From Strigomonas culicis (Eukaryota > Euglenozoa > Kinetoplastea > Trypanosomatida > Trypanosomatidae): DNA of 64,000 bases. Under the pieces are notes generated by a model, which made no database searches, was not told the origin of the DNA, and worked only from the letters and a program-made list of their open reading frames with translations. Positions 1-64,000 of this stretch are shown here, piece by piece. The stretch is taken from contig AUXH01000013.1 of NCBI GenBank assembly GCA_000482145.1, forward strand, positions 1 through 64,000. Direction: 5' to 3'. The stretch's first letter is position 1. Each line of letters begins with the position of its first letter. The translations under genes were made by a program, and so were the position numbers.

Positions 1-1217
1 CCGTCCGTCGCGGCGGACTGCGCGGCGTGCGCCCGCTGCTGCCGGTCGGCGTACCACCGCTGCACCTGTGCCTTGAGCTGCCCCTGGCGCTGCCGCCGCC
101 GCGCCTCCTTGGCAGCCTCGGCGTCCGCGGCGACGCGCGCGGCGTATTCGCTCTGGTAGTGGTGGAGGCAGCGGCTGCGCGCGGCGGTCGCGGCACGCTC
201 GAGCTGATAGTGCTCCAGCACCGTGCGGCGCCGCTGTACGAGCGTCATGTACCGCAGGTAGAGCTCCACGTGCTGCTCGATTTCCGGCGGTGGCACCAGC
301 GGGTGCAGCGCCTCCAGCGCCGCCTCCCGCAGCTCCGCCACGGGTGGCAGATCCGCGCCACCGCTGCCGCCACCGCCACCAGCCATGCGATGGACCTGCA
401 GCACGACGCGTAAGAAGCGGTCGTGGAGCGGAGCTGCCCAGCCGAGGGTGTGGCCGCCGTACTGCGCGAGTAGCGCGTCGAACTCCGCGTCGAGGCCGTT
501 GATCCGCGCCTGGAAGTACTCTTCGCGGAGGTCTAACGCTGCCGCCGGGGCCGCCGGCTTCAGATCACTGGCCGCCACCTTGGCGGCGGCCTTCGCGCCG
601 CGCGCGGACGGGTACGCGAGGTCGCGCAGCAGCTGCCGCGCGCCGTCCTCGGCGGCGCCGCTGAGCGCGGCCTCCTCCTCGCGCAGCGCGGCGAGCTCCT
701 CGGTGAGGTCCAGCCGCACCCTCTGCAGCAGCTCACGCGCCGTCGCCGCTGCGTGGCGTCGCGACACGGCCATCACGGCCGCGCTCCCGCCCGCGTGGCC
801 CTCCGCCGCGTCGATGGCGGCCCGCAGCGCGCGGCGCGCCATGCGGACGCTCTGGCGCAGCGCCGCCGCGGCGTCGCGCCGCTCATCGCGCAGCCGCTCA
901 TGCTCGTATAGGATCTGACTCGGCACCGCGAAGGAGACCGCCGACGCGGTGTCGTGGACGTGGTCCGCGCGACGGCGCAGCCCCCAGTCCGAGGCGAGCA
1001 TGCCGCCCGGCACGGCGCCGCCCGCCGCGGTGTGGCGCAGGTAGGCCTTGTTCAGCCGCTCGTCTGCGTACAGCGGCGGCGGCGGCGGCGCAGAGGCGAG
1101 GAGTGCCTGCAGCCCGGCTTCCGCGCTCGCCTGGGCATCCGCCAAGTACGCGTGCTCGTGCAGCCACGCCTCGACCGTGCCGCGGGCAAGGCCGTAGGAG
1201 GCGGGCGTGCTCTTCAT
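1..1217 (-). CDS. Coiled-coil protein, CCDC112/CCDC148-like (3' part outside window)
   Basis: The frame opens at ATG 1217 (MKSTPASYGL...) and stays open to the window edge, so about 405 N-terminal residues are present and the C-terminus is missing. The protein is rich in Ala, Arg and Glu, with long helical stretches: one around residues 105-190 (ELLQRVRLDLTEELAALREE) and another from about 310 to the edge with many RRR, QRQ and KEARRR segments, typical of a coiled coil. A segment reading GGHTLGWAAPLHDRFLRV, followed by a charged helix with YLRYMTLVQRRRTVLEHY, resembles the Trp/His/Phe-Leu motif and following coiled coil of the CCDC112/CCDC148 family, which is associated with cilia and centrosomes. 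That family call is my inference from memory of the motif. That it is a real gene rests on the long open frame, strand and spacing; the function is uncertain. Confidence 0.6.
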   Translation of the reverse strand, partial: MKSTPASYGLARGTVEAWLHEHAYLADAQASAEAGLQALLASAPPPPPLYADERLNKAYLRHTAAGGAVPGGMLASDWGLRRRADHVHDTASAVSFAVPSQILYEHERLRDERRDAAAALRQSVRMARRALRAAIDAAEGHAGGSAAVMAVSRRHAAATARELLQRVRLDLTEELAALREEEAALSGAAEDGARQLLRDLAYPSARGAKAAAKVAASDLKPAAPAAALDLREEYFQARINGLDAEFDALLAQYGGHTLGWAAPLHDRFLRVVLQVHRMAGGGGGSGGADLPPVAELREAALEALHPLVPPPEIEQHVELYLRYMTLVQRRRTVLEHYQLERAATAARSRCLHHYQSEYAARVAADAEAAKEARRRQRQGQLKAQVQRWYADRQQRAHAAQSAATD

Positions 1218-1592
1218 GCGGCTGTCACCGTTTTGCAATATCTATCTCTATTTATAGGTGTGGGTGTGTGGGTGGGTGTTTATATCTAGGGGAGTCTATT
1301 TGGTTGTATGTGCGCGCTGGATGGCAAAAGTACTACTGTTTTTTGAACAAAAAGAGAGAGAAAATGGGGGGAAAGAGTTTTTTTTATAGTTTGCCTAGCC
1401 ACTGTACAAAGATGTGAACACACGTTTGAGATTTCCAACTCTGGTTTATTTGAACTTGTTTCTGTTTTGCTTGTTCTTCTTTGTTTTATTGTTGATACTT
1501 GGTCGAGTGGCGATAGGATTGCAAGGTGTCTGTGTTTAACGTGCCTCATAGAAAAGGGAGTGAAGATCCTTACTGTGGTGGCATACATCAAC

Positions 1593-1623
<31 letters not shown>

Positions 1624-1965
1624 AAGAAGAAAACAGAAGAAAAAAACTGTACATACAAAACACAAATCGGAAAACTATATTAGCGCCAACAACAAAAAAA
1701 GAAAGATGATACGGAGCATCACTCAGCTATCATCAGTGAGGCAGGGTCCACACACACAACAGAATGAAAAGAAAACTGTACAAGAGATTTCATGAGAAAC
1801 AAAAAAAAAGTATAGAAAGTACCTTGAATCCTACTGTGTCTTTCACTACAAAGGCAGAGAAAAACAAAAACAAAACAAAGCGAGTGCTAATTATTTATAC
1901 AAAACAAGATCAAAAAAAAAAAACCTTGAAAGCATGCTAGCCAGAAAAAAGAAAAAAAAGATGTA
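1218..1965. other. Intergenic spacer with TA repeat
   Basis: AT-rich spacer between the kinase stop and the coiled-coil gene start. It holds a pure (TA)n tract at about 1598-1622 and several A runs near 1800-1960. I see no RNA gene or other coding frame. Confidence 0.7.
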
Positions 1966-3777
1966 TCAGTAGTCGCCGAGTAGCGCCATCGTCATGATCT
2001 CCGTCAGTCGCTCATTCACCACCGCGGCGGAGGGCCGCTTGAAGGGGTTGTACGACAGCAAGTCGCAGATGAGCAGCGTCAGGCCCTCGGAAAACCCTTT
2101 CCGCAGCACATTCTCGTAGACGCAGTCGCGGAGTGAGAGCTGCGGGGCGCCGCCGCTGCTGACGTTGTACGCGGGCGCACGCCTCGGGCCGGTTGTGCTG
2201 GCCTCCGTGAACGCGTTCAGCGCACGGATGTCGTCGGGCGACGCCCACGTCAGAGAGTTCAGCATGTCCAAGTTGCCTGTCGTCGGGTTGTGGATCATCG
2301 GAAAGTCCGGCAGCACGGTGAGAACGTAGAGAAAGACGCCGAGCGACCACATGTCGGAGGCGGGCATCAGACGCTCGTCGTTCAGCGTCTCGGGCGCCAT
2401 GTACGCGGTGGTGCCGAGGTCGCTGCGGACTGCATCCGCGCTCTCCTTCACCTCGCGGCTCGCGTCGAGATCCATCAGCACAATCTGGTTGTGCGCGTTG
2501 TACAGCATCACGTTCTCCACCTTGATGTCGCCGTGGACGATGGGCGGGTTGCGGTCGTGTAAGAACATGATCGCCTCCGACAGCTGCAGCGCAATGGACG
2601 TCACGAAGCTTTCCTCGAAGTGGTCGCCGTGGAAATCGCGGATGACGCTGGCAATGTCACCCTCGTGGTAGAAGGGCATGACGATCCGCAGCGAACGCTC
2701 GTCGCGCGGGAGCTGCACGGCGAGGTACTCGACGAGATGCGGGTGGTCCATCGCGGCCATGAAGCGCACGGACTGCTCGTACTGCTGCCAGGCCTCTGCG
2801 GCGCTGTCAAAGCGCATCGTCTTCACGACGACCTGCGAGAGCGTCCCGGGGAGCTGGTGGCAGCGGGAGCGGCTGTCGTTCAGCGTCACGCGGTAGAGGT
2901 CGACGACGCCCTGCGCGCCCTCCGCCAGCGGCCGCACTTTCTCCATGTGCAGGAGAATGCCGGTGTCGCCGCAGGCGAAGTGCACCTCCGGGCTCTCGCT
3001 GCCGGAGTACACGCCCCACTCGACGCCGGCGCCCTTCTTGTGCGTGCGCATGTGCTCGCCGATCTCCGGCCGCAGCAGCACGCAGCCGCAGTGGCGGCAC
3101 TGCAGTGCCTCCGCGCGGCGGATGTACAGGATGGCCGACAGCGACAGCCGGCTCGCAAAGCGCTCGGAGCGGTTGTGCCAGATGATCTCCGTGTTGTCGT
3201 CCGAGTAGCCCAGAACCGTGCCGTAGCAGCTCTGGTAGATCCCGCGCGCCGCGTCGACCCCGGGGCCCTTCAGCGCGATCCAGACGAAGCGGCGCCGCTG
3301 CTCCGCCAGCACGCTGACAGGGGGCAGCCCGCGGCCGAAGTACACGAGGCGCCGCCCGGTCCACTGGTTGACCGGCTCCGTGTAGGACGGCAGCGGCCGG
3401 CCGACCTCGCTCGCGATGGGCTGGCTCTTCACCCCCGGCGGCGACAGCGCGCTCTTCGGCTTGTTCGGCATCGGGCCGAGGAAAACAAAGTCCACCAGCT
3501 GGTGCGCGCCGAGGGCCTCCGGCGGGAGCTGCATGTCGTACGTCGAGGCGTGGCCGCCCGCGCTGGATGCACCGCTGTCTTGCTTCTCCGGATTGCCAAA
3601 ACTACGCGACGGAGACAGCACGCCCTCCACGCTGATGCAGGGCTGTAGCGGAGGCGCGAGCGGCGAGCCCTCCGTCTGGCGTGACGACTCGCCGAGCGCG
3701 TCGCTATGCTCCGCATTCAACATACTGTAGTTGTAGTTCGCGTTACTGGCGGCGCCAGTGAAGTTGTTGGAGGTCAT
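1966..3777 (-). CDS. Atypical Ser/Thr protein kinase with a C2H2 zinc finger
   Basis: Start taken at ATG 3777 (MTSNNFTGAAS), giving 603 residues. The in-frame upstream ATG at 3828 lies inside the pyrimidine tract and upstream of a likely splice acceptor at 3794, so it is not used. Residues about 1-200 are Ser/Pro-rich and then contain an unassigned domain (FVWIALKGPG... YGTVLGYSDD). A C2H2-type finger follows at about 225-245 (CRHCGCVLLRPEIGEHMRTH). The kinase domain fills the C-terminal half: loop AEGAQGVV, Lys in VVVKTM, catalytic loop HGDIKVENVM near 411 (Gly replaces Arg of HRD), metal motif MDLDASRE (DLD in place of DFG), and MAPET for APE. Lys, the catalytic Asp, Asn and the metal Asp are kept, so activity is possible. 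The group is unclear; a NEK-like or kinetoplastid-specific kinase fits. The finger-kinase combination is unusual. Confidence 0.88.
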   Translation of the reverse strand: MTSNNFTGAASNANYNYSMLNAEHSDALGESSRQTEGSPLAPPLQPCISVEGVLSPSRSFGNPEKQDSGASSAGGHASTYDMQLPPEALGAHQLVDFVFLGPMPNKPKSALSPPGVKSQPIASEVGRPLPSYTEPVNQWTGRRLVYFGRGLPPVSVLAEQRRRFVWIALKGPGVDAARGIYQSCYGTVLGYSDDNTEIIWHNRSERFASRLSLSAILYIRRAEALQCRHCGCVLLRPEIGEHMRTHKKGAGVEWGVYSGSESPEVHFACGDTGILLHMEKVRPLAEGAQGVVDLYRVTLNDSRSRCHQLPGTLSQVVVKTMRFDSAAEAWQQYEQSVRFMAAMDHPHLVEYLAVQLPRDERSLRIVMPFYHEGDIASVIRDFHGDHFEESFVTSIALQLSEAIMFLHDRNPPIVHGDIKVENVMLYNAHNQIVLMDLDASREVKESADAVRSDLGTTAYMAPETLNDERLMPASDMWSLGVFLYVLTVLPDFPMIHNPTTGNLDMLNSLTWASPDDIRALNAFTEASTTGPRRAPAYNVSSGGAPQLSLRDCVYENVLRKGFSEGLTLLICDLLSYNPFKRPSAAVVNERLTEIMTMALLGDY

Positions 3778-4346
3778 AGATAGGTGTGCGAACCTCAATT
3801 CAAAAAAAAATGCAAAAAAAAACGACACCGAAGGACTACTAAAGGGAATGTTTAAAGGTAATGAATGTTCTCAATCCAACACTGGACTGAAAAACAAAAA
3901 CAATTTACTTTAGATAAAAAAAAGATAACTTAAATGAATAGAAAAAAAAAAAGAAGCGAGAGAAAAGGAAGAGACAAAAAAAAAGGGAAGAAGAAAGTGC
4001 AGTAAAAGTAAACAAAAAAAAAAACGAGCAGCACCTAAGCTTCATTACATACAGAAATAAAGGAGTACCAAAAGATAATGTGTTTTCTTATTTTGTTGTT
4101 ATTATGATGATATTTAGAGAGTTACCATTTATATATAAAAGAAAAAAAACAGACATAGCCTTAGTGTTAAGATGGGGGTTTAAGCTTTTATTCAGTTAAT
4201 CGTTTATGATACAGATAATCAATTTAGCAAAGCACTGCGCGGACCACTACGTGTTTATACCTCGGTTTCCATTTACTTCGTTTAGGTACTTATTTTTTCT
4301 TTTTAGTTTTATCTTCTTGTTTTTTTTGTTTTTGTTTTTCATGCTA
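3778..4346. other. Intergenic spacer
   Basis: AT-rich spacer with many A runs at 3900-4030 and a T-rich stretch at 4290-4340, just beyond the stop of the RRP1 gene. Apart from the splice signals next to the kinase start I see nothing functional. Confidence 0.65.
3793..3822 (-). promoter_or_regulatory. Putative trans-splice acceptor for the zinc-finger kinase
   Basis: In the sense direction two T runs of nine are followed by GAATTGAG, with the AG at 3795-3794, 16 bases before the ATG at 3777. This is the usual polypyrimidine-AG arrangement for spliced-leader addition, and it decides the start codon. Confidence 0.55.
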
Positions 4347-6502
4347 TTACTTGTTGGAGTCCGTATCGCTGTGATCTCCGTAGAGGTCTTCCTTTGACAA
4401 CAAGTACTTCTTCTTGCGCTTCGTACTGTGGGATTCCTTCTCGCGCTTCTTCATCTTCGCCTCTTCCTTCGCTGCCTTCAGCAGTGACCCCGCCTCCGTG
4501 GCCTTCACCCGCGCGGCCGTCGCGGAGTCCTTCTTCTTCTTTGTCTTTGCCGTCGCCTCCACCGCCGCCTCGGTAGTGGAAGTGGTGTCCTGCTTCGCCT
4601 TCTTCCCCTTCTTCGCCTTGGGGGGCTCCTCCGGCGCGGCCTCGGGCGGCGCCTCCTCGGACCCGTGCGCCTGCTTCAGTCGCTTGGCCTTCTTATCCGT
4701 GAGGTGCTTCGCGAGCGCCTTGCGTCGCCGATCCTGCCGCTCCGTCTTGGCCGCGCGCTTCTCCTGCTTCGCGAGGGTGCGGGTCTCCTCCAGCTCCTCG
4801 AGCTCGCGCTCGAGCTGCCGCTTGCGGGCCGTGCCGGTGAGCTTTGTGTAGCTGCCGGGGTGCAGGCTCTGGTCCAGCACCAGCAGGGCCTCGCTGTACA
4901 GCACCCGCACGCTCTGCGCGACCTCCTGCGCCACGGCGAAGCGCTGGCACACCCACACGAGGTCGCGGAAGATGGTGCGCACCTGCGTGGTCGCCACGCG
5001 CGCCGCGGCGGCCTCCAGCGTCGCGGGGTCGACCGGCGCGGCGGCGGCGGCGGCGGTGCGCCGCCGCGCGGCTGTCGCGGCGGCGAGGCGCGGTGCTTCN
5101 CTTGCCGCTGCAGCGCCGCCAGCGCGGCCGCGGTGCGCGTCTCGAGCAGCACGCCGCCCACGAGCGGCGGAAAGAAAAAGTCGAGCACATGCTTCTCCAC
5201 ATAGTTGCCGCGGCTCATCGCGTAGAGCGGCAGGCCGGCGGCGAAGCTGACGAAGAGGGTGGGGCTCAGCCCGGCGCGGTTGAACTCGTCGAAGGAAACG
5301 TCGCAGAGGTGCAGCGTCAGGCCTGTGCTCGAGGAGCTCGGGATGATGTACTGCTGGAAGTAGTAGAAGATCTCACTGAGTGCCATGAACACCTCGCGCC
5401 CGGCAGGCGTCCCACCGTAGTGGGAACGGACGTACTCCGCGCCGATGCTCGCGCCGGTGAGCCGGCCGCTGGCGCCCGCCGCTTCCGCGTCGTCGTCCTC
5501 CTCCTGCTCCGCGCGGCGGTCGGCGCCGCCGGCGCCCTTCTCCTCCAGCTGCCGCACCATCGTCACCCACTGGAAGACCATCTTTCGCACGAGGCTCAGG
5601 TACTTGTCGAGGCGGTAGCGGTCCACGGTCGGCCACTCCCGCGCCAGCACACGGAATAGCGAGCCATAGAGGAGCGTCTTGCTGCGCGTCGTCGGCGGCG
5701 CGTCGATGAGCTGTGCGATGACCGCCGTGCACTGGTGCTGCACGAGCGGCTTGTCGCTGTGGTAAAGGCAGTAGAAGACGCCGCGTGCCAGCTTCAGGTA
5801 CAGCAGCTCCACCTGCGACCACGCGGCAATCCACGCCTCGTAGCGCGCGACGGCGGCCGCGCCCGGCGCGGCGCCGCCCGCCGGCTTGCCGCGCTTCGCC
5901 TCCGCCGTCTTCTTCTTGGCCGCCACCTGCTTCTCGCGCTTCGCGTCGACGGCGCGGCGCGCGCGGCGCTGCTTCTTGCGGGCCTCGACCGCCTCGTCGA
6001 CCTCCTCCTCCGGCAGCGCGGTGGCAAGGCGGTCGCCGTAGCGGCCGTAGTTGAGCTTCTCCAGCTGTGCCTGCGCGCGCCGCTCGCGTAGCTCCAACAC
6101 CGCCGCCGCGCGCCGTTCCTTGCGCTCGCGGAAGGCGGCGGCCTCCCGGTGCGTGCGGAGCGCCTCCGGCAGGTTGTGGTACAGCAGCGCGGTCGGCGAC
6201 GGCGGCGCGTGCGGCCCGCGCACCGCCGCGGTGCACGCCGCGGCGAGCTCCTCGGCGTAGCTCGACTCCAGCGCCTGCAGCGGCGCCGACATCTTCTTGA
6301 TGTACGTGGGCACCTCCGCGAGCACGGCATCGCGCACGGCGACCTCGTTGTGTGCGAGGCGCTGGCACAGCAGCTCAACCGCAGCCAGCTCCGTGTGGAT
6401 GAGGTCGCCGCCGGGCAGGCCCTCGGGGCGCACATCCGGGTCCGGGTAGTTGATGGGCAGCTGCGCGAGGCGGCGCCGGAGCTCTTTCTTCTTGATCTTC
6501 AT
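4347..6502 (-). CDS. RRP1: RRP1/Nop52 ribosomal RNA processing protein (frame interrupted by ambiguous base)
   Basis: RRP1/Nop52 is a nucleolar factor for large-subunit rRNA processing. The protein starts at ATG 6502 (MKIKKKELRRR). Family features: AVELLCQRLAHNEVAVRDAV near residues 35-60; the core LKLARGVFYCLYHSDKPLVQ, SLFRVLAREWPTVDRYRLDK and SLVRKMVFQWV near 235-320; and LTLHLCDVSFDEF near 390-410. The C-terminal tail (4347-4997) is Lys-rich, as is typical of RRP1. The frame from 6502 runs into the undetermined base at 5100, and the correct continuation lies in another frame from 5099 down to 4347. If the single n stands for two bases, the total is 719 codons and the protein reads through (...LQRQ-x-EAPRL...). 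I therefore treat the break as an assembly artefact rather than a pseudogene. The insert at about residues 130-220 is Ala/Arg-rich low complexity. Confidence 0.9.
5100..5100. other. Undetermined base (n) causing an apparent frameshift
   Basis: The only ambiguous base in the window. It sits in a very GC-rich stretch of RRP1. The frame arithmetic requires one additional base here to join the N-terminal and C-terminal parts. Confidence 0.9.
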
Positions 6503-6921
6503 CGGGGGTGAAAGAGAGTCGAAAAGAGAAAAAAAAAAGAAAAAAAGAGGGTGGTCTCTCTGCTACTGCGGATGCAGTTAGTAGATTCGCGGTTCTCTTT
6601 GTGTGTGTTTTTTGTTTTTCCTTTACAACTAGCGCTTCCTTTTCTTAAATTACTTTACAGAAACACGAATAGTAACAACAAGACACCGAGTAAAAAAAGA
6701 AAAAAGAGAGAGGGAAGGGGCAAAAAAAAAGGTTAACCTTATCGCTGCAGTGGTTTCACACATGCACCCACATACGTGTTTATCATTCAATTAGCTCTTA
6801 GCTCGGCACAACCTGTCCAGTTGATATCAGCATAAATATGAACAAAGCGTATCCAAATTGAACGCTGGGAAATGGAGAATTTAAAAAAACAGCGGATGCC
6901 ATACAATACATAGTAGTAGAA
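6503..6921. other. Intergenic spacer
   Basis: AT-rich spacer. Next to the RRP1 start, the sense strand is strongly pyrimidine-rich (6515-6550), but no AG lies between that tract and the ATG, so the acceptor cannot be placed. No RNA gene seen. Confidence 0.6.
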
Positions 6922-7067
6922 TCAAGGAAAGTAGAAGTCGGGGTCATCTCTGATCGAGTATCCACCCTTCCCCACCGCCACCGCCGCCCTGGGTGGCCGC
7001 ATCTCACTTCCTCTGATATTGCCTGTGGCTTCGATTGTGCTAGTAGACTCTGTAAGAGCTTTAGTGT

Positions 7068-7098
<31 letters not shown>

Positions 7099-8049
7099 GT
7101 TCCTCCTGGCCGTTGGCTCCACCGTCGTCTCAACGAGCGCGATCACGCGACTGCCCATGCCCTCCACCGGACTCGCGTTCCCCCCGCGCTCGAGCTCCCG
7201 GTTGCGCGCCTCCGCCTGGTACAGCGCCCGCAGCAGATCGCTGTCCTTCGCGTACATGGATGAGCCGCTCGTGGACGCCGGCTTCTCTATCTTCTTGTCG
7301 CCCCCCGCCGCCCCTGCTGCCACGCCGCTCCGCTGTTGCGCCCACAAACGGCAATAGGCCGCCTGTAAAAAGGCGCACCACTCCCCGCGGCACGCGTCGA
7401 CCGCGCGCGCCTCGTCCAGCTCGAGCACACAGCGCGCGTAGCGCTCCAGCTCCACCAGCCGCTCCGCCTTCTGCCGCTCGAGGCGCCGCTCGAGCCGGCC
7501 CACCGTCTGGCAAAGCCCGTCCTTCTCCAGCCGGCGGCTCTCGCGCTCCTCATGCAGTAGGTGGTCGTACACGTGCCGCCGCGGGGTGTCGCGCGCGGCG
7601 GTGGGGCCTGCCTCAAACAGATTGCACGCGACGCCGCGCCGCGTCGGATGCGCGTCCGCCGGCGCCGACCCGCGCTCGACCTCCCCCCCGCCGGCCGCCG
7701 CCGGCCGCGGCGGCACATGCGGCGAGTGAGTGGAGGCCTCCGCGGCGGCGCGGAGGGCGCCCACGCGCGACGCGCAGTGCGGCAGGTGCGGCGCGTTCGG
7801 CGGCGCCTGCCAGGCCGTGCCCACGACGCCGAGCACACACCGAGAAGCCGCCGTCGGCGTCAGCTTCTTCTCCCGGCGGCCGCGGCCCCTGGCGTGGCCG
7901 TTCATCGTGGCGCCCATCGCCGCCATGGGGCTGCTGCCCGGGCCGCCGTAGGTCTGAGACCGCCAGTCGCCGCGGGAGGCAGGGGCGCCACCGCCGCCGG
8001 CGCTGTGGGGCGGCAGCGTATGCAGGAACAACGCATTCATCGCGCACAT
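6922..8049 (-). CDS. Hypothetical protein with coiled coil and Ala repeat
   Basis: I do not recognise this 375-residue protein. The first ATG is at 8049 (MCAMNALFLH); the open frame extends nine codons further, but only from a GTG. The N-terminal half is Gly/Pro/Ala-rich and probably disordered. A charged helix follows at about residues 170-240 (EERESRRLEKDGLCQTVGRL, LERYARCVLELDEAR), with a clear coiled-coil character. Near residue 320 lies a run of nine alanines encoded by a (CTG)n-type repeat on the + strand at about 7066-7098. The C-terminus ends in DDPDFYFP. No membrane segment or enzymatic motif is evident. It sits between RRP1 and the giant calflagin-like gene; nothing in the context suggests a role. 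Confidence 0.72.
7066..7098. repeat. CAG/CTG trinucleotide repeat in coding sequence
   Basis: About ten cag units on the + strand, read on the minus strand as Ala codons inside the hypothetical coiled-coil gene. Confidence 0.9.
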
Positions 8050-8471
8050 AGGGTGGGGTGCTTCTGCGGTACACACAGCTCAATTGTTTTTTTTTTTTTT
8101 GAGATGTTCGTGGACAATGGCACACAGACGAAACGAAAAGAGAGGATAGAAAAGTAGGGTTTTTTTTTATCTATGTGAAGTATATATATATATATATTGC
8201 TTGTGGTCCTTGATGCTGTGTTGCCCTGGTGGCGGTTGCTTCAAAGACAAATCAGAATTGCAAAAGGACCAAGAAAAGAAGAAAGAATGAAAACATGAAA
8301 AGGGTGAGAAAGAAATGGAGAGGAGGGGGGGAACAAAAAAAACATACAGTGTGCAACAAACGTACAAGACGAAACGAAACAGCAGAGCCCGAACCTCGAC
8401 TCCAAGGTATAGAACGAAACAGATAAACTGTATAAGAGACAATAAAAAAAAAGTGTATGAACTACATACTT

Positions 8472-8511
<40 letters not shown>

Positions 8512-8530
8512 GTAGAGGCATGAGGACCCC
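8050..8530. other. Intergenic spacer with two TA repeats
   Basis: AT-rich spacer holding (TA)n tracts at about 8181-8197 and 8478-8508, the second starting about 22 bases past the stop of the giant gene. A T run at 8088-8100 lies near the next gene's start. No RNA gene or coding frame seen. Confidence 0.7.
8478..8508. repeat. (TA)n microsatellite in the presumed 3' UTR of the giant gene
   Basis: Uninterrupted alternating T/A for about 31 bases, directly downstream (sense) of the stop codon at 8531. Confidence 0.9.
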
Positions 8531-11500
8531 TTATACGAGTTGCACTAACCCACCCCTGTCGCCTGCGTGTGCCTCCGTCAGCAGCTCCTCCTCCAGCTCC
8601 GCCACCTCCGCACACGCGTCCGGGTGTGTGTAGTAGTACAGGAAGTTATGATAGCCGGCCGGGTTCAGCTCGTGTTGCGCCGCCCACGTGACAAACTCCG
8701 TGAAGCGCACCGCCAGGGGCGACGCCGGGTCCCCGTCCGACGGCGCTGGTGTTGGCGTCTCCACGAGGAAGGGGTTTGTCGCAGCGCTCTGAAAAAAGGG
8801 ATTGGGGCGGTCGGGCTGGAGCGACAGGCCCCAGAAGCGCAACAGCGACTGGATCTGTCGCAGCCGATCCTTCCGGATCTCCTTCCGACCGTAGAGCATC
8901 GTGGGGGAGGAGAAAGGGAAGAAGAGATACGGCGGCGGTGCGCGTGGGGTGGGGGGTGGGGCAGCGTCGCGGCCCACACCCTGATGCGTGCGGCCGCTGG
9001 GGTGGTCATCCAGCACACGTTTGGCAGCCTTCTTCTCCTTCTCTTCTGCCGTCTGCGACGGGGGAGAGCCATCCGGCTCCCCACCGTGGCTGTTCTCGGA
9101 GCTGCTGGCCCACTCGCCGCGCTCCTCCACCCCGCCTGTCTGCGCGTAGAGGAGGTAATCGAACATGACGTACAGCTGAGTGTAGTAGTACACGTAGTAC
9201 AAGTAGCAGCTGAACTCTTCGGCCGCGAGGACGCGCTCCGACTCATCCGTCAGGAGCCCCGCGGTGGCCATGGTCGCGTCGTCCTTCGAGCGGCTCGTGC
9301 TGTAAAACGTCAGCTCCTTGGTCGACAGAAAGGCGCGCCACAAGATGGGGTACAAGAGCGCCTCCATCTCTCGGTTCGTCACCTCCGTGTTCAGATGGCT
9401 GCTGAAGAAGCGGTTAAGGTACAACACATTCGCGGCGCCGTGCTCCAGGTTGTCGATGGTCAGAAAGGGATGCATCAGTGTCTCCGGGGAATGACCCTCC
9501 GCGCGCACGGTCAGTGGGTCGGACCGCTCCCGGCTCATGTCCATGCCCATGGAGTCTTCCAGCATGGGGGTCGTCCGCGAGCCGCGGTAGCTCAGGCAGT
9601 CGGAAAGACTGTTGTAGCTCGTGGACGCGACGATGGCTGTGATGACCGCGAAGGGGTCCTTCCGTCCACGGCCGTCCGACGGGAACAAATAGTTCTGAAA
9701 AAACGTCGCGCGCCGATGCCGGTCCTCCACTGAACGGCTAAGAGGGAAGAACTGTCGCAGCTGGTGCCACACCGTGTTCTGATAGACATAGTGTTCCTCG
9801 AGTCGATACACCGGCCGCGCGACTTCACCCTCGCTCGCCTCCTCGTCCTTCGCAGGGCGACTGCGCGGCAGCGCGGGCGTCGTCGGCGCCTCCGCGAACC
9901 CACCGAGCTGCTCGCGCTCGAACATGCAGCGGGCGTGCTCCGCGTAGCCGTAGGAGAGATGGGTCACGTGGCACGCCACGCGGTGGCAGATCGCGTCCAT
10001 CGTGGCGGTAGCGAAGACGTCCGCCATGGGGTCCGGCCCGACGCTGTGGAGCGGATTGTCCGTGCGGCGCCGCTGCAGCGCCGCCTCCTCTTTCAACAGC
10101 GCCTCCACCAGTGCCTCCCGGATCGCCGCGCGCACGGCCGCCCACCACGGGCCGCGCGCCTCCGGCGGCTCGAGCAGCAGCAGCGGCGGCAGCGCCGTCG
10201 ACAGCAGGTGCACCACACTCGCGAGGAAGTCCTCGTCGTGGTAGCAGTCGATCCCGGTCGGAAAGGGCCGCATCGTGCCCAAGGGCCGGCCGGAGATGGA
10301 GGTGCCGCCCGCCACCGCGGGGGGGCGCTGGCGGCGTGCCTCCTGTGCACGCACCCGCAGATGCACCTCGATGCGCATTTTGTAGAAGAGCAAAAAGTAG
10401 AGGCTCTCGTAGGTGACCATGTACTGCAGCAGGAAGCGGACATCCGCGACGTGCACCTCCGTGTAGGCCAGACCGGCTGCCTTCTTCGAGTGCGTCCTCT
10501 CCAGCGGCATGACGAGGTCCTCACGCCCAATGCACGCGTTCACGCGATTGATCGCCACACGCACGTAGGACAGCCACGCGAGGAAGCAGCGCACGCTCAG
10601 CCCCTCGCTGTTCGCGCTGCCGTCGCTGTCGAGACTGCTCGTCGTCATCGCGGGGCTGCTGCGGCCGCCGCTGCTGTCTCTCTCCCTGCCGCTCTGCGCC
10701 GTCGACGGCCGCTGCACCTCGTCCGCGTCGGCCGGGTCCGCCTCCACGACCGGGGACGGCAGTCCGTGCGCCAGCGGCGCCTCGCCGCCGCGGAGGGCGG
10801 TATCCAGACTCGATGGACTCGTGTGCGCCTCCGGCCCTTTTGGTGCCCCGAAAAGCGTGGAGGCGATGCCAGAGGCGGCGCGCACCACCTCGGCCGCCGG
10901 CAGCGGCGACGCGGCAGGGGCCGGCGGCGGCTTGCCAGCGCCCGCTGGCGGCTCCGCGCCGACACCGCCGTCGCCGCGCGCCGTGACGGCGATGCACAGG
11001 TCCATAAAGTACTCCGCCAGCGTGCCCCCCACATCGTCCGAGCGGAGGTAGCCGTCGTTGAGGAAGAGGAAGGAGTCGAGCTGGTAATAGACGGCGTGGT
11101 CGCGCGCGGGGTCTGCGGGGTCGGGCCGCTCCGCGCTCGGCGGGGGCCGACCCTCGAACAGAAACGGCGCGAACATCGCGGTGCGCAGAGCGCCGTCGTC
11201 CACGCCACCCGCAAATGGAAACCGGCTGGACGCGTCCTCGAGCTCCATCCGCGCGGGGTCCCACCGCTGGCCGCTCAGCGCCCCGAGCGCGTGCTTGTTG
11301 TTGAAGAAGAGGAAGTGGGCCGCGTTGTGCAACGCGCGCTCCGCCTCCCGCACCTCCGCGCCATCGTCGTGCGCGCGTGCGAGGGCGAGCCGCAGCACGT
11401 GGCGGAAGGCATCGGACTGCAGGAACTGCTGGAAGGCCATGCGGTCGGTCGGGCAGTCACGCCAGGCCCCCTCGTCGAACTTGAGCTCTGTCGTGTTGTT

Positions 11501-14500
11501 GCTCTCGAGGTAGTAGCACCACCACTGCTGAAAGTCGTTCAGCGAGATCGCCGTGAGGCTGCGTTGATCGCTGGCGGTGCTGGCGCGTCGCGCGTTGTCC
11601 TGGACGATGGAGTCGAAGAGCTGGCGCAGATCCGCCTCCGGGAGGTGCGCCAGCACGTCACAGAGCCGCTCGTGCGCGATCTTGTCGTCGTCCGACACGC
11701 CACCGAGTCCCTGGCGGAGGACCGTCAACATGTCCTGGAACATCTCAAAATCGATGGCGGCGTCGCGCTTGAAAAGTGACATTGCCCACTCCGCGCCGGG
11801 GTGGCGCTGCAGCGAAGCGGTCGCGTAGGTGTACAGCACGCGCACGTACTCCATCGTGTGCTGCAGGAAGGGCGCGTAGCTCGCCGCGTCCAGTGCCGTC
11901 CGGCTCTCCGTCTTCTTCGACCTCAGCTTCAACGCGTTCTTGCATATGTGGAAGAAGACGCGCGCGTTGTCGACCGTGTTGTACGCCACGCGCGTCACAG
12001 CACCATCCGTCTTATAATAGGCGTCCCACAGCCGCTGCAAAAAGACCTCAAATGTGACACCGGGATGGGCCGTCCCTTTTGTCATATGCGTAAAGGGCAA
12101 CACGGACACGGAGGCGCTGCCACCGCTGAAGGTGAAAAAATCGAAGAGCTGCTCCTCCCCGCGCTTGTCACCGAGAAAGCTCTCAACAAGCAATCCAAAC
12201 TCACCCAACAAGGAAACCGGTAAACGCAAGGTCTCACTGGGCCTGGTGTTCTTTTTCTCCTTCTCCACCGCTGCCGCAATCGCCGTCGTAATACCGTTGT
12301 CCTTCAGTCGATCGGTGTGCAGTAAACAACTACGGCGCGCAACATACTCTGTCATAAAGGCGAGCGTGACGTCGCGCGGTCCGCTGCTATTGCCATGACT
12401 CGTGGCATTGCTGTGCAAACTCATGCCGCTGTTCCGGCGTCCTTGCGCTTCACCGTACAAGTGGTCATAAAAATCCAGTGTCTTCAGACTGTGCGACGGC
12501 TCGCCACTCTTGTGGCGTTCCACCTCTGCGAAGCCGTCCGAGAAGATCGCCTGCAACGGCGTTGGCGCCGAGGAGAGCGGCGCGCCGCGCTGGAGCCGCT
12601 GGAGCACCGGCACCAGCCGCCACCGCTCCCGTTCACGCGCCACCGCGTCCGCACAGACATGTTCGCAGAGCGCTGCGACCTCCTCCTCGTGGAAGACGTG
12701 CAGCGCCGTGCTGGTGGCCTCGCCGCCCGCCTCGCTGGGGATCGTCTTCTCCACACCCGCGACGTGTCCGTACAAGTCATTCAGGTCGGAGACGATGTGG
12801 AGGAAGAGCAGAAAGTCGTCGAAGTGGGCGATGCCGCCGTCGCCGCTCTTCCGGCTCGCCTTGTCGCCGCCGCTGGAGACACTCTCCATCTGGTGCAGCG
12901 CGTTGAGGATGAAACGCCGGTATCGGTTGGTACTGGGGTGGCCGCCGGCCGCCGGCACCGCGGGGAGCGTGAAAAACTGCTCCCGCTGCAGCGCCTCCTG
13001 CGAGGCTTTCGAGAAGAGCTCTTCCTTGCTGATCGTCTTCCCCGGCGGCGGCACGCTGTCCAGGAAGGCGCGGTAGAACTGTGCTAAGCTGTGCTCCCGC
13101 TCCTTCCGCACCCGGTGCAAAGTCAAGAGCTCCTCCCAGGAGAGCGGCGCCGGCAGCGGACGGTGCGGCTCCGCGCCGTCCCGCTCGCACGCGCGCTGCA
13201 GCTCGGACTGCTGCGCCAGAAGTCCGTTGATATCGCCCAACTCCGCCAGCACCTCCTTGTAGAAGTAGGAGCGGTGCTTCGCCTCCTCCTCGGCCTTTTT
13301 GCTCGCCGCGCCCTCTTTTTTTTTCTGCGCCCCTGCGGCCTCATCGTCCTCCTCTTCCTCCTCCTCTTCCTCCCCCTTCCATCGGTTGCGCTTCTTCTTT
13401 GCTCTGGCGTCGCTGTCCAGCAACGCCTCCATGCAGCATACATCGTAGGCAACGAACACAAATGTGATGTACTCCACAAAGTACAAGAGCGGGACTTGGT
13501 CGCCCCCACCCCTGTGAACAGGGTCCATGCGTGACGCCGGTCGGAGTGGGTTCTTCGCGCTCCCATCATTGCTGCGATTCGCCGCGTTTAGGATCGGAAA
13601 AAGCGATAGCGACGACGTCTCCTCGTAGTACCACTTGGCGGCATCGAAGAGCACCATAAAGACCTCCAAATTATCTTGATCATCCCCATGGGCATGGTCC
13701 AACCTCCCCTGGACCTCACCGGCGCCGGGGGCGGCCGTGAAATGGATCCGGTGTGCGATGAAGGCCAGCGCCTCCTTGTGCTTCCTCGTCCACTCCTTCA
13801 CAAACAGACGCACCTTTCGCGCGTTCTTCGACATGGGCACCTTGCCGTCCGCCATCGACGGCGTCGGTGTGATGGGCCGTGAAGATAACCCCGTCGTCGC
13901 GGACGCGGGTGTCAAAGGTCGCGAGTGGCCGTCGTCGGAGTGGCCCAGTCGAAAGCGCATGCTCGTCGACGACATAGTCGCCGTCCGCGACGTCCAGAAG
14001 AGCTGGGCGCGGTACATCATGGAGTCCTTCGCGTAGCACAGCTGGAACAACCGCCGCACGTCGACCGCCTCGTAGCCGTAGTCCCAACGCTTCTGCCGAC
14101 GCGCCGAGCTGACACCGGACAGCGGCGCGACAACCTGCTTCATCGGCCGCTGGTGCTCCACCCGCGCGAGGAAGGCGAGTGACACGGACTTGGTCTGGTC
14201 GAAGAAGGCTAAGAAGTGGAAGTAGTACGCTAAGAAAGTGTAGACAATGTACTGGATGTAGGCGAGCGCGTCCGAGTCCACCTGTACCTCTTCGCTCCCC
14301 GCCGGTGCGCGGCTGGCCGCTGGGAGGTGCCGCTCGTAGCCCTCTCGAATAACGCGGAAAAAGGAAAGATAGGCCTCCCGCGTCGCGCGCTCCTCGTCTT
14401 CGCTCGGCGTCGGGGTGTGGAGATACAGCGCCTCGTCCGTCTCCTCCGCGTGTAGCACGTCAAAGAAGTAGTCCAACACATGTACGCACCGCAGCGGCAG

Positions 14501-14797
14501 AAAGCAGTTCGCCACGTGCGTGTCAACGACGGTGCCGTGCTTCTTCTTCTTCTTTTTATGCGCGCCGGTGGCGTCTCCTTCGTACAGACGGTGCTCTGTG
14601 TCGAAAAAATTGTGCAAAAACGTATCTGAGGGGAACGGGATGGGATGGCTCTCCGCGTCCTCCAGGGGCGCCCGGCCAGCCCCCGCCGCGTCCGCGCGGC
14701 GCCCATGCTGCTGCACCACGTCCCGCGCGCTGGCACTCCGTTGAAGCAGTTCCTGGTGGATGGGTAGGTACTTGGAATGTGAAGAAGAAGACCCCAT
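8531..14797 (-). CDS. Giant calflagin-like protein with degenerate EF-hand modules
   Basis: A 2088-residue protein starting MGSSSSHSKY: Gly2 and Ser5/6 fit N-myristoylation, and there is no Cys3 for palmitoylation. The N-terminus resembles that of the nearby calflagin at 15934 (MGSGSSSSHDD). The C-terminal 300 residues match calflagin in order: LYPILWRAF (cf. DIVQRAFAKA), EEFSCYLYYVYYYTQLYVMF (cf. FRLLLCYIYDYFELTVLF), LRQIQSLLRFWGLSL (cf. AAPRIAAWGA), and VRFTEFVTWAAQHELN (cf. ITFDEFAAWAAAQKLE). Similar aromatic helices recur near residues 180 (YIQYIVYTFLAYYFHFLAFF), 440 (YFVEYITFVFVAYDVCCM), 665, 1025 and 1530, so five or six diverged modules are likely. Canonical Ca-binding loops appear lost. 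Acidic and low-complexity linkers separate modules. Probably a membrane-bound, perhaps flagellar, scaffold; that role is inference. The homology is my reading by eye. Confidence 0.85.
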   Translation of the reverse strand: MGSSSSHSKYLPIHQELLQRSASARDVVQQHGRRADAAGAGRAPLEDAESHPIPFPSDTFLHNFFDTEHRLYEGDATGAHKKKKKKHGTVVDTHVANCFLPLRCVHVLDYFFDVLHAEETDEALYLHTPTPSEDEERATREAYLSFFRVIREGYERHLPAASRAPAGSEEVQVDSDALAYIQYIVYTFLAYYFHFLAFFDQTKSVSLAFLARVEHQRPMKQVVAPLSGVSSARRQKRWDYGYEAVDVRRLFQLCYAKDSMMYRAQLFWTSRTATMSSTSMRFRLGHSDDGHSRPLTPASATTGLSSRPITPTPSMADGKVPMSKNARKVRLFVKEWTRKHKEALAFIAHRIHFTAAPGAGEVQGRLDHAHGDDQDNLEVFMVLFDAAKWYYEETSSLSLFPILNAANRSNDGSAKNPLRPASRMDPVHRGGGDQVPLLYFVEYITFVFVAYDVCCMEALLDSDARAKKKRNRWKGEEEEEEEEDDEAAGAQKKKEGAASKKAEEEAKHRSYFYKEVLAELGDINGLLAQQSELQRACERDGAEPHRPLPAPLSWEELLTLHRVRKEREHSLAQFYRAFLDSVPPPGKTISKEELFSKASQEALQREQFFTLPAVPAAGGHPSTNRYRRFILNALHQMESVSSGGDKASRKSGDGGIAHFDDFLLFLHIVSDLNDLYGHVAGVEKTIPSEAGGEATSTALHVFHEEEVAALCEHVCADAVARERERWRLVPVLQRLQRGAPLSSAPTPLQAIFSDGFAEVERHKSGEPSHSLKTLDFYDHLYGEAQGRRNSGMSLHSNATSHGNSSGPRDVTLAFMTEYVARRSCLLHTDRLKDNGITTAIAAAVEKEKKNTRPSETLRLPVSLLGEFGLLVESFLGDKRGEEQLFDFFTFSGGSASVSVLPFTHMTKGTAHPGVTFEVFLQRLWDAYYKTDGAVTRVAYNTVDNARVFFHICKNALKLRSKKTESRTALDAASYAPFLQHTMEYVRVLYTYATASLQRHPGAEWAMSLFKRDAAIDFEMFQDMLTVLRQGLGGVSDDDKIAHERLCDVLAHLPEADLRQLFDSIVQDNARRASTASDQRSLTAISLNDFQQWWCYYLESNNTTELKFDEGAWRDCPTDRMAFQQFLQSDAFRHVLRLALARAHDDGAEVREAERALHNAAHFLFFNNKHALGALSGQRWDPARMELEDASSRFPFAGGVDDGALRTAMFAPFLFEGRPPPSAERPDPADPARDHAVYYQLDSFLFLNDGYLRSDDVGGTLAEYFMDLCIAVTARGDGGVGAEPPAGAGKPPPAPAASPLPAAEVVRAASGIASTLFGAPKGPEAHTSPSSLDTALRGGEAPLAHGLPSPVVEADPADADEVQRPSTAQSGRERDSSGGRSSPAMTTSSLDSDGSANSEGLSVRCFLAWLSYVRVAINRVNACIGREDLVMPLERTHSKKAAGLAYTEVHVADVRFLLQYMVTYESLYFLLFYKMRIEVHLRVRAQEARRQRPPAVAGGTSISGRPLGTMRPFPTGIDCYHDEDFLASVVHLLSTALPPLLLLEPPEARGPWWAAVRAAIREALVEALLKEEAALQRRRTDNPLHSVGPDPMADVFATATMDAICHRVACHVTHLSYGYAEHARCMFEREQLGGFAEAPTTPALPRSRPAKDEEASEGEVARPVYRLEEHYVYQNTVWHQLRQFFPLSRSVEDRHRRATFFQNYLFPSDGRGRKDPFAVITAIVASTSYNSLSDCLSYRGSRTTPMLEDSMGMDMSRERSDPLTVRAEGHSPETLMHPFLTIDNLEHGAANVLYLNRFFSSHLNTEVTNREMEALLYPILWRAFLSTKELTFYSTSRSKDDATMATAGLLTDESERVLAAEEFSCYLYYVYYYTQLYVMFDYLLYAQTGGVEERGEWASSSENSHGGEPDGSPPSQTAEEKEKKAAKRVLDDHPSGRTHQGVGRDAAPPPTPRAPPPYLFFPFSSPTMLYGRKEIRKDRLRQIQSLLRFWGLSLQPDRPNPFFQSAATNPFLVETPTPAPSDGDPASPLAVRFTEFVTWAAQHELNPAGYHNFLYYYTHPDACAEVAELEEELLTEAHAGDRGGLVQLV

Positions 14798-15933
14798 TCT
14801 AAACTAAAAAGGAAAAAAAAAGGAATAGTATATTTCTTTTAGATAGATGAAATATATATAGAGAGAGCCACGCGTACTCCAGTCAGAGTTGGTGGTATTA
14901 ACTCTATTTTTTCACTTCGCTTGTGCTTCAATTTGACACACCGACATGTAAACAAAAAAAAAAAGAGAGCACAAAAGTATAGATAGAAAGAGATGAGGAG
15001 AAGAGAACAATTACACATGTATGTCTTTGGACGGCAGTATCATAAGCAATGAGTCACAGTGGGCAAAGGATAAAAGATAAAAGAAAAAAAAGATAGAGAG
15101 GGGAAGTTAACAATACAAAAAAAAAGGGTACACAAGCAGCTGTACCAGGAAACAGAATTAAAAAGAAAAGAAGAAACAAATTTTACATTTTGCACAAATC
15201 TAATCGATTATAATATAAAAAGAGAAGAAAAAATTAAAAAAGGATTATCATAAAAAGAAGAGACAACAAGAACTGATAACAAATAGAGCACATCTTAGAT
15301 ATGTATGGAATATCAACTCACCTCTTGAGCATTGATTTACATATGTTTTCTTATTATTGACGCACCTTTCTGTTTTGTGCTTGTACCATTATAAACAATC
15401 ATAATTCTCTGCATATCGACGGTCGAAAGATATTTGCAGATATTCTTGTTGATTTTTTTTTTTTGAATACTGCGAGAAAAAAAAACTAAGAGTACAAGGT
15501 GGACGACAAAGAAACAAAGAAGAAAAAAAGAGGTATGCTTGCTTTTCACTTATCTTAGCATTATTATTATGAATTCTCTGCTTACATTTTTTATACAGTT
15601 TTTTTTTCCTTTTTTTTTGGTTTACTGCCATGGAATGTCACTCAGCCGGCGCATGCTGCATGAGACCTCTCCACAAGCGAAGAAGAAAAAGAGATTTCGT
15701 TCCACTTTTCTCTGCCACACATTGCGATATTTCTCTCCTATTGTGTGTGTGTTTTTTTTTTATTCCAGTGGATCGATTTAAATTGTGAGATCATCACCCA
15801 CAAATGCAAATAGTATATATGTCATCCATCTGGAACAAGAAAAAAAAATGACAATGGTGATGACGAAACTGACTGGGATACCAACCGCAGCAACAGGAGG
15901 GGAGGGAGAGAGAAGGAAGCTCTTCTCTTCCGG
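14798..15933. other. Long intergenic spacer
   Basis: About 1.1 kb of AT-rich, A-run-rich sequence between the giant gene and the first small calflagin. I found no convincing coding frame, tRNA or snoRNA in it. Confidence 0.6.
14803..14824 (-). promoter_or_regulatory. Putative trans-splice acceptor for the giant calflagin-like gene
   Basis: In the sense direction two T runs separated by CC lead into TTTTTAG, with the AG at 14805-14804, six bases before the ATG at 14797. This would be a very short 5' UTR. Confidence 0.55.
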
Positions 15934-16599
15934 CTAGGCCATGCCCAACTGCGCAGCGTCGGGAAGCGTCGTGAAGGGGGCTGAGATGAGGCTCATCGAT
16001 GCTGCCGGCATGCGCTTCTCCCCCTCAATCTTCCGCGTCGTCGCCCACTCCACGAACTCCTCGAAGGTGATGTAGCCCGAGTCGGTGGGGTCGATCCCGC
16101 GAAAGGTGGCGTGCACATCGCCAACGACGGCGCCCCACGCCGCCAGCAGCGGCACCCCCTCGCGGAACTCCTCACGGCTCACCAGCATGCTGCCGGAGGT
16201 GTTGAGCTCGTCGAAGAGCACCGTCAGCTCGAAGTAGTCGTAGATGTAGCACAGCAGCAGGCGGAACGCCAAGAACTCGACCGCGTCCTGCGTCGTGCGG
16301 CTCAGCGGGCACGCCTTGGCGAACGCGCGCTGCACAATGTCCGGCAGGTGCCCCGTGAACTTGTCTAAGTGCAGCACGTTGCGGCACCCGGTGAGCGCCT
16401 CCTCGAGCGTAATGCAGCCGTGGTCATCCGGGTCGAAGGCTTCGAAGAGCTCGATGCGGCGCGCCTTCTCTTTCGGTGTTTGCGCGCGCGGCAGGCGCGC
16501 GCGGACGGCCTCCCACGCCACCGGGTGGCGCAAGGCAGTCTGCTCCCAGCACACCGTCGACGGGGAGTCGTCGTGGGAGCTGGAGGAGCCGCTGCCCAT
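15934..16599 (-). CDS. Calflagin-like EF-hand protein A (no palmitoylation Cys)
   Basis: Calflagins (FCaBP) are Ca-sensor proteins bound to the flagellar membrane by N-terminal lipid. This copy (221 residues) starts MGSGSSSSHDD: Gly2 suggests myristoylation, but Cys3, found in the two neighbours, is absent. EF-hand 1 is FDPDDHGCITLEEA. The segment HLPDIVQRAFAKA and helix FRLLLCYIYDYFELTVLFDE are near-identical to copy B. EF-hand 3 is NTSGSMLVSREEF (Asn at position 1). EF-hand 4 is IDPTDSGYITFEEF, with position 12 kept. The C-terminus extends some 25 residues past the last EF-hand (ending AAQLGMA), unlike B and C. Tandem duplication with B and C is clear; altered lipidation may change its location. 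Confidence 0.9.
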   Translation of the reverse strand: MGSGSSSSHDDSPSTVCWEQTALRHPVAWEAVRARLPRAQTPKEKARRIELFEAFDPDDHGCITLEEALTGCRNVLHLDKFTGHLPDIVQRAFAKACPLSRTTQDAVEFLAFRLLLCYIYDYFELTVLFDELNTSGSMLVSREEFREGVPLLAAWGAVVGDVHATFRGIDPTDSGYITFEEFVEWATTRKIEGEKRMPAASMSLISAPFTTLPDAAQLGMA

Positions 16600-17140
16600 G
16601 AATTGTTTTGTTTGGTTTTTTGGTTGTTCGATTTTTTGTATATTTTTTCTTTTTGTTTATTTGTTTTTTATTGCTTTTAATGTGGTTCTAAAAAAAAAAA
16701 GGTAAATGAAAAAAAAAGAGAAATACACAATACTATATAATCTATGTACAAGAGAGAGAGAGAGAGAGAAGCAAAGTTCTTGTAGAAGAAAACAAAAGAG
16801 AAAAAAGACACATCATTGAAGTGGTGCCTTTATATATGCCCACACATTTTCCGTGGCTTTCACTGGTGTTCATTCTACAACTGCAAAGTAATTTAAAAAA
16901 AAAACGGATAAACCAGTATTGGAAAAACAAGACACCTTTATGTCCTGGCGCTCTATGATCTACATCTTAATGTCAGAGGCCACGTCAGAAAAGGAATCTA
17001 TAGGAGACGCAAAAACCAGCAAAAAAAATGTGTATAAAAAAAAAGAAAACGAATGACACTGGATCATTGATTCCTACTTTTTTTTTATTACAAGATTGAC
17101 ACGCACTCTTCTCACCTAAAAGGCGTACCCAAACACCGCG
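16600..17140. other. Intergenic spacer
   Basis: AT-rich spacer with a (GA)n tract at about 16749-16769 and a sense-strand T run of eleven ending in AG at 16689-16688, a likely splice acceptor for copy A (5' UTR about 88 bases). Nothing else seen. Confidence 0.65.
16687..16702 (-). promoter_or_regulatory. Putative trans-splice acceptor for calflagin A
   Basis: Sense strand reads CC, eleven T, then AG at 16689-16688. It is the strongest polypyrimidine-AG between the previous gene and the ATG at 16599. Confidence 0.6.
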
Positions 17141-17749
17141 TCACGCCTTATCTTGGTCGCCCTCCGCCTCCAGCTTCTGTGCGGCCGCCCACGCGGCGAA
17201 CTCATCAAACGTGATGCTGCCAGAACCGTTCGTGTCGATCGCGCGGAAGGTGGCCGCCGCGTCGCCAACGGCGGCGCCCCACGCCGCGATGCGCGGCGCC
17301 GCTCGCTCCCACTCCTCCCTGCCGATCAGCATGTTGCCCGACGTGTCTGCCTCGTCGAAGAGCACCGTCAGCTCAAAGTAGTCGTAGATGTAGCACAGCA
17401 GCAGGCGAAACGATGCGAAGGTAACCGCGTCGACGCGGCCCTCGCTGGTGGCGGCGGGGCCCAGCTCCCGCGCCTTCGCGAACGCGCGCTGCACAATGTC
17501 TGGCAGGTGTGCTGTGAACGCTTCTAGATGCAGCACGTCGCGGCACCCGGCCAGCACCTCATCGTAGCTCAGCCGCTCCCTGCCGCTCTTGTCGAACTGC
17601 TGAAAGAGCTCCACCCGCCGCTGCTCGTCCGCCGGCGTGCTCGCACGAGGCAGGTGCGCGCGAATGCCCTCCCACGCCGTCTGACGCTCCGCCGCCGTCC
17701 TGCCTTCTGTGCTCTTGGGCGCACCGGTGGAAGAGGTGCTGCAGCCCAT
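17141..17749 (-). CDS. Calflagin / flagellar calcium-binding protein, copy B
   Basis: Start chosen at ATG 17749 (MGCSTSSTGAPKS), giving 202 residues. The upstream open frame is AT-rich spacer translated, and a splice acceptor lies between. MGC...S is the classic double lipidation signal (myristoyl-Gly2, palmitoyl-Cys3) that sends calflagins to the flagellar membrane. EF-hand 1 loop: DKSGRERLSYDE; EF-hand 3: DTSGNMLIGREE; EF-hand 4: DTNGSGSITFDE, the most canonical loop in the cluster. The linker HLPDIVQRAFAKA and helix FRLLLCYIYDYFELTVLFDE are family hallmarks. It ends EAEGDQDKA, nearly the same as copy C. Length agrees with known trypanosome calflagins. Confidence 0.95.
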   Translation of the reverse strand: MGCSTSSTGAPKSTEGRTAAERQTAWEGIRAHLPRASTPADEQRRVELFQQFDKSGRERLSYDEVLAGCRDVLHLEAFTAHLPDIVQRAFAKARELGPAATSEGRVDAVTFASFRLLLCYIYDYFELTVLFDEADTSGNMLIGREEWERAAPRIAAWGAAVGDAAATFRAIDTNGSGSITFDEFAAWAAAQKLEAEGDQDKA

Positions 17750-17751
17750 CG

Positions 17752-17776
17752 GTTGTTGTTGTTGTTGTTGTTGTTG
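17752..17776. repeat. (GTT)n/(AAC)n repeat in the 5' UTR of calflagin B
   Basis: About eight gtt units on the + strand, read as CAA-type repeat immediately before the start codon. Confidence 0.9.
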
Positions 17777-17814
17777 ATCTTGTGTGGGGGTATGAATGTG
17801 GATGTGCGGAGGAT

Positions 17815-17851
17815 TCTGGAATAGAGTGTATACAAAAGAAAAAAAAACAGA
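17815..17851 (-). promoter_or_regulatory. Putative trans-splice acceptor for calflagin B
   Basis: Sense strand has CTG, nine T, CTTTTG, then ACTCTATTCCAG with the AG at 17817-17816, 66 bases before the ATG. Between acceptor and ATG lies a CAA repeat (17752-17776). Confidence 0.6.
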
Positions 17852-18832
17852 TGGAGAGTGTTGTTTCGCTGTTGTGTTTGATATACATATACGTTGGATG
17901 AGAGGATGAGAGAGGAGCAAATAAAAACAAAACATAATACGATCCAAGAGGTTGGAAAAGAAAACTTGTTGTTGCGATGGATGATTGTTTATGTGTGTCT
18001 TTTTGTTTTGGACACGCAGAGCCATCTTCTTTAGATGAATCCATTATTCTTCTTTTCTTGTTTTTACTGTTCTACAATTCGATTTACCAACATTCGAAGG
18101 CAATTCATTTCTTGTTACATTTCTCTTTTTTTTTTTGAAGAAGAAGGGGTCTCGTTTTTTGTGCTTTTCGATTACGGCAATATTCCCTGTCGGGGCTCTT
18201 CCATTGATTGCATTGAATCTACAAAAGAAATAAAGAAATAAAGAGAACACGATGAAACATAGAAAACATATGTACATAAAAAGTTGCAATGTAGTGCATG
18301 ACAGTAATAAGAAAAAAAAAAGAACTCCAATCTGTGAACAGAAAAAAAAAGGCTTAACAATACACTGTGTATATATGAACACTACTAGCAAGAGTAAGAA
18401 CAGTCCCAAAGTCAAAGGGAAAAGAGCGTATGGATGAGTTTGCACCTCAGGTGCCTATGGAGGACATCTATTCTTTACCATAGCTATGACTTGTGTTACG
18501 TTCCGTTGTAGCTCACGTGATTGTTTGTGAGCGTTTTTGTTTGTTCGTGTTCACTCATTAGAAGAGAGGAGCAAAGTGCATACGTACTCTCCAGTAATCA
18601 CATAAAGAACAAGAGGGGAAAAAAGGATAAACAAAAAAAAAGAGAAAAAAAACGCAACGCAATAGCGGCACGCCGCACTGCCAAATCCTTACGCGTAAAG
18701 ATGGCATGCTGTGCACTGTAGAAGGTGGTGGTCTCGGTAAGCCCTCATTGATTTCATTTTTATAAGTTTTCTTTATTATTATTACTATTATTGTGTTTCG
18801 ATGGTGTTGTTCATTTGCTGCACGTGTCCTTC

Positions 18833-19444
18833 TCAGGCCTTATCTGGGTCTCCCTCCGCCTCGAGCCGCTTGGCAGCGGCCCACGCGGCAAACTCATCCA
18901 AGTTGATGCTGCCAGAGCGGTCCGAATCGATCTCGCGAAAAATCTCCATCGCATTCTTCTTCGTGACGCCCCACGCCGCGAAATGCGGCGCCGCCTGCTG
19001 GAACTCCTTCCGGTCGATCAGATGATTGCCGGACGTGTCAATCGCCTCGAAGAGCATCGTCACGGCCAGGAAGTCGTGGACGTAGCAGAGCAGCAGCCGG
19101 AAGCCGGTGAAGCTCAGCTGCTCCGGCTTCTCCGCCGCCGCGCCGCCCTCCATGACGGACGCCTTCGCAAAGGCACGTTTCACCACGTCCTCTAAACGCG
19201 CTGTGACCTCCTCCAGGTGCAGCACGTCGCGGCACCCAGCCAGCAGCTCATCGTAGCTCAGGCCCTCCTTGCCATCCTTGTCGAACTCATGAAAGAGCGT
19301 CACGCGCCTCTGCTTGTCTTCCGGTGTCACCGCCCGCGGCAGGCGCTGGCGCGCCTCCTCCCACCTCGCACGCTTCTCATCGTTCGCCGCCGCGCCCTGC
19401 GCTGTGGCGCTCTCCGCGTTAGATTTAGAGGTGATGCAGCCCAT
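18833..19444 (-). CDS. Calflagin / flagellar calcium-binding protein, copy C
   Basis: Start chosen at ATG 19444 (MGCITSKSNAES), giving 203 residues; the longer open frame upstream is spacer. MGC gives Gly2 for myristoylation and Cys3 for palmitoylation. EF-hand 1 loop: DKDGKEGLSYDE; EF-hand 3: DTSGNHLIDRKE; EF-hand 4: DSDRSGSINLDE. The segment between 1 and 3 (RLEDVVKRAFAKA, FRLLLCYVHDFLAVTMLFEA) is more diverged than in A and B. The C-terminus EAEGDPDKA closely matches copy B. Expected role: Ca-responsive membrane-associated flagellar protein. It is transcribed first of the four family members. Confidence 0.95.
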   Translation of the reverse strand: MGCITSKSNAESATAQGAAANDEKRARWEEARQRLPRAVTPEDKQRRVTLFHEFDKDGKEGLSYDELLAGCRDVLHLEEVTARLEDVVKRAFAKASVMEGGAAAEKPEQLSFTGFRLLLCYVHDFLAVTMLFEAIDTSGNHLIDRKEFQQAAPHFAAWGVTKKNAMEIFREIDSDRSGSINLDEFAAWAAAKRLEAEGDPDKA

Positions 19445-19675
19445 CGCTGTCCAGCGAAACGGCAAGTAATTATAATAGTAATAAGAGTAATAATAGAAAG
19501 AAGGGAAAGTAGAAGAGTGAGCAATAAGGCTATGTGCAAGCTTCGCCAAAAAGAATGGAAAAAAAAAACAAGAGAGAGAGAAGGTTATGATTAGACTCAA
19601 TAACGCGCATAGGGTACATATGCCTTGGAAAAAAAATTCTTTATGTTTTTCTGTTGTTTTTTTGTGTGTATTCAC

Positions 19676-19708
19676 GAAGAAGAAGAAGAAGAAGAAGAAG
19701 AAGAAGAA
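19676..19708. repeat. (GAA)n microsatellite
   Basis: About eleven gaa units; a pure TTC pyrimidine repeat on the coding strand, upstream of calflagin C. Confidence 0.9.
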
Positions 19709-19910
19709 AAAGACGTAAGAATAAAAACTACTTTATGTTCCTTTTTTTTTGTAGAACTATTCTTTTTTTTTGTTGTTGTTGTTGTTGTTTTTGATATATT
19801 TTTTATTATTTCACTCCTTGGTTCTCTCTGTCTCTAAATATCCCCCTCTTCAGTGTGTGTCTATGAGCTACAATGCAGATGAGGGGCATCAGCGGATGCG
19901 TAAGACAACA

Positions 19911-19938
19911 AGAAAGAAAGAAAGAAAGAAAGAAAAAA
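19911..19938. repeat. (GAAA)n microsatellite
   Basis: About six gaaa units starting within ten bases of the cytochrome b5 stop codon; TTTC on the coding strand. Confidence 0.9.
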
Positions 19939-19945
19939 GATGCGC

Positions 19946-20632
19946 TCAGCGCAGAAGCACATAGGCCGCCATGAAGAAGATGGACAGCATCATAATCAGC
20001 ATCAGCTGCTCCTGCAACCGCTCCAGCAGCGACGCGTCTTCACGCTTGCGGCGCGCACCGGCGACGTGGCCGGCGTCGCCGCCCGCCGCCGCGCCGGCGC
20101 CGCTCGCGGCGCCCGGCTTGAGGCGGTCCACGAACTTTTTCCGCTCACTAACGTCGAGGTCGCCAATGTGGTACTTCGCCATCATGCGGTAGGCGGTGTC
20201 GCTGTGACCGTTGTTCGTGAAGGCCTCCGTTGCGTCCTGGCCCGCGTTGTACAGAATGACATCGCGGCCGCCAGGGTGCAGGTCGAGGAACTTGGTGACG
20301 TCGTAGACCTTGTTGTTGATCACAAACCACGCCGCGTCGGCGCTCTTCTTCGAGACCACGTCCGCCATGTGCAGAAACTTGCGCTGCTCCGCCTCCGGCA
20401 GCGTGCCGACGCGCAGCTCCTCCAACTTGCGCATGGCGCCGCTGCTGTGCCGCACCGCCTCGAAGTCCTCCGTCGCGTCCATGCCGATCTTCGCGAGCAG
20501 CACATCGCGGCCGCCGGGGTGGTCATCGTAGAACTTGGACACGTTATAGACGCCGTTGTTGATGATGATCCAGCCATCCGCCTTCTCCTTGTGGGCGGCC
20601 ACGTCGTTGCGGGACACGGTGGGGTGCGACAT
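19946..20632 (-). CDS. Tail-anchored tandem cytochrome b5-domain protein
   Basis: A 228-residue protein with two complete cytochrome b5 heme-binding domains. Domain 1 (about 5-80) has Trp21, the DDHPGGRDVL motif with His38, and His62. Domain 2 (about 87-165) has LDLHPGGRDVIL with His119, and His143. Both His pairs are 24 residues apart, matching axial heme ligands of the family. An Ala/Gly/Lys linker follows, and the C-terminus carries one hydrophobic segment (LMLIMMLSIFFMAAYVLL) ending in LR, typical of a tail anchor in the ER or mitochondrial outer membrane. Likely role: electron carrier for membrane reductases or desaturases. Most cytochrome b5 proteins have one domain, so two intact copies are noteworthy. 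Start at ATG 20632 is well supported by domain length. Confidence 0.95.
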   Translation of the reverse strand: MSHPTVSRNDVAAHKEKADGWIIINNGVYNVSKFYDDHPGGRDVLLAKIGMDATEDFEAVRHSSGAMRKLEELRVGTLPEAEQRKFLHMADVVSKKSADAAWFVINNKVYDVTKFLDLHPGGRDVILYNAGQDATEAFTNNGHSDTAYRMMAKYHIGDLDVSERKKFVDRLKPGAASGAGAAAGGDAGHVAGARRKREDASLLERLQEQLMLIMMLSIFFMAAYVLLR

Positions 20633-21219
20633 GGTTCAGTTGGCGAGTTGAGATAAGTGTTATAAGGTTAAATATGTGTGTATTTTTGTTTTGTTTATTT
20701 TTTTGTTTGTTCGTTTGTTTGCTTTTACAGCTGCTAATCAAGACGTAAAAATACCAAACAGAGAATTAATATATAGCTATAATTGAACTACTACTTTGCT
20801 TTCCTTAGTGTCCTTCTTTGGTGTGATGTATTATAATAATAGTATTATGTGTGTCTATTGAAAAAAGCAAAAAACAGAGAATAACTGTTTTTATTTTGAG
20901 GAACACAAAATGAAGAGCAAACAAAAAAAAAACTAGAATTAAGAATAAGATGAATTGTTAATGACAGCAACGATGAAAGAACGTGCTTAAAAGAAAGGAG
21001 AAAAAAAGAGTGAGAGAGAAAGGAATAAGAAATGAAAAACACACAAGATAAAGTCATTGTCGCTCAACTATGAACAACAACACCACTAACAAAAGGGAAA
21101 GAAAAAAGAGGGAAAAAAAGAGGTAGAGAGCACCTCCCTTCTCTTTATACTATGTTACACAAAAGAGCACTGTCACACCGGTGTACCAAAGAATATCGAT
21201 GTATGTGTGTGTGTTACTA
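20633..21219. other. Intergenic spacer
   Basis: AT-rich spacer with A runs and short repeats, but no repeated array, RNA gene or coding frame that I can support. Confidence 0.6.
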
Positions 21220-21858
21220 TCACCCGCGGCCGTCGCGATGCTCTGCCAGTACCGCCAAGATCCGCTTGTATACAAAGACGCTAAACGAGTCCGACGCCGC
21301 GCCAGGGCTGCCGCTGCCGCCGCCGCCCGTGCCGCTCGGTGACAGAAGCAGCGCCTCCGCACGCTCGCCTTCCAGCGCGCAGTGCACGAACACCATCACC
21401 CCGCTGCCGGTCGCACCAACCTCGGAGCGCTTCGAAAGCTGCCGCGCCAGCTTCTCCGACAGACTCCGCGCGAAGGCCGACGAGGCGGAGCCCTCGCCGC
21501 TGTGCAGCCCCGCCCCGCCGTCTTCACCCGTCTCTAACAGCAGCTCCGTGGACGACAGACGACCACCGCCGGTGCCGGCCGCCACCGCCACGTGGCACGG
21601 GCCGAGCTTTGGCACGAAGCGTGCGCACGCCAGCGCCCGGGGGGCCGACGCCGCAGCGCCACTCGGCGGCAGCTGCCGCAGCGGCGCAAAGGCGTCCGGC
21701 AGCAGCGAGAGATGGACCCACACGTGGTGGCAGCCGAAAAAGACGAACTGCAGCCGCACATCCGCGACATGCGGCGCCTGTGCCTCCTCCACCACGGTAG
21801 CGCCCGGCGCTAGATGGAAAAACGGAAGCACCTCCGTGTAGGCATACGGCGCCGGCAT
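21220..21858 (-). CDS. Possible proteasome assembly chaperone 4-like protein
   Basis: Start at ATG 21858 (MPAPYAYTEV), 212 residues; the open frame begins four codons earlier at a TTG. The order of features resembles PSMG4/PAC4, which helps build the 20S proteasome alpha ring: a strand VWVHLSLLPDAF (cf. the family's hydrophobic strand followed by the LWVG segment), then FVPKLGPCHVAVA, then ALARSLSEKLARQL-type helix (AFARSLSEKLARQLSKR), a strand VMVFVHCAL, and a final helix FSVFVYKRILAVLAEH. Two Gly/Ser-rich inserts lengthen it beyond the roughly 125 residues usual for PAC4. The similarity is judged by eye and is weak; another small two-layer fold is possible. Confidence 0.6.
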   Translation of the reverse strand: MPAPYAYTEVLPFFHLAPGATVVEEAQAPHVADVRLQFVFFGCHHVWVHLSLLPDAFAPLRQLPPSGAAASAPRALACARFVPKLGPCHVAVAAGTGGGRLSSTELLLETGEDGGAGLHSGEGSASSAFARSLSEKLARQLSKRSEVGATGSGVMVFVHCALEGERAEALLLSPSGTGGGGSGSPGAASDSFSVFVYKRILAVLAEHRDGRG

Positions 21859-22356
21859 CGCACAATCCAAAGGAATAAATAGAGAGAGAAAAGTGTAGGA
21901 TCGTGGGGAAGGGTAGTAGTAGCCTTCCTGTTCAAACTAGAAAAGAGAAAGAAAAAGACAAACAAAAAAAAGAATGAGGGAGCAGAAGTGTGTCATAAAG
22001 CTTTTTTTTATGGTGGGTGGATACCGTCATCTGCAGGATGCAAGGGGGAGAAAAGAACCTCAACACCACAAAAGAAAAAAAAGTGTATATTTATATGCGT
22101 TAGAACGATAGGAGTGCAACAACCGCTTTCGGAACACTGGCAAAACAACAATCAAAATACACACACGTGTGGTGTTCCCTTTTTTTTTTTATGTGGACGG
22201 AATATTCACAACCACAATGGCAACCAAAACAAAAACCAAAACGCCAAACAAAAAAAAGGCATTTCGAACCTCCATTACCATCCTTCTGTATAGCTGCCAC
22301 AAGCAGCAGCACAAGAAGAGGAGTTTGATAGAAGGCCCCCTTCACACACAGTTTCC
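21859..22356. other. Intergenic spacer
   Basis: AT-rich spacer. Sense-strand pyrimidine tract and CTTTTCTAG (AG at 21938-21937) lie about 80 bases before the start of the PAC4-like gene and are a likely acceptor. Nothing else seen. Confidence 0.6.
21936..21960 (-). promoter_or_regulatory. Putative trans-splice acceptor for the PAC4-like gene
   Basis: Sense strand: a pyrimidine tract of about 20 bases ending TTTTCTAG, AG at 21938-21937. Confidence 0.55.
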
Positions 22357-23790
22357 TCATTCCTCATCCGAAGACGAGGTGCTGCTGTTGATGTCGTCCA
22401 CCGCGGCGGCGCCCGCCGCGCCCTTGGCGGCGCCGACAGCGGAGGACACGGCGGCGCCCACCTTGGCCGCCGCCTTACTCATGCTGCCGCCGGCGCCGCT
22501 CTTCTCCTTCGCGGTCGACTCGCGCATCATCTTCAGCACCTCCGTCATGAAGTAGTCGTCCTCCGGGATAGCGCCGGTGCCGTCGTCGCCGCCGGCGGCG
22601 GTGGGGCTGGCGGCCGCCGCCGCGGGGTAGAGGTCCCGGAAGAGCCCGCCCTGCGAGAGCACAAACGCCTCCTGCAGGAAAGAGCGCTGCGCGACGTGGT
22701 GCCACTCGTCACTGAGCTGCTCCAGCACCAACTTGCGGAGCCGCTTGTCGATCGACAGCACGCGCTTCACCGTCACGACGCTGCGCATCGCCTCGTAGTC
22801 GCACATGCGCCGGTACACCGACACGAGCACCGCGCAGAGCGCCGGCACCACCGCGTCGTAGCTCGGCGGCGCCGCCATGAAGTTGAGCGCGCTGAGGTTG
22901 AGAAAAAGGTACTTGAAGCCGCCCATGCCGCCGCCGCCCCCCGCGCTACTGCCCGCATCCTCCGGCTCCCCGAAGAGCAGCGAGGCGCTCCCCGCGGCGG
23001 CGCCGGCCGCGGCCGCCGACGGCGGCGCGCCCGGCTCCTCGCGCGTCTCGTCCCCGCCACGTAGTGCCTGCAGCAGCTCCGGCGACAGCCGCTGGCGGAA
23101 CTGGCGGAGGGCGTGCTGCGCGAGTGCCTTCGCCGCGGGGCCGCCGGCAAACGCCACCTCCACCTCCAGCAGCAGCCCGTAGACCGCCTCGATGTAGGCC
23201 GCGCCGCTGATGGGCACAAGCATGAGGTCGGAGAGCGACAGTGCCAGCGCGGTGAAGGACGGGAGGTAGCGCTGCGGCCAGTTCGCGCGGTGCGACAGCG
23301 GGCGCGGCTGTGGCAGCGCCGCGAGGCTCACCCGCTGCGTGTCGCCCTCCGCGGTGGGGGCGCCGGCCTCGATGCGGAGGGGCGGCGCGCATGCCGCCGC
23401 GAGCGGCTCGAGGAGGAGGTGCACCTGAAGCGGCTCCGCGCGGTTCGCGGCGGCGAGCCGCTGCTGCACCGCCCCGGGGCTGTTGCCGCCGCCCCCGCCC
23501 GCGGTGGAGGGCGGCCCCGCGAAGGCGGACAGCTCGCGGTGGGGGGAGGGTGGCGCGCCCGCCGCCTCCGGCGGCGGCGCGTCTAGCAGGCACTCCAGCG
23601 GCACCTGGAAGTGGCGGCTGATGGTGAACTTGTTGAGCTGGACGCTGTTCATCCACAGGCCGCCCTCCGACGTGTGTAGGTCGATGATGTACTCGAGGTA
23701 CTTGATCCGCTTGCTGGTCATGAACTCTACCAGCGCCACGCAGTCATCCGCAGTCTTCACCTTGTACGGCTTCTTCATCATTTTCTTCAT
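22357..23790 (-). CDS. Hypothetical protein, helical, with Ser/Asp/Glu tail
   Basis: I do not recognise this 477-residue protein. It starts at ATG 23790 (MKKMMKKPYKVK). Ordered segments: an N-terminal block at 10-65 (VEFMTSKRIKYLEYIIDLHT, NSVQLNKFTISRHFQVPLE), a middle block at 175-250 (YLPSFTALALSLSDLMLVPI), and a C-terminal block at 305-390 (FKYLFLNLSALNFMAA, VYRRMCDYEAMRSVVTVKRV, WHHVAQRSFLQEAFVL). These are separated by Gly/Ala/Pro-rich inserts. The end is Ala/Lys-rich, then acidic (NSSTSSSDEE). No membrane span, catalytic motif or signal peptide is evident. The conserved-looking blocks argue for a folded protein rather than a chance frame. Confidence 0.8.
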   Translation of the reverse strand: MKKMMKKPYKVKTADDCVALVEFMTSKRIKYLEYIIDLHTSEGGLWMNSVQLNKFTISRHFQVPLECLLDAPPPEAAGAPPSPHRELSAFAGPPSTAGGGGGNSPGAVQQRLAAANRAEPLQVHLLLEPLAAACAPPLRIEAGAPTAEGDTQRVSLAALPQPRPLSHRANWPQRYLPSFTALALSLSDLMLVPISGAAYIEAVYGLLLEVEVAFAGGPAAKALAQHALRQFRQRLSPELLQALRGGDETREEPGAPPSAAAAGAAAGSASLLFGEPEDAGSSAGGGGGMGGFKYLFLNLSALNFMAAPPSYDAVVPALCAVLVSVYRRMCDYEAMRSVVTVKRVLSIDKRLRKLVLEQLSDEWHHVAQRSFLQEAFVLSQGGLFRDLYPAAAAASPTAAGGDDGTGAIPEDDYFMTEVLKMMRESTAKEKSGAGGSMSKAAAKVGAAVSSAVGAAKGAAGAAAVDDINSSTSSSDEE

Positions 23791-24356
23791 GTTGATATTT
23801 CTTTTCCCGGTCTGTTTTGGTCTGCTCTATTAGTATTTGTTCTTTTTTATGTGTGTGGAAGTGAAGTACATCGGAAACACAGAAAGGAGGGAGAAAGGGA
23901 AAGAAAAACAGTACAAATGTAATTATAGTTAATGTAATATGTATATCCGCAGTGATATGTCATCATCTGGGTGGTAACGTTTTTTTTTTCTTCTGTGCTC
24001 GTAGTGTATTGTTATTTCTGTTTATTCTAGTATTTATATTCGTTTAATTAGCTTTTTAATATAAATGTATAATTGATGTGTATAGGTAAGATGAGTACAG
24101 AGATGATAATGCACTGGGGAAAAATTTAAGAAAGAAAGAAAGAAAGAAAACGAAAAGTAGAAGAGTCTTTTGAATTATGATATGTACAAAAGGAAAAAGA
24201 AAAGAAAAAAGAGAACGTATATAAAACTTGTTCTAGAATACGAATTGGATACCATTATTTTTGTATTATTCGGTTTATCTAGTATTTTTATTTTTTCAAC
24301 AGAAATTGGCTTCGGAAGAAAACGGCAAAAAAATGATAAATACCGTTGCGTGTATA

Positions 24357-24388
24357 TGTGTGTGTGTGAGTGTGTGTGTGTGTGTGTA
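24357..24388. repeat. (TG)n microsatellite
   Basis: About 15 tg units with one interruption, in the presumed 3' UTR of the receptor-like kinase. Confidence 0.85.
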
Positions 24389-24466
24389 TACAAATATACG
24401 CATTGCCAAAACAAAAAAAAAAGGAACACGATGGAGAAGCTGAAAGAAAAAAAAATCATTAAACTG

Positions 24467-24491
24467 TATATATATATATATATATATATAT
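24467..24491. repeat. (TA)n microsatellite
   Basis: Pure alternating T/A for about 25 bases, some 165 bases past the stop of the receptor-like kinase. Confidence 0.9.
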
Positions 24492-24656
24492 GCATCGCTG
24501 CCGCTTCACTTGAATGATGCCTCCTCCCCGTGACTAACAATCCTACATGATCCCCAAGAGGTAGTTGCGAGGGGGGAAGAGCACGCGACGGGAAAAAGAA
24601 ATGAGCATGGCAGCATGACCACCGCAGCAGCAGCAGCGGCAGCCCAAGAAGCGGTC

Positions 24657-27600
24657 TTAGATAAAGTAAGGGTCGTGGAAGAGGTCTGCCGCGACCGGTC
24701 GCCGCTCCGGCCGCGGGCTGAGACAGCGCGTCATCAGCGCGAGCGCGGCGGGGTTGGCCACCCGCGCTGGATCCATCTGCGCCACAATGTCGCCACGGGA
24801 GTAGAGCCGGAGAAACTGCACATCGGACAGATGGTCCGCGCGCACCCACGTCACCTCCTCCTCGTAGTCGGGCCCCGCTGTGGCGCCCGGCGCGGCCTCG
24901 CTGGCCGTGATGGAGAGGTCGATCGCGTTCGCGTGCATCGGCGCGAGCCCCGCGTCGCCGCTGCCGCGCGCCAGCGGGCGGCGGTAGACGACGCGCTGCA
25001 GCCACGGCAGCACGCCGGTCAGCATCTCATAGAGTGTGATGCCGAAGGACCACACGTCACTCGCGAACGTCGGCGCCGCGCCGGCCGCCACCTCCGGCGC
25101 CATGTACAGCGGCGTCCCGCGCAGGCAGAAGACGTCGTCCGCGATGCCGACGCTGTTCGCCTTGGTGACGCTCGAGCCGAAGTCGCTGATTTTGCAGCTA
25201 CCGTCGAGCCCGAGCAGCACGTTCTGCGGCTTGAGGTCCGCGTGCACGACACCGCTGCGGTGCAGGTACGCAAGCCCGCGCAGGATGTCAGCCGCGTAGC
25301 GCCGCGCGAGCGGCGGCGGCAGGCCGCCGGCGCCGTACGCCTTCACCGTGCTCGTCAGCGTGCCGCCCGGCATCAGCTCCATGAAGATGACGAGGTAGGG
25401 GTCGCAGAGCATCCAGTCCGAGTAGTGCACAATGTTGTCGTGATAGAGGCGGCACGCGAGGTTCACCTCCTGTACGACGTCACGCACCTCGACGTTGTGG
25501 CCGGAGAGCTGGATGCACTTGAGCGCGCGGATGGCACCGGACGAGGAGACCACCATGAACACCTCCGCGAAGCTGCCGCTGCCGAGCGACTGCGGCATGC
25601 GGCGCCAAGCCTCGCCGGCGTGGTCGGTCAGCACCAGCGGCAGCTCCAGCACGCTGCCGCTGGACTGCCGGTAGGACGTCGAGAGAAGCGTCTCGCGCCT
25701 ACTGACAAAGATGCTGGCGCTCGGCCGCGCGTTGGCGTTCGCGGCGGCCGCGGCGGGTGCGGCGCCGTTCGTGGCGGCGGTGGTGTTGTTCGTGTTCATG
25801 TCCGAGGAAGGGACGGGCAGCAGGCTCACCACGTTCGACTTGTTGCTCGTGTTGCCCTCGCTGCTCGGGTCGTCGCTGCCCGCTGGCCGCGCGGCCTCCG
25901 TACCGGTGGCCCGCCGCACCAGCGCCGACGGCGGCGGCCGCGGCTCCTCCCCCGGCGCCGCGGGGAAGTCCATCTGCGGCGCCGGCTGCCGCCGCGTCGG
26001 CGTGCGCTGGCTCTTCGACGCGACGCTGGAGCTGACGCGGGAGCCGCCGAAAAAGGCGGCCGGCGAGCGGCTGACATCGGTCACATCGGAGGTCGTCGTT
26101 GTCGCGCTGCTGGCGACGGTTGCGAGGACGCCGCCGCTCACCGGGTCCAGTGTGTCACCGGGCGGGCGCAGCGGCGGCAGCGCACCCGGCGGCTCGGCCA
26201 CCGGTGCCGCGACCGCCGGCGCGCCGCTCACGCTCACGTCGTTGAGTGGAATCATAAAGTTCGAAAAGTTGCTCGCGCTCGTACGCTGCCGGTCGTGGCT
26301 AGCGGTCGCCTGGCGCGCGCGGGGACCGCTGCGGCCCGCCGGCGGCGGCGCCGCGGTCGCGCCGTCATCGCCGTCGAAGCCGAAGTTGATGGAGACCGCG
26401 GAGGTGGTGCGGCCGGCGGCGCTGCGCGCGCCGGCGCGGTGCGACTTGGAGGCCGCCGAGCGGATATCGCGAATGTCGAGTCGGTCGTACTGCAGCCGCA
26501 TCTCCGCGTCCTGCACGGCGATGCCGAGGGCCTCGAAGGGGGGCAGCTGGAAGCGGCAGAAGCGCGGCCGCGGCGGGTTCATCTGGAGGAGGTGGCGCAC
26601 GCTCGTCGCGAGGTTCGTGGCGAGCTCCGGGTCGTACAGCTTGCCCTCCTGCAGCAGCTGCAGCGCGGTCGCGAGCTGGCCGTTCACCGCCGCCCCGTAG
26701 GCCGCGCGAAAGCGCCGCACCCCTTCCTGCACATAGCCGTCGCGCGCGATGGTGGGGTCAAGGACGTGGTACAGCTGGACGGCGTGTACGCGGTTATGCA
26801 GTGGAATGATGTTGTCGACGGGCACCGTGAAGGCCGGTGGTAAGAAGGACGCGACGCGGTCCGTCACGATGACGCGGCCGCACGCCAGGTCGTGCTTGCA
26901 GAGCTCCAGCAAAAAGTTGAACCCCGAGCCGAAGACGATGCGCGCGACGCGCTGGTGGGCCCCGCAGTTCCCGACAAAGTAGCGGCCCGCGTCGATCGTC
27001 GCGCGCAGATTGCGGCGCAGCCGCGTGGGCAGCTTCTTGAGGATAGTGAGCGTACAGGCCGTCGCGATCTGGACGTGCTGCGGCATGGGGCTGTGGGCGC
27101 CGAAGCTGATGCCGACGTAGTCGGGCCGGAACACCTCCAGCACGCCGCCCCACCGCAGCACGCAGCTGATCGCGGTGTGGAGGAAGCGGCTCATGTCTTT
27201 CTCCATGCTCTCGCCGTCCACGTAGCGGTACGTCATGGACAGCATCACGTAGGTGCAGCTCACCGCGCTGAACTTGTTCACGCGCGCCGGCACCGCCGTC
27301 GCGAGGTCCAGCCGCAGTGCCTTCACGTCGCCGCTGGGGTGGTACACACTGCTGTTGTCCCCGGTCGTCGTCGTGGTCGTCGTCGTGTTGCCAAAGCCGT
27401 TGACCGTGCTGGCCGCCGTCTGCATGGTGCCGAACGCCATGGGCAGCGTGCGGCTGCCCACTGGCGAGTGCACCTCCACACGCACGCCGGGGTCGCGCGT
27501 CTCGCCGGCGTGCGGCCCCGCGCCATGCATGCCGCCTGCGCCGCCGGCGGTCGTGGCGGTGATGGCCGCGGCGGGCTGGATGATGCGCACGCGGCGGCCC

Positions 27601-30590
27601 GCGCCGCCCTCCGTCTCGCCCGGCAGCGCCATCATGCGCACGATGCCGCGCGGCAGCGGCGGCACCGCCGGCGACAGCGGTGCCTCGTCGCGGTTGATGT
27701 TGCTGTTCATCTCCGCCGTGTCCTCCAGCGAAAGCGTGGTCGTGGAGGCAGGGTGCAGGCGCGCGCCCGGCGCGTACGATGACGGCGAGACGAGCAGTGG
27801 CCGCAGCGGCGTGTGCGTGTGCTGCTTCGTCGGGGATGGCGGGTCGCCATGGCTGCGGTTGCGGTTGCCGTGGTCCTGGTCGTTATTCGGCGCGGCGGCC
27901 GCGCTGCTGCTGCCGGCGAAGGCGGGGAAGTCAATTGTGTTCAGCGTCTCCGCCGAGGTGCTCTTGCTCTCCGTGTGGAGCGGGCGATCCTCCGGCCGGT
28001 TCGTTGGCAGCGGGAGGCCGCCGAGGACGGTCGTGCGCAGCGGAGCGCCGCCGGCCTCCCCGCCATTCGTACCATGCCGCTGCGTCGCGGGGCTCGCCCG
28101 GACCTGCATACCGGTGTCGCTATAGAGGCTCCCATCCCGCAGGCGCAGGTGCCCGCCCCCGCGCCCGCCGACCTCCGACACGCTGCAGCTGAACACGGCC
28201 ATCTCCTCCTCCGTGCTGTGGAGCGGCACCGGCCGGCGCGGCAGATCCCGCGCGGAGCTCCGCTTCTTCCACATGCTGTGCGGCTTCCGCGGCCCACCGC
28301 GCGTCGCGTGGTTGTCGTCGCTTGCATCCACGGGGAAGAGATCGACGTCATCCGCTTCCGCCGCGCCGCCGCGCGGCGCCGGCGCGGCGTCCTCGTCCTC
28401 CTGTGGCAGGCTCGCGTACACCACAGCGCCGTTGGGGTCGCTCCAGCTGTTGCGGCTCTGGCTGTAGCTGCTCTCCTCGTCGTAGAGGTAGCTGTACCGG
28501 TCGTCCACCGCGGGCGCGGCGCCGGCCTTCAGCCGCTTCCGCTGCTGCTCCTCCTGGTGGGGCCGCAGCTCGCCGGGGCGCTGCGTCCCGCCGACCATGC
28601 GGACATCGAAGTGGCTCTGCTTCTCCGGCGGCGCCTTCAGCTGCGGCTGGTCGCGGCGCCGCACCGCATCGTCCTCGTCGTTGAGGTTCGCGAGCGCGGG
28701 CACGTAGCCCATGAGCGCGGCGAAGACGGAGTCGCCCACCGGGACCTGTGCAACCGGGTTCGTGAAGAGGCCTTGCGGCACGAAGGCCTTCAGCTCCCGC
28801 AGCGCGCGGCGCAGCTCCAGGTAGGCCTCGTACAGCTCGCGCAGCTCCGCAATGACGAGGAACCACCCCCGCCGCTTCCGCAGCATGTCGCCGCCGTCGC
28901 CGCCGCGGCGGTGGGGGTGGCCGTCATCGTCTTGGTGGGCATCCTCCTCCTCCTCATCCTCTTCATGTGAGTCTGACCCATCCGCCGCCTGCGTGTTTAC
29001 CGGCTTCTTCTTTTTCTTTTTGGCGGCCGCCGTGTCGCCCTCGCCGTCGGACGACGCCTGACTGCGCTGCAGCTCCGCCACCTCCGTCGCGCTCGTGTCC
29101 TCGCTGTCCTCCTCCGTCGAGAGCCGCGTGGCGCCCCGCATGCCGCGGCAGATCCAGCGCACCGGCAGGACGATCATCACCCACCCCACCGTGCTCGCCG
29201 CCGCAACGAGCACCGTGACGAGGACTGAGACTGCGATAGACACCTTCTTGGCGCGGTCGGTGATGGAGAAGAAGAGCGACCGCGGGGTGATGTCGAGCAC
29301 AATGAGGAACAGCTCGCTGCCGCCGCGCCGCAGCGAGAAGCCGGACACGGTCTGCCCGGACACCACCTTCGAGTACGTCTGGCAGTCGTAGAGGTAGTAA
29401 TACTTCTCGTTCTTGAGGTGCTTATAGGGGGTGATCTGAATACCCGTGTAGGCCTCGCAGGCGTCGATAAATGCATAGTAGGACGAAACGACAAGCGGGG
29501 GGGTGAAGCAGACACCGCCGCCCACGTTGTTCACGTTCGAGGTCGAAAAGATGTAGAGCGAGGACTGCCGGGTGAGCGCGAGGCTGTTTACCTTGCCCAG
29601 GTGCACCGCCTCGATGTAAAAGCCGATGATGTGATTACACGTGAGGCGTCCATCCAACACCGTCCCCGTCGCCTCATCCTTCTTATAGACAACGTAGCCG
29701 TCCGTGTTGTACGGGTGCGAAGCGTTGATGATGGGGTCTGCGCAGTAGTAGTAGTAGATCGTCTTAACAGCCTTGCCGCCATCCTCGCACGTGACATAGG
29801 CCTGCGCGTCTTCGATGTTGAAGGCCTTACCGCTCGTCCAGTTGCCCCACGCGGCTTCGCTCTGGTTCACATAGGGGTCCAGGTACATGGGCGCCCACGA
29901 GCCGTTGCGGGGGAAGAGCTTATCGGCTAAATAGTCCGCGCGCCGCGTGTAGTACGGCGGCAGCACGCCCTCCACCGTCGTGCTCGCGTTGACCGTAAAG
30001 GTGCCGTTCAGCAGCCGCGCAGGGACGTAGGTCGTGCGGTTGCCGGTGTAGTTGTGGTAGTAGCACCAGGGGTAGCTGCGGAAGCACTCGGAGAGCGAGA
30101 AGGTGTTAGACGTGCTGTTCACGAGATCCGTCTCGTCGCCCGACGGCGGGTTGCGCCACATCTCGAATGTGCTGATCAGCTCATCCTGAAAGATAACCGG
30201 GAGCCCTAACAGGTTCCAATTGGGTACGAGCCGCCGCACAGAGTCCTCGATGGACGATGTCACGTCCTCATCAGCTGCTTCCGGAAACATACTTGTGTTG
30301 TAGACGTAAGGGGTGAAGGCGTCGCTGTCGAGGAACAAGTTCAGCCGCGCCATGGCGGTGGCGCACTGCCGCGCGCTGACCTCGAAGTGCTCCAGGACAA
30401 GGTCCATCAGCATGGCGTTGCGAGCCATGTTGGTTGACACTAAGCTCGCCACGTGCTTGTTCGCGATTTGGTCGTTCAGGAAGAGAAACATGGTAATGAG
30501 CGCGATCAGCACCGCACAGATGAAGAAACCATACCCAGAGAGTAGGTAACCCAACTTGATGGAAGGGAACAGACCCCTTCCATGTGGCAT
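24657..30590 (-). CDS. Transmembrane receptor-like kinase with cyclase-homology domain
   Basis: Start placed at ATG 30590 (MPHGRGLFPSIKLGY), 1977 residues; a further upstream ATG lies before the likely splice acceptor. Membrane segment 1 is at about 15-36 (GFFICAVLIALITMFLFL). A probable extracellular sensor region follows (about 40-440) with several N-glycosylation sequons. Segment 2 is near 445-475 (VSVLVTVLVAAASTVGWVMI). A long low-complexity region follows. At about 1110-1275 lies a class III nucleotidyl cyclase homology domain (RPDYVGISFGA, LRATIDAGRYFVGNCGAHQR, GRVIVTDRVASFLP); the first metal Asp appears replaced (VMLSMTYRYVD), so it is probably not catalytic. The kinase domain (about 1660-1977) resembles STE11: LGSGSFAEVF, ALKCI, HADLKPQNVLL, ISDFGSS, MAPEV. 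All catalytic residues are present. The layout recalls, from memory, T. brucei RDK1. Confidence 0.92.
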   Translation of the reverse strand: MPHGRGLFPSIKLGYLLSGYGFFICAVLIALITMFLFLNDQIANKHVASLVSTNMARNAMLMDLVLEHFEVSARQCATAMARLNLFLDSDAFTPYVYNTSMFPEAADEDVTSSIEDSVRRLVPNWNLLGLPVIFQDELISTFEMWRNPPSGDETDLVNSTSNTFSLSECFRSYPWCYYHNYTGNRTTYVPARLLNGTFTVNASTTVEGVLPPYYTRRADYLADKLFPRNGSWAPMYLDPYVNQSEAAWGNWTSGKAFNIEDAQAYVTCEDGGKAVKTIYYYYCADPIINASHPYNTDGYVVYKKDEATGTVLDGRLTCNHIIGFYIEAVHLGKVNSLALTRQSSLYIFSTSNVNNVGGGVCFTPPLVVSSYYAFIDACEAYTGIQITPYKHLKNEKYYYLYDCQTYSKVVSGQTVSGFSLRRGGSELFLIVLDITPRSLFFSITDRAKKVSIAVSVLVTVLVAAASTVGWVMIVLPVRWICRGMRGATRLSTEEDSEDTSATEVAELQRSQASSDGEGDTAAAKKKKKKPVNTQAADGSDSHEEDEEEEDAHQDDDGHPHRRGGDGGDMLRKRRGWFLVIAELRELYEAYLELRRALRELKAFVPQGLFTNPVAQVPVGDSVFAALMGYVPALANLNDEDDAVRRRDQPQLKAPPEKQSHFDVRMVGGTQRPGELRPHQEEQQRKRLKAGAAPAVDDRYSYLYDEESSYSQSRNSWSDPNGAVVYASLPQEDEDAAPAPRGGAAEADDVDLFPVDASDDNHATRGGPRKPHSMWKKRSSARDLPRRPVPLHSTEEEMAVFSCSVSEVGGRGGGHLRLRDGSLYSDTGMQVRASPATQRHGTNGGEAGGAPLRTTVLGGLPLPTNRPEDRPLHTESKSTSAETLNTIDFPAFAGSSSAAAAPNNDQDHGNRNRSHGDPPSPTKQHTHTPLRPLLVSPSSYAPGARLHPASTTTLSLEDTAEMNSNINRDEAPLSPAVPPLPRGIVRMMALPGETEGGAGRRVRIIQPAAAITATTAGGAGGMHGAGPHAGETRDPGVRVEVHSPVGSRTLPMAFGTMQTAASTVNGFGNTTTTTTTTGDNSSVYHPSGDVKALRLDLATAVPARVNKFSAVSCTYVMLSMTYRYVDGESMEKDMSRFLHTAISCVLRWGGVLEVFRPDYVGISFGAHSPMPQHVQIATACTLTILKKLPTRLRRNLRATIDAGRYFVGNCGAHQRVARIVFGSGFNFLLELCKHDLACGRVIVTDRVASFLPPAFTVPVDNIIPLHNRVHAVQLYHVLDPTIARDGYVQEGVRRFRAAYGAAVNGQLATALQLLQEGKLYDPELATNLATSVRHLLQMNPPRPRFCRFQLPPFEALGIAVQDAEMRLQYDRLDIRDIRSAASKSHRAGARSAAGRTTSAVSINFGFDGDDGATAAPPPAGRSGPRARQATASHDRQRTSASNFSNFMIPLNDVSVSGAPAVAAPVAEPPGALPPLRPPGDTLDPVSGGVLATVASSATTTTSDVTDVSRSPAAFFGGSRVSSSVASKSQRTPTRRQPAPQMDFPAAPGEEPRPPPSALVRRATGTEAARPAGSDDPSSEGNTSNKSNVVSLLPVPSSDMNTNNTTAATNGAAPAAAAANANARPSASIFVSRRETLLSTSYRQSSGSVLELPLVLTDHAGEAWRRMPQSLGSGSFAEVFMVVSSSGAIRALKCIQLSGHNVEVRDVVQEVNLACRLYHDNIVHYSDWMLCDPYLVIFMELMPGGTLTSTVKAYGAGGLPPPLARRYAADILRGLAYLHRSGVVHADLKPQNVLLGLDGSCKISDFGSSVTKANSVGIADDVFCLRGTPLYMAPEVAAGAAPTFASDVWSFGITLYEMLTGVLPWLQRVVYRRPLARGSGDAGLAPMHANAIDLSITASEAAPGATAGPDYEEEVTWVRADHLSDVQFLRLYSRGDIVAQMDPARVANPAALALMTRCLSPRPERRPVAADLFHDPYFI

Positions 30591-30622
30591 CCTTCTAGTT
30601 GCACAATGCACAAAAAAAGAAT

Positions 30623-30670
30623 ACTGAGAAAGAAAAAAGAAATAGTAAAAATAAAAAAAAACAAAAATAA
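30623..30670 (-). promoter_or_regulatory. Putative trans-splice acceptor for the receptor-like kinase
   Basis: Sense strand: long T-rich tract, then TTTCTTTCTCAG with the AG at 30625-30624, 33 bases before the ATG at 30590. It excludes the in-frame ATG at 30683. Confidence 0.65.
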
Positions 30671-30881
30671 AAAGGAAATGCAATGAAAAATGACTCCAAA
30701 AAAATATAGTAATAGATGTAAATTATTGTTTTTTATCTCTTCGTTTTGATTCGTTTTTTTTTCCTTTATTTCCTTTAATTCACTCTGGTGAGGGTATAGG
30801 AGGAGAGGTATTGTTTCTCTCTCACTGTATAATTATATTTAACAGAGAAAGAGCAAAGGCTGTAAGCACGAGAAGAATAAT

Positions 30882-30906
30882 AGAGAGAGAGAGAGAGAGA
30901 GAGAGA
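30882..30906. repeat. (GA)n microsatellite
   Basis: About twelve ga units between the receptor-like kinase and the next upstream gene. Confidence 0.9.
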
Positions 30907-31120
30907 ATGTGGAATTCCATGCTTAACATTGGCATTATAAGTAGAGAATATATCACAACAGTGAAGAAGTACAAAACTACCATCAAGAAGAAGAGGGAAG
31001 CAAAAACAGAATATTGTTGTGTTATTAGAGTTCATTAACAAAAAAAAAGTATGTAAATAGTATTCAAAAAAAAAGTGAATTCATACAATTGTAGCCATTG
31101 CCTCACGCAACACGCAACAC

Positions 31121-34100
31121 TTATTTGGTGTCTATAAAAACATCCTTCAAGTCAAACCGATGCTTCCTCTGCTTCATCCCATTACTGTCAGCAGGAGTCG
31201 GTGTCTCCGCTTCTGCGTCACCCTCCAACACGTCGGGTGCGGACAAGTGGGTACGTAGAGACGTCATGAGCGGCAACAGACGCAAGAGGTGGTTCTCGTA
31301 CAAAAACACATGCGCCGGTAGTGGATGGACGTTGTGTGGCGGGTCGCTGAAGAAGGGAGAGGAGCCCGTTTGGCTCGCATGACGCAGATGATCATCCGGT
31401 AGCACGAAGCAGCACCGCTCCACGTACGAAGCCGGATACTGATGTACCCATTTCTCCAGCCACCTTTGGGTGGCGAACTGATTATAACCAACCCCTGTCT
31501 GAGCATGCGTCGGCGCCGTATGATGCTGCAGAGGAGAGGAGAGCGGGGAGGAGGACGGCAGCGGCAGCGGTAGGTCGAACACCGTTTCCAGATCGAGGTG
31601 CGTTATACGCACGTGCGCACTCGTGGACGCCGTCGATGATGGGGAGTGCTCATCCTGAATAAAGAGCTGCATCCGATTCTGCCTCTCGAGCAGATCGCTC
31701 AAAGAAGCGGAGGTAGGAAGACAACACTCATGCTGGTTGGCATACCTCTCCATGGCTAGCACGGCATGGTAATCGTTCAGCGAAATCAAGTAGGTCCTCG
31801 GCTTCCCCTCCTCCTGGGGGTCGGAGGCCACCAATGCCTTTAGCTTTGCCAGGCTGCGCGCCATCTGCGCCTGGGACCAATCACGGGTGATGTCTAGAAC
31901 AGAAAGTGGGGTCCGCGCTCGCAAGATGACGTAATGATCTGTCCCGCTCGCGGTAGGGTTGGGATCATGTGTCATACCATCCGTAGTGGTGGTAGTGTTT
32001 TCGGCCGCCACCGGCTGCCCGTGCGCATCCAGCCTCCAGATGGAAGGATAAGGGTTCCTGCTACTCGTAGCCTCATGCGGCTGCTCGGTTGGCGTCGTCA
32101 GGAGGCGGATACACGATTCAATCCAATGCGTGTACGTGGCAACCGTGGCGATGTGCGGGTGCGGATCGCCTAGAAACTCCAGGAGAAGCCGCTCCTTTAT
32201 AGAGGCTAGCTCCTGCGCCATGGAGTGCAACAGCTCCAGCAGCAGTAGCGGAGGGCCCTCGTCATGTGCGGTGTGCAGCTGGCGGTTAGGCTGTATCTTG
32301 GATAGGGCGGTCTGTGTTTCGGACAGCCATGACGCAAACACAGACTCGGCAAAATCGCTCTCCGCCGTCGAATGGCGCTGCTTTAGTGGAAACCGCTTCT
32401 TGTGCGTGTTCGTCTGTTCCTTCTTGTGAAAATAGTTATAGAACCGCTCGTTCAACTCCGCGCGACAGATTAAGAAGCGGAGAAACAAGCACCGCCACGC
32501 AAAGTAGTAATAATTGGGATTACTACAAGTCGAAGACGCGCGTGAGGCCAGATCCAACACGTCGTACATTGCATTGTACATGGCCGGTTTTGCTGGGTGG
32601 TAGGGTTGGATGACGGACGAGAGCAGCAGCATGTTCGAAGCACCGAAGTGAAACACACTCTGTGAAATGCTGAACTTTTGGTCGACGAAGTTCAACATTC
32701 GCAAATATATATTTTGAACCACATCCGGTATGTTGTTGTGCTTGCTCGTAGTACTGGGACTAGTAGGATTGCTGTTGAGAACAATGTTGTTTTCCGCAAG
32801 CAGCAGGGGCAGCAGCAACAGCTCCTCCGCGCGCTCGCCTCGCCTGTGTGACTGCTCAAACGGATTCTGAAGCGTGTTAAAGAGACTGGTCGCCCTGCTT
32901 TTATTTACATTCCGACACGCCGGCACGTCCGGTGTTGTCGTCGTCAGCTGCGGGCGGCCCAGCGCCTGCAGCAGGCAGGCGTGAATCGCAGTCTGACTCG
33001 CGCGAGGGTGCAACACACCTTCCGCTGAGTGTGTCAGCACAAAGTCATACAGCTCCGCCACGAGGGTGGAGATCGTCGGCGTCGGCGGCGCCTCCGCGTC
33101 CGCCACGACGTGGGCGCCCTCGAACGTGTACAACGCCTGCACCAGGGCCAGCCACACGCGCCTCGTGAGGTCGCCGCCGGAGACAAAAGAGGCGCGGCGC
33201 GCCGCCGCCTGCGGCGCGGGGTGGGCACCAGCGGTAAGAAAGGAGAGGAAAGGGATGTCCTCGTGACAGCGGTACCCGATGGCGGTCTCCAGCAGCAGCC
33301 GCTCAAACAACGTGCGGAGGCTCTGAAACCGCTCCATCTTGTAGCTGACAGAAGGCACCGCCCCGCCCCGCGACGGCGGGTGATTGACCGCGCCGTTGGC
33401 GAGCGCGCGGGCGAGCACAATAAGGAAGCAGAACACTTCCTCCGGCATGGCGTAGAACAGGTCGTACTGGCTGCTTGGCGCGGCCGCGCGCGGGTCGCCC
33501 GCCTCCTCCCGTCGCGCGAGCTGCTCGTGTCGACGTTTGATGTCCGTGTAGCGCATCAATAACATATACGCAAACTCGAACGCGCCGGTCTCGTCATGCG
33601 GCGGCGGTGCAGAAGCGTGGACCCGCAGCGCCGGTCCGTGAAGAGCGGCGAGCGCACCGGAGAGGTCCAGCAGCGTGGGCGCCGCCGCCGCCTCGCCCGC
33701 CGCGAGGCAGCACGCACACAGCAGCCACAGGCTGTCCGGGCCCGCTGCCTTCACGAAACTCGTATCCATGGAAGGGGCATCCGCACGCGCGTGCTGCTGC
33801 TGCTGCGCCTCAATTGTCTCCAATAAGTGCAACACAATGCGTCGGGACAGCTGCTTCTCGCCGTAGAAGGCAAGCAGCTCCAGCAGCGCGCGAACCACCT
33901 GTGCGTGTCGCGAGCGCACGAGCTGATGCCGCTCCGCATTGTCGAAATACAAATTCACCTGAGGCGTTTCCACGTTGAAAGGGATGTGGTGCTTCCCCGT
34001 CGCGTCAGCCGGAGGCGGCGGCGAGAACAAAAACTCGCAGCACGGGCCTAGCCAGCTCTGGACGTCGTTTTGCAAAAATGTCTCGTGTTCAGAGAGGTAA

Positions 34101-34867
34101 TCAATGCAGGGATCATTCGCAGTGGGGTGGTGGTGATTGTCATAGGCAGCTAAAAGGGCCGCTTCCTTCTTGTGTGCGTGCGGCATGGCGTACGCAAACA
34201 AAAGTATAAAGTCCTCAGGAGACAGAAACGGCAGCACGCACCGGAGCTGCTCGGACTCCGACCGCTCGACCGCCGCGCCGTCCTCCAACAACAACCGCAG
34301 CTGCGCGTACAGGCGAATTAAGATTTGCTGCGGTCGCAACGCATTAAGAATCCCCATTTTGATAAAGTTATAGATAAAGGGCGACAGCGTGAAGGGGCTA
34401 CGAACCACAGATGCACATGGGGCTTCCTGTTCACTTACGTTTTTCTTATCAACATTAGGAGTGTTACTCTTCTTACTTCCCATGGTCGTGAGATCAAACA
34501 CGCCTACGAGGTCTAACACCTGGTCTTTATAGAAGGAAGCGGTTTGCACGGTGCCCTTCTCCGTCGCGGCGCCAGCTCCTGTCTGCATTTCCGATGCGTC
34601 ACTGCGATGATGCTGATGCTCGATCATCTTTTGAACCTCCTTTCGTAGCAAGTGCGAGTGCCTTTTAAACAACGACCAGTGCTTCTCCCTCAAATTGGTG
34701 TTCGGCGCCTGAGTATTACGGTTCGGGGTCGCGGCTGCCGTCGTCAGCAAGTGGTTCGTCGTATGCATAAAACGTGTGGACAGTGTGAGTACATTGTTAT
34801 TATTAGTATTAGCATTAGTATTAAGCTGCAGGAGAGGATATAGACTCACACATCTCTTGAAGAACAT
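31121..34867 (-). CDS. Large hypothetical protein, possible mitochondrial presequence
   Basis: I do not recognise this 1248-residue protein. It starts at ATG 34867. The first 50 residues (MFFKRCVSLYPLL..., then LSTRFMHTTNHLLTTAAAT) are basic, rich in Ser/Thr/Leu and nearly free of acidic residues, as in mitochondrial targeting sequences, though an Asn-rich piece interrupts them. The body has several helical segments suggestive of an alpha-solenoid (FIYNFIKMGILNALRPQQIL, LRLLLEDGAAV, VVRALLELLAFYGEKQLSRR). A region near 1010-1100 alternates strands and helices (VILRARTPLSVLDITRDW, RTYLISLNDYHAVLAMERYA). No catalytic motif is plain to me. Helical-repeat mitochondrial RNA factors are common in kinetoplastids and would fit, but this is only a suggestion. 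Codon and amino-acid use is less GC-biased than in the genes to its left. Confidence 0.82.
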   Translation of the reverse strand: MFFKRCVSLYPLLQLNTNANTNNNNVLTLSTRFMHTTNHLLTTAAATPNRNTQAPNTNLREKHWSLFKRHSHLLRKEVQKMIEHQHHRSDASEMQTGAGAATEKGTVQTASFYKDQVLDLVGVFDLTTMGSKKSNTPNVDKKNVSEQEAPCASVVRSPFTLSPFIYNFIKMGILNALRPQQILIRLYAQLRLLLEDGAAVERSESEQLRCVLPFLSPEDFILLFAYAMPHAHKKEAALLAAYDNHHHPTANDPCIDYLSEHETFLQNDVQSWLGPCCEFLFSPPPPADATGKHHIPFNVETPQVNLYFDNAERHQLVRSRHAQVVRALLELLAFYGEKQLSRRIVLHLLETIEAQQQQHARADAPSMDTSFVKAAGPDSLWLLCACCLAAGEAAAAPTLLDLSGALAALHGPALRVHASAPPPHDETGAFEFAYMLLMRYTDIKRRHEQLARREEAGDPRAAAPSSQYDLFYAMPEEVFCFLIVLARALANGAVNHPPSRGGAVPSVSYKMERFQSLRTLFERLLLETAIGYRCHEDIPFLSFLTAGAHPAPQAAARRASFVSGGDLTRRVWLALVQALYTFEGAHVVADAEAPPTPTISTLVAELYDFVLTHSAEGVLHPRASQTAIHACLLQALGRPQLTTTTPDVPACRNVNKSRATSLFNTLQNPFEQSHRRGERAEELLLLPLLLAENNIVLNSNPTSPSTTSKHNNIPDVVQNIYLRMLNFVDQKFSISQSVFHFGASNMLLLSSVIQPYHPAKPAMYNAMYDVLDLASRASSTCSNPNYYYFAWRCLFLRFLICRAELNERFYNYFHKKEQTNTHKKRFPLKQRHSTAESDFAESVFASWLSETQTALSKIQPNRQLHTAHDEGPPLLLLELLHSMAQELASIKERLLLEFLGDPHPHIATVATYTHWIESCIRLLTTPTEQPHEATSSRNPYPSIWRLDAHGQPVAAENTTTTTDGMTHDPNPTASGTDHYVILRARTPLSVLDITRDWSQAQMARSLAKLKALVASDPQEEGKPRTYLISLNDYHAVLAMERYANQHECCLPTSASLSDLLERQNRMQLFIQDEHSPSSTASTSAHVRITHLDLETVFDLPLPLPSSSPLSSPLQHHTAPTHAQTGVGYNQFATQRWLEKWVHQYPASYVERCCFVLPDDHLRHASQTGSSPFFSDPPHNVHPLPAHVFLYENHLLRLLPLMTSLRTHLSAPDVLEGDAEAETPTPADSNGMKQRKHRFDLKDVFIDTK

Positions 34868-35141
34868 TTTTTTTTCCTTTTACTATTATTATTATTATTA
34901 GTTTCAACAACAAAAAAAGATTCTCTTTTTCTTCTTTTTAGAGGAGTTTATAAACAAAAAGAGGTAAGATGGAGAGGAGAACAGTAATGTATATCAACAC
35001 AATCTACGAAAGCCACAAAAAGAAAAGGAAAGCAGTATATGACACTCATTCCTAACAACAATACATTGGTATTCTACAGCAACAATGTATCCTATCAAAT
35101 ACACACACACATGCATACACACTCTCTCTCTCGCCGATGTG

Positions 35142-36134
35142 CTAGGACGGCGATGCCGGCACGATGACGGGCACCGCCTTGAGCGTGCGCGCGGTGCCCA
35201 TGTACAGCAGCGGCGGCGGCACCGCCCGCAACCCCGCGAGCGCCGCGGCGACCGCTGGGGGATAAACATGCCGATTCGGCAGGACGCGGCAGACGGCGGC
35301 GCCGCAGCAGCCGCAGTCGCCCTTCGGCACGTAGTACCGCGCGCGCGTGTTCTCGTCGCGCAGCTGTCGCTCTGCCCACCGCCGCGCGCTCGGCCGCGCG
35401 CTGCGCACGCCTGACCCGCGCACCGCCACCAGGTCCCCCTCCACCGGGAGGCCGCGGCTCGCGGCCGCCGTCTCCGGCACGTAGGCAGACAGCCCCAGCG
35501 ACGGCCGCCGCGACACCGCCGGCGGCGGCGCGGCGGTGGCGGCAGCACCCGCCTGCGCCTGCGCGAAGACATCCATGGACACGGTGCGGACCGGCATGGG
35601 AGCGGTGATGGTGAGGGCGGCCGCGTCCGCGCGCAGCGCCGCGTAGTAGGGGTTCCAATAACGGTACGTGTAGGGGGCGGCGGCAGGCGCGGGAGATGCA
35701 TGCTCACACAGCGGCGACGCGAAGAAGGGCCATCCCTGGCGGTGCGCGCCCGGCCCCTCACTGTAGACGTAGTCCAAATCAAAGCTGCTGAAGAGTGGAG
35801 AGGAGCAGCGCCGGCAGCAGTACAAATAATAACACGACGACGAAGGAGAAGAAGCGGAGGCATCCGCACCTGTGTGCGGTGTGGGCGGTTCACCCTCCAG
35901 AGGTGTGAAGGGTGGGTCCAGCAGCAGCGGGTTGGGGCCATCGGTGGGACGCGGTCGGCTCGCTTTGGTCTTCGCGGGGCCCGCTGCTGCCTCGACACCG
36001 CGCTTCCACCTGTTCAGGTTCTTCTGCAAGCCGGCGTGTGATGGCGCGCCGCTCGAGCGCATGGCGAACACAGCATGCAGAGAGGGGCGAGAGCCGAAAT
36101 GGGTTGATGACGGAAAGGAAAAAAACCGAAGCAT
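35142..36134 (-). CDS. Hypothetical protein with Cys-rich clusters
   Basis: A 330-residue protein beginning at ATG 36134 (MLRFFSFPSSTHF). I do not recognise it. A Cys-rich piece at about 95-115 (SCYYLYCCRRCSSPLF) and another at about 270-280 (GDCGCCGAAVCRV) together could bind metal. Between them lies a conserved-looking aromatic stretch (PYTYRYWNPYYAALRADA). The rest is Ala/Pro/Arg-rich. The N-terminus has a Phe/Ser/Arg composition that could be a mitochondrial signal. The frame's length, strand and place in the array support it as a gene. Confidence 0.72.
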   Translation of the reverse strand: MLRFFSFPSSTHFGSRPSLHAVFAMRSSGAPSHAGLQKNLNRWKRGVEAAAGPAKTKASRPRPTDGPNPLLLDPPFTPLEGEPPTPHTGADASASSPSSSCYYLYCCRRCSSPLFSSFDLDYVYSEGPGAHRQGWPFFASPLCEHASPAPAAAPYTYRYWNPYYAALRADAAALTITAPMPVRTVSMDVFAQAQAGAAATAAPPPAVSRRPSLGLSAYVPETAAASRGLPVEGDLVAVRGSGVRSARPSARRWAERQLRDENTRARYYVPKGDCGCCGAAVCRVLPNRHVYPPAVAAALAGLRAVPPPLLYMGTARTLKAVPVIVPASPS

Positions 36135-36592
36135 CTTCTTTTTTACTAATATGTATTAAAAGAGTTTAACTGTGAATAATAAAAGTAATAGTAGTAGATG
36201 GAGACGCGCCACTACACCTTTTCTACATAAGAAGGGAGAGGGGGGAAAAAAAAGGAGTAAGAAGAGATACGATATAGGAACTAAACATACATATATACAT
36301 GTACATAAAGAGCAAAGAGATGAATCGTCATATTCTGTCTTTCCAAACGATGATGTAACTCCGTGACTGTTTGTTTGTGTGCACTCTTTTTTTTAATAAA
36401 TTAATTAAATGTACTAAATTAGTGTTGTGCTTTTTTCGTTAGTTGAACAATTAATACATATATACATATATATATACGGAAACGGAAAACCAAAGTAAGT
36501 GACCAACCGCAAACAGAAACCGAAACACCGACGCCGTCCGTCAAAGAAGAACAAAAACTATTATTGTACTTTATTTCGTCCTCTCACCTTCT
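36135..36592. other. Intergenic spacer
   Basis: AT-rich spacer with short TA-rich tracts (36290-36300, 36456-36476) and no gene or RNA that I can support. Confidence 0.6.
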
Positions 36593-37765
36593 TTATTTCT
36601 TCTTTCCCTTTTTCTTTGCATTTTTGTTCTTCTGATTATTAGTGTTATTATTCGACCTATTGGCACTGGCGTCTGCATTCTCCTTCTCGTCCCTCTCCGC
36701 GGCCTTGGACAGATGCGTCATCTCCTTCTTCAACACGGCCACCAGATTATTCTTCACGTACAAAATGGACTTCGCCGAGCGCAGCACGCACGTCGATTTC
36801 TGTCCCTGGCTGTTGCGGGCGCGGATAATACACTTCGACGGCAAAATGTCGGTTTTCTGCACACGTACCGCATCGCCGCCCTCCGGCGCCGGCGACGACG
36901 TCGTCGCCGTCACCTCCGTTGCCTCCTCCACAATCGGAAAGTAATAGTTCCTCCCGTTCTGGGCTAGGAAGGCCTTCACGCTCTCCTCCAAGACGGCACC
37001 GCCGTCGGCGGCCGCGGCGGCGCCGGTGAGCAGCGGGTGGCGCAGCAGCATCTCTTCTTCCACCAACAGCCGCTCCCACTCCTTCTTCGCGACCACCGTC
37101 TGCTCCGGCGGCCGCGCACTCGCGGGCCGGTCGCCGCCGGTCACGACGGCGAGCAGCCGCGCACCGACCACGCCACCGCGCGTCAAGACGTCCGGCGGCG
37201 GCGCCGCCGATGAGGCAGACTTGCGCTTATTCAGAATCATATTCGCCGCGATGAGGAGCTGCTCGCGCAGATAGGTGCGACCCTCGTCGCTGACGTCCGC
37301 CGGGGCCACCGGTGCGAGCGCGTCGGACGGCGCGGGCTCCGGCATGTAGCCGACCTCCGCCGCCTGGGCGTAGGCACTCAGCACGTACGCTTTCGCGTCC
37401 GCAAGCCGCGCCAGGCGCTGCCGCACACTCCGCGCCTGGCGCGCGGCCGCGCGGCGCGCCACCACCGCCTGCCGCTTCGCCGCCTCCCCCGCCGACGCCA
37501 GCGTCGGTGCGGTTTTTTCCGAGAAGCCGCCCTTCAGCACAAACCAGATGGAGCCGCCGTTCTTGTTCTTCGCGCGGCGCGGCGCCGGGCCGGCTGGTGA
37601 CCTCGCCGCGTGGTCCAGCTTCTCCTTCTTCGCGCTCCGCGCTTTGCTCTGGCGCACGGCGCGGTCCTCCGCGGCGACCGCCTTCGCCAGGTGGAAGAAC
37701 TTTCCCACGTCGGACAAGAACTGCTTCTCGTCACGCAGCGGGCGGCAGCCACTGTTGCTCGCCAT
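36593..37765 (-). CDS. Hypothetical basic protein with Lys/Asn-rich tail
   Basis: A 390-residue protein from ATG 37765 (MASNSGCRPLRDEK). I do not recognise it. It is strongly basic: Ala/Arg/Lys-rich helix at about 85-130 (AKRQAVVARRAAARQARSVR), and a C-terminal tail of Asn, Lys and Gln (ending KNAKKKGKKK). The most ordered part is near 295-355 (DILPSKCIIRARNSQGQKST, CVLRSAKSILYVKNNLVAVL), possibly a small beta-rich domain. The composition would fit an RNA-binding or nucleolar protein, but no named domain is visible. Confidence 0.75.
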   Translation of the reverse strand: MASNSGCRPLRDEKQFLSDVGKFFHLAKAVAAEDRAVRQSKARSAKKEKLDHAARSPAGPAPRRAKNKNGGSIWFVLKGGFSEKTAPTLASAGEAAKRQAVVARRAAARQARSVRQRLARLADAKAYVLSAYAQAAEVGYMPEPAPSDALAPVAPADVSDEGRTYLREQLLIAANMILNKRKSASSAAPPPDVLTRGGVVGARLLAVVTGGDRPASARPPEQTVVAKKEWERLLVEEEMLLRHPLLTGAAAAADGGAVLEESVKAFLAQNGRNYYFPIVEEATEVTATTSSPAPEGGDAVRVQKTDILPSKCIIRARNSQGQKSTCVLRSAKSILYVKNNLVAVLKKEMTHLSKAAERDEKENADASANRSNNNTNNQKNKNAKKKGKKK

Positions 37766-38354
37766 GCTGTTGCTTTTTTATTTATTTATTTATTTATTTA
37801 TTTTTTTTACTTTGCGATATAGAGACCACGTTCATGGGGTTTGAAAGGGAGGAAAGGAAGAAGGAAGAAAGATGCAAAGACACAAACACATGAAAATGAT
37901 AATAATGGAAGAGGAACAGATTATTATTACTATTATTACTACGACTAATATTGTTTTCTTTTTTTTTTTTAAGCAATACAAATTGTGTGTACTTATTAGT
38001 TTATATGTTTTGATTAAACGGGTATGCATTATTATGATAAGTAGATTCAGTTGATGTTGTTATTCTCACCTTTTTGTTTTTGTTTTCAAAAACACAAAAA
38101 AAGAAAAAAGGAAATAAAACAAAGAAAATTAAAAAAGGCTTAAAAGCTTTTTTTACTATATTAATTCAGTTATTTATGTAGATAATGGTAAAATAGTTTC
38201 AGTAATGATGTGAGGAAGAATCGGTTAAGAGTATAACACTGAACAGCAAAGGAATGAAAACAAGGAGAAGGGGGGAAGAAAAGAAAAAGAAAAAGAAAAA
38301 GAAAGTACATTTTTTGTTTTATTTGTTTTGTTTTGTTTTTTTTCGCATGTATCG
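37766..38354. other. Intergenic spacer with TTTA repeat
   Basis: AT-rich spacer with (TTTA)n at 37777-37801, right before the start of the basic protein, and a (GAAAAA)-type tract at 38278-38305. No gene or RNA seen. Confidence 0.65.
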
Positions 38355-41300
38355 CTAAGTCTGAATGAACCGCAGTATACTTTGTTGAATGATCAACACT
38401 AAATTTTTGAACTTTGTCTTGGCACTCAGTCCTAGTCGGATATTATTGTTATTAGTTGTATTCCCGACCGACAGAAGCAGCACAATCATCTCCTTCACAT
38501 GGGCATCAATCTGCTGCATAGCCTCACCGATGGCATTCGGGCCTGCAGCCGCAAAGGCCCCACTAAGTCGCTCCATGATGATTTTGTTATACACAATATC
38601 GTAAAACACGTTCTGCAAATCTCCAATCTTGTTAGGATTTGCGCCATCACTCGTAGGCTGCTGCTGCTGCTGGATGTAGCAAACAGCAATGTTCTGACAC
38701 ACATTCCCAATCTCGCCGAGCAACAGAAAGTTCTTCGCATCGCTCACGTCAAACGTGAAGCGGTACGCGTGCGGGCCCGCCGGCAGCGCGCTCGCGGACG
38801 CACTCGTCGCCTGATCCGGCGCCTCCATGTAAAACAGCAAGTTGAACATCTGAAACGGCAGGTGGTAGACAATGAACTCCTGCATAAAGTAAGTATAGTT
38901 GCTGACCGCCGCCGCCTCCGCCGCGGCGTCGCGCGCGTGTGGCGCGGCGGCGGTGCCATCCGGCGGCAGCAGCGACCGCGGCGGCTGCGTGTGTAGGGTG
39001 CGCACGAGCGTCTGCAGTGCGGACTTGCCAATCTCCAGGTCGGCGGGCAGCAGCAGCGACAGCAGACACTCGTTGAGTATTTCCGCAAACACGGTGCGCT
39101 TCGCCTTGTCGGCGGCGTCCGCCTCCGCTCCGGACGCGCCGCGGAGGTACCACAAGACGTTGTTCAGCAGGCCATGCGGGTTCGGCTGGGGGATCAGATT
39201 ACACAGCTGGAAGAGAAGGAGGATGTAGCACTTGTAGGACTCCGCCAACTCGCGGCCCTCATCGCTCAGCACGTTCAGCTGCGGCAGCACGGTGAGAAAG
39301 CTGGAGAGCGGTCCGTCCGCGCCGGACGCGGCGGCCGCCGACGGAGGCGCCCAAGACACCAGCAGCAGACGCTCCAGGGAGCTCACCCCATGCAGCTTCT
39401 CAAACAGCGCGGACGTGTAACTCTCCAAAAAGACGATATTCGCGTTCGTGTTGCTGCAATCGGTATTGGCGGACACCATTAACAGCTTCGGAAGGGTCTG
39501 TGTGGTCAGGCGTATGAGCTTCGTCAGCTCCGGAACGGACTGAATGCAGTAGAAGAGCATCTGAGAGAGAAAATAAAAAAAGCCGTCGTTGCCGTTCGGA
39601 TTCGCAGTTGAATTAGTGTTCGTCAGGAAGGGAATCATTTGCTGAAAGTACGCGAAGAAGATGTCGCGAAGAAGGATTTGCGTGACGACAATGTTCGACA
39701 GCGCGCGCAGGTGACCCGGTGTGTGGCTCTCTTTTTTATCACTGAAGAATAAAAACAACACTTTTGTCGTGACGTGCTCCTGGATAAGCCCTCCTATTTT
39801 CGCATTCAGCACACTCTTCAACTGACTGTACAAGACTTGATTCGAGCTATAATTTGCATTATTATTGTTATTGGTCGTGTTTGTTTGACTGTTATTAATG
39901 TTCGTGTTGTTATGGAAGCCCTTCAAACAGGCAGTGAGGGCGCCTAGGTGGCCACACAAGGTTTGTATGTAATCCATGCTCGCGTTGCCATTCTGCGCAT
40001 TCGATAAAGCATCCAGTGTCACACTTAAAGGCTCGATCATGGATCTCAGATAGAGCAGCGTCTTGAGCTCCATGCTGTTGTCGACCAGACAGTCTAGATT
40101 AGTCGTATTGTTATTACTATGGTGTTGAAATAACATTTGAACATCATTCTGAAACAAAATGGAGATCAAAACACCGACAGACTCGAACAGCTCTTTCCGA
40201 TCCGCTTCCGAGAAGAGCGCCGGATGCGGCGCTGCCGCACCGGCCTGCGACGACGGGCACATAAGCGCCAACAAGGCCTCCAGCATCGGCTCCGCGAAGG
40301 GCAGCAGCTCCAGCCGCAGCTCGGAGATGAAGTGTTGAAAGTAGTAACAGATACGGGACCGCGTCTTGGCGTTCACCGCGTTCTGAATCCCGACGGGCGA
40401 CAGCAGGAACTTCTCGAGTAGAACCGAGACAGCCTGGTTGGCCTGCTGCGGCCGCTGCTTTTGAAAGCGGAAGAAGAGTGCGTAGCGGTCCATGACCTCG
40501 AAGAAGCTGACGTGGACTGCGGGACTGTTTGCGTAGTACTGCAGTACGGGAGAGCATAGCAAGGCCTCGATGAGATGATTCACAAAGGACGTCATGTACT
40601 CCACCTGCGGATTATTATTATTATTACTATTGCTATTGTTGTAAAGTGTATCTAAACGGAAGGACTCGCCCATTTCGTAGACGTAGCGGAGAACGGCCTC
40701 CGCATCGTCGTCCGTGATCCTGTGGCCCTGCTGATTCTGCTCCGGCGGCTGGCTGACGAAGTGCACGAGCTCATTCACCTTCATCTGGACGTGATCCCGG
40801 ACAAAGTTGATCGCGGCGCTGGTCGCACTGCTCTGTGTATTCATCCTCCGAAAGATGGTACGCAGGAGCTGATAGTACAGTTTACGGACCTCTACGACGC
40901 TCTCATTGTTCTCCCAGTAAAGCTCATTAATGTACTTATTAATATACTTGATCCGCGTCAGCTGAAACGACTTTTCAATCAGTAGCTGCAACTCCTCGTC
41001 CGTGAGGAGCATACAATTATTATTATTGTTGTTGAAAGCAGATCCATTCGCCGCCGCGGCCGGCGCCGAGGCGGCCGACGGCTGCAGCACCGCAGCGATG
41101 GTCGTGTTCTTGATGTAGTTTTGGAAAAACGTCAAGAAGTGCTCTGTGGAGGTCAACGCGTGTAGGGGGTAAAGGAGGATGAGAATGACGTACGCGCTGC
41201 GATGCAGCACGTAGTTGATGTTCTGCAAGAGATCCAGCGACAGCGCGGACAGGGGGATATCTGGGATGACATAACTGCTACTCGTGGCACTACTCAGCTG

Positions 41301-41991
41301 CTGCTGTATACCATTATGATTCGTATCCCTCGATGTGTAGAGGTTTGTGAGGGTCTCCAACAGCGCCAGGAGCTGCTCCGCCATGACCGACGCAAACTTG
41401 CAGAGCGTTTGAAAGTACGTGAAGAGGCTGTTCGTGGTGCCACTCGCGGGCCCGGCATCCAACGTGTCGAGCGCGGCGCAGGCCATGCGCTCATTCGCTG
41501 GCAGACCGGCTTGGCCGGCGCACAGCACATTCGCCTCAAACCGGTCCACCATGTTGTACGGAATGCGCAGCGACCACAGACCGTCGAACGTAATGCAGCT
41601 CGAGTTGCTCTCCGTAAGCTCCGCGGTGAGGGCCGCGTCGCCGCCGCCAGACGGAGACCCGCCGCCAAATCCGTTCGGCGCTGCGAAGAGCGGCGATGCC
41701 GCCGCGGCCGCGGACGACAGCGCCATAAGCCGCTGCTGCTGCAGGAACTCAAAGACGAGCTCCGGCAGCCGCGCCTCCAGCCGAAAGGCACCCATCGTCT
41801 CCACCTTGAGCCCGGGCTGCTGCTTCTTTTGCGCGAGCGCGACGAGGCAGCAGAGCGCTGGCGCCTGTAGGTCCGAGACCGCGCCCGCCGCGGCCGCCTG
41901 TGCGTGGGGCTTGTACAGCGGCTGCAGTGACGGCGGCGGCGCGTGGCCGGAGGGCGTCTGCGCGAGGGTGTAAAAGAGCTCAATCCAGTTC

Positions 41992-42028
<37 letters not shown>

Positions 42029-43229
42029 TGGTATTGGTGTTGTTCGTATTAATATTCAGTGTCGGTATTAAGAGCGAGACGTCAATCCACTCAATGTAGT
42101 TTTGCAGAATCTGCAGTGTCAACACACCATTCTCCACCGTCTTAGCGGTGCTGAGGCTCGGCGCCAGACACGAGCCACCGTGGCGGGGCGGGGATGCGGC
42201 GGCGGCAGCACCAGCAGCAGCACCCGCAGCTGTGTTTAGAATCGCATAAAACACACGCAGTGTATCGGCCATCACACCCTCGCGGACATAATCCTTCAGC
42301 AGGTTCATCACCACCGTCGAGCTGCTACTACTACTCGTCGCATTACTCATCGACATGGGCATGGCTGGATTAGCATTATTGTTATTATTACTAGTATTGG
42401 TGTTGCTATGATTATTGTTATTATTATTCAGCTTTCGCTCCGCAGCATCCCGACCTAATTCTTCATGCAAGTATTCAAAAATGCGCAGATAGTAAAGAAT
42501 GGAGAGCTCCTGATGGAGGTCACTGATGCGGTGGCCTTGCGGCGGCGGTGAGTTGCTTCCATTGTTCGCGTTGGTCGAGAAGCCCAAGTTTGTCGTTCGA
42601 CGGAGTAACTCCAACAGGTCGTTGAAAAAAATGGACCAGTAGGGAACAAGGCCAAAGGTAAACAGCGTCTGGGTCATCAGCTGCGCATGCTTATTAATGA
42701 TGTACTCCGTTCGGTTGATACGGTAGGCATTACTATTTGTCAGATGATTACTGCTCATCAAACCACTTGTCGACGGCGCAGCGCTGTTTTTCAAGATGCG
42801 CCCGCTGGTTAAGTAGCGGAAGATAAACGGAAAGATGTTCTGATAGATCGCCTCGAGCTGTGCCATCACGGCAGCCTCCTGCGCCGCGGGGTGCGCGCTG
42901 CTGGAGGTGGCCGGGTGGCTCGGGAGGACGGACTGCGCGATCTGCGGAAGGTGCAGAAGAATGGTGTTCAACGCCCAGAACAAACGAATGTCGTTCTCGC
43001 TTTGGCTGTGCGGCTGCTGCGGCCCCTCATCCCCCTCATCCACATGGTCGATGCTTTCGTTATTCAGAATGTGGAAGCTCAGGTTAAGACCCTCCGAGCT
43101 ACTCTGGAGAGACAGTAAAAAGCGCTCGGCATCCACCCGCGCGGCCGCTGTCATCTGCGCAGGATCAAAGTGGTGCGTGATGTAAAGCGCCTGCGTGAAG
43201 AACTCCAGCGTCGTCGCGGGGGCAGACAT
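38355..43229 (-). CDS. XPOT: Exportin-T (tRNA nuclear exporter)
   Basis: Exportin-T (Los1 in yeast) is a karyopherin-beta that carries mature tRNA out of the nucleus with Ran-GTP. The 1624-residue protein starts at ATG 43229 (MSAPATTLEFFTQALYIT). Family features in order: YYLRIFEYLHEEL and MNLLKDYVREGVMADTLRVF (about 245-330), LQNYIEWIDVSLL (about 375), and the best-conserved stretch near 900-985: VHVSFFEVMDRYALFFRFQK, AKTRSRICYYFQHFISELRL, LLPFAEPMLEALLALM. Together these match exportin-T rather than other exportins or importins. Human exportin-T is about 960 residues; the extra length is due to poly-Asn, Asn/Thr and Ala/Gly inserts, including an Asn run at about 41993-42030. Those inserts probably form disordered loops between HEAT repeats. 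Confidence 0.93.
41991..42031. repeat. (ATT)n/(AAT)n repeat encoding poly-Asn in exportin-T
   Basis: About twelve att units on the + strand, read as consecutive AAT Asn codons. Confidence 0.95.
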
Positions 43230-43690
43230 GGCGCTAGGTACTAAGGAAAGGGTGGCGGGAGGTCGACAGTAACTATATAAGAATGATCAATAAGTAAACA
43301 AATAAATGAAAAAAAAAACTAAAAAATAACTTTTGATTTCTTGATTCTTCCTTTCTTTGCTAGTAAAATGATTCGTTTTTTTTTACGTTTTTTTTCACGT
43401 TCTTCTAGAAGTTATACCAATGCTAATTGAAATGAAGTGAAAGAGGGAAAAGATGAAAAAGGGAGAGAGACGACATGAAGCACACACACGAAAAGAAAAG
43501 AAAAATATTTACACATGATAGAGAATACACTTCATGTAATATGTAGGTTGTATGAAACTATGCTTTTATTGTTGTTGTTTAGCTTTGCTTGTTTGTATCT
43601 CTGTCAGATTATTTGATTGCGTTAGCTGTTATTCACACACACTACAAAAATGAAAAAAAAACGAAACTCCATACACCCCCACCCGGTCGC
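43230..43690. other. Intergenic spacer
   Basis: AT-rich spacer. The sense strand near the exportin-T start reads CCCTTTCCTTAG (AG at 43242-43241), a likely splice acceptor 10 bases before the ATG. Nothing else seen. Confidence 0.65.
43240..43266 (-). promoter_or_regulatory. Putative trans-splice acceptor for exportin-T
   Basis: Sense strand CTCCCGCCACCCTTTCCTTAG-type pyrimidine tract with the AG at 43242-43241. Confidence 0.5.
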
Positions 43691-46600
43691 CTAGAGCCAC
43701 GGCGACCACCCCTCGAACATGCAGCTGAGATGCTCCGGCAGCTGCGCGGCGGCCGTCAGCGCCGCCGCGCAGCGCAGGGGCGGCAGGCACTCCTCCGCGG
43801 TGGCGTGCGGCCCGTCCAACAAGTAGCCACTGAGCTTCGCCGCCGTCCGCGCGAGCGCGCGCCGCGCGTCAGCCGGGCTGCCCCGCTTCTTCGCCTTCTT
43901 CTCCGACTGGCTCTGCGGCGGCGGCGGCGCGCGGCCCTTTCCCCGCGGCGGCGCCGCACGCGCCTCTGCCGGCGCGGCGGCCCCCGCCCCCGCGCCGCGC
44001 ACCGTCCAGCGCGTTAGCGGGTCGTGCACGAAGGCGCTCAGCACCCGCAGGATGAGGTCGCGCTCCGCCCGCAGCGCCGCGAGGGCGGCCGCGCCGTCGG
44101 TCAGAAAGCCGCCCGCGGTGCCGCGCACACCGAGGCCGTCCACGACGTTGCGGGTGCAGCGGAAGGGCACGCGCTCCGGCATCGCCAGCAGCAGCCCCTG
44201 GTCGAGTGCGATGCCGAGGTCAATGTGCACGAGCGTGCCGGTGCGGCAGTCGAGCAGCAGGTTGCCGCCGTGGCGGTCGCCGAGGCCGACGATGAAGCCG
44301 ACCATGCTGCCCACCGCCGCGCTCCGGCGGTAGGCGGCGCGCCGTGCGACCCACTCCGCCGCCGCGGTCGCCGTGAAGTGCTCGAGGAAGAAGTAGTGCA
44401 GCGCCGGGGTGTAGTGCTGATAGAGCTCCAGCAGCCGCTGTGTGCGCGGACGGGTGTTGCAGACCCGCGCGGCCGCACCCGACTGTACGAAGCAGCTCAC
44501 CTCCTGTAACAGGCGGCGGCAGGTGCGGGTCGTGATCTCCTCCGGGAAGTAGCGTTCGTGCGCACCGGGCTCGTCGCCGCTGCCGCTGCCGCCGCGGAAC
44601 ACGCCGGCGATGTACTCGCCGAAGCTGACCGTCTGATCCAGCCACTGCAGCACACCGGCGGTGGGTGCGAGGGGCACGACATGATAGGTGTGCATGTGGA
44701 ACGGCGGCCGCGACGGCGGCGCGGTGCCGCCGCGCTCCTGCTGCTTCTGGAAGATGAAGTTCGCGAGCCCAAAGACCTGCTCCAGCAGCGCATCCTGGCG
44801 CATGTCGTCGTTCTGCTTCAGCAGCTCGCGGATCTGCCGGCCGTCGCTCAGCAGCAGCGTCAGCACCTTGGGCACGTTGATGCCGCCCGCGAGATGGTAG
44901 TAGGGCTGGAAACGGACGATCGTCGGCAGCAGGGACGAGGCGTAGGGTGCCAGCGGGCACGGGCCGGCGCGCGCCGCCCGCGGCCCCGGCGCCGGGTCGT
45001 GGTACAGAAAGAAGTGGCCGGACGTGTGGTGCAGCACGCCGGTCGGAATCAGCGTCGGCGGCGGGAGGTGCCAGCGCCGCGCGTCGCCCAGCAGCTGGTA
45101 GTCGCTCGGAATGCTGATGCGCTGCGTCGTGTGCGAGGACGCGGGCGGGGGGGCCGTGAAGGCCAACTCGAGATAGGCCGCACTCAGCTGCTCCGCCTCC
45201 GAAACGAGAAGAGACAGCATCGGATTCCGGGCCTCCGGGGAATTCGGCCGCTGGTTTTTTAAGGCGTGCAGAATGCGTTTCACCGCGTCAATCTTGTCTG
45301 CATCCGCGCTGGTTGTCTTTGCCGTCGCGGTCGCCGCCGTCCGCGGCCCGCCACCGCCGCCGCCGTACTGCTCCGCGCGCTGCACCGTCAGCAGCGACCA
45401 CACGCACTCCAGTGGGTAGTCACGCGCCACGCGGAACACCACGTCCTCGAGGAAGTTTCTCGCCTCCGGGGCGGGCGTTGGCGGGCGGCCGCCCGATCCC
45501 AGCCGCGCGGCGAGCTGCGCATATAAGCACAGAAACACCTGCGACGGAATGATCCGAAATGCCTTCTCCAAAATAGCCTCATCGCTGTTCGTCGCGGTAG
45601 TAGTGGCAGTCGCGTTACTGCTACTGCTCGCCTCGTCGTCGTTGTTCTCTCGATCCGCATCCGCCCCCTCATCGCCCTGCGCGTGGTAGTCGCCGAGCCA
45701 TATCTCAATGAAGGAAAAGATGGCGGAGAGCGTGCGCTCCTCATCCCTGTGGTGGTTCCGGTCCTTGTGCGGCTGGCATTGATAGTTAAACTGCAGGAAC
45801 CGCGCGAAGGCGTTGAGGGCGCTGCGTCGGTACAGCGCGTAATTCTCCAGCTCCTTCTTCTCCTCTTCTTCATTCCTGTCGATCTCCATTTTGAGCTGCG
45901 TGATGCGGTGCCGCAGCAGCTTCATTTCCTTTTCATCCATCACGAAGGTGCTGTTTTTGTCCGCGTGTAGCTCCTCCATCGTCCTTTTCCGCCCCATGAG
46001 TGCGCGCAGCTCCCTTTTGCTCTCACAAATCGTCCGCTTCAGCGCGGCGAAGTAATCCGTGTTCCCGCCGTGCGGTGCGCCGGGGTGCGCTGGCTGGTGC
46101 GGCTGCCGGTTGCCTTTGCTTTCCAAACTCTTCGCCAGCGCGAGACACAGCATCGCGAAGGTATAGCTGCAGACACCACTCTTGTCGTTGGACGCGACGT
46201 GGCTGAAGAAGGGGTCGCGAATCAAAAAGTACAGGGACGTGTCGTCATCCGCCGCCTCCCCACTCGCACCACGCGTCCCGTGCGGAGAGCGGTGCAGCTC
46301 GCCGGAGGGGTCCGCGCTGCACCGCCACCGGATCAGCCGCAGCACCAAAGACGGGTTGTGCACGTAGTCCAGGAAGTTGCTGTCCGCCGGCGGCCGCGCC
46401 GCGCCGAGCGCGGCAAAGCCCGGCTGCAACAGGGCGAGCGCTGCGGCCCCCCTCCCGCAGGCCCACAGCGCGTCCGCGCGCAGCAGCGTCAGCTGCATCC
46501 GGTGCCGCGCGGCGGCCTCGCTGTCGACATCCACGTGCGGGCCACGCGATGCGTGGCACCGCTGTTGCAGTGCCTCCAGCTGCGCCAGCCAGTGGAGCAC

Positions 46601-49600
46601 GAGCAGCGGCCGCCGCGCGTCGAGGGCGCGCTGAAGCGCGCCGCCACGCGGCATGTCGGGTCGATCCACCGCAGCGCCGGGGGTCGCCACCAGCAGCTGC
46701 GTGAGCAAGGCCTCGTCGTGTAGCACGCCTGCGATGGCGATCTGCACCGCCGCGGTGGCGAGCGTCGCGCCACACGACGGCTGCGGCGCCCAGCGGCGGC
46801 GGAGCGCCTGCCCCACCCGCTCCCGAAGGCTGCTGCCACCACCACTACCCGTCGTAGTCGCTGCTGCATCTGTGTGATGGAAGAGAGCCTCGTGTAAGCA
46901 CACTTCCACATCCTTCAGCACCGTGCAATCGCTGATGAAGGCGTAGAAAGGGCTGGACGGGGAGGACGGGTGGTGACGCAGCAGCATCCGCTGGTGCTGG
47001 ACTGCCTGCAGCTGCACCCGTATCTCATCGAAAAGATAGATGTTATGATTAGTATGGCCATCCGTGTGACTGAGATACAGATCTTGCTGCTCGCTCCGCT
47101 GGAACAGGCGATGGAGGGTCAGCAAGAGAAGGGTAAAGCGTTTGTGATAGGTTGTGCCGGGCGCCGCCGCCGTCGGCCGGTCCTGCAGCCGTTGAAGTTC
47201 GCAGCGGAGCAACGGCGGAAACACCGCCGTCCGATCATCGTGAAACCACTCCCCGCTCTGCCATGCGAGTTCGAAGAATAAACTCTCGTACGAGTCTCTG
47301 TCGCTGCCACGGCCAAGCCCACCGTCGCCCGCCGCCAGCGGCGCGGGTGCGTCCCAGCGGCGCAGCAGCTGCGCCGCATAGACCCCGTGCCGCGCAGGAT
47401 CGTCCCCCCATGCAGAAGGCAACGGTGGCTGTGCGGGCGGCGGCACCCCATGCCGCGCGGACAGCGTGAAATAGGCGCTGGCCGCGCTGAGCGTCTGCAT
47501 TGCCCGCTCGTACTCGCCGCGCTCCATGCAGTCCTGTGCTTGAGCCAACAACGCGCGCTGCGGCGCCGCGCGCGCGTCCGCGGCGCCCGCCGATGGAGTC
47601 CGGAAGTAGTGGCAGTGTGGAAAGAGCGCATCCAAGTCCTCCAACAGCAGCGCGGAGTTCCAGTTGGCATCCTCGTCCCCCGCCGCGAGGCTCGCGCGCT
47701 CGTGACAATTCGTCTCATTGGAAAACAGAATCGATTGCATATCAAACGAAAAATGATCCTTCACGCTTTCGTACAGGTAGAGAATGAACTTTTGGGTTCG
47801 CTCCAGGTTTTTCACGTTCCGAAACTGCAGCTTCTCCCTCCACTTCCAGCGCCTCACGTTGATGGGGGCGAGGCCGCTTTCCTCGCGCTGCGGCGCCGAC
47901 ACCAGGCACAGGAAGTCGCGGTAAGTGCCCACACGCAGGCGCATCGCAAACCTCCGCTCCCCGCCCGTCGCGGCCGCGCCGCCCTTCACGACGGACGGGA
48001 AAAGCACAGAGTAGGGCGGCCGGTAGTAGTTGAAGTAAACGTTTGAGCAGCGCTGAAACGCCCGCCGCTTCTCCGTTTCGTCCTGCAGCGTCATGTTCGC
48101 GAGATACATGCGCTGCTGCCGCACCGTGTCCTGCGGCGTGTGACCGCCCTGCTGCTCCAGCAGCCCCCGCACCACCTCCGCGACGTGGTTCTGGCCCACC
48201 AGGTCGCGGTAGTTTACAGTGGTTGCCGCGACCGCCGCGGTCTCCATCGTCGGCTGCAGAAAGTCAAGCAGTGGGTAAAACGTGAGGAGCGCGTTCTCCG
48301 CGCCGCCGACCGCGCGCACGTGCTGTGCTGGCTGCACGCCGCTCTGCGGAAACAGCATCGACTCCGCGGCGAGCTCCGCGATGAGAAGCGACAGCGCGTG
48401 CTCCCCAACGCGTGACCCGACGTACGCGATGTGAAGCAGCGCCGTCACACCCGTCCTTGGCCGCTGCCGCCGCTCGCTCTCCGCGTCCCCCTCATCCTCC
48501 TCCTCCGCCGCCTCCCCCGCCTCCACGTCCGGTGTTGTGTAGAGCAGGAAGAGGCCCTCCTTGAGGTCCGTCAGCAGCGGCAGCTGCGCGCCCATGTTGG
48601 CGAGCGTCGTGGCGTAAAACGCGGTCGTGCGGTCAGCCCCCTCCTCCGCATCCCTCACAAGTGGCAGCGAGCGACCCGCCGTGCTGCCAGCCGCCTTCCG
48701 CAGCCCGTGGAGCTTCACCCCATAGTGCAGCACCACGGTGAAGAGGAAAAAGGAAAGTGAAAGAAAGCGCCGGCACAGCGACGGAAACAGCACAGCCCCA
48801 CCCGCGTCGCACGGCGCGGCGGTCCGAAACACATGGGTCACCAACAGCTCCGTCCAGCGCCGCTTCAAGCTCGCTGCCGCCAGCCCCTCCTTCGCGGCGC
48901 TGAACAGCGTGTGCAGCAGGGCGATGGGCAGCAGCGCCGCGCTGACGTGACAGCCGCTCCTCTGCGGCGGCGGCACCGCACGCTGCATGTGCACTTCGTA
49001 GAACAGCAAGGGAACCGAGCTGCGGAAGAGTTCGAACTTCTCGTGCAGATGGTAGGACTGGTAGAGCCCGAGAAGGAACAAAGGCAAGAAGGTGTGCTCC
49101 TTCTGCGTCGGAGACCCCTGATCCGTGGGCAGCCGAAGCGGATCCCAGACAATGTCACTCAACACATCAAATGGGATCGCATGAACACCCTTGGGGTCTC
49201 CAAATAAAAGAGGATTCGAGTGCTCCCGCGCGATGGCGGGCAGATGGAAGTAATTCGTGTCTGCGTTGCCGTCCGCATCGTTCATGAAGTCGATCATGCC
49301 CTGGTCTGGCTTGCTCTTACGGTCCTTTGTGTGCTGCAGCCACACATATAAGCTTTGAAAGGCCTTAAACGAGAGATGCACATCCGCCGAGAAGCAACAG
49401 TCGAAAACGTAATTCTTGTAGTCGCAATACGCACTCCCCAGAATACGACCAAACTGACGGATGCTCTGATGCTGCTGCGGTATCGCAGCCTCATTCGACG
49501 AGTCACCACGCTTCTTTTTGTGATGAAACCGCTCGTACTCTTTCTTATACACAACACGCAAATAGGAGCTAAACGATTCCTTATTATTATCATTATTATT

Positions 49601-52600
49601 ATCGCTGTTCGTATTGTCGAGTAGTGCTTCTTCAATCCGCCCCTCCAGATCCCCCTGACGCCGTCGCTGTGGACTCTTCGGATCGAGAAACCGGTGATAG
49701 CTCATGTCATCCGAAGCCGCACCGCTCTTGTGTGTGTTGTCATGGTCCTGAACCGAAAAGATGACCGCATCGATGACGTGCTGATGATGGCTCTGGACGA
49801 GCACATCCGTGACAAGACGTAAAAGACCAATGACATGAAGATTCGCTGTTTCGTTTAGATTAGTATGCGTCTCATGGTTTTGCTTCTGTTCTTCAAAAAG
49901 GATGTATAGCTGTTGGAACAGGTAGGAACACAACTCAAACAGTTTAAACGTGAAGACGATTTCTTTCGAATGAAAAAACTCCATTTTGCTATTAATGTTG
50001 TTGTTGTTGCTATCTTCTGCATCATCATCATCTTCATCTCCCTCCACGAAATAAAACAGCTGGGAAACCAAAAAAGCCTTCTCCTTCGCGCAAACAATGT
50101 CAGACAGAAAGGAAAAAAGTCGGATGAGAACTTCCTTCTCGCTTTCAAAACTGTCTAACAATCGACTGACATAGTGATTCAATACGGGTGTCGCCCACGC
50201 CCTGCTCTTACTCGTCGTCACTGATGTCGTCCGATCGTAATGCTGCCGATCTTGTTTCGTGACATAACCAAAAATATACTTCATGTTGTATAAAAGCGGA
50301 AACAGAAGTGTCCGCAACCGCTTCACCTCAGTGCGCGAGAGGTGAATGTCTTCAAACAGCGTATCCAAGATGGTGGGGCTGGCACACCGGTCCTGTGGCG
50401 GCAGTGGAGGGTGATTTCGATTTTGCTTCTTATGAGGCCGTTCGTGTTCTTCTACAATAACAACCTCATCTTCCTCATCCACGTTTTTTGCCTCCTCCTT
50501 TGTAGTATGTTTACCCTCATTCCTATTAGTCTTTTCTTGTGTCTCGTTGTTGTGCTGCTGCGTCCGCCTCACTTCATCGTCGTCGTCGTCAGCCGCATCG
50601 CTGTTGACGCCCAGCTGTGCATTCGCGGCGACACACCACTTCTGCAGCAAAGGGTCCCCGCGGCACAGCATGTTAAAGGTCATCACCGCCATGGGCACAG
50701 CACTCGCATTCGCTTCTTCTTCCTCATCATTATTATTACTATTGTTGTTGTTGTTGTTATTATTATTATGCAGCTCGAATGTGCTATCTGGGGACGCAAA
50801 GGACAAGAGCGCGGTGCAGAGAAGGACCTCACTCTCTCCCAAATAAAAACGTCGCATCTGATCTAATGTTTCGTATGTCTTTACGTGGCGGCGATCGTTT
50901 TTGTACTTCGTCTGCTCCTCCTCGTACTGTTCTTTTAACAGTCGGACCCACAGCGGCCATAAAAACAGTAGCAAGTCGCAGGCCAGACCTTCATAATTAT
51001 CATTATTATTATTATCATTATTATCATTATTATTATTGCTTACACCGTTCCGATCATTCGATGCCGTTGAAGAAGACTGCGAGTGGTTGAAAAATAATAA
51101 ATGAAGAAGGATGGACACGATGAGCTTTAATAAAAACGGCTGAAAAAGAATCGAAAATGTTTTGGGGATGCACTTCGTGACAAAAAAGTACAGAAGAAAC
51201 TGTTTATCCTCCGCTGTTTGCGCACTGAAATAGTTATGATAGAGATAATAGGTTTGATTGAAATAAACACTGTTGTGATTATGGTTATGATGTACTGTGG
51301 CCGTCATTGCATCCAGTGGAGGGGAACCAACCAAAAAGGGCATGAATGGCTGACTGGTCAAGCTGGCAAACAGGTACTGCAGCTGAACGTATATCACATA
51401 ACTGTTATTCGTCGTTGGAGCCGTCGAAAGTGACACGAAGCGCTGAAAGGAATCAAAACACAAGAGTGGCGACCTGGAAGGACGTGTATTCGTGAGATCA
51501 TTTAATAATAATAAGGAATCGTCTCCCGTGATATGACTCGTAGTACGGCTATTATTATTATTATTATTATTATTATTTTCATGTATATGGGTCAGCATCG
51601 CGCTGATGCGGTTCATGGCGTGACAGATCACATGCGCATCGAAACACACTTTCTGATGCGGTGTGCTCCCGGGCACCAGTGGGAATGTGCTCTCGTTGTA
51701 GTGCTCAAATAAATGGCAAAATAAAAAGGGCTCATGTCGCTCCATCAGAGAAACGAAACGGTTCTGAGGATTATTATGATTATTGTTTAATAAATCGATT
51801 AAATACAACAGAGCCTTTTCAGCGCCATCGCTTAACAAGAGAGCAAAGCTAGCATTATTATTATTAGTGTGCTGTGGCTGTCGAAAAGAAATGGAGTGTT
51901 TTAGCTCAGCAAAACAAATGAGCTCCGTGTAAATCGTCGGGAAATACATACTGACCATGTCGATTATAATACTATTAGGATTAGAATTATTATTGAACTC
52001 CTCGTCATCATTATTATTGTTGTTATTACTTTCATTCACACTCTCCGACTTCAAGTCCTGCATCGTCGCAGTCGTCTGTCGTTTTCTTTTCCGACCCTTC
52101 TGCGCCGAAGTAGCGCTACCACGGCTCCCCGTTTGCGCCGCCTCTTCACCCATTTCCGTAAAGGCCTCTTTTAAACTCTCCCACAGGCTGTACACATTGC
52201 TATTATGCTGCGGCTGCTGCGGATTCGCCTCAGTGTCATCCACAAACTGCAAGAGAAACACGAAAGAAATCAAAACAGGGAAAAAACGCTTCACAAACTG
52301 CTTCTTCGTGTCGCAACAAAAGCCGATAAAAAATGGAAAGGCGTTGAACGCGTGGCGGCGCACCAGCAGCCACTCGAACAGGAGGTACTTACTGTAGTAC
52401 GAAACAAGTTGCGCATGTAGAGGGACTGTCTCCTGGGAGCGCGGCCGCCCCAGACGCGGCAGCCGCACACCGCCGTGTAGCTCCGTGAGCGCCAGCACCC
52501 ACAGCGGTGCTTCGTACAGCGATGGCAGGAAGCACTGGACGTCATGGGTGGCGTCGCTGTCGCCCCTGTGCCGTGGCGGGGCGGGCACAAAGAATAAGTC

Positions 52601-52824
52601 CTTTCGGCGCCACTTGGACTTCATGAGGCGGGCCAGCATCGTCATGGCAACACCCTTGCAGTCGAAATCAGAGGCCGCTGCGCATTCCATCAGCATAAAT
52701 GTAAAATGCAACGCCACCTCCTCCGTGTTCGTGTTGCTATTATGACTCGTCGTGTTGTTCCTGTTTGGATGTCGGAGCGCGTGGACTTGCTGTGCTTGAA
52801 TTGCCAATAGCTGATTATACTTAC

Positions 52825-52858
<34 letters not shown>

Positions 52859-55800
52859 TTGATGTAACGCGAGGACAGCGTTAGTTTGTGCCAGTAAGTT
52901 AATGACACACATCATTTCGTTCTTGGAGAACACCGCCGCGCGGCCCTGACGGACAAGCGCCTCGAACACATTTTCGATTTTCTGGAAGAGCGAGAAAAAA
53001 CGAAACAAGTGGTGGATTTCCGTCGCCGCGAACAGCTTCACCTGATAAGGGAAGTAATAATCACGCTGAGTGTCATTATTATTATTATTGAGTTCTTCCA
53101 CACCGACACCCTCGCCATCGTCGTCCTCCGTCGTATAGGAGAAATAAGAAAAGGCCAAACGACTGAGCTGTTCTGCACTTTCAATCGTCATGAAGGGAAT
53201 GTACATAAAAATACAGTTTAGGAGAGAACAATGCAATGTTGGCTGACAGAGCAATGCGTTGTGATCCGTAGCAGTAGTAGTAGTAGTAGTTTGTTGCAGA
53301 GCCAGTGGTGAGGACTCGGTCAGGACCTCCTTTACGAGCGCCTCCTCATCCATCAGCAACAGCGGAAGCGGGGTGTGCGTGCCGCGCTCGCTACTCGCCG
53401 TCTGCTGATGCAGCAGCAAATAGGCCTCGCGGTGTACAACAGCTGTGATGGACAGCGCGTACAGCAAGAAGAGGGTAGCGTTCGTCTTATACTGTTCCTT
53501 CACCGTCCGCAGCAGCTCGATGGAGGCCTCCTTCGCTCGCACCGCATAATTCGTCGTGGTGGTTGTGGATGTGGTTGTCATTGGGTCCGCATGCGGTAGC
53601 GGCGCAGCGCGGGGGTGGCAAAACGAAAAGAAGCGCAAGATCTGCAGCAGTGTGTAGAAGGAATGCAGGTGCGGCAGTAACAGCGAATGGAACGGCTTCG
53701 CTTTCGGTGCTGCACTCGACGGATAAGCGCTGGCTGGAGGCGCCGCCTGAATAAACTCGCTCCTCTGCAGAATCGAAAAGAGCGTTTCGCACACCATCCC
53801 GTAATCCACAAACGGGTCCGCGCTGACCTGCAGCAGTTTTTTCCGCTGGACGAGGCAGAGCAACAAACTTAGAAAGTGCGTGCTCAGCTGCAAGACGTGG
53901 TGGACTTGCAAAATGACTTCGTCGGAGCATCCCAACGTGGGATTATCATTTTCCAAATTATTATTATTAATACTAGTATTCGTATTATTACTGAGTTGAC
54001 CACCGCTCAGGAAGCGACTGAGAGGGACGAGGCTCTCCTCAACCAGCTTCCGACAGAGGATGCCGCAAAAGGAGAAAATGATTTGTCGATTCTCAAAAAA
54101 GTGGTCCTTCTCGTGGAGAGGGATCGACAGGAAGACGTCGCCCACGTCGTTGTAAAATTCGTACAAGGCCGTCAGCAGTGATACTTTTTGGAGCACAAAC
54201 AGGGCCTTCTTGTGCGACAGACGGTTGTTCCCGTTCGCGGGAGGATGCGGATGATTATGATTTAACAACAAGAGCTGCTCCGACAAATAATGCGCGAGGT
54301 ACAACACCATGTAGTACATTTGGCTGTCCGGAAGATGCAGTTTTTTCGTGTTGGAATGCCCGTGTGGCTGCTGCCCCTCCGCGTCCGCCTCCGGTCCCTC
54401 CTCCAACACCTCGACCGGGTGCCCAAACATGAGGTTCTCAGGTGTGTGCTTGAAGAAAAACAGATCCGCTTCTAAGCAGTGCCGCTGCGCGAGCGGCACG
54501 GGCCCGCGCCCCCACTGCTGCGGCTGCTGCGGGAGCTGCCAGAGGCCCTTTCGATACAGCCGAATCAGCAGGTGTAGCAGCTGCGCACAGTCACAGGCAA
54601 GACACAGCGATGCCGCGTTCAGATACGCTTCATCGATCCCATGCGGCGGCGGGCGATGGCTTCGATACGTGTGATGCGTATTCTTATTATTATTATCCTT
54701 TTTTTTATGAATGTTGTTTTCCTCCTCATCATCATACTCCTCTTCCTCCTCATCCAGACGGGCAGCGGGCGGCGGGGAGGGGGTGTCGACGTTCACCTTC
54801 GTGGCCGCGCTCTGAAGCATTGCGATCCGTTTGACCAACAGCAGAAAAGAGCTTCGAACGGTCTGGCACAACGCGTCCGAAAACGAAGCCGTGACGTCCA
54901 CTCGCCGAACGGTCCGTCCGTGACTCTGATTCGGATTCGCGTGCTGCTGATGCTGATCTGCCTCCGTTTCGGTGAAAGAGAGCCACCGCTTCGCTAGAAA
55001 CGGCAGCACGAACGAGGAAACAAAAGCGGACGGCGCCGAAAGTGTAGACTGTATCTTGCGCCTTTGCGTGTGCAGCTCCTGCTGCAGTAGTACATTGGGG
55101 GCGTGTGTGCGCGCCGCAGCTTGTTCAGCATCATGCTCTGTCTGGTGCGGCGCTTCCAGCTGCAACAGGGCGCCTTCCTCCGTCTCGAGGTCACAGCTTT
55201 GGCACGCGACGTAGTACATGAAGTCCTCGCAGAGGTTGAGAATCGTGTGGAACCACTGCGTGCTGCTCTTGTTGGCATGATGCGGGTGGGAGGAATCCGA
55301 CTGCCGCTGCGAGCGATTCCATCTTGCGGGATAGCAATAGTAGTGTGTATGCGGCTGCAGGGCGTCAAAATAAAAATGCGTGTTGTGTGCCACACCGTGG
55401 ACAAGGAACTGCAGACCACTCACCGTAAAGTCGTGTATAGTATTGTTGTTGTTGTTATGGAAAAGCATGTGTATTCGATGCAGGAATGTAAGCATCTGCA
55501 GAAACAAAAAGGGTGAGAGAGCGTTGCGCTCCAGTGGCTTGCTGCTGCCGCCCATCGAGTGGACCGCATGGCTCAAAGCAATCTCGCCTTCTTGTTGGAA
55601 AACAGACAGTTGCGTTTGTGCGTTCAGATAGACAAAGTGGGCCTTGCCCAGCACGAATAATGGCTGCTCCCGCCGGCTGCGCCCCTCTGCCTCCGACATG
55701 CCCAACCACGTAAACGACCTGGTATTCTTTCTAATATCTTCTTTTGACAAAATGTGCTCCGCGATGGAGGACAGCAACTCGTACACATCCCCTTTCGGGA

Positions 55801-58687
55801 AGTGCTCGAACTGATTCATCGCCTTCGGTGGCTGCTGATGCGCCAACGTCGGAAGAGGCGGAGGCGGATGGTTTATCGCTTCCTGGCCGCGCCTGCTTGT
55901 CTCTGGAAGGTACAAGTGCGGGAAAAAGGTGTTGACCAAAACAGCGAAGATTTCTTTTTGAACGGCAACAGAACACCTACACAGCATTGTCTTTAAGACC
56001 GCCAGCACCAGAAAATGCAGCCGCTGCCCGCCACGCCCGGCGGGGAGGTCGCCGAGCGGTGCAGGCGCGGCACGACCACCACTGCGGTCCGTCACCTGAT
56101 ACAGCATCGGCAGCAGCACCTGCTGCATGACGTAGTCACACTGAACGGTGGAGAGAGACAGCGTGGTCATGTGTTGCGCCAGCAGGTGCAGTAAAAACAA
56201 GTGCATGTCATCAATCGCATCCGTCAGAAGGACGAGCTGCTCCGTGGTGGTGGCGGCCGTCGCATCAGTGGTATCCTTAGAGAGGAAATCGCGATACGCC
56301 GCTTCATCAAAGAAGCCAAAAAAAGACGTCTGGAGCAGCGCGACGATTCGATGCCACGCACTTCGCCGATTGGATGTGTGGTGCTGCGGCTCCTCGGACA
56401 CACCATCGTCATTGACGCGTGCTTCGTCCCTCCGCTTCTTCAACGGCGGTGCGTCCGCCGCCTGCTGCTGCTGCTGCTGGTGACAGGCGTAGCACGGATG
56501 GGTGTGCTCACTGACATAGACAACAAGTGCCGCGAGGTGGAAAATGGGCACAATCTGTTGAAAGTTCACGTTGTCGCTGTTCAGCAGCTCCCGGCGGGAG
56601 AGAAAGCTGAATGGGTGCTTGGGCATGCTAAAGTAGTGTATCACAAATGGCACCAGCGTCTCGTGGAGTAACATCAACAGGGGGACGGAAGGCCACACCT
56701 CCTGCGATGGACTTGAACTCGCCGCCGCATCCTCTGGACGAGGCGGATCCAACCCCAAATGATGATTACTAGTCATCGGGTGGTGCGGATGGTCGTGACT
56801 CTGGTTCTGTCGCACAACATCCCGTAGGACGGCGGTGCTGATCCACGGCGCAAAATTTGCGCTGACCAGCACAATCAGGAGATGAAACAGTTCCAAGTCC
56901 CACAGCTCCGTGCGGCGGTTCACGTTCGCGTTTGCACTTGTGCTGCTGCTGGAGATTGGATTCACAGTTGGATTGGGATTCGTGTTCAACTGGGCAATGA
57001 GGGACAGATGCGGGCGGCTGCTGGAGCCGCCGCCGCTGCCGCGATGGTAATAGTAAAAGCAGTTACACAGCGTCTTCATCAGCGAAAAGCAGAACTGCTT
57101 CGCGACGTCGTCAAAATCGTTTTGAATTGTTTCGATAAAAACACGCAACAATTGCAGCAGCGCCGTCTCGACTTTCAAATGATAACTGCTGGGCGGTGGG
57201 CGGCTGTGGGTGCTGGGATCCCCGTCCATCGTCGCGGCGCCGCCGCTCTGATGTGTGTAAAGCACAAACTGCGCCAACAGCTCCGAAATGCGAATCACAT
57301 TTTCATCTTTTGGACTGCGCTTGAGATGGCTGAAATGAGCCTCCGTCGTGCGACCATCGTCTGAGGCAGCAGGCGCCGCCTGCTGCCTCTGCAGGGCGGC
57401 CAGCAGCGGCGATCGGTGTCCCACGACAAACGCTTGCGGATACGTCTGCGGGGGCTGTGGGTGCGGGTGGAAGGATAAGCACATCACCGCCTGCGGCAGC
57501 CGCAGCAGCGCCGCCAGCACCTCCGTGTACAGTAGGCAGTCCTCTGCGTGTGCGGGGAGGTAGATGTATGTGCGGGGGCTCGCATCCGGCCCCGTGCGGA
57601 GCGGCACGAAGCGATCCTGGTACACCGCGCGCTCCGTCAGCTGCAGCAGCACATCGCAAAACGCGATGTAATAACTCGCGCCCATGCACTGTGCGTAGCC
57701 ATCGTAGGCAAGCAGCTCCCGCAGCAGGCGGATGTACTCCGTCGCGAGAAAGGCGACCAGCACCTCGCTGCGCAGCACCTCCAGCAGGTGGTTCAGCAGC
57801 AAATAAAAGGGGGACGCGTTTTTAAACAAAAAAGGCAGCGTGCTGATCGTGTTGGGGAGCGAAGAGGCGGCTGCGGGACGAGCGGTGCTGTCCGCGTGGA
57901 TTCGGTAGAGCATGCCCTCGACAGAGTCCGCGGACGGGAAAACGGCATTTCCATCCGTGAGTGCGTGGGCAACATCATGAAACGCGTGTGGCGTATCGAA
58001 GAAGGCCTCGTCCGCAGTCGCACTGTTTTTATTCGTTGTCGCACTAGTAGTAGAAACAGTGGCACCACGATGCTGTTCCTTGGTGCGAATATCAAAACTA
58101 TCAGGCGAGATAAAGTCGTCACTCCGTGTGTGTGCCGTCGCAGCGCCCGCTGGGTCACGTGCGCTCCTGTTCGACTGCGGAAGGAGTGTTTCAAATGGCA
58201 GGTGCTGATGCAAAATCGTGATAAAGTGAAAAAACGGTTTGATAATGTCCGTTTTGATCTGATGCGCTTTTTTTGAGTTCAACGGCGTCGTCGCTGCATC
58301 GAGTGGATCTGCCAGTATCCGCTTGCCCTCCGTCTGACAGAAGTGCGCGAGTGTGGGCTTGATGATCTCGTTCAGCAAGATGACAAGAATATTACAGCAC
58401 ACACCGGCGCCAAATACATGCTGCGGAGACCCATGTATCCGACTGGCCACCGCCTGCTGACCCTCCCCATCCGTCATGTCATGGCGATGACTAGCAGCAG
58501 CAGTAGCGGTAGAATGAATGGGGACGTGATCGAAGAAGGCATTTAGATTCAGCATGATCTTGTTAGCTTCCTGCAGCTGGATGCTGGTTGTGGTGCGCAC
58601 CGGGCGCAGAAGCTTCACATCGTCGATGATCTTTGTCAGCTGCTGCTTGAGTCGTGATGTATCAAAACCCAACGGAGTGTGCTCCAT
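43691..58687 (-). CDS. ATM: ATM/Tel1 PI3K-like protein kinase
   Basis: ATM senses DNA double-strand breaks and phosphorylates SQ/TQ sites. The 4998-residue product starts at ATG 58687 (MEHTPLGFDTSRLK). The kinase domain (about 4560-4870) matches ATM rather than ATR, TOR or DNA-PK: GGINVPKVLTLLLSDGRQ, NDDMRQDALLEQVFGLANF, GVLQWLDQTVSFGEYIAG, VGFIVGLGDRHGGNLLLD, LVHIDLGIALDQGLLL and VPFRCTRNVVDGLGVRGT. The catalytic Asp/His/Asn (GDRHxxN) and metal Asp (HIDLG) are present. The extreme C-terminus (LSCMFEGWSPWL) is a FATC end close to that of ATM. The rest should be HEAT and FAT solenoid. Human ATM has 3056 residues; this one is much longer, partly from many poly-Asn, Asp/Glu and His/Gln inserts. 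It is the largest gene in the window, nearly a quarter of its length. Confidence 0.96.
52819..52859. repeat. (ATT)n/(AAT)n repeat encoding poly-Asn in ATM
   Basis: About twelve att units on the + strand; the longest of many Asn runs in this gene. Others lie at about 50725-50768, 50998-51040, 51549-51578 and 52006-52030. Confidence 0.95.
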
Positions 58688-59163
58688 AACTATTGGGCCT
58701 GTTTTTTTTTTATGTTTGATTTGTTTTAATCTGTTTTTCTGTATAAGAATCTATGTGATACTAGCTGGATAATAATGTATGAAGGAAAAGAAGAAGAAAA
58801 AAAAAGAAAAAAATGTACGGTATTATTTTAAAGAAAACAATGATTACAATCTCTTCTTGTTGTTGATGTTTTTTTTTTACTTTTTTATCTATTGGCTTTA
58901 CTTTCAGAAAAAAAAGTACTACACTAATAATATCTGTTTGAGAACTATAAAGAAAAAAGAAGAATACTTTTCTTAAAGAAATATATACGTACCTAAAAAT
59001 TTCATAAAGAATGAAAGAAAAGAAACAAGAGGAAGAGGAGAACCATGTACGAAGAAGAAGAAAAAAAGATCAAGCATATACATCGTTTTCCTTGCTACAC
59101 TAATAGATATTTCCTTTTTGTTGTGGCTTTTTTTTTTGTTTGTTTGTTTTTTTATTATCATTA
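58688..59163. other. Intergenic spacer
   Basis: AT-rich spacer between the SF3A2 stop and the ATM start, containing the ATM splice signals and several A/T runs. No RNA gene seen. Confidence 0.65.
58764..58812 (-). promoter_or_regulatory. Putative trans-splice acceptor for ATM
   Basis: Sense strand: a long C/T tract (58780-58812), then ATTATTATCCAG with the AG at 58766-58765, 77 bases before the ATG. Confidence 0.6.
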
Positions 59164-59916
59164 TTATCTACTCAGAACAAAAAACAACGCGTAGACGCGT
59201 GTCAGCGGGTTCCAATCGCAGTAGTAGGCCGGCACCTCCGTCCGCTCGCCCTCCTCCTCTGCACTCCTCTCATCGTCTGTCGCCTCGCCCGTCCGTGCTG
59301 CGCTGCGCCCAGGCTCGTACACGAGCACATCCCCTGCCTGCGAACGCAACGCCTTCGCGGGGAACTTGAGGGCGACCGTGCGGTAGCCCTCGCAGGCGAC
59401 GACGAGGTACATGAAGTAGTCGTCCGGTGGCACCTCCACGTACTGCTCGCGGGCAGAGAGCCAGCGATGCAGCGGGCGGCTCGACGTGGCGTGCGCGGCA
59501 CCCGCCTGGCTATCCGGGTGGTGAAAGTAGAATTCTAAAAACACTTTGGTCTCGAAACGCACCGCGTCGTGCTCTGTACGGAACGAAAAAAGGGGCTCGC
59601 CGTATTTTTCGTTATGGCGTTTCGCACCCGCGGCTGTGCTGCTCTCGGAGAGGTCCTTCACCACCTGCAGCTGTTCGGCCTTCCGTCGGGCTTCCTCGTT
59701 GCGCTCTTCCTCCAGCCGCAGACGGCGGTCCCGCAGCTGGCGCATCTCAATCTTCTCCAACTGCTTTTGATGGACCTTACCGCTAATGTGTTTAATAAAA
59801 TTATTCTCGTCGGTGCAAAAAATACGGCAGAGGAGACAGGTGACTTTGCCAAGGTGATTCTTTTTATAGTATGGGTTGGAGGACGCCAGCTGCGTCGTGG
59901 CAGTGGACGTATTCAT
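59164..59916 (-). CDS. SF3A2: Splicing factor 3A subunit 2 (SF3A2/SF3a66/Prp11)
   Basis: A 250-residue protein from ATG 59916 (MNTSTATTQL). SF3A2 is part of the U2 snRNP and needed for pre-spliceosome formation; kinetoplastids use it mainly for trans-splicing. SNPYYKKNHLGKVTCLLC is the family signature, and the matrin-type C2H2 finger uses Cys27, Cys30, His43 and His49 (HISGKVHQ). A charged helix follows (LRDRRLRLEEERNEEARRKA). The second domain matches the SF3A2 core: FETKVFLEFYFHHPD, RPLHRWLSAREQYVEVPPDD, FMYLVVACEGYRTVALKFPA. The human Pro-rich C-terminal repeats are absent. Length is near that of yeast Prp11 (266 residues). Confidence 0.95.
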   Translation of the reverse strand: MNTSTATTQLASSNPYYKKNHLGKVTCLLCRIFCTDENNFIKHISGKVHQKQLEKIEMRQLRDRRLRLEEERNEEARRKAEQLQVVKDLSESSTAAGAKRHNEKYGEPLFSFRTEHDAVRFETKVFLEFYFHHPDSQAGAAHATSSRPLHRWLSAREQYVEVPPDDYFMYLVVACEGYRTVALKFPAKALRSQAGDVLVYEPGRSAARTGEATDDERSAEEEGERTEVPAYYCDWNPLTRVYALFFVLSR

Positions 59917-60507
59917 GTTTTTGTTCTGTTTGTTTTCTGTTTATTATTATTATTACTAAGATGGATTTTGGCTATCTATTAACGAATATACTCTGTTATT
60001 CTGTATTTTCGGTTTGGGATTATGTACTGTGGACCGTGTGTTTGTTCTTTCAAGAAAAGAAAAGTGAGAGAGGGAGAGAGACGCAGTGTTGTCAAGAGAG
60101 AAGAAACCACAAAACAGATTCTTCGTATGGTACGAGGGTTTTTATATGTTCTTTTTTTTTTGTGTGTGTGTTTCTATCATCATTTTTTAGGGGGTTGCTT
60201 TTGTTTTACTATTATTGGATGTTGCGGAAAAGAAATAACAGGGAACACGAGAAAATGAAGTGGATTATTAATATGCGATAATTAGAAAACAGAAAAGAAA
60301 CGTATGTATGCATGTAATATGCATCGGCAAAAAAAGAGTCTTCGAACTAACACAATAACCACCAGTAACAGAAACAAAAGAAGAATCAAAAAAAAAAACA
60401 AGATTGAAAAGTACAATACAAACAATAGTCGCAAAGAAAGACATGTATTTACAAAACAAGAAGAATACTCGTATAATATATGCATAAATATTTTTTTTGA
60501 ATAGTTA
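59917..60507. other. Intergenic spacer
   Basis: AT-rich spacer. T-rich on the + strand at 59930-60220, A-rich at 60320-60420. I find no tRNA, snRNA or coding frame. Confidence 0.6.
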
Positions 60508-63261
60508 TTATAAGTAGACCTCCTCAGCGCTCTTCACCTCTGCTTTACACACAAAACAGTAAAACTTCATATCTCTATTTTGTTCTTTCAACACATCATA
60601 GCACGACCCACACAAAATAAAGTGCGAACACGGATGCACCACAATGCTCAGTTTGTTCTTTCGGCAGAGCAAACACCTATCCTTATAACTCTCATAATTC
60701 ATCGTCGCACCAGCATTTTGAAAAGGCGATGGCTGCGGCGCAGCCGTAGGAAAGTACATGTCCAATATATTATTGTTAGCATTACTCGCAGGGCTGCCGG
60801 CGGGGCTCGAGGCATTTTTATTGATGATGCTTGCGTTGTTGCTACTTTGCTTCTTCGCCTCGAGAAATGTTTCAAAGGTGAAGTTCATATTCCGTTGCAA
60901 CTGCATAAGGATAGCGTAGAGCGACCCAGTCTTCTCCCATTGCGATTTGTAGTACGCATCCGGACTCGGCGCTGCGCTCTGTTTGTGATTCGCCTTCTCC
61001 TGCGCTTGGCTCGCGAAGTCATCGAAAAGAGCGCTCCACTTGACCTCGCCCGTGTGGGAAGATACCATCAGAGAGGAGAAGCACTCATGATTGTAGTTTC
61101 GCTTCACGGCCGCGGTCGGGTTGCCGCGCAGACAGTCGATGAGGAATATCTTGGGTGGGTATTCAAACTGTTCGTTGATGTTCCGCACAATGTGGTCCGG
61201 CACAGTCGTGGCCGTCGCGCGGTTGGGGATGATGTGCTCCCGGATGAACGGGTACGTCTCTGAGACAAATCGTTGATACCGCTTCGCGTCCGGATGTGTG
61301 AAAACAATGCGCAGGCGGAGAAACAGCACGGTTTGGCATTGAATCCCCTTCTTACTCCCACCCGCAGTCGTGGTCGTCACATTGGGTGGGAGAAGCACGT
61401 TCGCGCCTGCGGCGGCCGCCATCTGCGAGCTCACCATCACATCACTGTTGTTATGGATAAAGGTCTTGCAGGACATGAAGGAGACCGGCGTCTCCTTGTA
61501 GATGGGCACAAAGCCATTTAGCGCATTCCGACTTCTATCAAAAATAAAGCGCGTCTGAGGCGGCGGCGACGCCGCCGTCGTCGCGGTGGGGAGTGAAAAA
61601 AAACAGCCATCGCCGAAGCGGGAGACGTCCCGCAGGATGTTGTACACACGCAATTTGTAGAGGTTATTGCGGCGCGCGAAGATATGTTTGCTGCTAAAGC
61701 AGCGCGGCGCCGCGCCGCTGTGGTACGGACGGAACGTGTCCTTCGCGGTGCCTAACAGAAAAAGATTGTTGGAGCTCGGACCCATCGACGGCGGCGGCGG
61801 TGGCGGCGGCGGAGCGGACTTGGCCGCTTGCGCTTGCTTGTCCGCGGGCCCCGTGCTTTCATACACGTATGAACTCGTAATCACGGTCATGGGCGGCACC
61901 GCGGTGAAGTTCTTGAGCACGACGTTTGTGACGAAGGAGGAAAAGGGTGCCGCGGGCTGCGGCGCCGCAGCCGCCCCGGCCCCCTCCGCGCCCGTACTCA
62001 GCGATCGTCCGCTATTATTATTCAAGTTGTCGCTAAAAATACAGTCGGCCGGACTCGCGAGAAACGCACCTGTGACCGGGTCCAAGTACTCCGCCTTGCG
62101 GTTGATGCCGAACCCACTCATCATGTCTTTATTCAAGAAGCAGCGGTAGCGGCTATAGCACTGCCATGCTTTACCAGTACCGGTACTAGTGGTTTGAATC
62201 GTGTGGGTGGAGGTGGGGGCGTAGATGCATATAATAACCGGTGCGTAGTACTCGCTGCCTTTGTACGTGTACGGTAGCAGGCCTTTGATCTCGTAGTGAT
62301 CCTTGCACTGGTAAAAAATAAAACCGGTGCCAAAGGTGGTTTTGAAATTCTGCAGGTCCGCGTTGTGGAAGCGGGCGCCTGTGGGGAGTAACTTTTCGCA
62401 CCGCGGCTCGAACCGCACGCCGCCGATCTTGCCACTCGTGTTCGCTGAGAGCAGCGGAGTCGCAAGGGTAAAGGGCGACCCACCATTCCCACTCGTCGAT
62501 GCACTCGTATTGTTATTATTGTTATTATTATTATTATTAGGATCGCGATGCACGTCAACCATGGGCCGCGTCTTCAGGGTGGGAGCCTTCGCCGCTCCTG
62601 CCGCTGGTGGGGTCGCAGAATTACTGCCCGTTGTCGTAGTCACGGGGGGGGTTGACTTTTTGCCTGTCGGTCCCTCATCATCGCTGTCGTCGACGAGAAA
62701 CTTGCTGAACTCTTTTCGGTGCGCCGCATTGTTCGGGTTCGCGGCACCAGGCGCCGGCGTGGACGGCTTCAAGTAGCCCTCCGCGTCGGATAAAAGCTTC
62801 AAAATGTTACCCCTCTTCTCTCGTGCCGCGATCTGCGAAGGCCGATCCTCGAAAACATTGCGCTTCATAATGTCGAGCTTCCTATCATTATTCGTGTTAT
62901 TCGCATTGCTGTAGAAGTAGTGCGATAGTAGAAAGGCGAGCACCGCATCCCAGTCCATGCCAGCAATGAGGTGCAGAATGGTATCCGCAGCGCCACCGTT
63001 GGCGCCGTTCAGGTCCGCGCCGAACTCATCCACGAGCATCTGGATCTGCTGAAAGTACTTATTCAACTGTACAGTGCTGCCGGTAGCATTCGTTTGATTG
63101 CAGTCGGACAGCAGATCTCGCTTTTTCTCGCCGTGCAAGACGGTGGTGTACAGCAGGGAGAAGTGTGTCGCTGGGTTCAGTGCGTTAACGCGATCTGGAT
63201 TCTTCCTCAGAAACGCACGAAGCTCCTCTACATTCCCCTCGGCAGCGAGGCGGAATTCCAT
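60508..63261 (-). CDS. Ankyrin / UEV-like / RING-finger protein, probable ubiquitin pathway
   Basis: Start at ATG 63261 (MEFRLAAEGNVEEL), 917 residues; a splice acceptor at 63294 excludes the longer frame, which begins with TTG. Residues 1-130 look like ankyrin repeats (NVEELRAFLRKNPDRVNALN, LVDEFGADLNGANGGAADTI). At about 295-400 lies a domain like the TSG101-type ubiquitin E2 variant: FYQCKDHYEIKGLLPYTYKG, YYAPVIICIYAP, CFLNKDMM and EYLDPVTGAFL follow the family order, with no active-site Cys apparent. A second weaker copy may begin near 566 (RFIFDRSRNALNGFVPIY). The C-terminus (about 853-905) is a RING-type finger: C-x2-C, C-S-H, C-x2-C, C-x2-C. Poly-Asn and Ala/Pro inserts separate them. 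Probably an E3 ligase or ubiquitin-binding adaptor. Confidence 0.85.
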   Translation of the reverse strand: MEFRLAAEGNVEELRAFLRKNPDRVNALNPATHFSLLYTTVLHGEKKRDLLSDCNQTNATGSTVQLNKYFQQIQMLVDEFGADLNGANGGAADTILHLIAGMDWDAVLAFLLSHYFYSNANNTNNDRKLDIMKRNVFEDRPSQIAAREKRGNILKLLSDAEGYLKPSTPAPGAANPNNAAHRKEFSKFLVDDSDDEGPTGKKSTPPVTTTTGSNSATPPAAGAAKAPTLKTRPMVDVHRDPNNNNNNNNNNTSASTSGNGGSPFTLATPLLSANTSGKIGGVRFEPRCEKLLPTGARFHNADLQNFKTTFGTGFIFYQCKDHYEIKGLLPYTYKGSEYYAPVIICIYAPTSTHTIQTTSTGTGKAWQCYSRYRCFLNKDMMSGFGINRKAEYLDPVTGAFLASPADCIFSDNLNNNSGRSLSTGAEGAGAAAAPQPAAPFSSFVTNVVLKNFTAVPPMTVITSSYVYESTGPADKQAQAAKSAPPPPPPPPSMGPSSNNLFLLGTAKDTFRPYHSGAAPRCFSSKHIFARRNNLYKLRVYNILRDVSRFGDGCFFSLPTATTAASPPPQTRFIFDRSRNALNGFVPIYKETPVSFMSCKTFIHNNSDVMVSSQMAAAAGANVLLPPNVTTTTAGGSKKGIQCQTVLFLRLRIVFTHPDAKRYQRFVSETYPFIREHIIPNRATATTVPDHIVRNINEQFEYPPKIFLIDCLRGNPTAAVKRNYNHECFSSLMVSSHTGEVKWSALFDDFASQAQEKANHKQSAAPSPDAYYKSQWEKTGSLYAILMQLQRNMNFTFETFLEAKKQSSNNASIINKNASSPAGSPASNANNNILDMYFPTAAPQPSPFQNAGATMNYESYKDRCLLCRKNKLSIVVHPCSHFILCGSCYDVLKEQNRDMKFYCFVCKAEVKSAEEVYL

Positions 63262-63641
63262 CGGTTGCTTCTTTTGAGTATTTCCTCTATTCCTTAAAAA
63301 AAAAATGCTGCTTGTTTGTTTTATTTTTTTACTACTATTGCTGGCAAACAACACCTGGCGTTATGTATAAAGGTGTTGGCCTCTTTCCTTTTTTAGTTAT
63401 GATTAATACTTTTATTTGCTTCTATACGCATATATATAGAGAGAGGGGGGGGGTGAGAATAAAACACATAAAAAAAGGAAAAGATATATATAGATATATA
63501 TATACAACAAGAGAAAAAACCCTGTATCTAAAACACGCATTTTTCTTCACATTATTTTAGCTTTTTGCGTCCATATAAAAGCACAGAGAGAGAAAAAAAT
63601 GCAACACTCAGCAAACATAGCAACTACTATTCTATCAGGGT
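63262..63641. other. Intergenic spacer
   Basis: AT-rich spacer with short TA tracts at 63428-63440 and 63485-63504 and a G run at 63446-63454. The acceptor for the RING gene lies at its left edge. No gene or RNA seen. Confidence 0.65.
63292..63306 (-). promoter_or_regulatory. Putative trans-splice acceptor for the RING-finger gene
   Basis: Sense strand: eleven T then AAG, with the AG at 63294-63293, 32 bases before the ATG at 63261. Confidence 0.6.
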
Positions 63642-64000
63642 TTACGAAGAACGTCCCCAGAATGCGTTCCAAATATTATTGTTTGTGAATTTATTATTAT
63701 TATTATTATTATTATTCGACGGGTTTACAGATGTAGACAGCCCTGCACGACCAGAAGTCTGTTCCAGCGTCTGAGGGGTATTCGCATTCGCATTGCTAGT
63801 GGGGGTCGTAGTAGTAGTACTATAATTCCTCCGCAAAAGTGCGTCCAGTGAAGGTCTTATCATTTTCATTGCACTGGCGGTCGCTGTACGGCCAGTCGTA
63901 GCATGCGGTGCTGTTGCATCCTGTTGTTTCACGCTCCCGCCTGCCACACGAGCCCCATCAGAGGACGTCGCGAAATTTGAGGCTAACGGCAGCAGCGCAA
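63642..64000 (-). CDS. C-terminal part of an unknown Asn/Thr-rich protein (5' part outside window)
   Basis: The frame is open from the right edge of the window to the stop at 63642, giving the last 118 or so residues. Its first visible residues are ALLPLASNFATSSDGARV. The sequence is low-complexity: Thr run, TSNANANTP, and a run of eight Asn encoded by AAT codons at about 63688-63716. It ends NAFWGRSS. I cannot identify it. A GTG-initiated short frame inside it is not a real start, since the frame continues upstream. Confidence 0.65.
   Translation of the reverse strand, partial: ALLPLASNFATSSDGARVAGGSVKQQDATAPHATTGRTATASAMKMIRPSLDALLRRNYSTTTTTPTSNANANTPQTLEQTSGRAGLSTSVNPSNNNNNNNNKFTNNNIWNAFWGRSS

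What the first reader, a model, noticed from the sequence alone, without database searches (positions are those of the whole stretch)
8531..14797. A 2088-residue giant relative of calflagin built from degenerate EF-hand modules
The C-terminal 300 residues follow calflagin block by block (RAF helix, YLYYVYYYTQLYVMFD helix, FWGLSL, then FTEFVTWAAQHELN versus FEEFVEWATTRKIE in the neighbour). Comparable aromatic helices recur about five more times upstream, and the N-terminus MGSSSSH is nearly that of calflagin A. It lies directly downstream of three normal calflagins. The Ca-binding loop residues look lost, so a lipid-anchored scaffold may have arisen from a Ca sensor by duplication and fusion. 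I know of no described calflagin of this size.
Basis: partly seen in the sequence, partly recalled or inferred. Interest (0 to 1): 0.78.

Follow-up and report, generated by a model that had tools for sequence, protein, structure and literature searches.

The report
Giant protein ending in calflagin-like domain
Next to three ordinary flagellar calcium-sensor genes of an insect trypanosomatid lies a very large protein whose tail is a strongly altered copy of such a sensor with its calcium-binding loops burst open by long inserts; the rest of the protein is of unknown origin.

Summary
The 2088-codon frame is real, but on the minus strand (14797 to 8531), in what is almost certainly Strigomonas culicis. 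Residues 1674-2048, near its C-terminal end, are a diverged calflagin (FCaBP) domain. A five-calflagin profile matches in calflagin order at 16.7 bits. None of 3000 shuffles reaches that, and apart from the calflagins the best of 107 sampled ORFs scores 1.8. HMM-HMM comparison agrees.

The helices are kept, but the EF-hand loops are broken: about 68 extra residues at EF1, 84 at EF3 and 17 at EF4, with most Ca ligands gone. The N-terminus is a myristoylation-type MGSSSSH without cysteine.

EF-exit-like helices upstream exceed shuffles but not every unrelated helical protein. No homologue was found, by an insensitive search; orthologues in other trypanosomatids cannot be excluded. Both structure predictions failed (pLDDT 39).

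Most likely a membrane-anchored scaffold using a calcium-blind calflagin fold for docking; that function is inference.

The parts
8531..14797 (-). 2088-codon open frame of the giant protein
   Evidence: one match in the genome at E <= 0.001, no stop inside; GC3 0.84 overall
14798..14830 (-). Polypyrimidine tract with AG (14805-14804) and in-frame TAG (14806-14804) just upstream of the ATG; likely trans-splice acceptor
   Evidence: read directly; splice role inferred
14771..14797 (-). N-terminus MGSSSSHSK: fits the N-myristoylation pattern G-{EDRKHPFYW}-x2-[STAGCN]-{P} (pattern recalled); first Cys only at residue 98
   Evidence: 5 of 101 sampled ORFs that start with M carry the pattern, 3 of them in this window (c3, c1, giant; c2 was read there from an upstream ATG and so not counted); for the Cys
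8654..9778 (-). Diverged calflagin (FCaBP) domain, residues 1674-2048
9689..9778 (-). Residues 1674-1703, matching the calflagin start (W, R, P, RR, F positions) up to the EF1 loop
   Evidence: hhalign of the slice 1601-1850: 48.8%
9464..9688 (-). Expanded EF-hand loop 1 (residues 1704-1778, about 68 beyond calflagin; where exactly the second half of the loop lies differs between HMMER and hhalign)
9389..9463 (-). EF1 exit helix, residues 1779-1803 (LTIDNLEHGAANVLYLNRFFSSHLN against LSYDELLAGCRDVLHLEEVTARLE)
9149..9388 (-). EF2 entering helix (ILWRAF against VVKRAF) and long aromatic EF2-exit/EF3-entry helix, residues 1804-1883
   Evidence: helix score 12.3, 0 of 300 shuffles; 64.1% for the slice 1701-1950
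8882..9148 (-). Expanded EF-hand loop 3 (residues 1883-1971 in place of 5 in the profile, 84 extra), rich in P, S, E and K
8819..8881 (-). EF3 exit helix, residues 1973-1993 (EIRKDRLRQIQSLLRFWGLSL)
   Evidence: hhalign 141-198 against 1972-2048
8654..8731 (-). EF4 loop and exit helix, residues 2023-2048 (DPASPLAVRFTE FVTWAAQHELNPAG). In the BLAST register the loop has 12 residues with D1 and E12 kept, A and P at 3 and 5, Gly6 lost; hhalign puts 17 extra residues inside the loop instead of before it
9800..14797 (-). Residues 1-1666: no detectable relative; helical-looking stretches with charged and low-complexity linkers
15934..16599 (-). Calflagin 1 (221 aa; MGSGSSSSH, first Cys at residue 17)
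17141..17749 (-). Calflagin 2 (202 aa from MGCSTSS); body reads the same, by eye, as the Strigomonas culicis database entry P0001
18833..19444 (-). Calflagin 3 (203 aa; MGCITSK)

Best explanation
A calflagin gene copy became the C-terminal domain of a very large protein. Shown: residues 1674-2048 descend from a calflagin, keep its helices in order, and have lost regular Ca loops through long inserts in or next to the EF1, EF3 and EF4 loops. Inferred: the protein is N-myristoylated and sits on a membrane, probably flagellar or cell-body, like calflagins. The calflagin fold then acts as a calcium-independent docking module while the 1650-residue forepart serves as a scaffold or spacer. It would work as a permanently switched adaptor and not as a calcium sensor.
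For: Co-linear HMM matches. 0 of 3000 shuffles reach the score. The best of 107 sampled ORFs, the calflagins apart, scores 1.8 against 16.7 bits. A profile made only from the two calflagins of solved structure (3cs1, 2lvv), without the neighbours, finds three of the same segments: 8.8 bits, 0 of 3000 shuffles, best shuffle 8.2. hhalign gives 87-89% for the C-terminal domain and separate co-linear sub-matches for its start, middle and end (48.8, 64.1 and 14.9% in the slices where each is best), against a best of 8.8% in 150 shuffled slices. Gap-tolerant alignment 25.4 against 12.4 +- 1.3, 0 of 500. Position beside the calflagin array, and the MGSSSSH N-terminus.
Against: The domain is too diverged for Pfam: no FCaBP match for the whole protein or for the 421-residue C-terminal slice; 13 bits against a cut-off of 27 in a 253-residue slice. 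The profile from the three neighbours alone scored only 7.0 bits, reached by 2 of 3000 shuffles. The hhalign match of the domain's end falls to 8.7% in the 417-residue slice and 2.7% in the whole protein, no better than the best shuffle. A frame of 483 codons elsewhere in the genome (L005, a weak calflagin hit) scores 9.4 bits with the same profile, so scores of 7-9 are not rare. The first, more permissive gap-tolerant alignment did not separate from shuffles. No homologue by which to judge constraint. No structure of usable confidence. Localization, acylation and scaffold role are untested, and there is no N-terminal Cys for palmitoylation.
Confidence: 0.5

Rival explanations
1. One reading: the whole protein is an array of about six degenerate calflagin or EF-hand units with expanded loops, made by duplication and fusion.
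For: EF-exit-like half motifs in residues 1-1640 number 11 against 4.1 +- 2.0 in global shuffles (reached by 1 of 400) and 4.1 +- 1.8 in local shuffles (0 of 400) at threshold 3, with similar results at 4 to 6. Examples by eye: IAHFDDFLLFL (656-666), VTFEVFLQRL (914-923), ISLNDFQQWW (1084-1093), DSDG..GLSVRCFLAWL (1390-1409). The neighbours' profile places weak (negative-score) extra pieces at 174-224 and 1447-1498 on the same calflagin segment.
Against: By the gap-tolerant profile residues 1-1640 score 11.9, reached by 253 of 500 shuffles, and no 400-residue window does better than 28 of 200. hhalign gives at most 0.8% and Pfam no EF-hand. The half-motif excess is gone at thresholds 7 and 8 (68 and 39 of 400 global shuffles) and is not unique: 1 of 38 other long ORFs is denser at threshold 3, and 1 of 38 reaches the giant at threshold 5; the latter matches Exportin-T. 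Self-BLAST finds no internal repeat.
Confidence: 0.2
2. An old trypanosomatid-wide large protein beside calflagins, whose orthologues are merely too diverged or not held here; the gene would then be an uncharacterised family and not an innovation of this lineage. (Compatible with the best explanation; it concerns age, not function.)
For: Papers report unnamed genes beside calflagins elsewhere: Tb927.8.5480 and 5490, 'hypothetical', after the T. brucei array (PMC2991269, one passage seen; 5480 is 'hypothetical protein, conserved' in a table of PMC4210626, one passage), and three 'novel' genes around FCaBP in Leishmaniinae (PMC10939215, section 8 read). The word-based protein search is insensitive: with a calflagin as query it returned a single entry.
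Against: No hit for the whole protein (7976 candidates scored) or for region 1779-1882 (188 candidates, E <= 10). Sizes and sequences of the named neighbours were not available. [quoted passage not shown] not every ORF was scanned).
Confidence: 0.35
3. Assembly or gene-model artefact: a degenerate calflagin pseudogene joined in frame to an unrelated gene.
For: The C-terminal domain is strongly diverged and full of inserts; the window contains one N, in another gene.
Against: One uninterrupted frame of 2088 codons with no unknown residue and high GC3 along its length. The long inserts lie at loops, not in helices; a pseudogene would take stops and frame breaks anywhere. One match in the genome.
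Confidence: 0.05
4. Chance resemblance of aromatic amphipathic helices, no common descent.
For: Single pieces score weakly (each <= 6.2 bits), aromatic runs bias such scores, and the neighbours-only profile is reached by 2 of 3000 shuffles.
Against: Several pieces in calflagin order, local-composition shuffles, a background of real ORFs, and a profile built without the neighbours speak against it.
Confidence: 0.04

Closest known systems
Calflagin / flagellar calcium-binding protein (FCaBP; Pfam PF22592; structures 3cs1 and 2lvv)
   Same: Order of helices over the four EF-hand positions; W, R, P, RR, F start; VL.L, RAF and EFxxWA blocks; Gly2 N-terminus; location beside a calflagin array
   Different: 2088 instead of about 200 aa; about 68 and 84 extra residues in EF1 and EF3 loops; Ca ligands mostly lost; no N-terminal Cys; below the Pfam cut-off
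Kinetoplastid PPEF phosphatases (PMC1885993, passages seen)
   Same: Large acylated kinetoplastid proteins with degenerate C-terminal EF-hands; no calcium binding was detected for the L. major protein in a gel-shift assay
   Different: Those are phosphatases of 923-954 aa; no phosphatase family matches here

Membership tests
Calflagin / FCaBP | Match to Pfam FCaBP_EF-hand above cut-off (27 bits) | tested here: not met
   No match for the whole protein; 13 bits in one slice, none in the longer C-terminal slice; the genome search lists only the three neighbours
Calflagin / FCaBP | Calflagin helix order over four EF-hand positions | tested here: met
   Co-linear sequence matches 1674-2048; at sequence level only, as no usable structure was obtained
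Calflagin / FCaBP | Regular 12-residue Ca loops (EF3 and EF4 in the neighbours) | tested here: not met
   EF3 loop broken by 84 extra residues; EF4 keeps at best D1 and E12
Calflagin / FCaBP | N-terminal Gly2 in a myristoylation pattern | tested here: met
   MGSSSSH fits by sequence; acylation itself not testable
Calflagin / FCaBP | N-terminal Cys for palmitoylation (reported as well conserved in the species aligned in PMC10939215, passage) | tested here: not met
   First Cys at residue 98; neighbour c1 also has none in its first 16 residues
Calflagin / FCaBP | Flagellar membrane location and Ca binding | not testable with these tools
   Needs experiment
EF-hand protein throughout | EF-hand or calflagin profile matches in residues 1-1650 | tested here: not met
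EF-hand protein throughout | Paired EF-hand folds in a predicted structure | tested here: inconclusive
   pLDDT 38.9 (residues 1651-2058) and 39.6 (905-1125)

The most novel reading that the evidence does not exclude
The entire 2088-residue protein is a chain of several calflagin-type EF-hand units, all with burst loops: a giant, myristoylated, calcium-blind scaffold born by repeated duplication and fusion of a flagellar calcium sensor.
Probability: 0.17. Interest if true: 0.68.

Novelty: new variant of a known kind. Interest (0 to 1): 0.45.

Why it matters
In the papers I listed (40 of 47 holding 'calflagin'; 25 of 51 holding 'FCaBP' and kin), no title or abstract start speaks of a giant calflagin protein; 'calflagin-like' and 'FCaBP-like' occur in none of the 25 listed. 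I opened only a few of them. A giant protein with a calflagin-derived, calcium-blind domain next to the sensors would show how a sensor turns into a structural part, and would give an entry point to a membrane or flagellar scaffold in symbiont-bearing trypanosomatids.

Tried and rejected
Full-length and regional protein searches for homologues: none. The word-based search is weak: calflagin 3 itself returned only one entry from 1380 candidates. Pfam and NCBIfam on the whole protein, Pfam on eight slices, PDB sequence search: nothing above a cut-off. Weak matches elsewhere in the genome (C159 and C509 with calflagin 3; two places on C27 with residues 1668-2058 of the giant, E 0.014 and 0.19) were looked at. 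The C27 places show no calflagin signal (at most 1.4 bits) and mainly proline-rich or scattered similarity; the C159 frame scores 9.4 bits and was not taken further. A first very gap-tolerant alignment was too permissive: observed 54.3, null 41.9 +- 4.7 with a maximum of 59.5, so it did not separate; I then raised the gap costs and report. Splitting a calflagin into halves to steer MAFFT failed, and MAFFT misplaces the last third of the domain; I use the hhalign register, though the C-terminal structure job still ran on the alignment. AlphaFold2 on that alignment and on residues 905-1125 alone: mean pLDDT 39, so no fold search was made. In one search the part with the two PDB-derived calflagins ended in a script error; it was repeated. 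In some searches, 3000 shuffles were made and HMMER listed scores for 1237 (five-sequence profile), 1323 (neighbours) and 1057 (PDB pair); it listed 56 of 107 ORFs; the rest lay below its reporting. The half-motif count looked significant against shuffles but not unique among real proteins, so I do not claim it.
Full report
Where it is. The frame runs on the minus strand from ATG 14797 to stop 8531, 2088 aa; the plus-strand frame read over the same stretch is broken by stops. TAG lies in frame 9 nt upstream, and a pyrimidine tract ending in AG precedes the ATG, as expected of a trans-spliced trypanosomatid gene (general knowledge). GC3 is 0.84 overall, between 0.69 and 0.93 in blocks of 150 codons, and 0.83-0.91 in the calflagins. 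Calflagin 2 of the window reads the same, from MGCSTSS on, as a database entry named flagellar calcium-binding protein of Strigomonas culicis (compared by eye). I therefore take the organism to be S. culicis or a very close strain; the genome has 17.7 Mb in 670 contigs, and the giant is its only match to itself.

The C-terminal domain. A profile of five calflagins (three neighbours; 3cs1 and 2lvv as printed) finds five pieces in the giant. Four are in calflagin order (1673-1703, 1779-1803, 1844-1882, 2029-2048) and one is a weak extra at 1447-1499; the total is 16.7 bits. Of 3000 shuffles none reaches it, best 6.5. Of 107 ORFs from 200 kb of the same genome plus the window, only the three calflagins (320-350 bits) score higher; the best of the others scores 1.8. 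One frame outside that sample, picked because it was a weak calflagin hit, scores 9.4. A profile without the neighbours gives 8.8 bits and 0 of 3000 (best shuffle 8.2); the neighbours alone give 7.0 and 2 of 3000. hhalign gives 86.9% for 1644-2088 and 89.1% for 1644-2060. Cut into 250-residue slices the domain returns separate matches for the start (48.8%), middle (64.1%) and end (14.9%), in order, against a best of 8.8% in 150 shuffled slices; the end match is the weakest and falls to 8.7% and 2.7% in longer stretches. A profile alignment that allows long inserts gives 25.4 against 12.4 +- 1.3, 0 of 500; an earlier, looser version did not separate. Common descent of this domain with calflagins is thus well supported by several independent measures, though no single piece is strong.

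Anatomy of the domain. Following hhalign: helices are kept, while about 68 extra residues sit in the EF1 loop, 84 in the EF3 loop (1883-1971 in place of 5 profile positions) and 17 at EF4, with some more in the EF2 region. In the BLAST register EF4 is DPASPLAVRFTE against DPTDSGYITFEE of calflagin 1: first and last acidic positions kept, the others and the glycine lost. Loss of calcium binding is inferred from this, not measured.

The forepart. Residues 1-1650 show nothing clear above control. Gap-tolerant alignment of 1-1640 gives 11.9, reached by 253 of 500 shuffles, and its best window is reached by 28 of 200. hhalign gives at most 0.8% for slices of 1-1650; Pfam slices show no EF-hand; and of 84 EF-hand_7 matches listed in the genome at E <= 10 none lies in the giant. 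With the giant's own C-terminal helix added to the profile, the best (1448) is reached by 15 of 300. EF-exit-like half motifs are more frequent than in shuffles at thresholds 3 to 6 (11 against 4.1 at threshold 3) but not at 7 or 8. Against 38 other ORFs of 500 aa or more, one is denser at threshold 3, and one, an Exportin-T-like protein by Pfam, reaches the giant at threshold 5. I read this as mainly a sign of amphipathic helices, compatible with but not proof of more EF-hands.

Relatives. The protein search found none for the whole or for residues 1779-1882. It is a weak test: calflagin 3 found only one entry, although solved calflagins of other species match it at E 8e-53 and 2.7e-43. T. 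brucei has hypothetical genes Tb927.8.5480 and 5490 after its calflagins (PMC2991269, one passage seen), and Leishmaniinae have three novel genes around FCaBP (PMC10939215, section 8 and passages read). Whether any is the orthologue could not be tested.

How it may work. Calflagins are anchored by N-terminal acyl groups (PMC10939215, passages). The giant has Gly2 and a fitting pattern (5 of 101 sampled ORFs do, three of them in this window: two calflagins and the giant) but no Cys before residue 98. The simplest reading is a myristoylated, calcium-blind scaffold with a calflagin-derived docking domain. The homology is shown (I would put it at about 0.93); anchor and scaffold are inference (about 0.4).

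Verdict. Observation partly confirmed, interpretation partly supported; a new variant of a known kind, of moderate interest until orthologues or a structure tell what the forepart is.

Noticed in passing
4676-6502 (-): Nop52-like gene (Pfam Nop52 on the part 5202-6502, E 1.7e-28); its translation holds an unknown residue (the window has a single N), and the reading after it looks like another frame, probably an assembly gap.
   Followed up: partly
17141-18025 (-): The longest frame of calflagin 2, and the database entry P0001, start upstream of the probable true start MGCSTSS at 17749, adding a Gln-rich stretch that is probably 5' untranslated.
   Followed up: partly
24657-30590 (-): 1977-aa protein with hydrophobic stretches near its N-terminus and a C-terminal protein kinase domain; a possible receptor kinase, which I recall as unusual for trypanosomatids.
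   Followed up: no
43691-58687 (-): 4998-aa PI3/PI4-kinase-type protein (Pfam E 1.9e-40) with long poly-Asn runs; Asn runs recur in neighbours (38355-43229, 60508-63261).
   Followed up: no
giant residues 650-666 and 1390-1409 (12800-12850 and 10571-10630, -): Two EF-hand-like remnants by eye (KSGDGGIAHFDDFLLFL and DSDGSANSEGLSVRCFLAWL) that no profile confirms; the EF-exit half-motif profile scores 10.5 from residue 1398.
   Followed up: partly
L005 (G000:C159, frame of 483 codons): A second protein of this genome with a weak calflagin-profile score (9.4 bits; E 0.07 with calflagin 3); nature not determined.
   Followed up: partly
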